From Megasphaera sp. (GTDB lineage: Bacteria > Bacillota > Negativicutes > Veillonellales > Megasphaeraceae), in assembly GCA_022486585.1 (NCBI GenBank), contig JAKVKI010000018.1, positions 1 through 47,382 on the forward strand: DNA of 47,382 nucleotides, read 5' to 3'. Each line of letters opens with the position of its first letter. The first letter of the stretch is position 1. Below are positions 1 through 47,382 of the stretch, in pieces. The notes under the pieces were generated by a model. It did no database searches, had not been told where the DNA came from, and worked only from the letters and a program-made list of their open reading frames with translations. The translations under genes and the position numbers were made by a program.

Positions 1-398
1 CACCGTACGGATGCCGTAGGAACCACTGTCTTGACTACCTCTTGAATCATCTTGGGGTCGGCATTTTGCAGACGCCACGTATGAAATGTTTTGGCCATAT
101 TATCTTTCCTGCCGCCGGCTGTAATGGTATGAATAGAGCCTTTCTTTTCATAAAACAAGTTTTGGCTGGCAACGATTGCTTGTAACGCTTCGTCTGTCGT
201 AACACCAGATACATGCATCGTCATATTTCCCTGGACCGTATCATCAACAATAAGATTAATACCGCCAGCCCTGGCTACTCCTTCCAAAACAGTTCGGACA
301 GGGATCTCACATACATGGATTTCCGTAGTATCAGCTCCACTGGACGGCAATGTCCACAGTGTCAGCATCAGCATCACTGTTATGGCACGAATTTTCAT
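1..398 (-). CDS. pilQ: Type IV pilus secretin PilQ, N-terminal part (cut by window edge)
   Basis: The reading frame starts at an ATG (396-398, minus) preceded by AAAGGAGATGAC and runs off the left edge, giving about 132 residues. It opens with a signal peptide (MKIRAITVMLMLTLW, then small residues). An STN/secretin N-domain-like stretch follows, including GGINLIVDDTVQGNMTMHV, the pattern of the secretin and TonB short N-terminal domain; the later AKTFHTWRLQNADPKMIQEVV is typical of the start of an N1/NHR domain. Secretins form the outer-membrane pore for pili or type II secretion, so the gene implies an outer membrane. It follows a PilP-like gene by 12 nt, the PilP-PilQ order of pilus loci. 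The diagnostic C-terminal secretin barrel is outside the window, so GspD-type secretion is not excluded. Confidence 0.7.
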   Translation of the reverse strand, partial: MKIRAITVMLMLTLWTLPSSGADTTEIHVCEIPVRTVLEGVARAGGINLIVDDTVQGNMTMHVSGVTTDEALQAIVASQNLFYEKKGSIHTITAGGRKDNMAKTFHTWRLQNADPKMIQEVVKTVVPTASVR

Positions 399-410
399 AG
401 TCATCTCCTT

Positions 411-1013
411 TTAAATATTTATTTCAATGAGTTCTCCTTGATTCACCAAACCAATTGCTTGTGAATTGATATAGGCGATATACCATCCAGCAAAGGTTTC
501 TCCCGTCTGACAAGACCGTGTCAGCTGCTGAGATTGCAAAACGACTACGCGCCCCTGTTCGGTGTAGATAGCACCACATACTGTCGGTACTGATAAGGAG
601 GCCTTCCTTGGTTGTTGCTCTGTTGTCACGCTATGTTTCTTTATATGCGCTGCATCAATCATTTTTTCTTGCTGTAGTGCTTCCACTGCCGCATCTTTCT
701 TCGGTAAGACACTGGCAAACATATCCCCTAACGGTTTCTTGCGCCGCCCTGCCGCTGTACTACAGACCAAAGTACCACCATTACTTTGCTGATCTGCCTC
801 CCCTTGGCGGGCATCAAAAACGGGAGGCGAAGAATCGTCATGATTCTTCGTCTCCCGTATGGTTTGTTGTGATTGTGTCGGAATCGTCTCCCACCCATAC
901 CAAACACCTGCTAATACCAGCAGGATTGCTCCATACGGGAGCCAGGTTTGTTTGTAGTGAGCTAGATAGTTCCGTACACAGGCGATAAGTTGCATCGCTT
1001 TATTTCTTATCAT
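411..1013 (-). CDS. PilP/GspC-like inner-membrane pilus assembly protein
   Basis: This is a bitopic protein of about 200 residues. A short cytoplasmic N-terminus precedes one membrane helix (WLPYGAILLVLAGVWYGW), then a low-complexity periplasmic linker, then a C-terminal domain (VCGAIYTEQGRVVVLQ ... IGLVNQGELIEI) with the beta-rich pattern of PilP/GspC homology regions. In those families the domain connects the inner-membrane platform to the secretin, and the next gene is pilQ. I chose the ATG at 1013, which overlaps the end of galE by 14 nt; a second in-frame ATG at 995 is equally possible because neither has a strong ribosome site, so translation is probably coupled to galE. pilM, pilN and pilO are not between galE and this gene, which is unusual. 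The PilP assignment rests on pattern and position only. Confidence 0.55.
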   Translation of the reverse strand: MIRNKAMQLIACVRNYLAHYKQTWLPYGAILLVLAGVWYGWETIPTQSQQTIRETKNHDDSSPPVFDARQGEADQQSNGGTLVCSTAAGRRKKPLGDMFASVLPKKDAAVEALQQEKMIDAAHIKKHSVTTEQQPRKASLSVPTVCGAIYTEQGRVVVLQSQQLTRSCQTGETFAGWYIAYINSQAIGLVNQGELIEINI

Positions 1014-1995
1014 TATATCCGTTAGGATGATGGCTGTGCCAGTTCCAGGCATCGGCAATAATGGTGGCGATGTCGGAACGGTGTGGTGTCCAGCCAGTAA
1101 TGGTGTTGATCTTATGGGAGTCAGCAATGAGTATTGCCGGATCTCCGGATCGGCGCGGTGCTTCTTCTACCGTAAAGGCCCGGCCTGTTACTTTTTTTGT
1201 CGTTTCGATCATATCACGGACACTGAAGCCGTGCTGGGACCCCAGGTTAAAGTATTGGGAGTCTCCACCCTTAGCCAGATAGTCCAGCGCCCGGCAATGG
1301 GCATCTGCCAGATCACTGACATGGACATAGTCACGGATGCAGGTACCGTCCGTCGTAGCATAGTCTGTACCAAATATCTTGATGGATTGCCGTTGTCCCA
1401 AGGCTGCTTCGAGGATGAGAGGAATAAGGTGCGTTTCCGGGCTGTGATCTTCTCCAATCGTACCGTCAGCAGCAGCACCGGCTGCGTTGAAGTAACGCAG
1501 TGCAACATACCGCAGTCCATAGGCTCGACTATACTGGGCCAGCATGCGTTCAATCATGAGTTTTGTCTGGCCGTAGACATTCGTCGGCGCGTAGGGCATA
1601 TCTTCAGTAATAGGCGTGTGTGCCGGTTCGCCGTAAACGGCAGCTGTCGACGAGAATACCAGGTATTTCACGCCAGCCTGGCGAACTGCTTCGAGGAGGT
1701 TGTACGAGCCTACGACATTGTTATCGTAATACATCGCCGGGTCACTCATGGATTCACCGACCTGGCTATGCGCCGCAAAATGGAGAACTCCTTCGATATG
1801 TTCGTCTTCGAGGATCGTCCGGACAGCATCCCGATGATGAATGTCTTCAACGATGAGACGTACTTCCGACGGCACGGCGCCGCGATGACCACGAGACAGG
1901 TTGTCCAGCACAATGACTTCATGACCTTGGCGGCACAGCTCTTTGACAGTATGGCTGCCAATATAGCCGGCACCACCGGTTACGAGTATTTTCAT
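1000..1995 (-). CDS. galE: UDP-glucose 4-epimerase
   Basis: A 331-residue protein, the normal length of GalE, which interconverts UDP-glucose and UDP-galactose with bound NAD. The N-terminal Rossmann motif TGGAGYIGSH (residues 6-15) is intact, SST lies at 116-118, and the catalytic YxxxK is Tyr141/Lys145 (YGQTK). The ending has the usual GWTP and C-terminal helix of extended short-chain dehydrogenases. The start lies 3 nt after the pgi stop, with CAGGAAGG inside the end of pgi as ribosome site, so the two genes are co-transcribed and probably coupled. Together they link fructose-6-phosphate to nucleotide-sugar supply for surface glycans. Closely related UDP-sugar epimerases cannot be excluded by motif alone. 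Confidence 0.93.
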   Translation of the reverse strand: MKILVTGGAGYIGSHTVKELCRQGHEVIVLDNLSRGHRGAVPSEVRLIVEDIHHRDAVRTILEDEHIEGVLHFAAHSQVGESMSDPAMYYDNNVVGSYNLLEAVRQAGVKYLVFSSTAAVYGEPAHTPITEDMPYAPTNVYGQTKLMIERMLAQYSRAYGLRYVALRYFNAAGAAADGTIGEDHSPETHLIPLILEAALGQRQSIKIFGTDYATTDGTCIRDYVHVSDLADAHCRALDYLAKGGDSQYFNLGSQHGFSVRDMIETTKKVTGRAFTVEEAPRRSGDPAILIADSHKINTITGWTPHRSDIATIIADAWNWHSHHPNGYNDKK

Positions 1996-1998
1996 CGC

Positions 1999-3441
1999 TT
2001 AGCCTTCCTGGAGTTTCTGCAGACGACCGCCGAGGAAGCGTTTGTATACTTCGACGCCTGGTTGGTTAAAGGCATCGACATTAGCATATTCGCCTTCATA
2101 GGCAATAGACCAGCAGAGCATGAACATGAGTTCACCCAAATGATATGGTGTCAGTTCAGGCAAGATGTAGTTAGCACTGGGGCGACCGTCGCCGGCAAGG
2201 GCTTCGGCATTGGCACTACGAGCTGATTCGAGGATATCGCTCAGGGGCAGACCGCTAAAGGCTGCCAGTTTCGCGTATTCATCATACAGGTGCGGCACGA
2301 TGATATCGTCCGGCCAGTTCTTGATAGATACGAATTGAATGACTTTATCCTGTGGTCCTTCCTGATGTTCCTGTGTCTGGGCATGCATGTCGGTCGTCCC
2401 GACAGCCACGATTGGTGTACGGCCGTAGTTGACGACGTTACCTTGTTTGTCCAGGCGTTTGCCCAGGGATTCAGCCAGGAGCTGAATGTACCATTCTGAC
2501 AGGGATTTCAGGTTATCTGCGTAGGGCATGAGTACTTCCAAGTCACGGCCATGGTTCTTGGCAATGAGGTATTTGAGGACACTGTTGAGGAGTGCCGGAT
2601 TCTTGGTAATATCGGATTCCTTGCAAGCCTGATCCATATCTTTGGCGCCGGCAAGGTACTGGCGGATATCAAAGCCTACGAGTGCGCCGACGATGAGGCC
2701 GACTTCAGAGAATACGGAGAACCGTCCGCCAATGCCATCGGGAACGTGGAAGATGGGCCAGCCTGATTTTTTAGCCAGGCCATGCAACAACGTTTCTTTA
2801 GTACCGCCATCATGCGGATCCGTAACAGCGACGGTTTCAAAAACAATGCCAGCATCTTCCATGGCCTGACGAAGGACCATATAGTTGGACATCGGTTCGA
2901 TCGTAGAGCCGGATTTGGAGATGATGACGGCCATGACCGTATAGTTAGCCTTGGTCTGGCTGTCGCTCTTAAGGGCATTAATAAGGCCTGTCATTTTATG
3001 GGAATCGACATTATTACCGGCAAAGAAGGCTTTCGGGAACCCATTCCGTTCTTCTTTGGTCTTCATGTTCCAGAATTCACCGCATTGTACGTCAAAAAGG
3101 ACTTTGCCGCCCAGATACGAGCCGCCAATGCCGAGGAAAATAACGGCGTCCACACGGTTGCGCGTCGTCCGGGCCAGTTCTTCCATCGCCAGTATGCGTT
3201 CAGGACTATTGATATTGCCTTCTTCTATATAAGGGAGCTGTGGGAAATACACCATTTCCGGTTCGCCATCTTTGGAAAGATGGCCGGCAATGATGCCTGT
3301 CTTGCGCATCGCCTGGAGGTCTTGATGAGCTTTTGTATATACGGGTTCAAATGCTTTGATTTCTTCTTCCGTTACTTTACCGGGACCATAAAGGTTACCT
3401 GCATCAAAGGTAAAACCGGATGATAATGTCAGTTTTGTCAT
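1999..3441 (-). CDS. pgi: Glucose-6-phosphate isomerase
   Basis: A 480-residue enzyme converting glucose-6-phosphate and fructose-6-phosphate in glycolysis and gluconeogenesis. Landmarks of the bacterial PGI family are visible: the GIGGSYLGGK glycine-rich loop, the sugar-phosphate-binding ISKSGSTIEP loop of the first SIS domain, and EHQEGPQDK further on. I start at the ATG at 3441 (MTKLTLSSGF): the AAAGG upstream stands 10 nt from it, whereas an in-frame GTG at 3450 would sit only 2 nt from that ribosome site. It is the first gene of the pgi-galE-pilP-pilQ transcript. A consensus-like promoter precedes it. Confidence 0.95.
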   Translation of the reverse strand: MTKLTLSSGFTFDAGNLYGPGKVTEEEIKAFEPVYTKAHQDLQAMRKTGIIAGHLSKDGEPEMVYFPQLPYIEEGNINSPERILAMEELARTTRNRVDAVIFLGIGGSYLGGKVLFDVQCGEFWNMKTKEERNGFPKAFFAGNNVDSHKMTGLINALKSDSQTKANYTVMAVIISKSGSTIEPMSNYMVLRQAMEDAGIVFETVAVTDPHDGGTKETLLHGLAKKSGWPIFHVPDGIGGRFSVFSEVGLIVGALVGFDIRQYLAGAKDMDQACKESDITKNPALLNSVLKYLIAKNHGRDLEVLMPYADNLKSLSEWYIQLLAESLGKRLDKQGNVVNYGRTPIVAVGTTDMHAQTQEHQEGPQDKVIQFVSIKNWPDDIIVPHLYDEYAKLAAFSGLPLSDILESARSANAEALAGDGRPSANYILPELTPYHLGELMFMLCWSIAYEGEYANVDAFNQPGVEVYKRFLGGRLQKLQEG

Positions 3442-3485
3442 AACGTTCACTGCCTTTCAAAAAATTAGGATATCGTTCGTATATT

Positions 3486-3514
3486 ATTATATCATATACG
3501 CTAAAAACCGTCAT
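3486..3514 (-). promoter_or_regulatory. Probable promoter of pgi-galE
   Basis: On the minus strand ATGACG (3509-3514) and TATAAT (3486-3491) are 17 nt apart and sit about 45 nt upstream of the pgi start. The -35 matches TTGACA only in part. Confidence 0.4.
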
Positions 3515-3518
3515 CTCA

Positions 3519-3544
3519 TAAAAAAGAGGCCCCTCAAGGCCTCT
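3519..3544 (-). terminator. Intrinsic terminator of the amino-acid ABC operon
   Basis: On the minus strand AGAGGCC (3538-3544) pairs with GGCCTCT (3525-3531) and is followed by a run of T. It starts four bases after the stop of the ATPase gene. Confidence 0.8.
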
Positions 3545-3547
3545 CAT

Positions 3548-4315
3548 TTAAAAGCGCAGCATAGAACGAAGGAAATTCTGGGTCCGTTCATTCTGCGGGT
3601 GTTCAAATACTTGTTCCGGCGAGCCTTCTTCCTGGATAATGCCATCCGCCATGAACAGGATACGATCTGACACTTCTTTGGCAAAGGCCATTTCGTGCGT
3701 CACGATGATCATGGTCATGGATTCATCAGCGAGCTGTTTGATCGTCCGCAAGACTTCGCCGGTCAGTTCCGGGTCGAGCGCCGATGTCGGTTCATCAAAG
3801 AGCATAATATCCGGATTCATAGCCAAGGCCCGGGCAATAGCCACTCGTTGTTGCTGACCACCGGAAAGACGTGATGGATAGGCATCTCGTTTATCCCAGA
3901 GGCCGACTTTCTTCAGCAGGTTTTCTGCTGTAGGCATGATTTCTTCGGTCTTCATACCCTTGACGACGCGTGGTGCTTCGAGGATATTGTCCAATACGGT
4001 CATATGGGGGAACAAATTGAAGTGCTGGAAACACATACCCATACGGCGGCATATCGTACGTACCTTCCCTGCCGGTGCGTAAACAGACCGTTTGGCCCCT
4101 TCGGCCTGGCTCGCCATGACATCGCCATCAACGATGATGCTGCCACCGTTGATGATTTCCAACTGGCACAGACAGCGCAGGAAGGTGCTCTTGCCGCTTC
4201 CTGACGGACCGATAATGGATACGACTTCACCTGTATCCATATGGAGCGTCACGTCTTTGAGGACCTCCAGGTTGTCGAATGATTTTCTAATGTGATTCAT
4301 TTCAATAAAACTCAT
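3548..4315 (-). CDS. Polar amino-acid ABC transporter ATP-binding protein (GlnQ/HisP type)
   Basis: A 255-residue ATPase that powers uptake of a polar amino acid. Walker A is GPSGSGKS (residues 36-43), the Q-loop region is [10 protein letters not shown], the signature is [15 protein letters not shown], Walker B is [14 protein letters not shown], and the switch His lies in VTHEM. These are hallmarks of the PAAT subfamily. The start is the ATG at 4315: AAGGAGG ends 8 nt upstream, while the farther upstream ATG codons in this frame lie upstream of, or inside, that ribosome site. A 25-residue insert between strand and Q-loop ([12 protein letters not shown]...) matches the length variation seen in HisP-like proteins. 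It is the last gene of the operon, 13 nt after the permease. The substrate cannot be read from the ATPase. Confidence 0.93.
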
Positions 4316-4328
4316 GCCATGGTCCTCC

Positions 4329-4979
4329 TTATTCATCATATACAGCGTAGCGTTTTTCTAAATAACTGAAAACTTTAGTCAGAATAAACGTGAAGAACAG
4401 ATAGAAAACCGCAGCGACGACGAATGCGGTCGTATCGAAATCGCGCTGTACGATTGAACGGGTAATACGGAGGATATCGTTCATGGCCAAGATGTAAACG
4501 AGGGATGTATCCTTCAATAGGTTGATCGTTTCATTTGCCACTGGCGGCAACACCCGTTTGACGACCTGTGGCAAGATGATACGGCGCATGGTCTGGACAT
4601 AGGTCATGCCCAGGACTTTGGCCCCTTCATACTGACCCCGGTCGATGGACTGGATGCCGCCACGGAAGATTTCCGCAAAATAAGCCGCATAGTTCAAGAC
4701 GAAGGCAATAATGGCAGCCGGAAAATCCGGCAGGCGCAAGCCTTCGATGATAAAGGGCAAGCCATAGTAAATAAACAAGATCTGTAACATGAGCGGCGTA
4801 CCGCGCATGATATAAATATATGCGCCGACTCCTTTTCTCAGAGGGGCCACGCGGGAAATACGTCCAATAGCCATGACGATACCTAACGGCAGGGACAGGA
4901 CGATCGTAATAATAAAGATCTTCAGGGTAACTTGCAACCCTACGGCCACAGAAGGCACGATGTTAAATAAGTAATCCAT
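4329..4979 (-). CDS. Polar amino-acid ABC transporter permease (HisM/GlnP family)
   Basis: A 216-residue membrane protein with about five hydrophobic helices. It carries the EAA-type loop typical of the His/Glu/Gln/Arg permease family: [17 protein letters not shown] near residues 59-75 and [22 protein letters not shown] near 117-138, where it contacts the ATPase. The start ATG at 4979 follows CAAGGAGATTAC. Only one permease gene is present, so the transporter probably uses a permease homodimer. It lies between the second binding protein and the ATPase in one operon. Confidence 0.92.
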
Positions 4980-5051
4980 GTAATCTCCTTGTGATAAAAG
5001 CGGTCATTAGCTGGCTGGATGTACTCCGCAACAGCTAACAACCGCATCTCA

Positions 5052-5852
5052 TCAATTTACTTTAATGGTAATATCTTCGCCAAACCATTTTTGTGATAGC
5101 TTGGTCATGGTCCCGTCAGCTGTCATATCTTTGAGGACGCCGTTGAGTTTTTCCTGCAACAGTGTATCTTCTTTACGCATGCCAACGCCGAATTGTTCAT
5201 CACCCATCTTATCGTCAATGACTTTGAACGTATCCGGTTTCTTGGACATGTAATACCTGCCGACAACGCTGTCGACGAGTACGCAGTCGATACGGCCTAA
5301 TTCCAGATCCATCAGGGCGGCTACGAAGTCACCATAGGTCTTGACCTGGCCCAAAGACGCTTTGAAATCAGCATTCTTGTTGAGTGCATCAATGGAGCTG
5401 CTGCCTTCCTGCGTACCTACGATCTTACCTGCCAGACCGGCACGGTCAGCAATCGGTGAATCGTTACGGACGACGAGGAGCTGCGCATTATTCATATACG
5501 GCTTAGAGAACCCGATCTGCTGAGACCGTTCATCTGTAATGGTAAGGCCGTTCCACAGCATATCTACTTGTTTACTCTTCAAGGCTGCTTCTTTGCTGTC
5601 CCAGTCGATTGGCTTGAATTCAACAGGTACGCCCAGGCGTTTGCCTGCTTCGTTGGCCAAATCGATATCGAAACCGATAAGTTCACCATTGTCATCACGG
5701 AATCCCATAGGCGGGAAGTTGTCATCCAGGCCGATGACGATTTTATCAGGCAGTTTTTGCTGCGCGTCTTGTTTCTGTTCGCCGCAGCCTGCCAGCATCG
5801 TAACAGCTGCTACGGTCATCGTACCTACTGCAAGTGCTTTTTTCCAATTCAT
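5052..5852 (-). CDS. Amino-acid-binding lipoprotein, SBP family 3 (second of a tandem pair)
   Basis: A 266-residue extracytoplasmic binding protein. A lipoprotein signal ends in the lipobox LAGC with Cys23, followed by the bacterial SBP-3 fold: IVIGLDDNFPPMGF, GFDIDLANEAGKRLG, WNGLTITDER, and a VGTQEGSSS hinge region. The start is the ATG at 5852: AGGAGG lies 8 nt upstream, while the in-frame ATG at 5858 would be only 2 nt from it. It is extremely similar to the preceding gene (5865-6662) through the whole first lobe, so the pair arose by tandem duplication. Differences near the ligand cleft may give different specificity for one shared permease. Confidence 0.92.
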   Translation of the reverse strand: MNWKKALAVGTMTVAAVTMLAGCGEQKQDAQQKLPDKIVIGLDDNFPPMGFRDDNGELIGFDIDLANEAGKRLGVPVEFKPIDWDSKEAALKSKQVDMLWNGLTITDERSQQIGFSKPYMNNAQLLVVRNDSPIADRAGLAGKIVGTQEGSSSIDALNKNADFKASLGQVKTYGDFVAALMDLELGRIDCVLVDSVVGRYYMSKKPDTFKVIDDKMGDEQFGVGMRKEDTLLQEKLNGVLKDMTADGTMTKLSQKWFGEDITIKVN

Positions 5853-5864
5853 TTTCATTACCTC

Positions 5865-6662
5865 CTACATCGATACATCGATACCAAACCATTTTTCCGA
5901 CAATTTGGTCGATGTTCCATCATTATGCATGTCTTCTAATACTTTGTCCAGCTTAGCTTTCAGTTCCGTATCGTCTTTGCGCATACCTACACCGCTGGGG
6001 ATATCAGGATATCCTACGTCGATAATGCGGAATTTGGCACCGTTTTTCTTCATGAAGTATCCAGCTGAAGTCTTAGCAACGACTACGGCATCGATACGGC
6101 CTACTTCCAAATCCATAAAAGACGTGACGTTGTCGGAATACTGTTTCAATTCCTTGAAGGAATTCATTACTTCCGGTTCGGATTGAATCGCTTCAAGACC
6201 GGTACTGCCCTGCTGGGTACCAACGACTTTACCGGCCAGGTCAGCTTTGCTCTGAATAGGCGAATTGTCCAGGACTAAGAGGATCTGCGGGCCATTTTCA
6301 TACGGACGGGAGAATAAAATATTCTTTTCCCGTTCCGGTGTAATAGATAACCCGTTCCAAATGGCATCGATCTTTTTACTCTTCAGCTCTGTTTCTTTGC
6401 TGTCCCAGTCAATCGGTTTGAATTCGACAGTCATGCCCAATCGTTTGCCTGCTTCTTTGGCCATATCAATATCAAAGCCCACGAGTTCCCCTGATTCATC
6501 GTGGAATCCAAATGGTGGAAAATTATCATCGAGGCCGATGACGATTTTGTCTTTGCTGGCGTTATCAGTTTGTTTATTCTGCTGCTGTCCGCCGCATCCT
6601 GTAACGAAAGCGGCCGTCATTACAGCCGCCATGGCTGCTGCTGCTAATTTTTCCCATTTCAT
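5865..6662 (-). CDS. Amino-acid-binding lipoprotein, SBP family 3 (first of a tandem pair)
   Basis: A 265-residue binding protein with a lipobox (FVTGC, Cys23) and the SBP-3 landmarks IVIGLDDNFPPFGF, GFDIDMAKEAGKRLG and WNGLSITPERE. The start ATG at 6662 is preceded by AGGGGAGATACAT. It is the first gene of the operon SBP-SBP-permease-ATPase. Its stop codon TAG overlaps the ribosome site of the next copy. Both proteins are lipid-anchored and, in a diderm, would act in the periplasm. The exact amino acid is not deducible; the family covers Gln, Glu, His, Arg, Lys and Cys binders. Confidence 0.92.
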   Translation of the reverse strand: MKWEKLAAAAMAAVMTAAFVTGCGGQQQNKQTDNASKDKIVIGLDDNFPPFGFHDESGELVGFDIDMAKEAGKRLGMTVEFKPIDWDSKETELKSKKIDAIWNGLSITPEREKNILFSRPYENGPQILLVLDNSPIQSKADLAGKVVGTQQGSTGLEAIQSEPEVMNSFKELKQYSDNVTSFMDLEVGRIDAVVVAKTSAGYFMKKNGAKFRIIDVGYPDIPSGVGMRKDDTELKAKLDKVLEDMHNDGTSTKLSEKWFGIDVSM

Positions 6663-6718
6663 ATGTATCTCCCCTTATGATCATCTACAATGTACTTATG
6701 ATAATACAAGTAATATTC

Positions 6719-6746
6719 TACTTTATTTCATTAAAATAATAAAGTA
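6719..6746. promoter_or_regulatory. AT-rich inverted repeat upstream of the ABC operon
   Basis: TACTTTATT (6719-6727) and its exact inverse AATAAAGTA (6738-6746) are separated by 10 nt, about 60 nt upstream of the first binding-protein start. It could be an operator. I cannot assign a regulator family. Confidence 0.35.
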
Positions 6747-6860
6747 ATTTGATGGTAGAAATAGGGATATTATCCTTCGTATTCATTGATTTTCTCATCT
6801 ATTCGCTTTTATTCTTCATATTCCTGTTCTCTTTTTTCCAATGATTTCCTGCTGGCTTGC

Positions 6861-6888
6861 AAAAAGCCGTACCTTATGGCACGGCTTT
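6861..6888 (-). terminator. Intrinsic terminator at the end of the 6888-11491 operon
   Basis: On the minus strand AAAGCCGT and ACGGCTTT (6881-6888 and 6863-6870) form a hairpin followed by further T residues. It begins at the stop codon of the 165-residue gene. Confidence 0.7.
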
Positions 6889-7385
6889 CAATCGGCATCA
6901 TCGTCATCATGTTCTTGTTCGATGCGGTCGATGATATGCTGTTTGTGTTTCTTCGACAGAAATTGCAGGTGCACCGGTAAGACGGCAATGCCGCCTTCTG
7001 TAGCCTGGCCTAGTTGAATTTCCTGCCAGTTGTCGCTAATACTGAAAATATCCTTATACGGCAGGAATACTAAGCTTTTTTCTTCGTGAATCTGTTCATT
7101 GTAGAATTCCTGCAGGGACATGAACTGGCGGCGAACGACGAGACCTTTTTCCGTAACGTAACAGATAATATCGCGCTGGCGATGGATTCGCCACAAACAG
7201 AATAAGAGTACAGCAATATTATCGAGTCGTTCGACCAGCGTCACCTCGTCGAGCATGAGCCAGAAAAAATACATCCCCACCCCTGTAAACAGGAGCTGCA
7301 TGAAAATAGAAAAAAGTTTGGAATTCTCATAGGCTTCTTCAATGGTCCCGCATCGGAAACGGCGCTGTACTTCGTCTCTCGTCAT
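6888..7385 (-). CDS. Unrecognised two-helix membrane protein
   Basis: A 165-residue protein of unknown function. Two hydrophobic segments (near residues 26-44 and 57-67, FSIFMQLLFTGVGMYFFWLM and AVLLFCLWRIH) form a hairpin in the membrane. A charged cytoplasmic domain follows, with a beta-rich central part (EKGLVVRRQF, SLVFLPYKDIFSIS) and an acidic tail (HDDDDAD). The central part resembles PH-like domains of small bacterial membrane proteins, but I cannot confirm this. The start ATG at 7385 has only a weak purine stretch upstream and lies 8 nt after the preceding stop, so it is probably translationally coupled. It is the last gene of the envelope-type operon. Confidence 0.7.
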   Translation of the reverse strand: MTRDEVQRRFRCGTIEEAYENSKLFSIFMQLLFTGVGMYFFWLMLDEVTLVERLDNIAVLLFCLWRIHRQRDIICYVTEKGLVVRRQFMSLQEFYNEQIHEEKSLVFLPYKDIFSISDNWQEIQLGQATEGGIAVLPVHLQFLSKKHKQHIIDRIEQEHDDDDAD

Positions 7386-7393
7386 AACGCTGT

Positions 7394-7741
7394 CTAGTCC
7401 CGATCCTTTTTACTCGTCTTAGGCATGGTCTTGATGACGACATTGCGGCCGTCTTTGACGATTTGCATGGAAATATCGCCGAAGCCGTCTTTGTAGTAGG
7501 CCATTTTGATATCTAAGAGCAGGCGGCCTACCTTTTCCTGTAAGTCATCGGAGAAAAACTGCTTCCGGAAATCAGCGGCGGTCTGTTCCTTTGCCGGTTT
7601 CTTTACGACGCGGCGAGGCTGATCCGGTTCGTCTTCCCAGCCAGCCGTTTCAAACGTTTCTTCTTCCTGGACTCCTTGGAACATGTCTTCAATAGAGCGG
7701 TTCTTAGGAATTTTATGCTTTGCCATATATGTCACATCCAT
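7394..7741 (-). CDS. Small basic hypothetical protein
   Basis: A protein of up to 115 residues that I do not recognise. It is soluble and highly charged: an N-terminal acidic, probably disordered part (EEETFETAGWEDEPDQ), a basic linker, then a compact C-terminal part (LLLDIKMAYYKDGFGDISMQIVKDGRNVVIKTMP) that looks like an alpha-beta unit. Two starts are possible, ATG at 7741 or ATG at 7726 (MAKHKIPKN), which has a GGATGTG stretch just before it; neither is decisive. It lies between the beta-strand-rich membrane-anchored protein and the two-helix membrane protein on the same strand. Confidence 0.6.
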   Translation of the reverse strand: MDVTYMAKHKIPKNRSIEDMFQGVQEEETFETAGWEDEPDQPRRVVKKPAKEQTAADFRKQFFSDDLQEKVGRLLLDIKMAYYKDGFGDISMQIVKDGRNVVIKTMPKTSKKDRD

Positions 7742-7758
7742 TCTGTTATAAGGAGTAT

Positions 7759-7783
7759 AAGGGCGGCTCAGGGCCGCCCTTTT
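7759..7783. terminator. GC-rich hairpin, possible bidirectional terminator
   Basis: AAGGGCGGC (7759-7767) pairs with GCCGCCCTT (7773-7781) around a 5-nt loop. It lies just after the 7790-8692 gene on the minus strand, but the T run is better on the plus strand. It may cause partial termination within the operon. Confidence 0.5.
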
Positions 7784-7789
7784 CCATCA

Positions 7790-8692
7790 TTACTTATTAT
7801 CGGTACTGTCAAGCTTATCTGATGCTTCGTGCATACTATTGAGGGTAATCTTAGAGAAGTCTTCCGGTGTCTTGTATGTTGCGATCTTCTTGAAGCCCTT
7901 CTTCAATCGTCCCCGATAGGCTGCAACGACCTTATCGTCATGATTCATTTCTGCAATGTAGATTTCCTGTCCATCAATGCCGACGAGACGGAAATTACCA
8001 CTCGGCGAGATTTCCCGCCATGTACTGCTGGCCCCATCGAGCATGTAAACGATACCTGTTCTGAGGTTATCGTAGAAGAATGTATCGGAATCGTAGAATA
8101 CGGCAATACGACCGATATTTTCAGCTTGGACACGAATACGACGCGTATCATAGTTGGCATCTGTGCGATAGATGCGATACTGATTCGGACCTACTTCCAG
8201 CTTCATGTATACGACATTGGTCGCCGTCGAATAGGCGACATCTACGATCTTGCTGTCCCGTGGTGCGTCTTCGATTGGCGTGTTCAGTTCGCGATCCGGA
8301 TAGAGCGGGTTATGTTGCGCAATGTAGACACCGTATTTCCCGGTCTTAGAATCTTTACCATACGTCGCAAAAATAGCCAGGTTGCGATCCGGCAGCCATT
8401 CAAAGAACGATACTTTGCGTCCATGAAGGCTAATCCGCTGAGGCTCGCCTTTTTTTCCTGCTTCATAAATCGAGACGTTGTCATCGACGATCATAGCCAT
8501 GAACCGTTTGTCATAGGAATAATAGGTCTGGCCGTTTGGCTCTACGCCGAAGCCTAGTTGTTCCTGCTGGTTCGTACCGCCGATCTGGAAGTCTGATGCC
8601 GGTGCAAAAAGCACCGAATCAAGATATATATAGACAGCGGCTTGGATGGCGATGCCGATGACAAATGTCAATAGAACCTTTCGGAATTTCAT
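7790..8692 (-). CDS. Membrane-anchored beta-strand-rich protein of unknown function
   Basis: A 300-residue protein with one N-terminal membrane anchor (residues about 5-25, VLLTFVIGIAIQAAVYIYL). The long extracytoplasmic part is built of repeated short beta segments (QTYYSYDKRFMAMIVDDNVSIYEAG, LAIFATYGKDSKTGKYGVYIAQ, TFFYDNLRTGIVYMLDG), which suggests a beta-propeller like TolB/WD-type sensors or scaffolds. I see no catalytic motif. The start ATG at 8692 follows AGGAGGAACGC, and the gene begins 9 nt after the glycosidase-like gene. The context (deacetylase, NAGPA-type protein) suggests a role in surface polysaccharide handling; that is inference. Confidence 0.65.
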   Translation of the reverse strand: MKFRKVLLTFVIGIAIQAAVYIYLDSVLFAPASDFQIGGTNQQEQLGFGVEPNGQTYYSYDKRFMAMIVDDNVSIYEAGKKGEPQRISLHGRKVSFFEWLPDRNLAIFATYGKDSKTGKYGVYIAQHNPLYPDRELNTPIEDAPRDSKIVDVAYSTATNVVYMKLEVGPNQYRIYRTDANYDTRRIRVQAENIGRIAVFYDSDTFFYDNLRTGIVYMLDGASSTWREISPSGNFRLVGIDGQEIYIAEMNHDDKVVAAYRGRLKKGFKKIATYKTPEDFSKITLNSMHEASDKLDSTDNK

Positions 8693-8701
8693 GCGTTCCT
8701 C

Positions 8702-9646
8702 CTATTTTACGATAAATGCCGTCGGAATCATGCGTTCTCCCAAAAGATCCGCCGGTTTATTGACGACTTTGCCGTTCAAATACAACGTCGAGCTGGACCC
8801 GCCGTCTAAGTTGGCGGCGATCTCTGCTCCTTCTTCATACATGATATTCTGCAAATCCCGCAAGGTAGCACCTACAGAATACCCGGGCTGACGGCCATCA
8901 ATGACCAGGAACAGGACCGTACCATCTTTACGCTGGCCAATGGCCGTACGAGGACCAACGCCCCAGCCGCCATCACCGTTCGTAATCATTTTCTGACCAT
9001 TCACGACGAGCGGCGGACCAAAGGAAATTCCTTCGCGGACGTCCATCTTTTTCAATTCGTCTTTGCTGTAGTTGCCGGCAATGAGATTACCATCGCTATT
9101 GAAACCGACGAATTCGTTGACTTCATCGCCAGAGGCTTCCTGCCCCAGAACGAATTTGCCTTCGTGAATGATGAAACCATACGGACTGCGACCGGTACCG
9201 GTGCCATTCGCATCGTAGAAACCACCGGCGTTAATAGCAGCGACAGCATTATTTCGTTCGGCTATGCCGCTGGTCGTATCTCCTTTTTCTTCCATATTTT
9301 CTGCTGTGCCGATACGCAGTCGTTTCGGATCAGGGATTTCTAACAGGAATCCTTTGAAACGGCTTGATTCAATGTTCTTCAAATTGAGGGACGAATCGGT
9401 ACGGGTCTTGAATTTGAATAATTCCTGCTTCGGTGCTGTGCTGATGCCACCCATGATCTTATCGATTTCCTCTTGTGTAAACAGCCACGTAATATATTGG
9501 GGGTGGCGGCTTTTAAAGATAGCTCCGACAACCGTGCGTTTAATGTTGTCGAAGGGGCCGAATAAGACGACAAACGGTGACGTCACTGCAAAGAACACGA
9601 GCAGTACGATAAAAAATTTACCAATTTCCTTGAAGTTAATCTTCAT
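8702..9646 (-). CDS. Phosphodiester glycosidase (NAGPA-domain) family membrane protein
   Basis: A 314-residue protein with an N-terminal membrane anchor (FIVLLVFFAVTSPFVVLFG, residues about 12-30) and a C-terminal NAGPA-type domain. Family landmarks are AAINAGGFYD, SFGPPLVVNGQ, PRTAIGQRKDG, LFLVIDGRQPGYSVGATL and NLDGGSSSTLYLNG. Bacterial members are linked to exopolysaccharide and cell-wall sugar phosphodiesters. The first quarter (TWLFTQEEIDKIMGG) is a lineage-specific region. The start ATG at 9646 follows GAGGTAGCGT. It lies between the deacetylase lipoprotein and the beta-strand-rich protein in one operon. The substrate is unknown; the catalytic mechanism is inferred from the family. Confidence 0.85.
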   Translation of the reverse strand: MKINFKEIGKFFIVLLVFFAVTSPFVVLFGPFDNIKRTVVGAIFKSRHPQYITWLFTQEEIDKIMGGISTAPKQELFKFKTRTDSSLNLKNIESSRFKGFLLEIPDPKRLRIGTAENMEEKGDTTSGIAERNNAVAAINAGGFYDANGTGTGRSPYGFIIHEGKFVLGQEASGDEVNEFVGFNSDGNLIAGNYSKDELKKMDVREGISFGPPLVVNGQKMITNGDGGWGVGPRTAIGQRKDGTVLFLVIDGRQPGYSVGATLRDLQNIMYEEGAEIAANLDGGSSSTLYLNGKVVNKPADLLGERMIPTAFIVK

Positions 9647-9680
9647 ACGCTACCTCAATCATAAATAGATTCTGCAGGCC

Positions 9681-10499
9681 CTACCGTTGTTCATACTGTT
9701 CGGTCGTAACGCGCTGCTTGAAATTGCCTATATCGACAGGATTGCCAATCCATATACGCTGTACCGCATAGGGATTATCACCGTAGTGAGCCCATCCGGG
9801 GTCCATCGTGAAGGCCAGCTTGATGCCAAATTTCTTCAGTGCCGCTTCGGCTGCGGCATTGTCGCCGCCATAGGGGTAACAGAAGAATTCGTTCGTAATG
9901 CCCAAATGTTGTTTTAGTTCATCCTGGCTCTTCTGCAATTCTGACGACAAGGTGTTGCCGCCCATCTGGTTGACCCGTTCATGATGATAGCTGTGGGATG
10001 CAATGTCCATACCGGCAGCTTGCATTTCTTCGATTTGTTTCCAGTTCAGGCGGGTACCCTGGTCGGCATCATACGTCGGAATGAAAACGGTGCATTTGAA
10101 GCCGTATTCCTTCATGACCGGCATGACGATGGAATACGTATCAGGATAGCCATCATCAAAGGTCAGTACGACCGGGCGTACGGGCACGGCCTGGTTATGC
10201 ACCATATATTCATATAGTTGCTGCAATGTAATGGGATGGAAATCATTGTCCTTGAGGAATTTCATTTGTTCTTTGAAATGAGCTTCCGTTACGACGGCCG
10301 GATTGTTGGGGTCGTTTTTATCGACACCAATCATATGATACATAAGAACGGGAATACCCTTCTTAGGAACCGCCATTTCTACTTGCGGCGCAGCTTGCTT
10401 TGGCGTTGCTGACGCTGTTTCCTGTTTGGTCTCTGTACCGCATCCTGCCAGGAGCGCACAACATACTAAAGCCATACAGGCTAGTTTCCAAATACGCAA
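9681..10499 (-). CDS. Polysaccharide deacetylase lipoprotein
   Basis: A 272-residue protein with a lipoprotein signal (lipobox LLAGC, Cys20) and a NodB-type domain. Motif 1 is TFDDG in PVVLTFDDGYPD, motif 2 is the HSYHH metal-binding His pair, and the region around FCYPYGGDN is motif 3. The family removes acetyl groups from N-acetylated cell-wall or exopolysaccharide sugars outside the cytoplasmic membrane. The start is a TTG (10497-10499) with AGGAGG 9 nt upstream; no in-frame ATG has a ribosome site and a TTG start is needed for an intact signal peptide. The gene is 20 nt after the dehydrogenase gene. The sugar substrate is unknown. Confidence 0.88.
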   Translation of the reverse strand: MRIWKLACMALVCCALLAGCGTETKQETASATPKQAAPQVEMAVPKKGIPVLMYHMIGVDKNDPNNPAVVTEAHFKEQMKFLKDNDFHPITLQQLYEYMVHNQAVPVRPVVLTFDDGYPDTYSIVMPVMKEYGFKCTVFIPTYDADQGTRLNWKQIEEMQAAGMDIASHSYHHERVNQMGGNTLSSELQKSQDELKQHLGITNEFFCYPYGGDNAAAEAALKKFGIKLAFTMDPGWAHYGDNPYAVQRIWIGNPVDIGNFKQRVTTEQYEQR

Positions 10500-10519
10500 T
10501 ATTAAAGTCCTCCTCGCTA

Positions 10520-11491
10520 CTACTCGCTTTCACGTTCTTTGACGACGGGCAAGGCCGCATAGTTACCGGCAAAGAACTGGCGAATGTATTGTTCTGCATC
10601 ATCGCGGACCTGCTTATCCGCTTCGACAGAGTGATAGCTGACACGCGGCGTGAGCAAGAATTCCGGCCGGGCTATCATCTTGAGCAGCGTCGGTCCCGGA
10701 TGTTCCATGGACAATACGTCCAAAGCAGCACTGCGGATATGGCCGTCGTCAACAGCATGATACAAGGCTGCTTCATCAGTCAGGCCGCCACGACAGCAGT
10801 TAACGAACATGGCGCCTTTTTTCATGGCTTCAAATTGCTCGTCCTGGAATATAAATTGCGTCGTTTCGTTGAGCGGCATGTGGAGCGACACAATATCACT
10901 GGTTTCCAATATTTTATCAAAATCAACTGGTTTTACACGGAGCTGCATCATGAGCTTTTCGCTGGCAAATGGATCATATGCCTGGATCTTACAGCCAAAG
11001 GCCTGCATGCGCGCAGCAACAGCACGGCCGATATGACCGAAGCCAACGAGACCGATGAGATTATCCTTGACACGATGGATAGGCCACTGAACAGAACCAA
11101 ACTGCCAGCGGCTATTGTTACGGATATCGCTTTGGTATTCCGGAAGCTGCCGTATGAGTGCCAGCATCATGGCACAGGTATGATCGGCAATGTCTTCGAC
11201 ACAATAGGATGTATTATTAAGAACCAGGACGTGATTCTTCCTGGCTGCTTCCAAATCGACGTGGTCTGACCGGGTCGATAAAATTACAATTAGTTTCAAA
11301 TCATCTAATTTGTCTATCAAAGACGCCGACAGTGTTTCTGATTTACAGATGATAACATCTGTATCCTCCATCTGTTCTGCCATCATCTCTTCATCAGTTT
11401 CCGAACAATACGAAACGCGCGCTATATCGCGCAGTCTCTCGCCAAAATCATCTTCGTCCTGCTGACCCGTTAAAACCGTTATGTGGTACAT
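10520..11491 (-). CDS. D-isomer-specific 2-hydroxyacid dehydrogenase
   Basis: A 323-residue NAD-dependent dehydrogenase. The nucleotide-binding loop is GFGHIG (residues 150-155) with Asp173 (AYDP) favouring NAD. The catalytic set is Arg234 (CCRGG), Glu263 (DVLSMEHP) and His287 (PRVSYHS). The N-terminal catalytic domain (CKSETLSASLID...IVILSTRSDHVD) is typical of phosphoglycerate/hydroxyacid dehydrogenases. The start is the ATG at 11491, 7 nt after AAGGGG; an upstream in-frame extension lacks any ribosome site. It is the first gene of the envelope-type operon. A vancomycin-resistance VanH-like role in making D-lactate is conceivable but no D-Ala-D-Lac ligase is near, so I leave the substrate open. 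Confidence 0.85.
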   Translation of the reverse strand: MYHITVLTGQQDEDDFGERLRDIARVSYCSETDEEMMAEQMEDTDVIICKSETLSASLIDKLDDLKLIVILSTRSDHVDLEAARKNHVLVLNNTSYCVEDIADHTCAMMLALIRQLPEYQSDIRNNSRWQFGSVQWPIHRVKDNLIGLVGFGHIGRAVAARMQAFGCKIQAYDPFASEKLMMQLRVKPVDFDKILETSDIVSLHMPLNETTQFIFQDEQFEAMKKGAMFVNCCRGGLTDEAALYHAVDDGHIRSAALDVLSMEHPGPTLLKMIARPEFLLTPRVSYHSVEADKQVRDDAEQYIRQFFAGNYAALPVVKERESE

Positions 11492-11660
11492 ATCACAGCC
11501 CCTTTTCTTTTTGATAAAAATATACACTATCTCTGCTGAACATAAAGATACACTTAAATATATATCACATTCTAAGGCAATGTGCAAGGAAAATGTATGA
11601 AATGTCCTTAGGAAATACACGAAAACAGCTCTTATAAATGCAAAATTTGCCACTTGTATC

Positions 11661-11690
11661 TTGACGGGCCTGTATCGAGTTTGATATAAT
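11661..11690 (+). promoter_or_regulatory. Promoter of tRNA-Ser
   Basis: TTGACG (11661-11666) and TATAAT (11685-11690) with an 18-nt spacer, ending 11 nt before the tRNA. Confidence 0.75.
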
Positions 11691-11701
11691 ACGTTTGTTA
11701 T

Positions 11702-11790
11702 GGAAAGGTGTCCGAGTGGTTTAAGGAGCTAGTCTTGAAAACTAGTGATACCGCAAGGTACCGTGGGTTCGAATCCCACCCTTTCCGCCA
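11702..11790 (+). tRNA. tRNA-Ser(UGA)
   Basis: An 89-nt class II tRNA. The acceptor GGAAAGG (11702-11708) pairs with CCTTTCC (11780-11786), discriminator G, and CCA is encoded. The anticodon stem CTAGT/ACTAG holds a loop with TGA. A long variable arm (TACCGCAAGGTA) and the GGTTCGAATCC T-arm are typical of serine tRNA. Confidence 0.97.
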
Positions 11791-11826
11791 TAATTTGCTA
11801 TTCATCGTAATTGAATACAATAACAA

Positions 11827-11875
11827 AAAACACCCTGTTTCTTATATAAGATTATATGAAACAGGGTGTTTTTTT
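11827..11875. terminator. Terminator between tRNA-Ser and the convergent flavoprotein gene
   Basis: AAAACACCCTGTTTC (11827-11841) pairs with GAAACAGGGTGTTTT (11858-11872) and is followed by further T on the plus strand. The A-rich left flank makes it work for the minus-strand gene too. Confidence 0.85.
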
Positions 11876-11879
11876 GCAT

Positions 11880-12413
11880 TTAGAAATTTTTCCCCAAAGT
11901 AAAAACATCTTGCGGATAAGAGGTTTTTTCAATAGCCGCTCTGTTTCCGCAGGCTAAGGCAGTAATAATTCCATGCAGTTTCCAGCCGAAGAACGCTGCC
12001 ATGCCTTTGATGATAGCGACTGCACCGTCCGTAGCTCCAAGTGTATCATCCTCACAGGTTACTAGTAACGCACATTGCTTAGCACCATGAAGCGCATCAT
12101 CAATGGCGTAAAGTCTGTCAATAGCAAGTTTGATTTGTGCCGACATGCTATAGAAATAAACAGGAGATATAAAAACGATAGCGTCAGCTGCTAATACGTG
12201 CGGATATAGTTCTTGCTCATCATCTTTAAAAACACAGCCTGTATCAGTCCTTTTACAGGTACCGCAAGCTGTACAAGCATGTATTTGTTTGAAAGCAGCA
12301 TCAAACCGATACACCTGGTGACCGGCAGCTTCAGCACCTGCTATGAAGTTATCTGCCAATAGTGCTGATGTTCCTTTTCTGTGCGGACTGCCTGTCAATA
12401 CTACTATTTTCAT
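11880..12413 (-). CDS. Iron-sulfur flavoprotein-like NAD(P)H:FMN reductase family protein
   Basis: A 177-residue flavodoxin-fold protein. The FMN phosphate loop is TGSPHRKGTS (residues 7-16), and SPVYFYSMSAQIK is the second FMN-binding loop. Cysteines 47, 50, 53 and 60 form a CX2CX2CX6C cluster, the compact pattern of archaeal and clostridial iron-sulfur flavoproteins that bind a 4Fe-4S cluster and move electrons from ferredoxin. The start ATG at 12413 follows CAGGAGGCGATTAGG. A second family member lies at 28916-29473. The physiological electron acceptor is unknown; a multimeric flavoprotein reducing oxygen, quinones or nitro compounds is possible. Confidence 0.82.
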   Translation of the reverse strand: MKIVVLTGSPHRKGTSALLADNFIAGAEAAGHQVYRFDAAFKQIHACTACGTCKRTDTGCVFKDDEQELYPHVLAADAIVFISPVYFYSMSAQIKLAIDRLYAIDDALHGAKQCALLVTCEDDTLGATDGAVAIIKGMAAFFGWKLHGIITALACGNRAAIEKTSYPQDVFTLGKNF

Positions 12414-12502
12414 CCTAATCGCCTCCTGAATGTTTCAATTCAAAATAGTTTCTCGGCATAGTCAATGTCATTATTTCCTTTTTCATGATTTGCTCTTCCT
12501 CA

Positions 12503-12531
12503 TTGACGTTTAATTATAGAAATTATACAAT
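12503..12531 (+). promoter_or_regulatory. Promoter of hydE
   Basis: TTGACG (12503-12508) and TACAAT (12526-12531) with a 17-nt spacer, about 60 nt upstream of the hydE start. Confidence 0.55.
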
Positions 12532-12594
12532 GAAATGAAGAAATGTGCCAGTATGCACCACCCTGTACGATACTAACTAAAAAGGAGATACCCC

Positions 12595-13695
12595 ATGGAC
12601 CTGCCTGATCTATTACATAAAAAGAATTATTCCCGCGACGATATAATCGACTTGCTCAGTCTGACCGATGCTGACGACGTGCAAGCCTTATACGATGCGG
12701 CCTATGCTGTCAAAGCTGCCTATGTAGGCCGCGTCGTCTATTACCGCGGTCTCATCGAATTTTCTAATCGCTGCATTAAGAATTGCTGCTACTGCGGCAT
12801 CCGCCGCGATAACCGTGACGTCGAACGGTTCGATACAGACCGTGACGACATCCTGGCGATGGCTAAATGGACCTACGACAATGGCTACGGCTCGCTGACG
12901 CTGCAATCCGGTGAACGGCAGGATGATGAATTTATTGCCTATATCGAAGGGCTCCTGCGAGATATAAAGAAACTGAGCGATGGCGGCCTTGGCATTACAC
13001 TCTGCGTAGGAGAACAGACGGAGGACACGTACCGTCGATGGTTCGAGGCCGGCGCACACCGGTATTTGTTGCGTATTGAAACGAGCAACCCGGCGCTATA
13101 CGCTACACTCCATCCCCAAGACGGGCATCACCAATGGTCTGTGCGCAAAGAATGCCTGGACATGCTACACCGCCTTGGCTATCAAGTCGGCACCGGCGAT
13201 ATGATCGGCCTGCCTGGTCAAACATTGGAAGACTTAGCCGACGATATCCTATTTTACCGCGACATGGACATTGCCATGATCGGCATGGGGCCTTATGTCG
13301 TCCATCATAATACACCTGTTGGCAAACAGTTTCTCGCTGACGATCTCGATACAGACGCCGGTAAATTGCATCGCCTGCACTTAGGCTTGAAGATGATCGC
13401 CGTGACCCGCCTCGTCCTAAAAGATGTCAACATCGCTTCGACGACAGCCTTGCAAGCCCTTCATCCGTTTGGTCGTGAGCTGGGTCTTAAAGCCGGCGCC
13501 AATATTCTCATGCCTATTGTGACTGTACCGAAATTCCGTTCACAATATTTGCTCTACGACAACAAGCCCTGTGTCGATGAAGTACCTGCGCAGTGCAAGG
13601 ACTGTCTCCGTGCCCGTGTAGCTTCTGTCGGTGACACTGTTGGCCTGGGAAAATGGGGCGATTCTCCTCATTTTTTCCATCATACACATCCATAA
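12595..13695 (+). CDS. hydE: [FeFe]-hydrogenase H-cluster maturase, radical SAM
   Basis: A 366-residue radical SAM enzyme needed to build the H-cluster of [FeFe] hydrogenase. The signature RGLIEFSNRCIKNCCYCGIR carries the CX3CX2C cluster ligands Cys60, Cys64 and Cys67, and the preceding residues are those of HydE rather than biotin synthase or PylB. Near the C-terminus C(VDEVPAQ)CKDC keeps the CX7CX2C ligands of the optional second cluster. The start ATG at 12595 is preceded by AAGGAGATACCCC. HydF, HydG and the hydrogenase are not in the window. It is a single-gene transcript with its own promoter and terminator. Confidence 0.9.
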   Translation: MDLPDLLHKKNYSRDDIIDLLSLTDADDVQALYDAAYAVKAAYVGRVVYYRGLIEFSNRCIKNCCYCGIRRDNRDVERFDTDRDDILAMAKWTYDNGYGSLTLQSGERQDDEFIAYIEGLLRDIKKLSDGGLGITLCVGEQTEDTYRRWFEAGAHRYLLRIETSNPALYATLHPQDGHHQWSVRKECLDMLHRLGYQVGTGDMIGLPGQTLEDLADDILFYRDMDIAMIGMGPYVVHHNTPVGKQFLADDLDTDAGKLHRLHLGLKMIAVTRLVLKDVNIASTTALQALHPFGRELGLKAGANILMPIVTVPKFRSQYLLYDNKPCVDEVPAQCKDCLRARVASVGDTVGLGKWGDSPHFFHHTHP

Positions 13696-13711
13696 CTATT
13701 TCCTAGTACCG

Positions 13712-13748
13712 AAAAAAAAGCGCCTGCCAGCAACTATGCTGGCAGGCG
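13712..13748. terminator. Strong bidirectional terminator between hydE and uraA
   Basis: CGCCTGCCAGCA (13721-13732) and TGCTGGCAGGCG (13737-13748) form a 12-bp perfect stem around a 4-nt loop. Eight A on the left give a T8 run on the minus strand, so it mainly stops the uraA transcript; on the plus side the tail is TTTCGTT. Confidence 0.9.
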
Positions 13749-13753
13749 TTTCG

Positions 13754-15022
13754 TTAATTATCATTCGCTAAATGCAGTTTTTTAAACAACAGGAAGGACA
13801 AACTCATGACCATGGCCACCACTGTAGCCAGGCCCATTCCTTTGAGCTGCACCGGACCTAAAACGATAGTCGCACCACTGAGACCGGAGATCATCGTGAC
13901 TGCCGTCAAAATAAGGTTCTTCGACCGCGTGTAGTCCACCTTCTTTTCAACGAGCATGCGGAACCCGGAGGCAGCGATGAAGCCGAACAAAAGGATACAC
14001 ACGCCTCCCATGACAGGTGTAGGGATTCCGTGGATAAGGGCGGCTATTTTACCGATAAAGGAAAACAGAATGGCAAAAATTGCAGCTCCGCCAATGACCC
14101 ATGTACTGTAGACGCCGGTAATCGCCATGACGCCCATGTTTTCACCATAGGTCGTATTCGGTGTCGAGCCGACGAGACCGGAAATAACGTTAGACAGTCC
14201 ATCGGCAAAGAGAGAACGATGCAGTCCCGGATCCTTGATGAGGTCACGGCCTACGATATCACTAGTGACGAAGAGATGTCCCAGATGTTCTGCCAGAACG
14301 ACGAAGAGCGCCGGCATGATCATCATAATCGCACTCAAATTGAATTTCGGTTCATAAAAGGTCGGTAAGGCAAACCAAGGCATTTCTTCTACATGCGTGA
14401 AATCGACGACGCCCATGAAAAAAGATAACACATAGCCGGCAATGACGCCAATCAGGATGGGAATGATACCGATGAAGCCGCGGCCCAAAATACTGGCTAA
14501 AATAGTCACAATAAGGGTGAACAGGGCAATGATCATCGCCGTTTCGTTGGACATGCCCTGGGCTTCTCCCATAAAGCCCGACATCGTCATGGCCAGCGGC
14601 GCCAGTTCCAACCCGATGATTGCCACAATAGACCCCATCGCTGCCGGCGGGAAGAGGATATCGATCCATTTCGTCCCTACCTTGTCGACAATGGCGGCAA
14701 TGACCATGAACGACAAGCCAAAGACGATGAAACCGCCCTGGGCGTCGCCATAGGACATACCAGGCGTCGCACAAACTGCCAGTACCGGTGAAATAAAGGC
14801 AAAGCTGGAGCCCAAATATGCCGGCAGGCGCCATTTACAAATCGTCAGATACAGCAAGGTCCCTACACCGTTCATGAACAGGGCCGTTGCCGGGTCGACG
14901 TGGAGCAGGAACGGTACCAGTACTGTCGAGCCAAACATAGCAAATAAATGCTGTAAACTCAGCGGAATGGTCGGCAAAATAGGCAGCCGTTCATCCACGT
15001 GAATGATTCTTCGTTGTTCCAT
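13754..15022 (-). CDS. uraA: Uracil permease (NCS2 family)
   Basis: A 422-residue membrane transporter of about 14 helices that takes up uracil with protons. The N-terminus DERLPILPTIPLSLQHLFAMFGSTVLVP is characteristic of UraA/PyrP. Later landmarks are SSFAFISPVLA, the loop FVVLAEHLGHLFVTSDIVGRD with the substrate-binding Glu in AEHLGH, and NTTYGENMGVMAITGVYS with the second key Glu in GENMG. The start ATG at 15022 follows AAGGAGGATTAG. It is the last gene of the trmB-ftsW-uraA transcript and ends at a strong terminator. No PyrR attenuator is visible in the short gap before it. Confidence 0.93.
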   Translation of the reverse strand: MEQRRIIHVDERLPILPTIPLSLQHLFAMFGSTVLVPFLLHVDPATALFMNGVGTLLYLTICKWRLPAYLGSSFAFISPVLAVCATPGMSYGDAQGGFIVFGLSFMVIAAIVDKVGTKWIDILFPPAAMGSIVAIIGLELAPLAMTMSGFMGEAQGMSNETAMIIALFTLIVTILASILGRGFIGIIPILIGVIAGYVLSFFMGVVDFTHVEEMPWFALPTFYEPKFNLSAIMMIMPALFVVLAEHLGHLFVTSDIVGRDLIKDPGLHRSLFADGLSNVISGLVGSTPNTTYGENMGVMAITGVYSTWVIGGAAIFAILFSFIGKIAALIHGIPTPVMGGVCILLFGFIAASGFRMLVEKKVDYTRSKNLILTAVTMISGLSGATIVLGPVQLKGMGLATVVAMVMSLSFLLFKKLHLANDN

Positions 15023-15048
15023 CTAATCCTCCTTGAGGGTCTATGGCC

Positions 15049-16287
15049 CTACTTCAATGGGAACTCGCTCCGCGTCTCCCGTTTCATGGAATGGAGCGGC
15101 GGTGCCGTACCGATGACTGCCGATTTCTCCATTTCTTTATAATTTCGTTTACTAATATTGAGGAGCAGCGCTGCTGCTACCATATTGACGATGAGTGAGG
15201 TCCCGCCATAACTGATAAACGGCAGCGGTACACCGACGACAGGCAGCAGACCGCTGACCATGCCGATGTTGATGAAGCCTTGTCCGCCAAAATACAGCGT
15301 AACGCCCAGAGATAGGAGCATGCCGAATTTACTGCGACAGCTCCAGGCTGTCACGGCACCGAAATAGATAATGATACAGAACAGGACCAGCATGGTCACC
15401 GTACCGCGCATACCCCATTCCTGTGCCAGCACGGCAAAGGCAAAGTCCGTATGGGCTTCAGGCAGATAACTGAATTTACTGATTCCCTCGCCCAAACCCT
15501 GGCCCATGAAGCCACCGGACCCAATAGCGATGAGACTCTGGACGGTCTGATAGCCCAGCGTTTTTTCATACGACCATGGATCCAGCCAGGCTGTAATACG
15601 GTCGCGGCGATATGGTTCCGCCATCATCGCGACAACCGCGACGACAACAATGAGCAACATAGGGATCTTCATTCTTTTTATACTGGCACCGCTAACAGCC
15701 AGCATGACGATAGGAATCACCAAAATAACAGCAGCTGTGCCAGCATCCGGCTGTTTGAAAACCAGTGCCGTCATGACCAGGGGCGCCCATAACGCCGGAT
15801 GCGGGATCCAGGCTATACGCTGCCAAAAGGGAGCCTGTTTTCTGCTGCTCAGAGGACGCAGGAAATCGATACGCTTGTGCTTCGTCAAAAGCGGTGTCAA
15901 AATGGTCGCTACGTACAGGATGCTGGTCAGCTTCGCTAGTTCTGACGGCTGAAAAGTCAGTCCGGCCACTCCGATCCAGCGGCGAGCCCCATTGACGACA
16001 ACGCCGGCTGTCAGTACTGCCAGCAACAGCACTACCGTAATGACGACGATTGTCCGTGTATGCCGATGCCAGAATTCATAATCATGCTTATACACAAAAA
16101 TACTGGGAATAAGACCAATGCCAAAGACGACAGCCTGGCGGATAAGATGGCTGAACACGTTCCCGGCAGCCCTGTCGTCTACAAAGGTAGAACTGAATAC
16201 ATTGACCGTACCGATGACCAGGAGCAACGCAAAGGCCGTGAGCAACAGCCAATACGTCATACGCAGTTCTTTAGTCTTGCCTTTCAT
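15049..16287 (-). CDS. FtsW/RodA/SpoVE-family peptidoglycan glycosyltransferase
   Basis: A 412-residue polytopic membrane protein of the SEDS family that polymerises lipid II. Landmarks are GARRWIGVAGLTFQPSELAK, DPWSYEKTLGYQTVQSLIAIGSGG, FSYLPEAHTDFAFAVLAQEWG (catalytic Asp in HTDF) and PLPFISYGGTSL. The start ATG at 16287 is chosen because AGGAGG lies 8 nt upstream; the ATG at 16293 is too close to that site. It overlaps the end of trmB by 17 nt. It lies outside a dcw cluster, so it may be RodA or a second SEDS protein rather than the division FtsW; sequence reading alone cannot tell. Confidence 0.9.
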   Translation of the reverse strand: MKGKTKELRMTYWLLLTAFALLLVIGTVNVFSSTFVDDRAAGNVFSHLIRQAVVFGIGLIPSIFVYKHDYEFWHRHTRTIVVITVVLLLAVLTAGVVVNGARRWIGVAGLTFQPSELAKLTSILYVATILTPLLTKHKRIDFLRPLSSRKQAPFWQRIAWIPHPALWAPLVMTALVFKQPDAGTAAVILVIPIVMLAVSGASIKRMKIPMLLIVVVAVVAMMAEPYRRDRITAWLDPWSYEKTLGYQTVQSLIAIGSGGFMGQGLGEGISKFSYLPEAHTDFAFAVLAQEWGMRGTVTMLVLFCIIIYFGAVTAWSCRSKFGMLLSLGVTLYFGGQGFINIGMVSGLLPVVGVPLPFISYGGTSLIVNMVAAALLLNISKRNYKEMEKSAVIGTAPPLHSMKRETRSEFPLK

Positions 16288-16945
16288 GGGCATCCCCTCC
16301 TGACGGGCGGGAGGCAACACAATGGAAAATAGGTTGTCCCTTAGCGCTGAACTTCGCTTCATATTCAGTCATGGCTTCGTTCTCTATGGGACTATGATGC
16401 AGGTCGTACGTCACTTCCGACAAGGGCCAGCGGCATGCTTCAAATTCGCCTAAGGTGAAATCAAAAAGGCCTGCATTGTCCGATTTGAAATAAATTTGTC
16501 CGTTCGCTGTGAGCAGGCGGGCATATCGCTCCAAGAACGACCGATACGTCAGGCGACGCTTGGCATGTCGTTTTTTCGGCCAGGGATCACAGAAATTGAT
16601 GAAGAATCGATCTACTTCGCCGGGAGCAAAAATATCTTCCAGACGAGCTACGTCAAACCGCAGCAAATGAACATTCTTCAAGCCGGCATCGGCACACTTT
16701 TTGCCGGCATAATAAATAACGCCGATTTGTATTTCTATACCAATGAAATTGACCTGTTCATGAAGCTGGGCCATTTGTGAAATAAAATTTCCTTTTCCCG
16801 TACCCAATTCCACCCACAGCGGTGCTTCAGGATGTTCAAAGAGGCTGCGCCATTTCCCTTTATTTTCTTCGCAGCCTTGCAAATGGAGAAAGGAATCGTA
16901 TTCCTTAATCGCGTCGTCAATCCATGGTTTTCTCCGTAAACGCAT
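16271..16945 (-). CDS. trmB: tRNA (guanine-N7-)-methyltransferase
   Basis: A 224-residue enzyme that methylates G46 in the tRNA variable loop using S-adenosylmethionine. The SAM loop is VELGTGKGNF, the family signature is NFCDPWPKKRHAKRRLT, and YFKSDNAGLF and YEAKFSAKGQPI complete the TrmB pattern. The start ATG at 16945 follows TAGGAGGCCGAAC. It is the first gene of an operon with the SEDS gene and uraA. Its leader has an unusual promoter-terminator arrangement. Confidence 0.95.
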   Translation of the reverse strand: MRLRRKPWIDDAIKEYDSFLHLQGCEENKGKWRSLFEHPEAPLWVELGTGKGNFISQMAQLHEQVNFIGIEIQIGVIYYAGKKCADAGLKNVHLLRFDVARLEDIFAPGEVDRFFINFCDPWPKKRHAKRRLTYRSFLERYARLLTANGQIYFKSDNAGLFDFTLGEFEACRWPLSEVTYDLHHSPIENEAMTEYEAKFSAKGQPIFHCVASRPSGGDAHERQD

Positions 16946-16972
16946 GTTCGGCCTCCTATACTATATCACTTG

Positions 16973-17003
16973 AAAAAAAGGCTGATTCTCACGAAATCAG
17001 CCT
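16973..17003 (-). terminator. Intrinsic-terminator hairpin in the trmB leader
   Basis: On the minus strand AGGCTGATT (16995-17003) pairs with AATCAGCCT (16979-16987) around a 7-nt loop and is followed by a run of T. It lies between the trmB promoter and the trmB start and has no gene of its own upstream, so it may act as an attenuator or a 5' stabilising hairpin. Confidence 0.7.
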
Positions 17004-17018
17004 GTTCATGCTCGTATT

Positions 17019-17047
17019 ATTATAGAAAATATGCATAGTAGTGTCAA
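17019..17047 (-). promoter_or_regulatory. Consensus promoter of trmB-ftsW-uraA
   Basis: On the minus strand a perfect TTGACA (17042-17047), a 17-nt spacer and a perfect TATAAT (17019-17024). Predicted transcription starts near 17012, only a few bases before the leader hairpin. Confidence 0.85.
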
Positions 17048-17154
17048 TGGGTTTCCTGGCACAGTCTGTATTTTCAAGATAAACAGCCCTATAAAAATGG
17101 AACCATTTCCCGTATAATACAAATTAATATATATCTTAGAAGGAGTGTACGCTC

Positions 17155-18231
17155 ATGAAAATAGAAAAAATCGATCTCTCTATCTTGTCGATTCCGTTGA
17201 AAACGCCGTTCATTACGGCACTGCGCCGTGTGGATACAGCCAGGGACCTCATCGTAAAAATCACGACAGACGACGGCCATACCGGGTATGGCAGCGCTCC
17301 TGCCACCGTAGTCATCACCGGTGACAGTCATGAATCAGAAGCTGCAGCTATCAACAATATCATCGGTCCTGCCATTATCGGGATGGATATCGATGACCGC
17401 GCAGCTATCTTGTCGCGTATCCAATCGTCTATGGTGCACAACTCGTCAGCAAAAGCTGCCGTCGATATTGCCGTCCACGACCTCTTTGGCCAACGATACG
17501 GACTGCCGCTGTATCGTTTTTTCGGCGGTGCCAGGAAACGCATCGTCTCCGATCTGACCATCAGCATCAATGAACCGGCAGTCATGGTAGCCGATGCCCT
17601 AAAAGCCGTTCGCGCCGGCTATACGAATGTAAAACTAAAGGTCGGCATCGATGCAGCCCTCGATTTGCAGCGCGTCACAGCGATTCGCAAGGCTATAGGC
17701 CCGCATATTTCAATCCGCCTCGACGCCAACCAGGGCTGGACCGTCAAAGAAGCTATCCGCACCATCCATGCCATGGAAGACGCGGATCTGGCCATTGAGC
17801 TCATCGAACAGCCCGTACCGGCGTGGGATATGGAAGGACTGCAACAAGTAACAGACAGCGTCGATACGGATATCATGGCAGATGAATCAGCCTTCAGCCC
17901 CCGCGACGTCTTCCGCCTGCTATCCCTGCGGGCGTGTGACCTCCTTAATATCAAACTCATGAAAGCCGGCGGACTGGGACCGGCCTCACAAATCGCCGCC
18001 ATGGCCGAAGCCTGCGGTATCCGTTGCATGATGGGCTGCATGATTGAGAGTAAAATAGGTATCACAGCGGCTGCCAGCCTGGCTGCCGGCACACCAGCCA
18101 TTACGATCAACGACCTCGATGCGGCCGATCTCATGGCTTCTGACCCGGTCCACGGCGGCATTCACTATGAAAAAAATGAAATCGTCCTGCCTGATGCCCC
18201 CGGTCTTGGCATTACGGCCATCGAAGAGTAA
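17155..18231 (+). CDS. L-Ala-D/L-Glu (dipeptide) epimerase, enolase superfamily
   Basis: A 358-residue enolase-superfamily enzyme. The catalytic pair is Lys160 and Lys162 (VKLKVG) on one side and Lys267 (NIKLMKAGG) on the other. The metal ligands are Asp190 (RLDANQGW), Glu218 (LIEQP) and Asp243 (MADES), which is the muconate-lactonising subgroup layout. The C-terminal SKIGITAAASLA stretch is typical of dipeptide epimerases, which epimerise L-Ala-D-Glu released from peptidoglycan for recycling. The start ATG at 17155 follows AAGGAGTGTACGCTC, with TATAAT at 17113-17118. Related substrates such as other dipeptides cannot be excluded. Confidence 0.85.
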   Translation: MKIEKIDLSILSIPLKTPFITALRRVDTARDLIVKITTDDGHTGYGSAPATVVITGDSHESEAAAINNIIGPAIIGMDIDDRAAILSRIQSSMVHNSSAKAAVDIAVHDLFGQRYGLPLYRFFGGARKRIVSDLTISINEPAVMVADALKAVRAGYTNVKLKVGIDAALDLQRVTAIRKAIGPHISIRLDANQGWTVKEAIRTIHAMEDADLAIELIEQPVPAWDMEGLQQVTDSVDTDIMADESAFSPRDVFRLLSLRACDLLNIKLMKAGGLGPASQIAAMAEACGIRCMMGCMIESKIGITAAASLAAGTPAITINDLDAADLMASDPVHGGIHYEKNEIVLPDAPGLGITAIEE

Positions 18232-18247
18232 CGAAGCCCTTTTATTT

Positions 18248-18290
18248 TGTTGTAAATCCAACAGACTGTTTTCCTTTTTTCTCCTATACT
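18248..18290 (+). promoter_or_regulatory. hcp promoter region with inverted repeat
   Basis: TGTTG (18248-18252) and CAACA (18259-18263) form an inverted repeat with a 6-nt spacer, directly upstream of and touching the -35 position of a -10 TATACT (18285-18290). In other anaerobes hcp is controlled by Crp/Fnr-type regulators such as HcpR. Whether this repeat is such a site is inference. Confidence 0.4.
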
Positions 18291-18328
18291 AACTATATCA
18301 ACAGGATATATTTTAGGAGGTAACTACT

Positions 18329-19888
18329 ATGGAAAAACAGATGTTTTGCTTTCAATGTGAACAAACTGCCGGTGGCACAGGATGTACTGGCTGCGCCGGC
18401 GTCTGTGGTAAATCTGCTGCAGCCGCAACGCTCCAAGATGCACTGACCGGTGCTCTTATCGGTCTGGCCCGTGCTGTCAAAGACCACCCAGAAACGGAAC
18501 ATACGCGCCGTCTTATTTTGGAAGGATTATTTACAACGATTACGAACGTTAATTTCGATACGACGACGATACAAGCGATGATAGATCAGGTCCACGCCGA
18601 AAAAGCGTCTATAGCCTCTGACGAAGACTATGATATCCAACAAATCTGGAACGCTGATGAAGATATCCGTTCCCTTAAATCACTCATTCTCTTCGGTATG
18701 CGCGGTATCGCCGCCTATGCCTATCACGCCCGTATGCTAGGCAGGCACGATGACACAGTCGACGCGTTTTTCCTTAAAGGACTGGCCGCCCTTGGCGAAA
18801 ACTATGGCATGGCCGAACTGCTGCCGTTAGTCATGGAAACAGGACAGGTCAACCTGGCCTGCATGGCCCTCCTCGATGAAGCCAACACGACGACCTATGG
18901 TACGCCCATACCAACGACGGTTCCCTTAACGATTGAAAAGGGGCCCTTCATCGTCGTCACCGGCCATGATTTGAAGGACCTGGAACTACTCCTGCAACAG
19001 ACCGATGGCAAAGGCATCAATATATACACTCATGGTGAAATGCTGCCGGCTCACGCCTATCCTCTCTTGAAACAGCATCCGCAGTTAAAAGGGAATTTCG
19101 GCACAGCCTGGCAGAACCAGCAGAAGGAATTCGACGCCCTTCCGGCTCCGATCCTGTTCACGACGAACTGTCTCATGCCGCCACGCCAGTCCTACAAAGA
19201 CCGCGTATTTACAACAGAAGTCGTATCCTATCCGGGTCTTTGCCATATTGACGATAAAAAAGATTTTACACCTCTCATCGAAATGGCCCTTGCCTTAGGC
19301 GGCTATCACGAGGACCAGCACCGTACCGGCATCAACGGCGGCACGACCGTCATGACCGGCTTCGGTCATGGTACAGTCCTGTCCCTGGCAGATACCGTCG
19401 TCGCTGCCGTCAAATCCGGCGCGGTGAAACACTTCTTCCTCGTCGGCGGTTGTGACGGAGCTCGCCCGGGACGCAACTATTTCACAGAATTCGTCAAACA
19501 GACCCCAGCCGATTCCCTGATCCTGACCCTGGCCTGTGGCAAATTCCGCTTTAACGATCTGAACCTCGGCAGCATCGGTGATTTCCCGCGCATAATGGAT
19601 ATGGGCCAGTGCAACGATGCCTACAGTGCCATCAAGGTGGCCGTTGCCTTGGCTGAGGCCTTTCAGTGCAGTATCAACGACTTGCCGCTGACCCTTGTGT
19701 TGTCCTGGTACGAACAGAAAGCTGTTTGCATCTTATTGACACTGTTATCGTTAGGCCTGAAGAACATCTATCTCGGACCGACACTGCCGGCCTTTCTCTC
19801 ACCGAACGTATTGCAGTATTTAGCAGACCATTTCCAGATTCATCCGACGACGACACCGCAGGCTGATCTGCAAGCCATCCTCGGATAG
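18329..19888 (+). CDS. hcp: Hybrid-cluster protein (hydroxylamine reductase / NO reductase)
   Basis: A 519-residue iron-sulfur protein that carries a cubane cluster and the hybrid Fe-S-O cluster. It acts in nitric oxide and hydroxylamine detoxification and in S-nitrosylation. The N-terminal ligands are Cys7, Cys10, Cys19 and Cys26 (MFCFQCEQTAGGTGC ... GVCGK); the spacing of six between the last two is like the enterobacterial type. Hybrid-cluster ligands appear in NCLMPP, VGGCDGARPGRNYF and LTLACGKFRFN. The start ATG at 18329 follows TTAGGAGGTAACTACT. No hcr reductase is adjacent. It is monocistronic, ending at the 19900-19926 terminator. Confidence 0.95.
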   Translation: MEKQMFCFQCEQTAGGTGCTGCAGVCGKSAAAATLQDALTGALIGLARAVKDHPETEHTRRLILEGLFTTITNVNFDTTTIQAMIDQVHAEKASIASDEDYDIQQIWNADEDIRSLKSLILFGMRGIAAYAYHARMLGRHDDTVDAFFLKGLAALGENYGMAELLPLVMETGQVNLACMALLDEANTTTYGTPIPTTVPLTIEKGPFIVVTGHDLKDLELLLQQTDGKGINIYTHGEMLPAHAYPLLKQHPQLKGNFGTAWQNQQKEFDALPAPILFTTNCLMPPRQSYKDRVFTTEVVSYPGLCHIDDKKDFTPLIEMALALGGYHEDQHRTGINGGTTVMTGFGHGTVLSLADTVVAAVKSGAVKHFFLVGGCDGARPGRNYFTEFVKQTPADSLILTLACGKFRFNDLNLGSIGDFPRIMDMGQCNDAYSAIKVAVALAEAFQCSINDLPLTLVLSWYEQKAVCILLTLLSLGLKNIYLGPTLPAFLSPNVLQYLADHFQIHPTTTPQADLQAILG

Positions 19889-19899
19889 TACCCTATCAA

Positions 19900-19926
19900 A
19901 AAAGCACGCCAGCCGGCGTGCTTTTT
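19900..19926. terminator. Bidirectional terminator between hcp and the aminotransferase gene
   Basis: AAAAGCACGCC pairs with GGCGTGCTTTT around AGCC. T and A runs on both flanks serve the converging genes. Confidence 0.85.
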
Positions 19927-19949
19927 ATGTCTGTATTCTACTTGTACCA

Positions 19950-21191
19950 TTATGGACAAGCTGTAATGGCTTTTTTCACTTTAGCTGCTAACCCCAGCAT
20001 TTTCTGTTCCGGTATGGAACAGACGCCGAGGCGGATACCAAGAGCAATGGGGGCTGCAAATACAAGGTCCTCGTTCAGTGCCTGGCTCACTTTTTTCGGT
20101 GCTGCTGTCGGAATGGAAACAAAGAATCCCGCATGGTACGGTACAATGTGGAGCTGACAGGCTTCTGCTTCTGTTGTAAATATGGCAGCCCGGCGGCATA
20201 GTACCTCGTAAAAGGCCTTTCGTTCCGCATCGATTCGTTTCATGAGCGAAGCATCACTACGGATCGTCGTGAGCAGCGTCATGGCGGCGCGATTGACATT
20301 AGACCAGGTAGTCCGTGCCGAATAACGGCCTAATTCGTCGAATTCATCAATGACGGCCTGACTGGACGACAACCCTACAAGTGCACCGGCACGCTGTCCA
20401 TACAACGTATAGCCTTTGGACATGCTGAATGCAAACATCGTAAAAATATGCTCCGGCAGATTACTAAATTGTTTCATAAACGTCCGCACTTCATTTTTCT
20501 CACCGGCATAGGCAATATATGCAATATCAATAAGCAGCGAAATCCGTTTGCCCTCCCGTTCATGGAAACGGCATACTTGCAGGACTTGATCCCATTCCTG
20601 ATACGACAAGGCAAAGCCCGTCGGGTTATTCGCCGGCGAATTCAAGATAATGAGGAGCGAATCCTGACTGCGCAGCAGTGAAGATACAGCAGATGAAAAG
20701 GATTCGATATTGAAATCCCGTTCGCTGTCAAAGAGGGCAAAGGGCTGCACGCGGCGGCCGATTTCCCGGCACAGGGAATCGTAATTTCCCCAGCGCCAGT
20801 CCGACACCAGCACCGCATCCCCTGCTTCAGAATAGTTAGCCACGGCAATATGGATCGCACCGGTACCACCGGCTGTAGCAACGGCTCCTGTATAGCCATC
20901 TGGCTGCTGGTCTTCAAAGGTTTCTTCAATGACAGCTTTACGATAATCAGGAAGGCCGATAGGCGGTGCATAGGCGATGAAATCACGCATTGGAAGTTGT
21001 CTGTATATGTCTTCAACGACAGGCAGACAGGCAATTTGTTCATCATCACCGGCATAACAGCCGACTGTGCCGTTGATGACACGGTCGGCACCGTAGGTTT
21101 TTATCGCTGCTTGGGCCGCCGCCCCGGCTTCAAACAGTGTGTCATTGAGTTTTTTTCCTTCGCGGCTCGCCGCCGCCATGATCATGGTCAT
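19950..21191 (-). CDS. Class I/II pyridoxal-phosphate aminotransferase
   Basis: A 413-residue fold-type I aminotransferase. Landmarks are GCYAGDDE, YAPPIGLPDYRKAV, the cofactor-ring contact SDWRWGNYD, LNSPANNPTGFAL, and SMSKGYTLYGQRAG, whose Lys forms the Schiff base and whose Arg binds phosphate. It is of the aspartate/aromatic type, not the class III type seen at 36522. I start at the ATG at 21191, about 10 nt after GGGAGG; an ATG at 21209 has only AGGAA 3 nt away. The amino donor is unknown. It stands alone, converging on hcp. Confidence 0.88.
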   Translation of the reverse strand: MTMIMAAASREGKKLNDTLFEAGAAAQAAIKTYGADRVINGTVGCYAGDDEQIACLPVVEDIYRQLPMRDFIAYAPPIGLPDYRKAVIEETFEDQQPDGYTGAVATAGGTGAIHIAVANYSEAGDAVLVSDWRWGNYDSLCREIGRRVQPFALFDSERDFNIESFSSAVSSLLRSQDSLLIILNSPANNPTGFALSYQEWDQVLQVCRFHEREGKRISLLIDIAYIAYAGEKNEVRTFMKQFSNLPEHIFTMFAFSMSKGYTLYGQRAGALVGLSSSQAVIDEFDELGRYSARTTWSNVNRAAMTLLTTIRSDASLMKRIDAERKAFYEVLCRRAAIFTTEAEACQLHIVPYHAGFFVSIPTAAPKKVSQALNEDLVFAAPIALGIRLGVCSIPEQKMLGLAAKVKKAITACP

Positions 21192-21327
21192 AAATATCGT
21201 GCCTCCCATATTTCCTGCAGGTTTAGTATTGAAAATGAACTGATACGTTTATATTATACGATATTTCTGCAATAGTACAGAAAAAAATACTGTATTCATG
21301 ATTTGCACGACGATCCGTTCCCATCTA

Positions 21328-21358
21328 TTGCCTATCAGGTACCCATCCATGGTATAAT
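21328..21358 (+). promoter_or_regulatory. Possible promoter of the MBL-fold gene
   Basis: TATAAT (21353-21358) lies 33 nt before the start, with a weak TTGCCT -35 (21328-21333) at a rather long spacing of 19. Confidence 0.4.
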
Positions 21359-21391
21359 GGAGAAAATATACTATGAAGGGAGACTTTATAC

Positions 21392-22228
21392 ATGAAATTA
21401 TCTATTCTCATCGACAATAATACGATCAGCGGCTCGTGCTTCGGTGGTGAAGCCGGTTTTTCCTGCTGGATCGAAATAGACGGTAAAAAGATTCTTATGG
21501 ATATGGGACGCACAGACATGTTCCTTAAAAACGCTGCCCGTTTGGGCATCGACTGCCTGGATGCTGACTATATCATTCTATCTCATGGCCATTACGACCA
21601 TACGTGGGGTCTTCACCACCTCGTACAAGCTCACATCGAAGCGACGTATGAAAAGCGGCCATGCCGCCAGTCTCAGGTCATTGCCCACGTAGACGCGTTT
21701 CTCCCCAAAGAAGCCGGCCACAAGAACATCGGCATGCTCATGAGCCGTGAAACCTTACAGGAGACCTTCCCCGTAACGGTCACACGCGATCCTATGTGGC
21801 TGACAAAGCAGCTCGTATTCCTCGCCGAAGTCGAACGCAGCAACGACTTTGAAGCCGTCAAATCACTGGGCCACACGCGCCGTTACGATACGTGGGAAGA
21901 CGACTATCTCTATGACGATTCTGCACTGGTCTACACCTCGCCGAAAGGTCTGGTCATTATTACGGCGTGTGCTCATGCGGGCATTTGCAACACGATCGCC
22001 TATGCCCGGAAGGTCTGCCACGAAGACCGGGTCCATGCCATTATCGGTGGTTTCCATTTACTGCGGGACGATCCGGCTGTCATGGAAAAAACACTGGCCT
22101 ATATGACCGCCTGCCAGCCTGATCTGGTCTATCCCTGCCACTGCGTAAGCCTGGAAAACAAAGTTAAATTAGCCGCAGCGCTGCCAGTCAAAGAACTGGG
22201 CGCCGGCACGGTCTTATCTTTTGAATAA
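21392..22228 (+). CDS. MBL-fold metallohydrolase
   Basis: A 278-residue metallo-beta-lactamase-fold protein. The metal motif SHGHYDH (residues 64-70) is followed by ACAHAGICN and GGFHLL, the pattern of the subgroup annotated as 7,8-dihydropterin-6-methyl-4-(beta-D-ribofuranosyl)-aminobenzene-5'-phosphate synthase-like. The assignment of that reaction to bacterial homologues is weak, so I call only the fold. The start ATG at 21392 follows AAGGGAGACTTTATAC. It is a single gene. Confidence 0.85.
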   Translation: MKLSILIDNNTISGSCFGGEAGFSCWIEIDGKKILMDMGRTDMFLKNAARLGIDCLDADYIILSHGHYDHTWGLHHLVQAHIEATYEKRPCRQSQVIAHVDAFLPKEAGHKNIGMLMSRETLQETFPVTVTRDPMWLTKQLVFLAEVERSNDFEAVKSLGHTRRYDTWEDDYLYDDSALVYTSPKGLVIITACAHAGICNTIAYARKVCHEDRVHAIIGGFHLLRDDPAVMEKTLAYMTACQPDLVYPCHCVSLENKVKLAAALPVKELGAGTVLSFE

Positions 22229-22256
22229 AACCTACGTTGTCTCAGGACACCGTAGG
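22227..22256 (-). terminator. Terminator of mgtC
   Basis: On the minus strand CCTACG and CGTAGG arms (22231-22236, 22251-22256), extended across one mismatch, are followed by TTTTATT. It overlaps the mgtC stop. Confidence 0.55.
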
Positions 22257-22967
22257 CTGGTCGTCCTTCACGACGACAGGTTCTTTCATTTCGGCCATAC
22301 GCACACCCCGCAGGGCTAGCAAATGGGTCAATATATCGGTATCGCTCAGATAATGAGGCGACGAAACGGTCATGTACAATTCCGCTTCGTCGCTCTCTTC
22401 ATCAGATAAGGATTCAAAGGAATCCATCCGCAGGTGGTGCCGGCTTAACAGCTCATTAAGGCGCCGTGACTGGCCTACGGTGTTCTTCATGAACAGATGG
22501 ACCGTGTACTGTTTGCGGTAGTGATTCTGCATAAAGGCATCGAGACGCACGAAGACCCGCAGGACGATGAAAATCATGACCGTCGCCGCTACGGCTATCC
22601 ACATATACCCGGCCCCGACGACCAGCCCGATGGCAGCGACGGCCCATAAGCTGGCTGCCGTCGTCAGTCCTTGGACATTGCGTTCCTTCTGATTGGCCAG
22701 AATAGTACCGGCACCGAGGAAACCTACACCCGATACGACCTGTGCTGCAATCCGTTCCGGATCGGAATTGGCATAGCCATACATAAAATAATAATCCATA
22801 GCAATATTAATGGATATAATCATGCACAGGCAGGCACCGACACAGACCAAGGTATGCGTGCGCAGACCGGCAGCTTTACTTTGAGCCTGCCGTTCATAGC
22901 CGATGACACCGCCCAGGATAAGGGCGATGCAAAGGCGGATAATGCTATCTGTCGTGCTAATCATCAT
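22242..22967 (-). CDS. MgtC/SapB-family membrane protein
   Basis: A 241-residue protein. Four to five hydrophobic helices form the MgtC domain: RLCIALILGGVIGYERQ, GLRTHTLVCVGACLCMI, AAQVVSGVGFLGAGTIL and GLTTAASLWAVAAIGL. A C-terminal cytoplasmic ACT-like domain (residues about 160-240) follows. In pathogens MgtC modulates ATP synthase and phosphate uptake; in other bacteria its role is often magnesium- or phosphate-related. The start is ATG at 22967 (or 22964), because the farther TTG at 22985 overlaps the only purine-rich ribosome-like stretch. It is divergent from the acyltransferase-like gene. Confidence 0.88.
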   Translation of the reverse strand: MMISTTDSIIRLCIALILGGVIGYERQAQSKAAGLRTHTLVCVGACLCMIISINIAMDYYFMYGYANSDPERIAAQVVSGVGFLGAGTILANQKERNVQGLTTAASLWAVAAIGLVVGAGYMWIAVAATVMIFIVLRVFVRLDAFMQNHYRKQYTVHLFMKNTVGQSRRLNELLSRHHLRMDSFESLSDEESDEAELYMTVSSPHYLSDTDILTHLLALRGVRMAEMKEPVVVKDDQPTVS

Positions 22968-23002
22968 ACGAACCACTTCTTTCAAAATTATTTTGTCATC
23001 GT

Positions 23003-23031
23003 TTAACTATCGTTTATAACTGTATTATAAT
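23003..23031 (+). promoter_or_regulatory. Promoter of the acyltransferase-like gene
   Basis: TTAACT (23003-23008) and TATAAT (23026-23031) with a 17-nt spacer, 40 nt before the start. Confidence 0.5.
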
Positions 23032-23070
23032 ATAGTAGTTGCCAAATAGGTAGCGCAAGGAGGCAATTCA

Positions 23071-24171
23071 ATGAAACGTCTTTGGTTTTTAGATAATTTG
23101 CGAACGTTCGCTGTACTGCTCGGTCTCTTATGCATATGGGCCGGCGCCTATACGGTCTTCCCGTCTCAGCTATATATCCGGACGACAGGGCACTGGGTCG
23201 GCTTTGATGTATTCTACGAAGGTGCTGTCGCCATTTCTCTGGCGGCCTTATTCTTCATTAGCGGTTATTTAGGTGCATCGGACCTGCGTATTCACGTCAT
23301 TAAGCCATTTTTCCAGAAAAAATGGCAGCGCCTTGGCTGGCCCTGGCTGTTCGGCGTCCTGTTCCTGGCACCGGAGCTGGCATTTCTGTCATACACCAGC
23401 CACGGCGGTACAGGCAGTTTTTTGGATTTCTATGGACAGCATTATTGGAGCGATGCCTTTACGCAAGGCCCGTTTTGGTTCCTCGGCGTATTATTGTTTC
23501 TGTTCCTCTGCCTCATAGGTGCCAAGAAATGGCGGCATCACATTCTGCAGCGCTGTGCCGCGTCCGGTATGACGGCACCGCTGGTCCTGTTCATCCTGGT
23601 CCTGCAAGCCCTGCTGGTCAGTGAATGCCTATCGTACAGTGGCATGACTTGGTTCAACAGTCTCTATATTCTTACCTTCCAGCCCAGCCGGATGGTCACG
23701 TGCCTGTTGTATTTTCTCCTGGGTATATATGCCCTGAAGCATCGCTGGTTCACGGCGAACGGCTATATGCCTTCAACCCGCTGGATTGCCGCCTTGGTCA
23801 TCATCGTCCCCCTCTATGCCGTTATGGCTCCGTACATTTCTATTATCGGCTTTTTCACGGCCGGCTTCCAGCCGCTCCATACGTTAGTATTCCTGGCGTC
23901 GTTTCTGTCTCTGCCGGGACTATTGGGCAGTATGGCCGTGTTAAACAAGCTGCCCCATCCGGATAGTCCCACTGCCGTACTACTATCCAATCTGTCGTAT
24001 CCGTTTTATTTTCTCGGCCCGCTGCTCATCGAAAATACGGCCTATTTTCTCCAGCCGCTGGCCATCAGTGAAGGACTAAAAGTCCTGGTTACGGCCCTCC
24101 TCGTGATTATCTACGGTTACATGCTCTGCAAATACGCGTTGTGGCATATGCCCTGTTTCAAAAAGCATTGA
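23071..24171 (+). CDS. Acyltransferase-3-like membrane protein lacking the usual His
   Basis: A 366-residue protein with about ten helices. It fits the acyltransferase-3 fold, which O-acylates sugars and lipids at the outer surface: LDNLRTFAVLL at residues 7-17, FFISGYL in the third helix, and GPFWFLGVLLFLF later. In the family, an Arg and a His eleven residues after it on the first helix are catalytic. Here the Arg is present (LRTF), but the His position is Ile (LLCIWAG). It may therefore be a non-acetylating relative or use another residue. The start ATG at 23071 follows CAAGGAGGCAATTCA. Confidence 0.72.
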   Translation: MKRLWFLDNLRTFAVLLGLLCIWAGAYTVFPSQLYIRTTGHWVGFDVFYEGAVAISLAALFFISGYLGASDLRIHVIKPFFQKKWQRLGWPWLFGVLFLAPELAFLSYTSHGGTGSFLDFYGQHYWSDAFTQGPFWFLGVLLFLFLCLIGAKKWRHHILQRCAASGMTAPLVLFILVLQALLVSECLSYSGMTWFNSLYILTFQPSRMVTCLLYFLLGIYALKHRWFTANGYMPSTRWIAALVIIVPLYAVMAPYISIIGFFTAGFQPLHTLVFLASFLSLPGLLGSMAVLNKLPHPDSPTAVLLSNLSYPFYFLGPLLIENTAYFLQPLAISEGLKVLVTALLVIIYGYMLCKYALWHMPCFKKH

Positions 24172-24178
24172 TCTTGTC

Positions 24179-24207
24179 TTCACACAGCGTACGGTGTGTG
24201 ATATGAT
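24179..24207 (+). promoter_or_regulatory. Promoter of the dedA operon with an inverted repeat in the spacer
   Basis: TTCACA (24179-24184), a 17-nt spacer and TATGAT (24202-24207), each one base from consensus. TCACAC (24180-24185) and GTGTGA (24196-24201) form an inverted repeat centred in the spacer, a position where a repressor could block transcription. Confidence 0.5.
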
Positions 24208-24263
24208 AGGTCATAAGCTTTGGCTCATATTACTGAATTTTACAATGAAGAAGGAGTAGTTGA

Positions 24264-24860
24264 ATGGACACATTATTACAGCTTATGGAATCTTACGGAT
24301 ATGCCGCTATGTTTTTGGCTATGATCGCCGAAAATGCGAATATCCCCATTCCCAGTGAAGTCGTCCTTGGTTTTGCCGGATTTTTGATTTCCCAGAATAT
24401 CTTTGATTTTTGGACTACCTTCGCCGTTGCCTGCGCCGCCGGTGTCATCGGCTCCATCCTCAGTTACTGGCTCGGCTCCTACGGCGGCCGGCCGATCCTG
24501 TTGAAATACGGAAAATACATTTTCTTTAATGAACGCAAATTCAATATGGCTGAAAGGCTATTCAATAAGTATGGCGGCATTGCCGTCGTCATCGGACGCT
24601 GCCTGCCAGGCGTGCGGACCTTTATTTCCTTTCCAGCCGGTGTCGCCCGCTATCCCATGGGACGTTTCATCGTCTTTACGATTATCGGCACCATTCCCTG
24701 GACCCTGCTCTTAGTGTGGGCCGGTTCTATCCTCGGCAGTCATTGGCGCGATCTCATTGCCTACAACCATTACTTCATCGCCGCTGTAGTCATCGTCGCT
24801 GCCATTGCCGCCGCCTTGTTCCTCTGGAGACGGTGCCGCAGCCGGAAACGCGCATCATGA
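24264..24860 (+). CDS. DedA-family membrane protein
   Basis: A 198-residue polytopic protein of the DedA/VTT family. Landmarks are AENANIPIPSEVVLGFAG, SYWLGSYGGRP and GRCLPGVRTFISFPAGVARYPM, the last holding the conserved Arg residues. Members of the family return undecaprenyl phosphate or phospholipids across the cytoplasmic membrane, and several are needed for polymyxin resistance. The start ATG at 24264 follows GAAGGAGTAGTTGA. The next gene, a GT39 enzyme that would use an undecaprenyl-linked sugar donor, overlaps it by ATGA, so a shared role in undecaprenyl carrier supply is plausible. Confidence 0.9.
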   Translation: MDTLLQLMESYGYAAMFLAMIAENANIPIPSEVVLGFAGFLISQNIFDFWTTFAVACAAGVIGSILSYWLGSYGGRPILLKYGKYIFFNERKFNMAERLFNKYGGIAVVIGRCLPGVRTFISFPAGVARYPMGRFIVFTIIGTIPWTLLLVWAGSILGSHWRDLIAYNHYFIAAVVIVAAIAAALFLWRRCRSRKRAS

Positions 24861-26416
24861 AGACTTGGTTATATGCGAACCGCTACGGTTTGACCCTGAT
24901 TATATTGGCAGCAATTATTTTGCTGCCTTTTTTGGGTAGTACCCCTCTGATGAATCCGGATGAACCAGTCTATGGCGAGACGGCCCGGGAAATGCTCCTG
25001 TCCGGCGACTGGCTGTCGCCCCGCATTTTCGGCAATTACTGGTATGATAAACCGCCTCTCTTTTATTGGCTGGAAATGATTTCGTATGCCCTGTTTGGCA
25101 TTAGCGATTATACGTCGCGCCTGCCTAGCGCCCTTTTAGGTATCGCCACGATCGGCTTGGTCTACCGGCAGTGCCGTGCTATTTTCAACCAACAGATTGC
25201 CTTCTTATCGGCAATGATCTTATTGACCAGTCTGGGCTTCCTGTATGTCGGCAAAGCGGCTATTACGGATATGTCCCTCTTGTTTACCTTGACCGCTGCC
25301 ATGCTCTTCTTCTACCGCGGCCGCTATTATGCCGCGTATGCCTGCTGCGGTCTGGCACTGCTCGCTAAAGGGCCTGTAGGCTATGCTTTTCCAGCGCTCA
25401 TCATGTTGCTATACATCATTTGCCGGCGACGCTGGTCCCTGCTCCGGGAGATGAAGATTCCCCAAGGGATCCTCATCGCTTTTGCTGTCGGTCTGCCCTG
25501 GTATATTGCCATGTATCACGTTCACGGCGAAGCCTTCCTGGACACCTTCATCGGCTACCACAACATCACCCGTTTTGCTGCACCGGAACATCCCGGCCGC
25601 AACAGTATCTTATATTATATACCAATCTTCCTCGGCGCCATGATGCCTTGGATGCCCACGTTATTTCCGGCCTTGCATCGTTTGTGGAAAAAACGGGATC
25701 CCTTTAAGGATGCCCTCTTGTTTTGTCTTATTTGGGCCGCCTTTATTTTCGTTTTCTTTTCATTCTCTAAGACCCAGCTGGTCACGTATATTGCCCCTAT
25801 GTTTCCACCGGCAGCAATCCTCATGGGCTGGTATTTGTACCGCTGCCGTATAGAACGGCACATCCCGATGGCAGCCCTGTGCATCGCCTATATCATGGGC
25901 GTTATCCTCCTGGCCTGCAACGCCATTCCCCTGCACGACAGTGCTGCTTTTTTCCATACAGCCATCTTATGGGGTTCGGTCCTGCTCGCATCTGCCGTCT
26001 GTATTCCGGCGATGCTGCTGTACCGCCGCTGCTGGCAAGGTGCCTTCCGGGCTGCCGTCACCAGCATGGTTTTATTCACTTGGATTGCCTTTGCCTACGT
26101 CATCCCTATGTTTGACGAACAAATCTCGTCGTATCAATCGTCCCAAGTATTGACGCGTGTATACGACGGCCGCTCCCCTATATATGCGGAGAAATTTTTA
26201 CGTCCGGGCATGGCCTTCTACAGCGGCATATATGGCCGCGAATGGGATGATACGAAGGGTCTCGATTTTCAGGCCCTCTTCACTACGCCGGAACGGACCT
26301 ACGTCGTCATGACGCGTAAAGCCTTTGGCAAACTGTCCCTCACACAGCCCGTTATTCAACAATTCACGACAGCCGGTGAAACGCCGTCTCAACTGATACT
26401 GGTCAATCATGAGTAA
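24857..26416 (+). CDS. ArnT-like glycosyltransferase, family 39 (first of two)
   Basis: A 519-residue GT-C enzyme with about 11-12 membrane helices. The first extracytoplasmic loop has NPDEPVYGETAREML, with the acidic motif of the ArnT/PMT family, followed by GDWLSPRIFGNYWYDKPPLFYW. The central part (LLAKGPVGYAFPALI) and a C-terminal soluble domain are also typical. Such enzymes move a sugar from a polyprenyl-phosphate donor to lipid A or other surface acceptors. The start ATG at 24857 overlaps the dedA stop (ATGA), so translation is coupled. The donor is unknown; no arnA/arnB/arnC genes are near. Confidence 0.88.
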   Translation: MKTWLYANRYGLTLIILAAIILLPFLGSTPLMNPDEPVYGETAREMLLSGDWLSPRIFGNYWYDKPPLFYWLEMISYALFGISDYTSRLPSALLGIATIGLVYRQCRAIFNQQIAFLSAMILLTSLGFLYVGKAAITDMSLLFTLTAAMLFFYRGRYYAAYACCGLALLAKGPVGYAFPALIMLLYIICRRRWSLLREMKIPQGILIAFAVGLPWYIAMYHVHGEAFLDTFIGYHNITRFAAPEHPGRNSILYYIPIFLGAMMPWMPTLFPALHRLWKKRDPFKDALLFCLIWAAFIFVFFSFSKTQLVTYIAPMFPPAAILMGWYLYRCRIERHIPMAALCIAYIMGVILLACNAIPLHDSAAFFHTAILWGSVLLASAVCIPAMLLYRRCWQGAFRAAVTSMVLFTWIAFAYVIPMFDEQISSYQSSQVLTRVYDGRSPIYAEKFLRPGMAFYSGIYGREWDDTKGLDFQALFTTPERTYVVMTRKAFGKLSLTQPVIQQFTTAGETPSQLILVNHE

Positions 26417-26428
26417 GGAGGCATTACG

Positions 26429-28039
26429 ATGCGAAACCGTACATTTTTCATTATACTGGCTGTAGGTGCCTTCCTCTTTTTCCTCATAGGTAACGGTGCG
26501 CTGGCTATAACCGATCCCGTCGAATCAAATTATGCGCTGACTGCTAAGGAAATGGTCCTATGCGGTGATTGGATATCACCGCGTATTTACGGGGCTTTTT
26601 GGTATGATAAGCCGGTTTTCCTGTACTGGATGCTGTGCCTGTCATACACTGTATTCGGCTTTACTGATTTTGCGTCCCGTCTGCCCAGTGCCTTTTTCGG
26701 TGCTGCTTCTATCGTTTTGGCAGCATGGTTCATGCTGCAACAGACCGGCAAAAAATCGCTGGCCCTGCTGCTGGCGGCAATGACGGCTACGTCCCTGGAG
26801 GTATGGCTCATTAGTCATGCCATCATTACAGACCAAATCCTTTTTTTCTTTACGATCGGCACGATGTTCCTGGCCTATATAGGCATCACTAAAAATCGCC
26901 AGGCCTGCGTCATCGCAGCCTATGCCATGGCAGCCGGTGCCGTCCTGACCAAAGGGCCTGTAGGCATTGTCCTGCCAGGCATCTTTCTCCTGGTCTTTGC
27001 CGCCCTCCGCCATAACCTGGCCTATGCCAAACGTCTTTTTCCGCCCTTGGGCATCGTCCTGTTCCTTGCGCTGGGCCTGTTATGGTACGGCCCCATGTAC
27101 AGCCGTCACGGTATGGATTTCGTCAACGGCTTCTTAGGCTTCAATAATGTCGTCCGAGCTACTGTCTCCGAACATCCTGAAGCAAATGTGTGGTATTATT
27201 ACCTCGTCCTTGTCCCCTTGAGCCTGCTCCCCTGGACCGGGCCCTGCCTGTATGCCCTGTGGCAGCGCCGCAGTCGTTCTGATGAATATATCTACATGGC
27301 TGTCTGGGCCATCGGTACGATCCTGTTCTATACCTTTATGGCTACAAAATATCCCACCTACGCCTATATTGCTAACATGCCCCTGCTCTATATCGGTGCG
27401 TTAGGCATACGGTCTCTCTATGACTGGGGCAGCCGCAAAGCTTGGATCATCGTGACGGCACCGGCACTGCTATACTGGCTGCTCTTTTTCGCGGCCGGAC
27501 TATTTGCCAAGCCCCACTTTACGATGGGCAGCTTGCTGTGGCTATACGTACTCTTGGTCCCGGCTATGGTGCTCGTCCTGTTCGCTCATTGGAATCGAGC
27601 CTACGCCGCTATTCCCATTTGCATCGCTTTGACTACGGCCGTCACCTATATTCTCCTGACGTACCAAGTCATGGTGCCCTTTATGGCCTATCGTTCTGTA
27701 CAGCCCATGGCCGCACAGGCGTCGTCATGGACCGAAAAAATCTATTATTTTGAAGACTACGCTACGTCCTTTGTCTATTATACGGGACAGACACCGGTCT
27801 GGACGGCTCCGGAAACTTACGATGAAAGCACCCGCCTGAAACGCAGCGATATTTGGAACCGCAAACACGTCTTTCCGTCCGAAAATGCGGTCTCCGTACT
27901 GTACCGCCTGCAACAAGGTGAAGCCATCATTATGATCGTTCCTGACAACCGGTATGAAGATTTCACGCATTCTGAATTTGCTCCGTTCATGAAGCCTGTA
28001 GGCGTCTCCAATACGAACTACATTTTCCATTCTATGTAA
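26429..28039 (+). CDS. ArnT-like glycosyltransferase, family 39 (second of two)
   Basis: A 536-residue relative of the preceding protein. ITDPVESNYALTAKEMV corresponds to its acidic loop; GDWISPRIYGAFWYDKPVFLYW and VLTKGPVGIVLPG repeat its helices closely. The acidic pair is arranged as DPVE instead of NPDE. The start ATG at 26429 follows TAAGGAGGCATTACG. Tandem duplication with divergence suggests two acceptors or donors. C-terminal residues form a soluble domain that may bind the acceptor. Confidence 0.87.
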   Translation: MRNRTFFIILAVGAFLFFLIGNGALAITDPVESNYALTAKEMVLCGDWISPRIYGAFWYDKPVFLYWMLCLSYTVFGFTDFASRLPSAFFGAASIVLAAWFMLQQTGKKSLALLLAAMTATSLEVWLISHAIITDQILFFFTIGTMFLAYIGITKNRQACVIAAYAMAAGAVLTKGPVGIVLPGIFLLVFAALRHNLAYAKRLFPPLGIVLFLALGLLWYGPMYSRHGMDFVNGFLGFNNVVRATVSEHPEANVWYYYLVLVPLSLLPWTGPCLYALWQRRSRSDEYIYMAVWAIGTILFYTFMATKYPTYAYIANMPLLYIGALGIRSLYDWGSRKAWIIVTAPALLYWLLFFAAGLFAKPHFTMGSLLWLYVLLVPAMVLVLFAHWNRAYAAIPICIALTTAVTYILLTYQVMVPFMAYRSVQPMAAQASSWTEKIYYFEDYATSFVYYTGQTPVWTAPETYDESTRLKRSDIWNRKHVFPSENAVSVLYRLQQGEAIIMIVPDNRYEDFTHSEFAPFMKPVGVSNTNYIFHSM

Positions 28040-28050
28040 GGAGGTTTAGC

Positions 28051-28743
28051 ATGACCATATCCTCATTCATCGAATCACTGCAGCACTATCATCATCCTGA
28101 CGTATTCAACCCATGGCGCGATTACGACGCGGCCTGTGACATCAGTCCTGACGCACCAGCCATCCGATGCCGCCAGCTCGCAGCCTACTTGACACGCCGT
28201 ATAGCAAAAGCCCGCTATCTCTTTGTCGCCGAAGCCGCCGGATACCAGGGCTGCCGCTTCAGCGGTATCGCTATTACGTGTGAACGGATGCTGCTCGGCC
28301 AACATAAGCAAATCACAGCCGACATGATACTTGGACAATCGGGCCAGCGGACCAGCCGTCCCGATTGTCCGTATATGACCAGCCGACCCCAACGGGATGC
28401 CGGCATGAACGAACCGACCGACACCTACGTCTGGGGGGCCATCGTCGATAATGGTCTCGATCCTGACGAAGTCCTCTTATGGAATATATTTCCTTTCCAT
28501 CCACACAAAGACTCGCCCTTTAGCAACCGCACGCCGACAGACGAAGAGCTGATGCAAGGGCTCGCCTTTACGAAGCAATTACTGGCATTATGCCAGCAGC
28601 CGATGGCGGTGGCCGCCATTGGCCGTAAAGCCGCCCACATGCTGACCGATGCCGATTTGACAACTGTCCTCATGCGCCACCCTGCTAATGGCGGCGCCGG
28701 CCTGTTCCGCCAGCAATTCGCCCAATGGGCAGGACATCACTAG
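28051..28743 (+). CDS. Uracil-DNA glycosylase superfamily protein
   Basis: A 230-residue protein. VAEAAGYQGCRFSGI matches the phosphate-binding loop of the UDG superfamily (GEAPG in family 4), LLWNIFPFHPH is the second motif, and LMRHPANGGAGLF is the C-terminal HPxxGG-type motif. It belongs to an atypical UDG-like group rather than to Ung. The start ATG at 28051 follows TAAGGAGGTTTAGC, 11 nt after the second GT39 gene. Its presence in a glycosyltransferase operon is unexpected. Enzyme activity is unverified. Confidence 0.7.
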   Translation: MTISSFIESLQHYHHPDVFNPWRDYDAACDISPDAPAIRCRQLAAYLTRRIAKARYLFVAEAAGYQGCRFSGIAITCERMLLGQHKQITADMILGQSGQRTSRPDCPYMTSRPQRDAGMNEPTDTYVWGAIVDNGLDPDEVLLWNIFPFHPHKDSPFSNRTPTDEELMQGLAFTKQLLALCQQPMAVAAIGRKAAHMLTDADLTTVLMRHPANGGAGLFRQQFAQWAGHH

Positions 28744-28766
28744 TCACATCTGATTACAACAACGAA

Positions 28767-28800
28767 CCCCGTTACGAGAGAACTCGTAACGGGGTATTTT
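28767..28800 (+). terminator. Terminator of the dedA-GT39-GT39-UDG operon
   Basis: CCCCGTTACGAG and CTCGTAACGGGG form a 12-bp perfect stem around AGAA, followed by TATTTT. Confidence 0.92.
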
Positions 28801-28915
28801 GTATGATAATGAGCCTGTCTGGTTACTGGCAGTACGTACAGAAAGCAGTCTGTGTATCGTATTTGTGGGTTTATACGGGAATGCACTGCCAGAACGGGGA
28901 GTGACAGACAAAGAA

Positions 28916-29473
28916 TCAGACGATCGATTCTCCTAGTTTTTCTATGATAGACAGCAAACCAGTTGCTGCCACATCACCTTTTGCATTGGTCGCCGGCGAT
29001 ACGATCATATCGCGGACTTTCATACCGTTAAAGGCAGACACCATGGTAAAGAATTTCTTGATCATATCGAAATCACTGGCATCAGCCGTTTCTCCACAAG
29101 CCAGGAGTATGCTTTCCTGAATATGCAGATGTTTGGCACCGTTTGCCGGATCATATTGATACAGCCGGTCGATGACGGCCTTGACCTGTGCCGGTACCAT
29201 GGACCAGTAAAGCGGCGTCGCAATGACTAGTACATCAGCTGCTTCCAAAAGCGGTTCTATTTCTCTCATGCCATCATCAAAAATGCAGTTCTGCCGTAAA
29301 TTCCAGCATTGATTGCAGGCTGTACAGCCGTGGATATTCAAGGCGGCGACGCGGATTTTATGAACGGTACGGCCGCTTTTTTCTGCACCTTTGATAAACG
29401 CATCAGCCATCATTTCACTATTGCCGTTCTTACGGGGACTGCCGGCAAGAACCAGGACATTTTTATTTGCCAT
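28916..29473 (-). CDS. Iron-sulfur flavoprotein-like NAD(P)H:FMN reductase family protein
   Basis: A 185-residue flavodoxin-fold protein. The FMN loop is AGSPRKNGNS (10-19), ATPLYWSMVPAQVK is the second loop, and CX2CX2CX6C (Cys50, 53, 56, 63) is the compact iron-sulfur pattern, the same as in the 11880 gene. The start is the ATG at 29473 because AGGTGG lies 5-6 nt upstream; the in-frame GTG at 29482 falls inside that ribosome site. It follows the aldehyde dehydrogenase gene after a terminator-like hairpin. It may serve redox needs of that pathway, but this is only position-based. Confidence 0.82.
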   Translation of the reverse strand: MANKNVLVLAGSPRKNGNSEMMADAFIKGAEKSGRTVHKIRVAALNIHGCTACNQCWNLRQNCIFDDGMREIEPLLEAADVLVIATPLYWSMVPAQVKAVIDRLYQYDPANGAKHLHIQESILLACGETADASDFDMIKKFFTMVSAFNGMKVRDMIVSPATNAKGDVAATGLLSIIEKLGESIV

Positions 29474-29494
29474 ATAGACCACCTAACTAAAAAA

Positions 29495-29542
29495 GTCCCC
29501 TCATCGTGTGTGCCGCCCTGAATCAGGCAGGACAGCACACAC
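29495..29542 (-). terminator. Hairpin between the aldehyde dehydrogenase and flavoprotein genes
   Basis: On the minus strand GTGTGTGC (29535-29542) pairs with GCACACAC (29506-29513) around an inner stem CCTG/CAGG, and a T run follows after about 11 nt. The long gap to the T run makes it a weak or regulated terminator. Confidence 0.5.
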
Positions 29543-29594
29543 TCCGGGATAGAGAAAAGAGTTAAAGGATTACCGAACTATAAGGATTTGCGTC

Positions 29595-31106
29595 TTATTT
29601 CTTAATCAACGCAGTAGCCACTTTTTTGACTTCAGCCGTGTAACGGTCGAAGGCGAGGAAGTCGCCCATGCCATCTTTGTGTTCAAAGAGGCGTTTCTTC
29701 GGCGATACATCGCAGTAGCCGACAGTCTTCAAGCGAGAGAATTCAGCGCAAGAATAGCCAGCGCCTTCTACGCCGATACCAGTGCTCTTGCAGCCGCCAA
29801 AGGGTTGGTCATTATGACGGAGTGCGCTGGAACCATTGACCCATACAGCCGATGATTCAATTGCTTCACCGAAGTAATGAGCTTTTTTCAAGTCTTTCGT
29901 AATAACGGAGGAGCTCAGGCCATACGAACTCTGGTTAGCAATGGCAACAGCTTCTTCATCTGTATCATATGTAATGATAGGAACGATAGGACCAAATACT
30001 TCCATATCTTTGGCAATGTCCATATCTTTAGTAACGTTGTCCAAGATCGTAACATCGAATTTGCAGCCATCACGATGACCACCATAAATGATCTTAGCGC
30101 CCTGATCAACAGTATGCTGGATCTGAGATTCAACGCGTTCAGCTGCTTTTACTGTGACCAAACGAGTCAATTCTGCTGTCGGATCCGTAGCGTCGCCGCG
30201 TTTTAAGCCGGAAACGAATTTGAGCAGGCATTGTACAAAAATGTCATGTGCTTTTCTGTGAACGATGGTTCTCTTCGGAGATGCGCAGACCTGGCCATTG
30301 TTTTCAACGATACGGCCCCAGCCAAGGCATTCGATAGCTTTGACCATGAGTTCCGGATCTTCAGCACATTCTTCCGTAATAATAAGAGGATCATTGCCGC
30401 CTAATTCAAGGATAACTTTCTTAATATCCGGAGCAGCGTCGTTCATGATAGCTGTGCCGGCTTTGCCGCCGCCAGTAAGAGCGATGCAAGCTACTTTTTT
30501 ATTCGTCAGGAGATATTCTGTGCAAACATCGATATCAGCTGTGATGTAGTGGAGTACATCTTTCGGAACGCCAGCTTCATGAGCCAGATCGATGAGGATC
30601 TTAACGTTGATTGCTGCATTCGGATCTGCTTTGATGATCATGGAGTTACCCATCAACAATGCCGGTACCATTTTCTGGATTGTCAATTCAACAGGGTAAT
30701 TGAACGGAATAATACCGACAACAACGCCTAATGCTTCGTGTGTTACTGTTACAACATGATTTTCATACCCTTCAGAGCTGTCGCAGAGGACACGGCCATA
30801 AAGATGTTTGCCTACTTCGATGTTGTTACGGCCAATTTCAGCAGCATACGTTGTTTCTGCTCTGGCCTGCATGATGGGCTTGCCCATTTCATTAGCCATT
30901 GCTGTTGCGATTTCATCGCGGTGCTGGTCGACGAGAGCACAGAATTTGTACAATACAGCGCCCCGTTCAAACAAAGGAACCTTTTCCCAATCAGATTGTA
31001 CAGCAAAAGCTGTGTCAACCATCTTTGCAATTTCCGGTCCATCAAATTTAGGAACCTGACCTACTACTGTGTTGTTACCTTCGTTAATGACGTCTACCAT
31101 TTTCAT
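29595..31106 (-). CDS. Aldehyde dehydrogenase (NAD(P)-dependent, semialdehyde-type)
   Basis: A 503-residue member of the ALDH superfamily. The catalytic Cys is 274 in ENNGQVCASPKR, the general base is Glu234 (VILELGGNDP), the oxyanion Asn is 136 (IIPFNYP), and Lys159 contacts cofactor (IIKADPN). Compared with succinate-semialdehyde dehydrogenases it has the TGGGKAG cofactor loop and a long C-terminus (AEVKKVATALIKK). The start ATG at 31106 follows AAAGGAGGAAATGAATC. It is transcribed from its own promoter, whose -10 overlaps a copy of the AT-rich element of the B12 cluster, so it probably oxidises an aldehyde produced in that pathway. The substrate is unknown. Confidence 0.88.
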   Translation of the reverse strand: MKMVDVINEGNNTVVGQVPKFDGPEIAKMVDTAFAVQSDWEKVPLFERGAVLYKFCALVDQHRDEIATAMANEMGKPIMQARAETTYAAEIGRNNIEVGKHLYGRVLCDSSEGYENHVVTVTHEALGVVVGIIPFNYPVELTIQKMVPALLMGNSMIIKADPNAAINVKILIDLAHEAGVPKDVLHYITADIDVCTEYLLTNKKVACIALTGGGKAGTAIMNDAAPDIKKVILELGGNDPLIITEECAEDPELMVKAIECLGWGRIVENNGQVCASPKRTIVHRKAHDIFVQCLLKFVSGLKRGDATDPTAELTRLVTVKAAERVESQIQHTVDQGAKIIYGGHRDGCKFDVTILDNVTKDMDIAKDMEVFGPIVPIITYDTDEEAVAIANQSSYGLSSSVITKDLKKAHYFGEAIESSAVWVNGSSALRHNDQPFGGCKSTGIGVEGAGYSCAEFSRLKTVGYCDVSPKKRLFEHKDGMGDFLAFDRYTAEVKKVATALIKK

Positions 31107-31175
31107 GATTCATTTCCTCCTTTAGGATACATGCGTAATATATTGTTCAAAAATATTTTATTAATATTTTTATTA

Positions 31176-31249
31176 CACTTATAATAACATCGATATTGTT
31201 ATTTGTCAATGATTTATAATATGTATTTTTAAAATAGTTATAATAAGTT
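31176..31249. promoter_or_regulatory. AT-rich operator-like elements at the aldehyde dehydrogenase promoter
   Basis: CACTTATAATAA (31176-31187) matches a half of the 37882 palindrome in 11 of 12 bases. At 31223-31249, GTATTTTTAAAA-TAG-TTATAATAAGTT resembles the full palindrome, with 7 of 12 and 11 of 12 matches in its two halves. They flank the -35 element. The ROK-type regulator is the likely ligand, by inference. Confidence 0.5.
31181..31209 (-). promoter_or_regulatory. Promoter of the aldehyde dehydrogenase gene
   Basis: On the minus strand a perfect TTGACA (31204-31209), a 17-nt spacer and TATTAT (31181-31186). The -10 lies inside the half-site CACTTATAATAA (31176-31187, plus-strand reading). 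Confidence 0.8.
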
Positions 31250-31314
31250 AGTGCTGCCCCTGAAGCCACTGCATAGAACCGCTATCAACAGGCTTTATCC
31301 ATTATTTCAGGATC

Positions 31315-31587
31315 TTATTCTTTAGGGAGATATTTATCTCTTTCACGGCCATACTCAGTAATCACACAATGGATGACCAGATTATCCTGACTGTCAAATT
31401 CCAGCTGTGCCGCTTTAAAGAAACCGACTCCTAAAAACGAATCGACATATTCTTCTACGTGTTTCGGTGTGAAAATAGCTTCACCTTCATATTCAGACTG
31501 CAGATCCTGTAACACGTCTTGTACGGTAAAATCACTGCCCTTGTTAATGGCATACTGCAAAATACGGGTCTTTAATGGTAATTTCAT
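31315..31587 (-). CDS. Small hypothetical protein of the B12 cluster
   Basis: A 90-residue protein I do not recognise. Its first half (ILQYAINKGSDFTVQDVLQDLQSEYEGEAIFTPKHVEEYVDSFLGVGFF) has the helix pattern of a winged-helix domain, and the second half (AAQLEFDSQDNLVIHCVITEYGRERDKYL) could be its wing. It may be a DNA- or protein-binding accessory factor. The start ATG at 31587 follows TTAAGGAGGCAATACT, 12 nt after the transporter gene, and it is the last gene of that operon before the aldehyde dehydrogenase promoter. Confidence 0.7.
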   Translation of the reverse strand: MKLPLKTRILQYAINKGSDFTVQDVLQDLQSEYEGEAIFTPKHVEEYVDSFLGVGFFKAAQLEFDSQDNLVIHCVITEYGRERDKYLPKE

Positions 31588-31599
31588 AGTATTGCCTCC

Positions 31600-32652
31600 T
31601 TAAGATACATCGCGAAGGTTGACAAGGTCTTTGGGATTGCCAATCGTAAAAATCAAGCCGGCAACAACGATGAAAGCGCCGATAATATTCATCTGTGTGA
31701 CCATATACGGTTCCACTCCGAGGAAAGCAAACAGGAAACCTAAGGGAATGCTCCAAATAGGACGAGAGCTATCTACAGCCAGTACACGGGACGGACCGGT
31801 GCGGTTAAATGCTAAGTAAGCAGCATTATAGTTGATAGCACCTAACAAGCCCATGACAATGGTCATGATCAACAAGGACGGCGTCCCTAACGCAATGGCA
31901 ATGATCGATACATAGGCATCCAGATTACCGGTCATGAAGGACAAGACAAACATGGAAAACATCCCGATAACAGCAGAACCTAAGCAACGATACATGCCGC
32001 AGCCTACATTCGGATCGATCATATCACCAGCATACGTAGAAAACTGTCCTTCCAACGTAAACCCGATCGGTGCCAGCAAAGCCAGACAGATTCCCAGGAT
32101 ATAATTACTGCCGCCGCCGACGACACCTTCCCAGCCGGATACGATAGCCCCGCAAACAACGATGATGACACCGATGTCGATACGCATATTCAGCTTTTCT
32201 TTCAAGAAGAAGCTGCTGACGAATACCGTCATGACCGGACCAAGACTCGTAATAACAGCTACCATCGTCAAACCGCAGAACGGCGTCGCCGCCATCCAGC
32301 ATCCTGTAGCCATAGGGCCGGCAAATGCTGCAGACAATAACATGAACCACGATATCTTCAAATTCGCTGTACGTTTATATTCTTCAAGGCCTTTCCCATT
32401 GGCCAGATTATAGATAAAGGTGAAAATAGACCCGAAGAAATCGCCTAACGCCAATAATGTAATGGAACAAATAATGCTGACAATGACCATGTCCTGTAAC
32501 GAAGCCGACACGCTATCCGTGACGGATGAGTTGAAAATGTTCTGCAAAATTGCCGTGACTGGCATCAAGATTGCTATTTTCAAACCGCTCGTAGCCATTT
32601 TTATTTTTTTGCTGCGATAGGCCTCTTGTGGTGTTAATACTGCACTTGCCAT
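31600..32652 (-). CDS. DMT-superfamily (EamA-like) transporter
   Basis: A 350-residue membrane protein with about ten helices in two repeats. Helix pairs such as VITSLGPVMTVFVSSFFLKEKLNMRIDIGVIIVVCGAIVSG and MGLLGAINYNAAYLAFNRTGPSRVLAVDSSRPIWSIPLGFLFAFLGVEPYMVTQMNIIGAFIVVAGLI are the EamA signature. The family exports or imports small metabolites such as amino acids. The N-terminus (LTPQEAYRSKKIKMATSG) is longer than usual. The start ATG at 32652 follows AAAGGGATGATGTAGT. It sits right after the cobalamin protein gene, so it likely moves the pathway's substrate or product. Direction is not deducible. Confidence 0.85.
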   Translation of the reverse strand: MASAVLTPQEAYRSKKIKMATSGLKIAILMPVTAILQNIFNSSVTDSVSASLQDMVIVSIICSITLLALGDFFGSIFTFIYNLANGKGLEEYKRTANLKISWFMLLSAAFAGPMATGCWMAATPFCGLTMVAVITSLGPVMTVFVSSFFLKEKLNMRIDIGVIIVVCGAIVSGWEGVVGGGSNYILGICLALLAPIGFTLEGQFSTYAGDMIDPNVGCGMYRCLGSAVIGMFSMFVLSFMTGNLDAYVSIIAIALGTPSLLIMTIVMGLLGAINYNAAYLAFNRTGPSRVLAVDSSRPIWSIPLGFLFAFLGVEPYMVTQMNIIGAFIVVAGLIFTIGNPKDLVNLRDVS

Positions 32653-32698
32653 ACTACATCATCCCTTTCATGTATACACATAGATCGCCTCATGCTGT

Positions 32699-34459
32699 CT
32701 AATCAGCCAGCATATAATTAATGATTTTTTCAAAATCATTGGTAGCACAAATCCCCAGTTCATTGACCATATCGGATACGTCTACCGGTTCCGTATATCC
32801 TGGCAGCATTGCATTGAGCATGCCGCCTAACACGATTTTATATTTCTTGCCCCGTTTCTTTTCCTGGGCTGCTAATTGTTTGGCATAATCCAGGACCTGC
32901 CCGCAATGGATGCTCACGCAAATGATATCAGCGTCTTCTTCATCTGCCAGATCCAGCACAAACGATGATTCCATATAGGTGCCGCTGTTAATGACTTCCG
33001 CACTCATAGCAGACCAAACGTTGTCAATGAGCAGTAATCCATAGCTATGACCGTCAGCAGAAGCACAAATAACTCGTTTCCCCTTAAGTGCTCCTTCATA
33101 TCCTTTTTGTTTCAATTCCTGAACGATGGCCTTCTGCATATCCATCGTTTCTTTCGCCAGTACAGTTTGCACATACGGTTTGAATTTGCCAAATTCCTGT
33201 TTGCTCGGATGGAAGGCATGCTCGAACCGCACGGGATCAAAGTGGCGCAGTACCATAATCATTTCCAGCGGATCTTTTACGTTGACCCCGGCTTGTACGA
33301 AGCTGTCTATGACATTATGATAAAACAGTTCGCCCTTATCTATCAATAGATCCCGCATTTCTTCAAACTTAGTGAAATCGATGAATTGCAGCCATTCTTT
33401 TGCTTTTCGTTCTACACCGATGCCGCATTTTACGACATTGAACAGTTCTTCTAAGGTCGGTACCCGCAACGCTTCTGTAATCGATACTGGATTGATAATG
33501 GTCGGCATATTGTACTTCAGGTTAATAACGGATTCGATGAGCATTTCTGATGCCGCTAATCCGTAATTGGCCTCAATATCATGGTTCCATTGTTCATTCG
33601 TCGAGCCATTATAATAGGTAACGAAAGGGTGCTCCGGCGTACTGTACAGTTTATCCATAGCCATGGCAAAACCCATACGAGGTACGATTTCTGACAACAA
33701 GCCGCCATACGAAAGAGCCATACGGGCTCCGCACAGATCTTCAATGATGTAATGTTCTACCATTTCGTAGCCCAAATAGGATACTACATCCATGAACGAA
33801 CCTGGCAGTCCATCTTCAGGATACGTAAGACAGTCCATTCCTTCTTCCTTTTTTACGGACAAGATGCCCATATTACGACACATGTCAGAAAATCGGTTGA
33901 TTTCGTCATGATAGCCCGGATAGTCCCAGACGAAGGTAGAAAAACAGCCGAGCCGTGACGTACCGGCAGCAAAAGCATATTTTGTTTCTTTTAAATTATT
34001 CGGGCTTGCCAAGTGCCAATCCTGCCAGCAAACATCGACAGGTGCCGCTTCTGTATGTGCCAGCCAGTCTTCTTCTTTTTCCATGCGGTAACTCGTCGGA
34101 TTCGGAACTCCGTCCCAATACGACGGCGGCAAGCCTACGAGCGAGCTGGGAATAGACTGCAAGGAGCGAACTTCAAATCCCGTTCGTTTATGGAACGTAT
34201 CTATTTCCTTGATGGCATCGAGTTCTTCTGATAACGTAGACAACCCTACGAGGAGCTGATACGTCTGTTTACCTTTGGTCAAATTATCTTTTCGATATGC
34301 CAAATGACTTTCATATCCCGTTTCCCGCAGGAATCGGGACTTGTTGATAGGAAACTCTCCGGCCATTTGCCGCCCTTCTTCAACAAGGGCATTGCCGTCA
34401 GGAAAGTCCACAGGAATGAGACTCTGTATATATTCTTTGAGATCCTGGCTGAGTTCCAT
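32699..34459 (-). CDS. Cobalamin-binding mutase-like protein (fused barrel plus B12 domain)
   Basis: A 586-residue protein. The C-terminal part (about 455-586) is a B12-binding domain: DGHSYG at 469-474 is the DxHxxG motif whose His471 would bind cobalt, and GG is at 545-546. The middle SxL motif is altered to SIH (Ser516, His518). The larger N-terminal part (about 1-440) has an alpha-beta pattern and short stretches (YGLAASEMLIESVINLKYNMPTIINPVSITEALRVPTLEEL) resembling the large subunit of glutamate mutase, where the same region reads TPHEA-x-IPT. So it may be an adenosylcobalamin mutase with both functions fused. The start ATG at 34459 follows AAGGGGGAATAAAAG, 3 nt after the HyuA-like stop. 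I do not know its substrate. Methyltransferase-type corrinoid use is the main alternative. Confidence 0.65.
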   Translation of the reverse strand: MELSQDLKEYIQSLIPVDFPDGNALVEEGRQMAGEFPINKSRFLRETGYESHLAYRKDNLTKGKQTYQLLVGLSTLSEELDAIKEIDTFHKRTGFEVRSLQSIPSSLVGLPPSYWDGVPNPTSYRMEKEEDWLAHTEAAPVDVCWQDWHLASPNNLKETKYAFAAGTSRLGCFSTFVWDYPGYHDEINRFSDMCRNMGILSVKKEEGMDCLTYPEDGLPGSFMDVVSYLGYEMVEHYIIEDLCGARMALSYGGLLSEIVPRMGFAMAMDKLYSTPEHPFVTYYNGSTNEQWNHDIEANYGLAASEMLIESVINLKYNMPTIINPVSITEALRVPTLEELFNVVKCGIGVERKAKEWLQFIDFTKFEEMRDLLIDKGELFYHNVIDSFVQAGVNVKDPLEMIMVLRHFDPVRFEHAFHPSKQEFGKFKPYVQTVLAKETMDMQKAIVQELKQKGYEGALKGKRVICASADGHSYGLLLIDNVWSAMSAEVINSGTYMESSFVLDLADEEDADIICVSIHCGQVLDYAKQLAAQEKKRGKKYKIVLGGMLNAMLPGYTEPVDVSDMVNELGICATNDFEKIINYMLAD

Positions 34460-34462
34460 CTT

Positions 34463-36469
34463 TTATTCCCCCTTTTTCCAGGTAGTCAGTACTGCATTTG
34501 CCTGAAAGGGTGTGCCTTTCCGGCAACGATGGAAATTGACGGTAATGCGTACAAGCCGTTCCATAAAGATTCTCCGATGGGTCTGCTTGTCTTCAAAGGT
34601 CAGGTCCTCTTGTTCATGGTGCAACTGATAAATACAATGGGGGGACATTTCCTTGATATAGGCATTGCCGATTTGAATGGCATAGATAGTAGCCTCTTCT
34701 AAGGTCGCCTTAGGTACGCGGGCCCGTGGCGAATATACGACGAATTGGCTGGTCACGCTATCGGGACGGATGAGGATCTCCATCGTTTCCACATCACGGC
34801 CTACGGCTGCACCTACAGCATTGGCTACTTCTGCATGCTCCGGAATGATGACCCGGGCCTGCAAGGATTTACCCATTTGAGAAATCCAGGCACTTGCCGG
34901 CGCGCCGATACCGATGATTTTTTTTGGCAGTGTATACGACGCTTGCAATACAGTCGATTTCTTATCGAAAAACAAACTATTCAAGAAATAATCATCCGTA
35001 CCGCCTGGCGTCATATCAATATCCTGATGATCAAAATACAGCGCCGCCGCGATTGCTGCCGTATCCAGTTTACGAACAAAGGCTTCCTTGACGGCTTGAA
35101 TGAATTCATCATGGCTCATACCCAGCACATCTGTAATAATGGAAAGCAAGATCTTGGCCGCATCAGGATTCCACAAGGCATATTCCCCTGTCGCATGGAG
35201 TATATCTGTCGGCGTAAGGGATATACGAGCAATGACACCTTTAGCCGTCAGGCCATCCAGCAGATGGTGGAGTTTGTTAATAGGAATATGGTTCTCCAAA
35301 TAGTCCAGCGTATGTGGTTCATTGCGCAGTACGTTGATCAACACTTTTTCTTCTTCGTTATAGGCCAAATTGTCATACCGCTTGATCAGCTGATAGGCTT
35401 CATGGTCATGGAAGCGAAAGTGTTTATATTTCTTCTCTTCATACATGAAATCGATTTCATAGCCTAGCGACGGATGCAGTGCTACTGCCAGGGATACAGG
35501 GATTGATTTTTCCGGACCGATACAGATACGACCGTGGGAATCCACGTAAATACGGCTGTCGCCGCCAAGGCCTACTGTAAAGATTTCTGTTGCCCGTACA
35601 TGTGTGAACCAATTGCCGACTTTAGCACCATCATTACGGATAGACGGCCGGCCGCCGGTAATGTTGGCAATATCCGTCGTCGTACCGCCCATATCGATAA
35701 TGAAGGCATCCTTTTTGCCAGATAGATGAACGCCGCCAATGACACTGGACGCCGGCCCTGACAGAATCGTGTCGATAGGTTTATTCCGCGCCGACACTTC
35801 TGTCATCAGGCTGCCATCTCCTTTGACAACCATCAGCGGTGCATTCATCTGGTATTGCGTCATCACGTCTTTGACCGTGTCAATGAGCTCACAAATCATG
35901 GGAATGAGCTTGGCATTCAAATCTGCCGTTACGGTCCGGTCATAAAAGCCTAAGGACGAGGTGAGTTCATGGGCACAAGCAACGGGAATGCCCAGCTTTT
36001 CTTCAGCAATTCGTTTGACATACATTTCATGATGAGGATTGCGAACACTGGCATACCCGGATACGGCCAGGGCATCGACTTCACCGCGGAACGATTCAAT
36101 GACCCGATCGACTTCTGCCGGATCCAGTGCTTCTTTGAGCCGTCCTTTAATATCGAACTTCCCCTTGACGACAGCGACCTTGCTCGAGCTCAAACGCCCT
36201 CGCGGCCGCTCGCCAATAAGGATGAGTCCGTCTTTACAGCCATGATTTTCAACGATGGCATTCGTCGCCAGTGTCGTCGACAAGCAAACCATGAATACGC
36301 CGGCCAGCAACTGTTTCGGCATGTGAGCGAACCCCGTAGCAATACACTCACATAGATCACCTTTCGTCGTCAACGTCTTATATTTTGCTAATACTTTTTT
36401 TGTGTCTGCTGATACGATGACCAGATCGGTATACGTACCACCTGTATCGATGCCCATGATTTTCTTCAT
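34463..36469 (-). CDS. HyuA/oxoprolinase-like ATPase, no HyuB partner
   Basis: A 668-residue protein of the hydantoinase A / N-methylhydantoinase family in the actin-like ATPase superfamily. The phosphate loop is IDTGGTYTDLV (6-16), a second nucleotide loop is IDMGGTTTDIANI, and TTLATNAIVE and GERPRGRL are family landmarks. In known enzymes HyuA works with HyuB to hydrolyse hydantoin or 5-oxoproline. No HyuB is present here; the neighbour is the cobalamin protein, 3 nt downstream. Relatives of this fold reactivate B12 and other radical enzymes, so a reactivase is a reasonable inference. The start ATG at 36469 follows GAGGACGTTGCG. Confidence 0.85.
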   Translation of the reverse strand: MKKIMGIDTGGTYTDLVIVSADTKKVLAKYKTLTTKGDLCECIATGFAHMPKQLLAGVFMVCLSTTLATNAIVENHGCKDGLILIGERPRGRLSSSKVAVVKGKFDIKGRLKEALDPAEVDRVIESFRGEVDALAVSGYASVRNPHHEMYVKRIAEEKLGIPVACAHELTSSLGFYDRTVTADLNAKLIPMICELIDTVKDVMTQYQMNAPLMVVKGDGSLMTEVSARNKPIDTILSGPASSVIGGVHLSGKKDAFIIDMGGTTTDIANITGGRPSIRNDGAKVGNWFTHVRATEIFTVGLGGDSRIYVDSHGRICIGPEKSIPVSLAVALHPSLGYEIDFMYEEKKYKHFRFHDHEAYQLIKRYDNLAYNEEEKVLINVLRNEPHTLDYLENHIPINKLHHLLDGLTAKGVIARISLTPTDILHATGEYALWNPDAAKILLSIITDVLGMSHDEFIQAVKEAFVRKLDTAAIAAALYFDHQDIDMTPGGTDDYFLNSLFFDKKSTVLQASYTLPKKIIGIGAPASAWISQMGKSLQARVIIPEHAEVANAVGAAVGRDVETMEILIRPDSVTSQFVVYSPRARVPKATLEEATIYAIQIGNAYIKEMSPHCIYQLHHEQEDLTFEDKQTHRRIFMERLVRITVNFHRCRKGTPFQANAVLTTWKKGE

Positions 36470-36521
36470 CGCAACGTCCTCAACTCTTCGCGCTATATGT
36501 CATTCTGTACACTGTATGTAT

Positions 36522-37841
36522 TTATTTTATCTTATTGAAAATCGCATCCATCTTTTCCAGTGTTTCATCAATATCTGCTTCTGTATGAGCCGTCAGCAGT
36601 GCCCGATGGCCCGGTGTGATCGCTGCTGATGTATCATGGAACCACAGACCGTAGGATAACGCTTCTGTTACGAATTTTCTATCCATCGACCGATCAAATT
36701 CCGTCGCAATTTTACGGAAATCATAATCGTCATCAGGATTTTCTACGCCGAAGTATATGGCCCAGCGAGCACCGACACCGCGAGCATGACCTTTCATACC
36801 ATGTTTCTTGAAGAGGTCGTTGACGCCGTTGTACAGTTTGTTGCCAATCGTATCGAAATGATCATAGAAGCCCGGTTCTAATGCCATTTTCAAACATTCT
36901 ACCGATACCATGACCGGCATCAGCGCACCTGTATAGGTACCACTCATGGCAACATTGCCTATTGGATTGAAATGATCCATGATTTCCGCTTTGCCGCCAA
37001 TAAGGGAGATGGACATGCCGCCACCAATGGCTTTTGCCGTCGTCGTCATATCCGGATAGACACCGAAGAATTTCTGTGCCGAACCAGGACGGACACGCAG
37101 GCCTGTAATGACTTCATCAAAAATAAGGATAATGCCTTCACGAGTACAAATATCACGAACTTGTTGTAAGAAGCCTTCTTTTGGAATCATGCAGCCACAG
37201 TTGAAGCTGATCGGTTCCATGATCAGGCAGGCGATTTCCCCTTTGTATTTCTTAACGATATGTTCCAGTGCATCAACGTCATTGAATACGACTGTCAGTA
37301 CAGGATTGACGGCATCATGCTGAAAACCTGCAGAGTCCGGCGTCGTCACGACCTGGCCATAAGCGTCTTCTTCGTGGACAGCGCTATGATTGAACCAGAT
37401 GTTTTCGTGCATGCCATGGAAATGACCTTCAAAACGAAGTACTTTGTCACGGCCTGTAAAGCCACGAGCCAATCGAATAGCACCCTGTGTCGCTTCCGAA
37501 CCGGTATTGGCCAGACGGATTTTTTCGCAGCTCGGGAAAATCTGCCGAACCAGTTTAGCCAGTTCGATCGTATCTTCCGTATCGTAATTCATGAAGAAGC
37601 CCCGTTCTACTGCTTTTTCTATCGCTGCTTTCAAACGCGGGTGATTGTGTCCGAACAATGCCGCACCGGAACCGCCATGATAATCAATATAGGAGTTGCC
37701 TTCTACATCATAGAGCCGGCAGCCGTCAGCATGATCCAAATACAACGGATGCCCCATGACACCGTTATACCGTTGGCCCGCCGAAGACCCTGCTACTAAA
37801 TACTGTTTTGCGTCTTCATACATATCCTGCATTTTACCCAT
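36522..37841 (-). CDS. Class III aminotransferase (glutamate-1-semialdehyde aminotransferase-like)
   Basis: A 439-residue PLP enzyme. YIDYHGGSGAALFGHNHP, NTGSEATQGAIRLARGFTGR (112-131), FEGHFHGMH, IFDEVITGLRVRPG (240-253) and TTTAKAIGGGM with Schiff-base Lys270 are as in GSA aminomutase (HemL) and class III transaminases. No other haem genes are near, and its place in the B12 operon argues for a catabolic transaminase or aminomutase on another amino acid. The start ATG at 37841 follows GCGGAGGAGTAAATT. It is the first gene of the operon, with the 37882-37908 palindrome just upstream. Confidence 0.87.
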   Translation of the reverse strand: MGKMQDMYEDAKQYLVAGSSAGQRYNGVMGHPLYLDHADGCRLYDVEGNSYIDYHGGSGAALFGHNHPRLKAAIEKAVERGFFMNYDTEDTIELAKLVRQIFPSCEKIRLANTGSEATQGAIRLARGFTGRDKVLRFEGHFHGMHENIWFNHSAVHEEDAYGQVVTTPDSAGFQHDAVNPVLTVVFNDVDALEHIVKKYKGEIACLIMEPISFNCGCMIPKEGFLQQVRDICTREGIILIFDEVITGLRVRPGSAQKFFGVYPDMTTTAKAIGGGMSISLIGGKAEIMDHFNPIGNVAMSGTYTGALMPVMVSVECLKMALEPGFYDHFDTIGNKLYNGVNDLFKKHGMKGHARGVGARWAIYFGVENPDDDYDFRKIATEFDRSMDRKFVTEALSYGLWFHDTSAAITPGHRALLTAHTEADIDETLEKMDAIFNKIK

Positions 37842-37881
37842 AATTTACTCCTCCGCTCTTTTATGAAATAACTTATTGTTT

Positions 37882-37908
37882 CACTTATTATAATATTTAT
37901 AATAAGTG
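37882..37908. promoter_or_regulatory. 27-bp perfect palindrome upstream of the B12-cluster operon
   Basis: CACTTATTATAA (37882-37893) and its exact inverse TTATAATAAGTG (37897-37908) are separated by TAT. It lies 41 nt upstream of the aminotransferase start and contains TATAAT on the minus strand, so a bound regulator would cover the -10 region. Long palindromes with a 3-5 nt spacer are usual for ROK repressors. Confidence 0.75.
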
Positions 37909-38002
37909 TACAAATATTTAACTACCTGCATTGTATCATGTCGTTTATCATAAGTCAATACGAATATGCATGTTTGTTATATGCCATTCCTTTACGATAT
38001 CC

Positions 38003-40297
38003 TTACCTGCCATGCTTGCCTTTATTGCATTTTTTCGCCAAATATGCCGCCGTATACGATGACGGACATTGCAGCAATCCCTGCAGACGGCCCTGGTACA
38101 CGACATGGCCTCCTGTAGTCCCTCCGTCCGGTCCCATATCGATGATCCAATCGGCCTGACTGATAATATCAAAATTATGCTCTACTGCTAGTACGGTGTT
38201 GCCGTTATCGACGAGCTGATTCAGCAAGCCGAGCAACACAGCTACATCTTGACCATGCAAGCCAGCTGACGGTTCATCCATAATATAGAATTGATTCTTT
38301 TCGTGCAGACGAGCTGCCAATTTCAGGCGCTGGCATTCTCCGCCAGATAAGGTCGCCGTCGTCTGACCCAAGGTTAAATACGACAGCCCCACCTCCGCTA
38401 ACGGCCGTAATTTTCGTCTTATAGGCGTATCTTTAAAAAACTCCATCCCTTCGGAGACAGTCATCTGCAAGACCTGAGCAATGGTCTTCCCATGATAGGT
38501 ATACGATAAAGCTTCGTCATTGTATTTTTTGCCATTACAGGCTTCACAGACGCGAACGACAGGATCCATAAAAGACATTTCGACTTCAATGACACCTTTA
38601 CCTTTGCAGACCGGGCAGGCACCTTGGGAGTTGAAGCTGAACAACGCCGGCGATACACCGTTTTCCTTGGCAAAGGCTTTGCGAATCATATCCCATACGC
38701 CGCTGTACGTCGCCGGTGTCGAACGACTGCTAAGGCCCATAGCCGACTGACTGATATATACGGCTTCCGGTACGGCTTTGGGAATCTCATATTTAGCCAG
38801 CGAGCTCTTCCCCGAGCCGGACACACCGCTAATGACGGTCAGTGTGTTCTTCGGAATCGTCACGCTCACATCCTTCAAGTTATTGGCGTTGCAGTGGTGC
38901 AGTGTAATCGTATCGCGAACTGCCCGTACGTGCTGTTTCAGCATCACTGTCTGATGGAGCCATTGGCCTGTAGGTGTCGCACTGTGACACAGCTCTTGTA
39001 CCGTCCCCTGAAAGATAACCTGCCCGCCGGCCTTGCCCGCCTTAGGGCCCAGCTCGATGACCTGATCTGCGCCTTCGATAATACTGCTGTTATGTTCCAC
39101 AATAAACACGGAGTTGCCCCGATCCCGCAAGCCGGTCAGCAAGCGCCGCAACCGTTCCAAATCTTTGGCATGAAGCCCTGTCGATGGTTCATCAAAAATA
39201 TACGTCACGCCAATAAGACTGCTGCCTAAATGCCGGATGATTTTCAGACGCTGTACTTCGCCGCCGGACAAGGTCACGGTCTGGCGATTCAAATGAAGAT
39301 ATCCCAACCCGACACGGTCCATATCCTGCAATACGGCTACGATGCGCTGGATGATCGCTTGTCCATCGTGCTGTCGGAACTGCAACAACAGGGGAATAAG
39401 CGCAGCGATCTCCATTTCTCCTATATCCCAAATAGTTTTTCCCAGGATGGTGCTCTGCAACGCCTTCTCGTTCAGACCCGTGCCCTGGCAGTACGGACAA
39501 GGCTGCTGTGTCGTAAAATCACGGATGATCTGCAAATTGAGTTTGCTCATAGTACTCAGACTCTTTTTTAGATACAGTCTGATAATTCGTTTTTCCAGTC
39601 CTTCATAGGTCAAATTATAGGATGAATCCCAAACTTTTCCTGTCGTATTTTTGATTTCTACAATATTGCCGGCAGCGTGGAGAAAATCATCCCACTCTTT
39701 GTCCGTATATGCCGCCAAGGGCTTGTCATTGTCAAACAACCCGGAGTTGGCATACATCTGCCATTGATACGTACCAATTTGAAAACCAGGCAACAGAATA
39801 GCGCCTTCATTTAATGATTTAGATGTATCCAAGACCTTGTCCATAGCAAACTGCACGGTCTTGCCGGCACCATTGCAATGGGGGCACATGCCGGCCGGGT
39901 CATGCGCTGAATAGCAGTTGGACATGCCTGCTGAATGGCTGGCACACCGGGAAAACAACATGCGCAGCATAGGACTGAGCTCTGTCATCGTCCCTACAGT
40001 CGAACGACTGTCACCGTGGAAGGGGCGTTGATCAACGACAATGGCTGTCGTCAAGTTCTCAATGCTATCGACATCCGGCTTTGGCTGATAGGCCATGCGA
40101 TTGCGGATATATAAAGGAAAGAGATCCTGTAGCTGCCGCTGAGATTCTGCAGCAATCGTATTGAACACGAGGGATGATTTCCCTGAGCCGGATACGCCTG
40201 TAAATGCCACAATCCGTCCTTTGGGAATAGAAATATCGATTCCCTTCAAGTTATGTTCCCTGGCTTGGCGGATAATGAGTTGATCTGTCTGATTCAT
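38003..40297 (-). CDS. Short UvrA-like ATPase (UvrA paralogue)
   Basis: A 764-residue protein with two ABC ATPase modules like UvrA, which is about 940 residues. Walker A sites are GVSGSGKS (34-41) and a second identical copy in the C-terminal half; signatures are LSGGEVQRLK and LSGGECQRLK. Zinc-binding Cys pairs are visible as CPHC, CPYC, CPVC and CEAC. Shortness suggests loss of the UvrB-binding insert. Such paralogues occur in drug and DNA-damage resistance and in antibiotic producers, but not all are proven. The start is the ATG at 40297, 12 nt after AGGAGG; the in-frame TTG at 40309 abuts that ribosome site. It follows the regulator gene by 16 nt. Confidence 0.85.
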   Translation of the reverse strand: MNQTDQLIIRQAREHNLKGIDISIPKGRIVAFTGVSGSGKSSLVFNTIAAESQRQLQDLFPLYIRNRMAYQPKPDVDSIENLTTAIVVDQRPFHGDSRSTVGTMTELSPMLRMLFSRCASHSAGMSNCYSAHDPAGMCPHCNGAGKTVQFAMDKVLDTSKSLNEGAILLPGFQIGTYQWQMYANSGLFDNDKPLAAYTDKEWDDFLHAAGNIVEIKNTTGKVWDSSYNLTYEGLEKRIIRLYLKKSLSTMSKLNLQIIRDFTTQQPCPYCQGTGLNEKALQSTILGKTIWDIGEMEIAALIPLLLQFRQHDGQAIIQRIVAVLQDMDRVGLGYLHLNRQTVTLSGGEVQRLKIIRHLGSSLIGVTYIFDEPSTGLHAKDLERLRRLLTGLRDRGNSVFIVEHNSSIIEGADQVIELGPKAGKAGGQVIFQGTVQELCHSATPTGQWLHQTVMLKQHVRAVRDTITLHHCNANNLKDVSVTIPKNTLTVISGVSGSGKSSLAKYEIPKAVPEAVYISQSAMGLSSRSTPATYSGVWDMIRKAFAKENGVSPALFSFNSQGACPVCKGKGVIEVEMSFMDPVVRVCEACNGKKYNDEALSYTYHGKTIAQVLQMTVSEGMEFFKDTPIRRKLRPLAEVGLSYLTLGQTTATLSGGECQRLKLAARLHEKNQFYIMDEPSAGLHGQDVAVLLGLLNQLVDNGNTVLAVEHNFDIISQADWIIDMGPDGGTTGGHVVYQGRLQGLLQCPSSYTAAYLAKKCNKGKHGR

Positions 40298-40313
40298 AAG
40301 ACCGTACAACCTC

Positions 40314-41336
40314 CTATAAGGGCTCAGAAATAGGAAACAACAGACGATTCAGCGATGCTCGCATGAGCCCGTGGTGGTATGTCGCATCATACGGGCAGTC
40401 TGCTGTAATCGTAGGAATATGCTTTTCTGTCACGACCTGTTTACATATATCCTGAATAGTTTGCAATTCGTCTGCTGTTAAATCCCCGTCGACAATGACG
40501 ATTTCTTCCGGGTCGATCGTACCGATCAGAATGAGCAGTATCTTCGCAATAAAAGGAATATATATATCCCGCTGGGAACGGATCGTGATCTGCTGCTGCC
40601 GAGAAATACCGAAAGCATCGGCAATGTACGATAATTCGCCGGCAAACTTCGTGAAGCCCCGTAAAACAAGGCCATTAATGACAGCACCGCTGCCAACGAC
40701 ACCGTTAGAAGCATTGGGGAAATACACGGCTGCCAGATTGCCTGTACCGCGAAAGACCGAATGGTAGGCGCCATACACGATAAAATCCATATCATTGCGC
40801 ACTTCTACATCGATATGGAACGCATCCTGAAGCTGGCCTTCCAGATCGACACCGACGATGGAATCAATGTCACAGCGTTCTACAATCCCCTTGTGTGTAA
40901 TACCGGGAATGCCAATAGATACGCTTCGTATCATCGTATCCGAGCAGGTCATCTCACCAATGATCGTTTCCAGTACACTGTAGTCAATCACCTCCGGATG
41001 GTATTCCTTGCGCACCAGTGTATGGCCTAAGGCATCTGCGCTTTCAACAGAAATATTATTTCCTTCACAGGTATTGGTCAAATAAATTCCCAATACATGG
41101 AGGCAGTCTTTATTGTATGTAAAACAATCTGCCGGCCGACCTACTACGATGTCTTCCTGTCCTACTTTGACGATCTCATTAGAAGCCAGCATTTCGTTGA
41201 TTGCTGTATTACACGTCGCCACACTGAGTTTCGTCAGTTTAGCAATATCTGCCTTGGTGCATTCTCCCTTTTCTTGCAATTCTTTGCGTATGCGTTCTTT
41301 ATTCAGTTTTTTCACTTTCAATGTATTCCACTGCAA
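40314..41336 (-). CDS. ROK-family transcriptional regulator
   Basis: A 340-residue protein. The N-terminal winged-helix (ERIRKELQEKGECTKADIAKLTKLSVATCNTAINEML, residues 14-49) is followed by a ROK sugar-kinase-like domain: IGIPGITHKGIVERCD, RNDMDFIVYGAYH, GVVGSGAVINGLVLRG and FAGELSYI. The classic zinc-binding Cys motif of ROK proteins is not obvious. The effector may be a sugar or an amino-acid derivative. The start is a TTG (41334-41336) with GGGAGG 5 nt upstream; no suitable ATG exists. The divergent position at the head of the cluster and its own promoter's palindromes suggest autoregulation. Confidence 0.82.
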   Translation of the reverse strand: MQWNTLKVKKLNKERIRKELQEKGECTKADIAKLTKLSVATCNTAINEMLASNEIVKVGQEDIVVGRPADCFTYNKDCLHVLGIYLTNTCEGNNISVESADALGHTLVRKEYHPEVIDYSVLETIIGEMTCSDTMIRSVSIGIPGITHKGIVERCDIDSIVGVDLEGQLQDAFHIDVEVRNDMDFIVYGAYHSVFRGTGNLAAVYFPNASNGVVGSGAVINGLVLRGFTKFAGELSYIADAFGISRQQQITIRSQRDIYIPFIAKILLILIGTIDPEEIVIVDGDLTADELQTIQDICKQVVTEKHIPTITADCPYDATYHHGLMRASLNRLLFPISEPL

Positions 41337-41387
41337 AATAACCTCCCTTTCTACGACACATGCAGTATGCCGATTCGCGTTTTTGTT

Positions 41388-41420
41388 TTATAATAATTAT
41401 TATAATATATATTATAATAA
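41388..41420. promoter_or_regulatory. AT-rich palindromes at the regulator's own promoter
   Basis: TTATAATAA-TTATTATAA (41388-41405) is a perfect 18-bp palindrome. TTATTATAA and TTATAATAA separated by TATATA form a second perfect one (41397-41420), using the half-sites of the 37882 element with a 6-nt instead of 3-nt spacer. They overlap the -10 of the promoter. Autoregulation is inferred. Confidence 0.6.
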
Positions 41421-41446
41421 TATCATCGCCAGAGGATAAAAGTCAA
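41417..41446 (-). promoter_or_regulatory. Promoter of the ROK regulator gene
   Basis: On the minus strand TTGACT (41441-41446), an 18-nt spacer and TATTAT (41417-41422). The -10 overlaps the palindromes. Confidence 0.65.
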
Positions 41447-41574
41447 GTAATGCTAGAAATCCCCCGTGCTCTCCTGCGCGTCCTTTGTTTACTCCTTCGG
41501 ACAGTATCTCTATAGCACAGCTTCTCTTTTTCTTTAATTATTTAATAAATCGCTCATTTATTTTGTTAAAAACA

Positions 41575-41603
41575 TTGCATTTAACGTTTTATTTGTTTAT
41601 AAT
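41575..41603 (+). promoter_or_regulatory. Promoter of gltB
   Basis: TTGCAT (41575-41580), a 17-nt spacer and a perfect TATAAT (41598-41603). The rest of the 340-nt gap between the regulator and gltB (41337-41678) holds the regulator's own promoter, this promoter and the leader hairpin; I see no other gene in it. Confidence 0.6.
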
Positions 41604-41620
41604 CATATACAACCATATTA

Positions 41621-41656
41621 GCGAGCCCTGCCTCACATGGGAAGGGCTCGCTTTTT
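41621..41656 (+). terminator. Intrinsic terminator in the gltB leader
   Basis: GCGAGCCCT (41621-41629) pairs with AGGGCTCGC (41643-41651), followed by TTTTT. It begins about 11 nt after the predicted transcription start and ends 22 nt before the gltB start codon. No upstream plus-strand gene uses it, so it may be an attenuator or 5' hairpin. Confidence 0.7.
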
Positions 41657-41678
41657 GTACACTAAAGGGGGAGCTGCT

Positions 41679-44600
41679 ATGTACAAGAAATTACGTGATT
41701 TGCCGAAACCACAGGGGTTATATGATCCGGCATATGAACACGATGCCTGCGGCATAGGGTTCGTAGTCAATATCAAAGGGAAGAAATCATACAATATCAT
41801 TGATGATGCCTTGACCATTTTGGAAAACTTAAAACATCGTGGTGCCGAAGGGGCCGACGCCAAGAGTGGCGACGGGGCAGGCATCCTCGTCCAAATACCT
41901 CATCAGTTTTTCTGTCGTGAATGTGAAGTATTGGGGTTCTCCCTGCCTGACGAAGGGGAATACGGTGTCGGCATGATTTTTGCTCACCGCTATGAATCGT
42001 TCCGCAAAAAACAAGTCGAAGCCTTTGAAAAAATCGTTCGCGACGAAGGCCTGTCTGTCCTGGGATGGCGCGAAGTCCCTATTGATGAAAGCCTTATCGG
42101 CAACATTGCCAAGACGATTCGTCCCCGATTCTTACAAGTTTTCATCCAAAAGAGTCCGGATATTGCCAGTCAGATGGATTTTGAACGCAAGCTCTATGTC
42201 ATCCGCAAATTGGCAGAAAAAACTATCGTCCCTATTAGCCAGGAAAATGGCACAGATTTCTACATTGCCAGCTTGTCGTCACGGACGATTGTCTACAAGG
42301 GCATGCTGACTTCTATGCAACTGCGCCATTTCTACCTCGACCTGTCAGACCTGGATTTCACAACATCCATGGCCTTAGTTCACTCACGGTTCAGTACGAA
42401 TACCTTCCCGAGCTGGGCCCGGGCCCATCCGAACCGTTATATCGTCCACAATGGCGAAATCAATACGATTCAAGGTAATATCAACTGGCTCAACGCCCGT
42501 GAAAGCAAATCGAAATCGGAATTTTTCCCTGACATGGACAAGGTCTTCCCCGTCGTTGACGCCACGGGCAGTGATTCATCCATGTTCGATAACTGTTTGG
42601 AATATTTATATATGACCGGCCATTCCCTGCCGCAGGCTATGATGATGATGATCCCGGAACCTTGGGAACGAGATCCCCTCATGAGCCAGGAAAAGCGGGA
42701 TTTCTACCGCTATCATAACTTTATGATCGAACCGTGGGATGGCCCGGCGGCCATCGGCTTCTGTGACGGTGTCGTCATTGGTGGCATGCTGGATCGCAAT
42801 GGTCTGCGGCCGGCCCGCTACTACGTAACTCGCGATGACCGCGTCATTGCCAGCTCCGAAGTAGGGGTACTGCAAATCGACCCTGATAACATTCTCTACA
42901 AGGGCCGACTGGAACCGGGCAAGATGCTCCTCGTCGATACGAAACAGCAGAAACTCATCGACGACGATGAAGTAAAACGGCAGATCGCGACAGAACATCC
43001 CTATGCGGACTGGTATAATGAACATATTATCAACCTGGATGACCTCATGTCCTCACAGCAACTGGCCAACAATGATACGATCATCCCTTACGACTTAAAA
43101 GAACAAGAAAAAGTATTTGGCTATACGCAAGAGGATATGGATAAAATCATCCTGCCAATGGCCCGTGACGGAAAACATTCCATCGATTCGATGGGCGTCG
43201 ACGTACCACTGGCAGTACTATCAGACCAGCCACAATTGCTGTACGATTATTTCCAAGAAAATTTTGCCCAGGTCACTAACCCGGCTATTGACGGCGTTCG
43301 CGAAAACATCGTCATGTCTACAGCGGTCATGGCAGGCAACGTCGCCAATATCATGGATCCTAACGAAGCTTCTACAGCCGCATTATATTTAAAAACACCG
43401 ATTCTGACAAACGAACAGATGGCGACGATCAAATCGCTCATGACAGCAAAATTGCGGACAGCGACCTTGTCTATGCTGTACCCGGTCAACAGCGGTGCCG
43501 AAGGTATGAAAACGGCCATTGAATCACTATGTATCGATGCGCTCAAAGCCTTGAAGAATGGTGCTAACATCCTGGTTCTGTCAGACCGCGGCGTCAATTC
43601 CCGCATGGCCGCTATTCCGGCTCTGCTGGCTTCGGCAGCACTGCATCATTATCTCATCAAGAAAACAGTCCGCTCCAATGTCGGTCTTATTTTGGAATCA
43701 GGGGAACCGCGGGAAGTCCATCATTTCTGCACACTCATCGGTTATGGCATTACGGCCATCAACCCGTATGTCGCCTTAGAATCCATTAAGGAATTAGCAG
43801 CAAAACGAAAGCTTGGCAAAATCGATTATGAAACAGCAAAAACCAATTACCTCAAAGCGGCTAACAATGGTATCTTGGCAGTTATGTCCAAAATGGGCAT
43901 CTCTACCGTTCACAGTTATCACGGCGCTCAGATTTTTGAAGCTGTCGGCATTAGTCAGGACCTGATTAATACTTATTTCTGCAATACGCCTTCCCGTATC
44001 GGCGGCATCGGCATCACTGAAATCGCCAAGGAAAACGCTATTCGCCATCAAAAGGCCTATGAAGGCAGCGATAAGCTGGAACGGGGCGATTTCTATCAAT
44101 ACCATAAAGGCGGCCAGCCCCATATTATTGACCCGGAAACAGTACGTCTCCTGCAAAAAGCCGTAAAAACCAACGATTACAAGACCTATAAAGAATACGC
44201 CGCTCATGTGAACAAGCAATCCATCTTCCGTCTCCGTGACCTGCTGGAATTTGAATACCCCGTTGGCTGCAGCATTCCTATTGAAGAAGTCGAACCGGTC
44301 GATTCTATTGTCAAACGGTTCCGTACGGGTGCCATGAGCTACGGCGCCCTCAGCAAAGAAGCCCATGAATGCGTAGCAACTGCCATGAATCGACTGGGCA
44401 GCATGAGCAATACCGGTGAAGGCGGCGAAGATGCCAGCCGCTTCAATACAGAAAAAAACGACAAGATCAAACAGGTCGCCTCGGCTCGTTTCGGTGTTAC
44501 TAGCAACTATATTATCAACGCTAAAGAATTGCAGATCAAATGCTCTCAAGGGGCCAAGCCCGGTGAAGGCGGACATCTGCCGGGCAGCAAAGTCTATCCC

Positions 44601-46241
44601 GATATTGCTAAGACACGCCATGCCACGACTGGCGTTGCCCTCATTTCACCACCGCCGCATCATGACATCTATTCCATTGAAGACCTGGCAGAACTCATTT
44701 TCGATCTGAAAAATGCCAACCGTGATGCCCGCATCGGTGTCAAACTCACAGCCGGCGCCGGCATTGGCACCATTGCTGCCGGTGTCGTCAAGGCCAAAGC
44801 CGATGACATTGTCGTCAGCGGCTACGATGGCGGTACTGGTGCATCACCACGGACGAGCCTGCGCCACGCCGGCCTGCCTTGGGAAATCGGACTGTCCGAA
44901 GTTCAGCAGACGTTGCTGCTGAACCAGCTCCGCGACCGCGTAACCCTCGAAGTCGACGGCAAACTCCTGACCGGTCGTGATGTCGCTATTGCCGCCCTGT
45001 TCGGTGCAGAACTATACGGCTTTGGCACAGCGCCGCTCTTGGCCATTGGCTGCCACATGCTGCGCGTCTGCCACCTCAACACCTGCCCGTACGGCGTATG
45101 CACACAAGATGAAAAACTGCGCAAAAATTTCAAAGGGAAACCAGAACATATTATCAATTTCATGCGTTTCGTTGCCCAAGACCTGCGGGAAATCATGGCC
45201 CGCTTAGGCTTCCATAGTATTGATGACATGGTCGGCCGCTATGACTGCCTGAAAGCCAAAGAAACGGTACCGAATTGGAAAGCTGCGACGGTCAACTTGA
45301 AGGACCTGTTATACCGACCGTATACAGACAACTCTGTTGGTCATCATTTCACAACCACCCAAGACCATGAAATCGGCAAAACACTGGATATGTCCAAACT
45401 AGTCCGCATGTGCCGTCCAGCCTTAAAAAACCAAAAGCATATCCGCGCCCGCCTGCGTATCAAAAATACCGACCGCGTCACCGGTACCTTGCTAGGCAGT
45501 GAAATCACTAAGCGCTATGGCGAACGAGGTCTGGCTGAAGATACGATTAAATTATCCTTTGTCGGCTCTGCCGGTCAGAGCTTCGGTGCTTTTATTCCCA
45601 GAGGCCTGACCCTGTCCCTCGAAGGGGACGCGAACGACTATGTCGGCAAAGGGCTGTCCGGCGGTAAAATCATCGTATCGCCGCCACGCGAATCGGTATT
45701 CCCGGCAGAAGATAATATCATTATCGGCAATGTGGCTTTCTATGGTGCCACAAGCGGTGAAGCCTATATCAATGGTACGGCAGGTGAACGGTTCTGCGTC
45801 CGCAACAGCGGCATCGACGCCGTCGTCGAAGGGCTTGGCAACCATGGCTGTGAATATATGACCGGTGGTCATGTCCTCATTCTCGGCAAGACCGGTCGTA
45901 ACTTTGCAGCCGGCATGTCCGGCGGTATTGCCTACGTCTACGACCTGGAACCGGCCAAATGCAATACTGCGCTGGTTACGCTGGAAGAATTGAGCGATGA
46001 ATCTGAAATTGAATTCGTCAAAACCATGCTGGAAAAACACGTCGCCAGCACGGACAGTAATCTCGGCCATATTCTCTTAGAAAACTGGGATGAAACGGTG
46101 ACCCATCTCACCAAAGTCATCCCTGCCGCCTATGAAGAAATGGTTGCTCTCATCGCCCAGGCTGAAGCCGAAGGACATACCTCTGAAGAAGCCCACATGA
46201 TCGCCTTTGAAACAAAACACGGCAAAAAGAAAGCGCTATAA
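41679..46241 (+). CDS. gltB: Glutamate synthase large subunit
   Basis: A 1520-residue enzyme that moves the glutamine amide to 2-oxoglutarate, giving two glutamates. Cys24 (EHDACGIGF) is the N-terminal nucleophile after a 23-residue propeptide. The amidotransferase domain takes about 24-430, the central domain about 450-740, and the synthase barrel about 790-1180, with FRTGAMSYGALS, GEGGEDASRF and SQGAKPGEGGHLPG. The 3Fe-4S ligands are Cys1125, Cys1131 and Cys1136 (CHMLRVCHLNTC). A GXGXG beta-helix domain ends it. The start ATG at 41679 follows AAAGGGGGAGCTGCT. gltD is not adjacent, so the small subunit is elsewhere or a ferredoxin-type electron donor is used. Confidence 0.95.
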   Translation: MYKKLRDLPKPQGLYDPAYEHDACGIGFVVNIKGKKSYNIIDDALTILENLKHRGAEGADAKSGDGAGILVQIPHQFFCRECEVLGFSLPDEGEYGVGMIFAHRYESFRKKQVEAFEKIVRDEGLSVLGWREVPIDESLIGNIAKTIRPRFLQVFIQKSPDIASQMDFERKLYVIRKLAEKTIVPISQENGTDFYIASLSSRTIVYKGMLTSMQLRHFYLDLSDLDFTTSMALVHSRFSTNTFPSWARAHPNRYIVHNGEINTIQGNINWLNARESKSKSEFFPDMDKVFPVVDATGSDSSMFDNCLEYLYMTGHSLPQAMMMMIPEPWERDPLMSQEKRDFYRYHNFMIEPWDGPAAIGFCDGVVIGGMLDRNGLRPARYYVTRDDRVIASSEVGVLQIDPDNILYKGRLEPGKMLLVDTKQQKLIDDDEVKRQIATEHPYADWYNEHIINLDDLMSSQQLANNDTIIPYDLKEQEKVFGYTQEDMDKIILPMARDGKHSIDSMGVDVPLAVLSDQPQLLYDYFQENFAQVTNPAIDGVRENIVMSTAVMAGNVANIMDPNEASTAALYLKTPILTNEQMATIKSLMTAKLRTATLSMLYPVNSGAEGMKTAIESLCIDALKALKNGANILVLSDRGVNSRMAAIPALLASAALHHYLIKKTVRSNVGLILESGEPREVHHFCTLIGYGITAINPYVALESIKELAAKRKLGKIDYETAKTNYLKAANNGILAVMSKMGISTVHSYHGAQIFEAVGISQDLINTYFCNTPSRIGGIGITEIAKENAIRHQKAYEGSDKLERGDFYQYHKGGQPHIIDPETVRLLQKAVKTNDYKTYKEYAAHVNKQSIFRLRDLLEFEYPVGCSIPIEEVEPVDSIVKRFRTGAMSYGALSKEAHECVATAMNRLGSMSNTGEGGEDASRFNTEKNDKIKQVASARFGVTSNYIINAKELQIKCSQGAKPGEGGHLPGSKVYPDIAKTRHATTGVALISPPPHHDIYSIEDLAELIFDLKNANRDARIGVKLTAGAGIGTIAAGVVKAKADDIVVSGYDGGTGASPRTSLRHAGLPWEIGLSEVQQTLLLNQLRDRVTLEVDGKLLTGRDVAIAALFGAELYGFGTAPLLAIGCHMLRVCHLNTCPYGVCTQDEKLRKNFKGKPEHIINFMRFVAQDLREIMARLGFHSIDDMVGRYDCLKAKETVPNWKAATVNLKDLLYRPYTDNSVGHHFTTTQDHEIGKTLDMSKLVRMCRPALKNQKHIRARLRIKNTDRVTGTLLGSEITKRYGERGLAEDTIKLSFVGSAGQSFGAFIPRGLTLSLEGDANDYVGKGLSGGKIIVSPPRESVFPAEDNIIIGNVAFYGATSGEAYINGTAGERFCVRNSGIDAVVEGLGNHGCEYMTGGHVLILGKTGRNFAAGMSGGIAYVYDLEPAKCNTALVTLEELSDESEIEFVKTMLEKHVASTDSNLGHILLENWDETVTHLTKVIPAAYEEMVALIAQAEAEGHTSEEAHMIAFETKHGKKKAL

Positions 46242-46264
46242 ATTTCTATAAATTAAAGATATGC

Positions 46265-46306
46265 ATCAGCACCTATTGATATGCTCATAGGTGCTGATTT
46301 CTGTCT
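46265..46306 (+). terminator. Terminator of gltB
   Basis: ATCAGCACCTAT (46265-46276) and ATAGGTGCTGAT (46287-46298) form a 12-bp stem with a 10-nt loop, followed by TTCTGTCT. Confidence 0.75.
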
Positions 46307-46337
46307 AATACATGTTCGTTTTCATTGCTATTTACCA

Positions 46338-46343
46338 TATAAT
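46338..46343 (+). promoter_or_regulatory. Possible -10 element of the lipoprotein gene
   Basis: A perfect TATAAT 44 nt before the start; the -35 region at 46315-46320 (TTCGTT) is poor. Confidence 0.35.
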
Positions 46344-46387
46344 AAGATATACTGGAAAAAAGATTGATCAAAGGAGCGTGAGGCCTC

Positions 46388-46948
46388 ATGAAAATCAACA
46401 AATACCTTGCCCTGTTTGCAGCAATAATGACACTGCTCGTAAGTGCAGGCTGCACACCCGTCCCGTCTTCGTCTGACCAAAACAAACAGCAGACAAAACA
46501 GGAAGAACAACAAAAGACACAAGACAGTACAACAGGACAACCCGAACAAAAAACGAATAAAGTCTGCCTTGATGCAGGACTGGGCGACACGCAGACCAAA
46601 TGGGAAATCGAATACGGTCATGCCTTTGCCCAAGGCGATACGATCAAAGTATTCAAAGACGGCGCCTATAAAGTCGTCTTTGATGGTGATACTGCTGTAA
46701 CCGTGACCTTTGTTTCTAAAAAAGGAAACGACCCGCTTGTACAGAATATGCTCCCCCGTGACGGTGTCAAAAAATCCGAAACCAGTAAAGACGTCGGCGG
46801 TATGACCATGACAACAGAAAAATGGCACAGCGATGCATTGGCAGCCGCTATTCCTGATACAAAAGGCAACTATACCATCATGAAAAACAAAAAAGGCAAA
46901 ACCTACACCGAAGTAGTCGCAGACTGCTCCCCCCATATCAGTAAATAA
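46388..46948 (+). CDS. Hypothetical lipoprotein
   Basis: A 186-residue lipoprotein of unknown function. The signal peptide ends in VSAGC with Cys22. A Gln/Lys/Thr-rich spacer (residues 30-57) precedes a compact domain starting at KVCLDAGLGDTQTKWEIEYGHAFAQGDTIKVF and ending TYTEVVADCSPHISK. The domain has short beta strands, and two Cys (near residues 60 and 181) could pair outside the cytoplasm. The start ATG at 46388 follows AAAGGAGCGTGAGGCCTC. It is followed by a terminator at 47032-47073. Confidence 0.75.
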   Translation: MKINKYLALFAAIMTLLVSAGCTPVPSSSDQNKQQTKQEEQQKTQDSTTGQPEQKTNKVCLDAGLGDTQTKWEIEYGHAFAQGDTIKVFKDGAYKVVFDGDTAVTVTFVSKKGNDPLVQNMLPRDGVKKSETSKDVGGMTMTTEKWHSDALAAAIPDTKGNYTIMKNKKGKTYTEVVADCSPHISK

Positions 46949-47031
46949 TTACTACCGCTATGATTAGAACAGTCAGGAAGTATATATTTACAATCTGGAA
47001 ATCCAATGAGAGTATGTGAATACGATAAAAG

Positions 47032-47073
47032 ACGGCAGATGGAAGATGCAACGACTATCTGCCGTTTCTGTAT
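47032..47073 (+). terminator. Terminator after the lipoprotein gene
   Basis: ACGGCAGAT (47032-47040) pairs with ATCTGCCGT (47057-47065), followed by TTCTGTATTT. Confidence 0.65.
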
Positions 47074-47181
47074 TTCAAAATTGTAGACATATCTCTACGC
47101 TTTCGTATCTGAATCGTGACATTCACATATTAGAATGGATTTAACAGTTAAAATTATTGTTATATTCAAGGAGTGATCGCC

Positions 47182-47382
47182 ATGAAAATGTATAAAAAAC
47201 ACGCAGCTAAGATCACGTTAGCCGCTGCTCTGATGATGACAGCCCTTTGCGGTTCTACTGCTGTACAGGCTGCTGACAACCAGGCAAAACCGCCAATGGA
47301 ACAAAAACAAATTCTTCCTCCTGGCAATACGATTCCCAATGCCATGGCATCTGATCAAAAAGATACAGCTAAAACAAACGGA
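47182..47382 (+). CDS. Secreted protein, N-terminal part (cut by window edge)
   Basis: The reading frame starts at ATG 47182, preceded by AAGGAGTGATCGCC, and runs off the right edge after 67 codons. It opens with a classical signal peptide (MKMYKKHAAKITLAAALMMTALCGSTAVQAAD), with a likely cleavage site after AVQA. The remainder (NQAKPPMEQKQILPP..., KDTAKTNG) is Pro-, Gln- and Lys-rich. The function cannot be judged from this piece. Confidence 0.8.
   Translation, partial: MKMYKKHAAKITLAAALMMTALCGSTAVQAADNQAKPPMEQKQILPPGNTIPNAMASDQKDTAKTNG

Follow-up and report, generated by a model that had tools for sequence, protein, structure and literature searches.

To our knowledge, few kinds of coenzyme-B12 (AdoCbl) rearrangement are known, and each of them has opened a pathway. 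The locus described here lies in a window of 47,382 nucleotides (the whole stretch of DNA that was analysed) from a draft genome of 83% completeness, and is built around a fused B12 protein of 586 amino acids. Glutamate mutase (MutE/GlmE and MutS/GlmS with MutL/GlmL) shares with this locus a mutase-type B12 domain, an adjoining ASKHA-type partner and an amino-acid setting with a transaminase and a dehydrogenase. However, the window protein is a single chain, its large domain has no detectable relation to MutE, a HyuA-like protein replaces GlmL and methylaspartate ammonia-lyase is missing from the nine window genes. In the fold search with the B12 model, OraE of the ornithine 4,5-aminomutase pathway (Orr, OraSE, Ord, OrtAB) comes at Foldseek rank 20, and relatives in the family adjoin Orr-like (L072), Ord-like (L092, L157) and OrtA/OrtB (L024) genes; however, the window protein has no OraE similarity outside the B12 domain (3kow matched at residues 467–545 only, E 0.0023), the Orr- and Ord-like genes score below cut-off and none of the genes of this pathway is among the nine in the window.

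In outline, 2-methyleneglutarate mutase, an AdoCbl mutase from the fermentation of nicotinate, resembles the window protein in being one chain of similar size whose B12 domain is C-terminal; the neighbours in the window are unlike the nicotinate cluster. A lone HyuA-like gene beside a cobalamin protein is also a feature of corrinoid methyltransferase clusters, both at L129, where a distant lone HyuA adjoins a corrinoid protein, MTTB and a RACo-type activator, and, in like form, on a published gene map (PMC9768040). Those clusters have methyltransferases and a RACo-type activator, whereas the window has a fused mutase-like protein and neither of these was seen. Literature searches among open-licence papers, a scope outside which most subscription papers lie, listed nothing recognised as this B12 family or as a HyuA protein acting as mutase reactivase. 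We judge it slightly more probable than not that the genes at 28916–41336 are regulated together and serve the catabolism of an amine or amino acid, in a unit that would combine an AdoCbl mutase and a HyuA reactivase with transamination, semialdehyde oxidation and glutamate recycling.

Extent and conservation of the gene cluster

The sequence-only reading had listed a minus-strand gene cluster at 29595–41336, and its ORFs and strands were confirmed, with identities assigned from Pfam and NCBIfam; the unit reaches further, down to 28916. All on the minus strand, its genes encode a ROK-family transcriptional regulator with a winged HTH (40314–41336; PF00480 and PF13412); a UvrA-like protein (38003–40309); a class III PLP aminotransferase of HemL/GSA-aminomutase-like type (36522–37841; PF00202); a lone HyuA-like ASKHA-type ATPase, the candidate reactivase (34463–36469; PF05378 and PF01968, Hydant_A_N and Hydantoinase_A); the fused B12 protein, a candidate AdoCbl-dependent mutase (32699–34459); an EamA/DMT-family transporter (31600–32652; PF00892); a predicted winged-helix protein of 90 amino acids (31315–31587); an aldehyde dehydrogenase (ALDH), the candidate semialdehyde dehydrogenase (29595–31106; PF00171); and, newly added to the unit, an FMN-reductase-like protein of flavodoxin fold (28916–29482; PF03358/PF02525). 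Low G+C is not peculiar to the unit, as a value of 0.46 is likewise found at 6–12 kb in the window.

Relatives of the B12 protein are rare, and the close ones (75–78% identity) occur with the same genes in other Bacillota. Gene order is kept in L026, the contig of which starts inside the aminotransferase gene, and the gene set is found partly rearranged in L027 and L107, the only two of these three loci in which the UvrA-like and ROK genes were seen. The grouping is more than chance, with order or set kept in all three loci and a palindrome at the promoters; such conservation in unrelated Bacillota supports the earlier proposal of an undescribed cluster in which a B12 protein is accompanied by a transaminase and an aldehyde dehydrogenase. 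That proposal had hinged on whether homologues of the B12 protein keep these neighbours. They do at 75–78% identity, and in part at 39–41% identity, where the transporter, the 90-amino-acid protein and an ALDH are kept, with HyuA in one of two. Genes for the aminotransferase, ALDH, B12 protein and HyuA also occur together in L093, L094, L095, L108 and L109. Neither an aminotransferase nor an ALDH gene was found within 9 kb at L072, L073, L110, L111 and L157, nor an aminotransferase gene within 9 kb at L028 and L029 (several contigs are short), which implies that members of the B12 family differ in chemistry.

The aminotransferase is 71% identical to its counterpart in L026 (213 amino acids visible) and 73% in L027, and its K270, which we take to be the PLP lysine, is invariant in all seven sequences. 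It scores 356.6 bits with TIGR00713 (HemL) against an equivalog cut-off of 527.3, and a true glutamate-1-semialdehyde aminomutase was therefore rejected. The ALDH falls under the cut-off of every one of the 25 NCBIfam models shown and is 78.5% identical to that of L026; in L026 and L027, relatives of the FMN reductase (53–54%) adjoin the unit. The DMT transporter gene adjoins the B12 gene in L026–L029 and L107, and its pairing with the gene for the 90-amino-acid protein recurs at L026, L027, L028 (twice), L029, L092 and L107. Although no Pfam or NCBIfam family matched this small protein, its AlphaFold2 model (pLDDT 91, from 6 rows) has LmrR/PadR as nearest folds, with only one match at E below 0.001, in agreement with the winged helix that had been read from the sequence.

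A genus-wide unit was rejected, as none of the 14 genomes listed for the same genus has a relative. None of the 169 viral stretches that matched a pattern encodes a relative; of plasmid relatives, 5 of 9 matches were taken in. In-frame TGA codons in two relatives were considered as selenocysteine and rejected as ordinary stops at the gene end. Another family, of fused B12/MutE-like proteins encoded next to NAD-binding-type proteins (L055, L057, L058, L060), was set aside as separate, a profile search having given no match between the two.

Partner ATPases of the B12 family

The tree of 40 B12-protein relatives has two sides, of 18 and 22 rows, with a split support of 100/100; its midpoint root serves for display alone, and the long branches L096 and L015 are placed unsurely. 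On one side, 16 of 18 rows have a lone HyuA-like gene in the vicinity of the B12 gene; none was seen at L029 or at L092, where the contig ends 15 bases after the gene. On the sister side a GlmL-family gene lies beside it in 16 of 22 rows, and in the loci seen the two kinds of partner never occur together near one B12 gene. In genome G805 both sides are represented, by one B12 protein apiece, and either protein has the kind of partner that goes with its side (L093, L098). Fragments below 500 amino acids (one each at L023 and L094) were excluded from these counts. Neighbours were labelled with profiles built from the same loci at fixed bit thresholds, by which divergent genes would be missed. 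The labels were checked against Pfam for nine GlmL-labelled and seven HyuA-labelled proteins: the nine are all PF13941 (MutL) and also match the GlmL models of NCBIfam, which names such proteins as mutase accessory proteins.

This exchange of partners between the two clades supports the HyuA-like protein as a candidate reactivase. In the window it reaches 21.9 bits with PF13941, below the gathering score of 27, over 28 residues, and weak MutL similarity extends to all seven members of its group (E < 0.001, best 1.7e-9). In the draft host genome, at 83% completeness, only one HyuA and no PF13941 protein were found.

The partner exchange is set against the occurrence of three close HyuA relatives (G795:C151, G856:C18 and G920:C271) in phosphonate-type clusters, where phosphonatase-like and MFS transporter genes accompany them, in two cases along with a PhnW-like transaminase, and no B12 gene was seen; across 148 genomes, the HyuA-like profile matches in 10, of which six are without the window-type B12 clade. 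Together with the matches of this profile to caprolactamase and acetophenone carboxylase subunits, both far below cut-off, and to a solved 5-oxoprolinase, these clusters could mean that the ATPase is a pathway enzyme (an ATP-dependent hydrolase, lyase or kinase) with an amine-derived compound as its substrate, and that the B12 mutase has an unlinked reactivase or none. We consider this unlikely given the division of HyuA and GlmL between the two B12 clades, the weak MutL similarity throughout the group and the company of lone HyuA genes at L129 and on the published map; nor did Pfam recognise a HyuB-type family in any of the nine window genes.

Operator-like palindromes and the apparent regulon

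One operator-like palindrome marks the unit, every match in the 47 kb falling within three promoter regions. Before the aminotransferase gene it is an inverted repeat with 11-bp arms and a 3-bp middle, with 0 mismatches and both half-sites exact (37883–37907); palindromes that match TTATTATAANTATTATAA with 1–3 mismatches stand before the ROK gene (41388–41417), and sites with 1–3 mismatches and one exact half-site surround the ALDH promoter-like site (31170–31248). The contrast with expectation is inflated because promoters are AT-rich, while the expectation comes from whole-window shuffles or, for relatives, from an order-1 model with 5 runs. Promoter-like sites on the minus strand precede the aminotransferase gene (37930–37958; TTGACT-17-TACAAT, 10/12) and the ALDH gene (31181–31209; TTGACA-17-TATTAT, 11/12). 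The latter, 75 bp before the start and the best of 32, fits the claim that ALDH has its own promoter, but is suggestive only, as shuffles expect 25.0 +/- 5.5 such sites.

In both L027 and L107 the motif stands before the FMN reductase, aminotransferase, ROK, UvrA-like and glutamate dehydrogenase genes, and in L027 also before the ALDH gene; it was not seen before the FMN-reductase gene of the window itself, and is missing or indistinct in most other members of the B12 protein's clade. Glutamate dehydrogenase thus apparently belongs to the same regulon in these two relatives, each of which has two copies of the ROK gene. With operator-like palindromes just upstream of its own gene, the ROK protein is likely a local repressor.

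The UvrA-like protein scores 700.4 bits with TIGR00630 (cut-off 729.8) and is 58% identical to a protein in L027. Compared with UvrA it is short: profile position 266 is matched by residue 131 of the protein, and some 135 positions ahead of that residue seem to be missing. The presence of UvrA-like and FMN-reductase-like genes in one apparent regulon in L027 and L107, and of a MATE transporter gene between those for the UvrA-like protein and glutamate dehydrogenase in L027, would suit a unit whose main task is to detoxify or export a natural amine that is harmful and perhaps damages DNA, with the UvrA-like protein, flavin reductase and DMT/MATE transporters as its core. This is improbable as the main function, as glutamate dehydrogenase in the regulon and the sugar- or amino-acid-type catabolic genes in some relatives' loci point to nutrient use; the two readings are nevertheless compatible and can both hold.

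The B12 protein and the proposed catabolic route

The B12-binding domain (PF02310) occupies residues 463–548 and is the sole Pfam family matched by all 25 relatives; the DxHxxG motif is present, with D469 and H471 invariant and G474 at 90% or more among 25 rows. Profile comparison with the PDB places this cobalamin domain closest to coenzyme-B12 mutases, which make up the three best matches, with 2yxb (7e-13) followed by glutamate mutase S (3e-12). The first 420 or so residues matched no Pfam model and no MutE profile; PF06368 (the MutE family) matches 0 of 25 members, and hhalign of the family against 9 MutE sequences gave a probability of 0.4%, on which a classical glutamate mutase was rejected. 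The GlmS-type TIGR01501 reaches 22.5 bits, far under its cut-off of 135.8.

The barrel proposed for the remainder is seen in a weak model only (pLDDT 60, pTM 0.62, built on 5 sequences), while the B12 part is clear by sequence; Foldseek ranks 1–12 are methylmalonyl-CoA mutases, at TM-scores of only 0.24–0.36. That the protein is instead a corrinoid methyltransferase with barrel and B12 domain is very improbable: methionine synthases do follow closely behind the mutases (Foldseek rank 13; 4e-11 in the PDB profile search), and L129 has its HyuA in such a setting, but the best profile matches are mutases, the sister clade is partnered in 16 of 22 rows by GlmL-family proteins, mutase accessory proteins by their NCBIfam name, and no RACo-type activator is among the nine window genes. 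We retain the B12 protein as a candidate AdoCbl mutase of an undescribed family.

From the observed gene content, conservation, motif and partner exchange we infer a chemistry, an order of steps and roles for the HyuA-like protein, the DMT transporter and the regulators. The single-chain mutase would rearrange the substrate or a product of it, with the HyuA-like ATPase as dedicated reactivase; the HemL-like aminotransferase would use 2-oxoglutarate or pyruvate as amino acceptor, the ALDH would oxidise the resulting semialdehyde and the glutamate dehydrogenase co-regulated in relatives would regenerate the acceptor. The ROK protein, perhaps with the 90-amino-acid winged helix, may repress the transcripts via the shared palindrome, and the DMT protein may carry substrate or product. 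The cluster behind the originally suggested sequence of B12 rearrangement, transamination and semialdehyde oxidation is real and its gene set conserved, but glutamate-mutase chemistry is not established. Beta-aminoisobutyrate (in interconversion with GABA), 5-aminolevulinate, and nitro- or cyclitol-amines were considered as conceivable substrates and set aside.

More tentatively, the new B12 mutase family, without a described catalytic domain, might serve several undescribed amino-compound pathways with two kinds of ATPase as reactivase, and the window substrate or its aldehyde might damage DNA, hence the UvrA-like protein in the regulon. If so, the pathway of the sister clade would be linked to proline or hydroxyproline and end in 2-amino-4-oxopentanoate thiolase, and HyuA-like and GlmL proteins as alternative reactivases would give a function to many stand-alone 'hydantoinase' genes.

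The best reading of the sequence is a hitherto undescribed regulon for the catabolism of an amine or amino acid, in which the B12 protein would represent a new family of AdoCbl mutases. Two named carriers of close relatives look, by name, like gut bacteria, so the substrate may be an amino compound derived from diet or host. Here a regulatory motif connects a protein family whose catalytic half lacks annotation with a complete candidate pathway, and the natural swap of its partner ATPase yields a testable prediction for lone HyuA proteins.

Gene content, conservation and origin of the unit

The unit comprises, on the minus strand and in order of transcription, genes for a ROK regulator (40314..41336), a UvrA-like protein (38003..40309), a class III aminotransferase (36522..37841), a lone HyuA-like ATPase (34463..36469), the 586-aa fused B12 protein (32699..34459), a DMT transporter (31600..32652), a 90-aa protein (31315..31587), an aldehyde dehydrogenase (ALDH; 29595..31106) and an FMN-reductase-like protein (28916..29482). 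ORF calls and family matches showed the set from ROK to ALDH to be present as claimed in the sequence-only reading, to which the last gene, for the FMN-reductase-like protein, is added. From the coordinates, gaps of 3–52 bp separate the genes from the aminotransferase to the 90-aa protein, and longer gaps, of 161 and 208 bp, precede the aminotransferase and ALDH genes respectively. Five promoter-like sites (at least 10/12) were found: one within the B12 gene and the other four in these longer gaps and before ROK. The unit is probably closed by a terminator, a strong inverted repeat of 13 bp at 28766-28795, where two genes converge. Outside it lie a second, related FMN-reductase-like gene (11880-12413) and a glutamate synthase gene with four Pfam domains (41637-46241), divergent from ROK and with operator-like sites between the two, closer to ROK.

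The cluster proposed in that reading proved real and conserved, as neighbourhood comparison recovered the gene set at three loci. In Candidatus Allocopromorpha excrementigallinarum (L026; B12 relative at 78%) the window's order is kept from the aminotransferase, truncated by the contig start, through HyuA, B12, DMT, the 90-aa protein and ALDH to the FMN reductase; in an uncultured Ruminococcus (L027; 75%) the same set is rearranged and joined by two ROK genes, a UvrA-like gene and glutamate dehydrogenase. L107 (genome G1145) resembles L027, its aminotransferase gene being masked by an antisense ORF. Two loci of Peptococcaceae bacterium UBA5318 (L028 and L029; 41% and 39%) retain DMT, the 90-aa protein and an ALDH of another kind, with HyuA at L028. 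Aminotransferase, ALDH, B12 and HyuA genes co-occur again in L093-L095 and L107-L109.

Counts of B12 relatives include the source genome where it is in the set, and the sets overlap. Among 380 genomes of the class, 12 had a match at E 1e-3 (three full-length, the other nine partial and below 20 bits). Relatives were found in 3 of 398 phylum genomes (E 1e-10) and 1 of 46 genomes in the class of G651; at E 1e-20 they were found in 7 of 148 genomes in the family of G795, 4 of 250 in that of G796 and 14 of 393 in the order of G795. Among named genomes, 49 matches to a pattern led to four loci with B12 relatives (L026-L029). Plasmids of rhizobia and their kin carry relatives at 24-26% (nine records, one partial); on rhizobial plasmids L013-L017 these adjoin weakly ProC-like genes, and neither HyuA nor GlmL was found within ~12 kb. 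At L094 a short second B12-family ORF (143 aa; 16343-16774) lies near the full copy and is perhaps a decayed or misassembled paralogue.

The source genome is a draft of 1.9 Mb in 47 contigs (83% complete). G+C of the unit is 0.44-0.475 versus 0.50-0.51 on either flank, but is 0.46 also at 6-12 kb of the window; the 14 listed genomes of the same genus gave no relative of the B12 protein. The lower G+C and this absence would fit horizontal gain of the unit, without proving it.

The B12 protein and exchange of its partner

The only Pfam match in the B12 protein is at residues 463-548 (PF02310), the sole family matched among its relatives (25/25). A profile of 25 relatives matched 38 distinct PDB sequences, every one at profile positions 409-570; the top three were AdoCbl mutases (7e-13 to 4e-11), followed by methionine synthase (4e-11). 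On a weak AlphaFold2 model (five sequences; pLDDT 60, pTM 0.62), Foldseek placed methylmalonyl-CoA mutases at ranks 1-12 (best E 6e-7), methionine synthase 13th (3e-5) and ornithine 4,5-aminomutase 20th (6e-5). Across 25 rows D469 and H471 are invariant, and G474 almost so. Because of these domain matches, the Foldseek ranking and the conserved residues, a radical mutase is the likeliest class for this protein, although not a proven one. A profile comparison with nine MutE proteins detected no kinship.

The partner gene was tabulated for 40 full-length B12 proteins at 38 loci, and a tree of the same proteins has two sides (split support 100/100). On the window's side a HyuA-like gene lies 17-7455 bp from B12 in 16 of 18 rows (15 genes, as the two rows of L095 share one); the exceptions are L029, whose genome has one at L028, and L092, where the contig stops 15 bases past the gene. 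On the other side a GlmL-like gene lies 5-42 bp away in 16 of 22 rows, being absent from L096 and five rhizobial rows. No row of the 40 has both partners, and genome G805 holds one B12 protein per side, each with the matching partner (L093, L098). The GlmL-labelled proteins are PF13941 MutL (9/9 tested) and match NCBIfam GlmL models, the example shown scoring between the subfamily and equivalog cut-offs. Between the HyuA-like and GlmL profiles, alignment is limited to the N-terminal phosphate motif (91% over 55 columns). Members of the HyuA group resemble PF13941 weakly (7/7, best 1.7e-9), with the window's HyuA below threshold. From the exchange of partners we infer that HyuA may be the functional counterpart, in one B12 clade, of GlmL in the other.

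Counted against this role are HyuA relatives in settings where no B12 gene was seen. The HyuA profile (E 1e-60) matched 10 of 148 genomes, including all four with a HyuA-clade B12 protein and six others without one. HyuA genes close to the window's at L071, L134 and L135 adjoin a phosphonatase-like gene and MFS-type transporters (labelled from Pfam for L071, by eye for L134 and L135), with no B12 gene seen in the 5-17 kb covered. At 160 bits, the phosphonatase-like gene of L071 stays below the cut-off of 220; those of L134 and L135, judged similar to it by eye, gave no Pfam match at 1e-10. A PhnW-like transaminase gene lies beside HyuA in L134 (above cut-off) and L135 (class V). The window-like HyuA group thus has at least one other setting, in phosphonatase-like clusters. 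Six further HyuA genes are more distant: that of L129 adjoins genes for corrinoid-type, MTTB and RACo-type proteins; that of L130 adjoins a URO-D-family gene, with a B12-domain ORF ~7 kb off; and L131, L132, L133 and L136 gave no B12-profile match in 14-17 kb. A figure legend in PMC9768040 lists corrinoid methyltransferase clusters with 'hydantoinase'.

B12 genes of the GlmL side (L024, L096, L097, L158, L160, L161) often adjoin genes for pyrroline-5-carboxylate reductase, proline-racemase-like, HypD-like glycyl radical enzyme or OrtA/OrtB proteins, with OrtA and OrtB of L024 above cut-off. An undescribed proline/hydroxyproline route to 2-amino-4-oxopentanoate is possible there.

An operator-like palindrome

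The palindrome TTATTATAANTATTATAA (up to three mismatches) gave 11 match rows in the 47-kb window, several overlapping, against 0.20 expected and a maximum of two over 100 shuffles. They are confined to 31170-31246, 37885-37905 and 41388-41417, with none before the window's own FMN-reductase gene. The scan was extended to 16 further HyuA-clade loci. L027 has 10 rows (0.4 expected), nine of them intergenic, before FMN reductase, aminotransferase, ROK, UvrA-like, glutamate dehydrogenase and ALDH genes; L107 also has 10 (0.0 expected), before the same genes except ALDH, where the scan gave nothing. L026 has a single row, before ALDH, and L157 three, before B12 and HyuA, versus 1.2 expected. One or two rows each, partly within genes, occur in L028, L073, L092, L108 and L111, and none in L029, L072, L093, L094, L095, L109 and L110. 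Six of the 164 loci scanned contain the exact half-site: L027, L107, L157 and three that copy window or L027 DNA. The palindrome therefore marks the unit in close relatives as well as in the window, but not throughout the HyuA clade. Given where the palindrome lies, the apparently co-regulated unit takes in the genes for glutamate dehydrogenase, FMN reductase and the UvrA-like protein, with ROK as the presumed binding protein.

Predicted pathway

In the proposed scheme an amino substrate would undergo AdoCbl-dependent rearrangement by the B12 protein, before or after transamination by the aminotransferase to a semialdehyde, which would then be oxidized; in relatives, glutamate dehydrogenase could provide recycling. 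Such a way of working would be like that of known B12 amino-acid fermentations. The unit itself is assigned to none of these, at least one defining feature of each tested family being absent or doubtful, and we recognized no description of the B12 protein family in searches of the open-licence literature. The nearest known single-chain enzyme is presumably 2-methyleneglutarate mutase. Another family of fused proteins, with a weak PF06368 match, is encoded at L055 (9438-11069), L057 (8800-10446), L058 (8641-10290) and L060 (1411-3057), each beside a 366-396-aa protein that appears by eye to be NAD-binding; this is apparently a different undescribed B12/MutE-like pair.

The cluster at L095 includes two HemL-like aminotransferases, a LarAH6 malate racemase, type II GAPDH and a PGK-like gene, and perhaps represents a complete fermentation with substrate-level phosphorylation. 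Two B12 paralogues, a TPP enzyme and a malic enzyme (by eye) are also present there. Kinase and aldolase genes occur in L109 and downstream in L026.

The unit is real and conserved, with an unannotated catalytic domain in its B12 protein and a striking exchange of partners; its chemistry is unproven. Near L072, L073 and L157 the neighbours are Orr-like, E1-subunit and Ord-like genes (L110 and L111 being L073-like by eye), and because these differ from those of the aminotransferase/ALDH loci, the B12 enzyme family seems to serve several pathways, of which that of the window seems to be the one that proceeds by transamination and oxidation of a semialdehyde.
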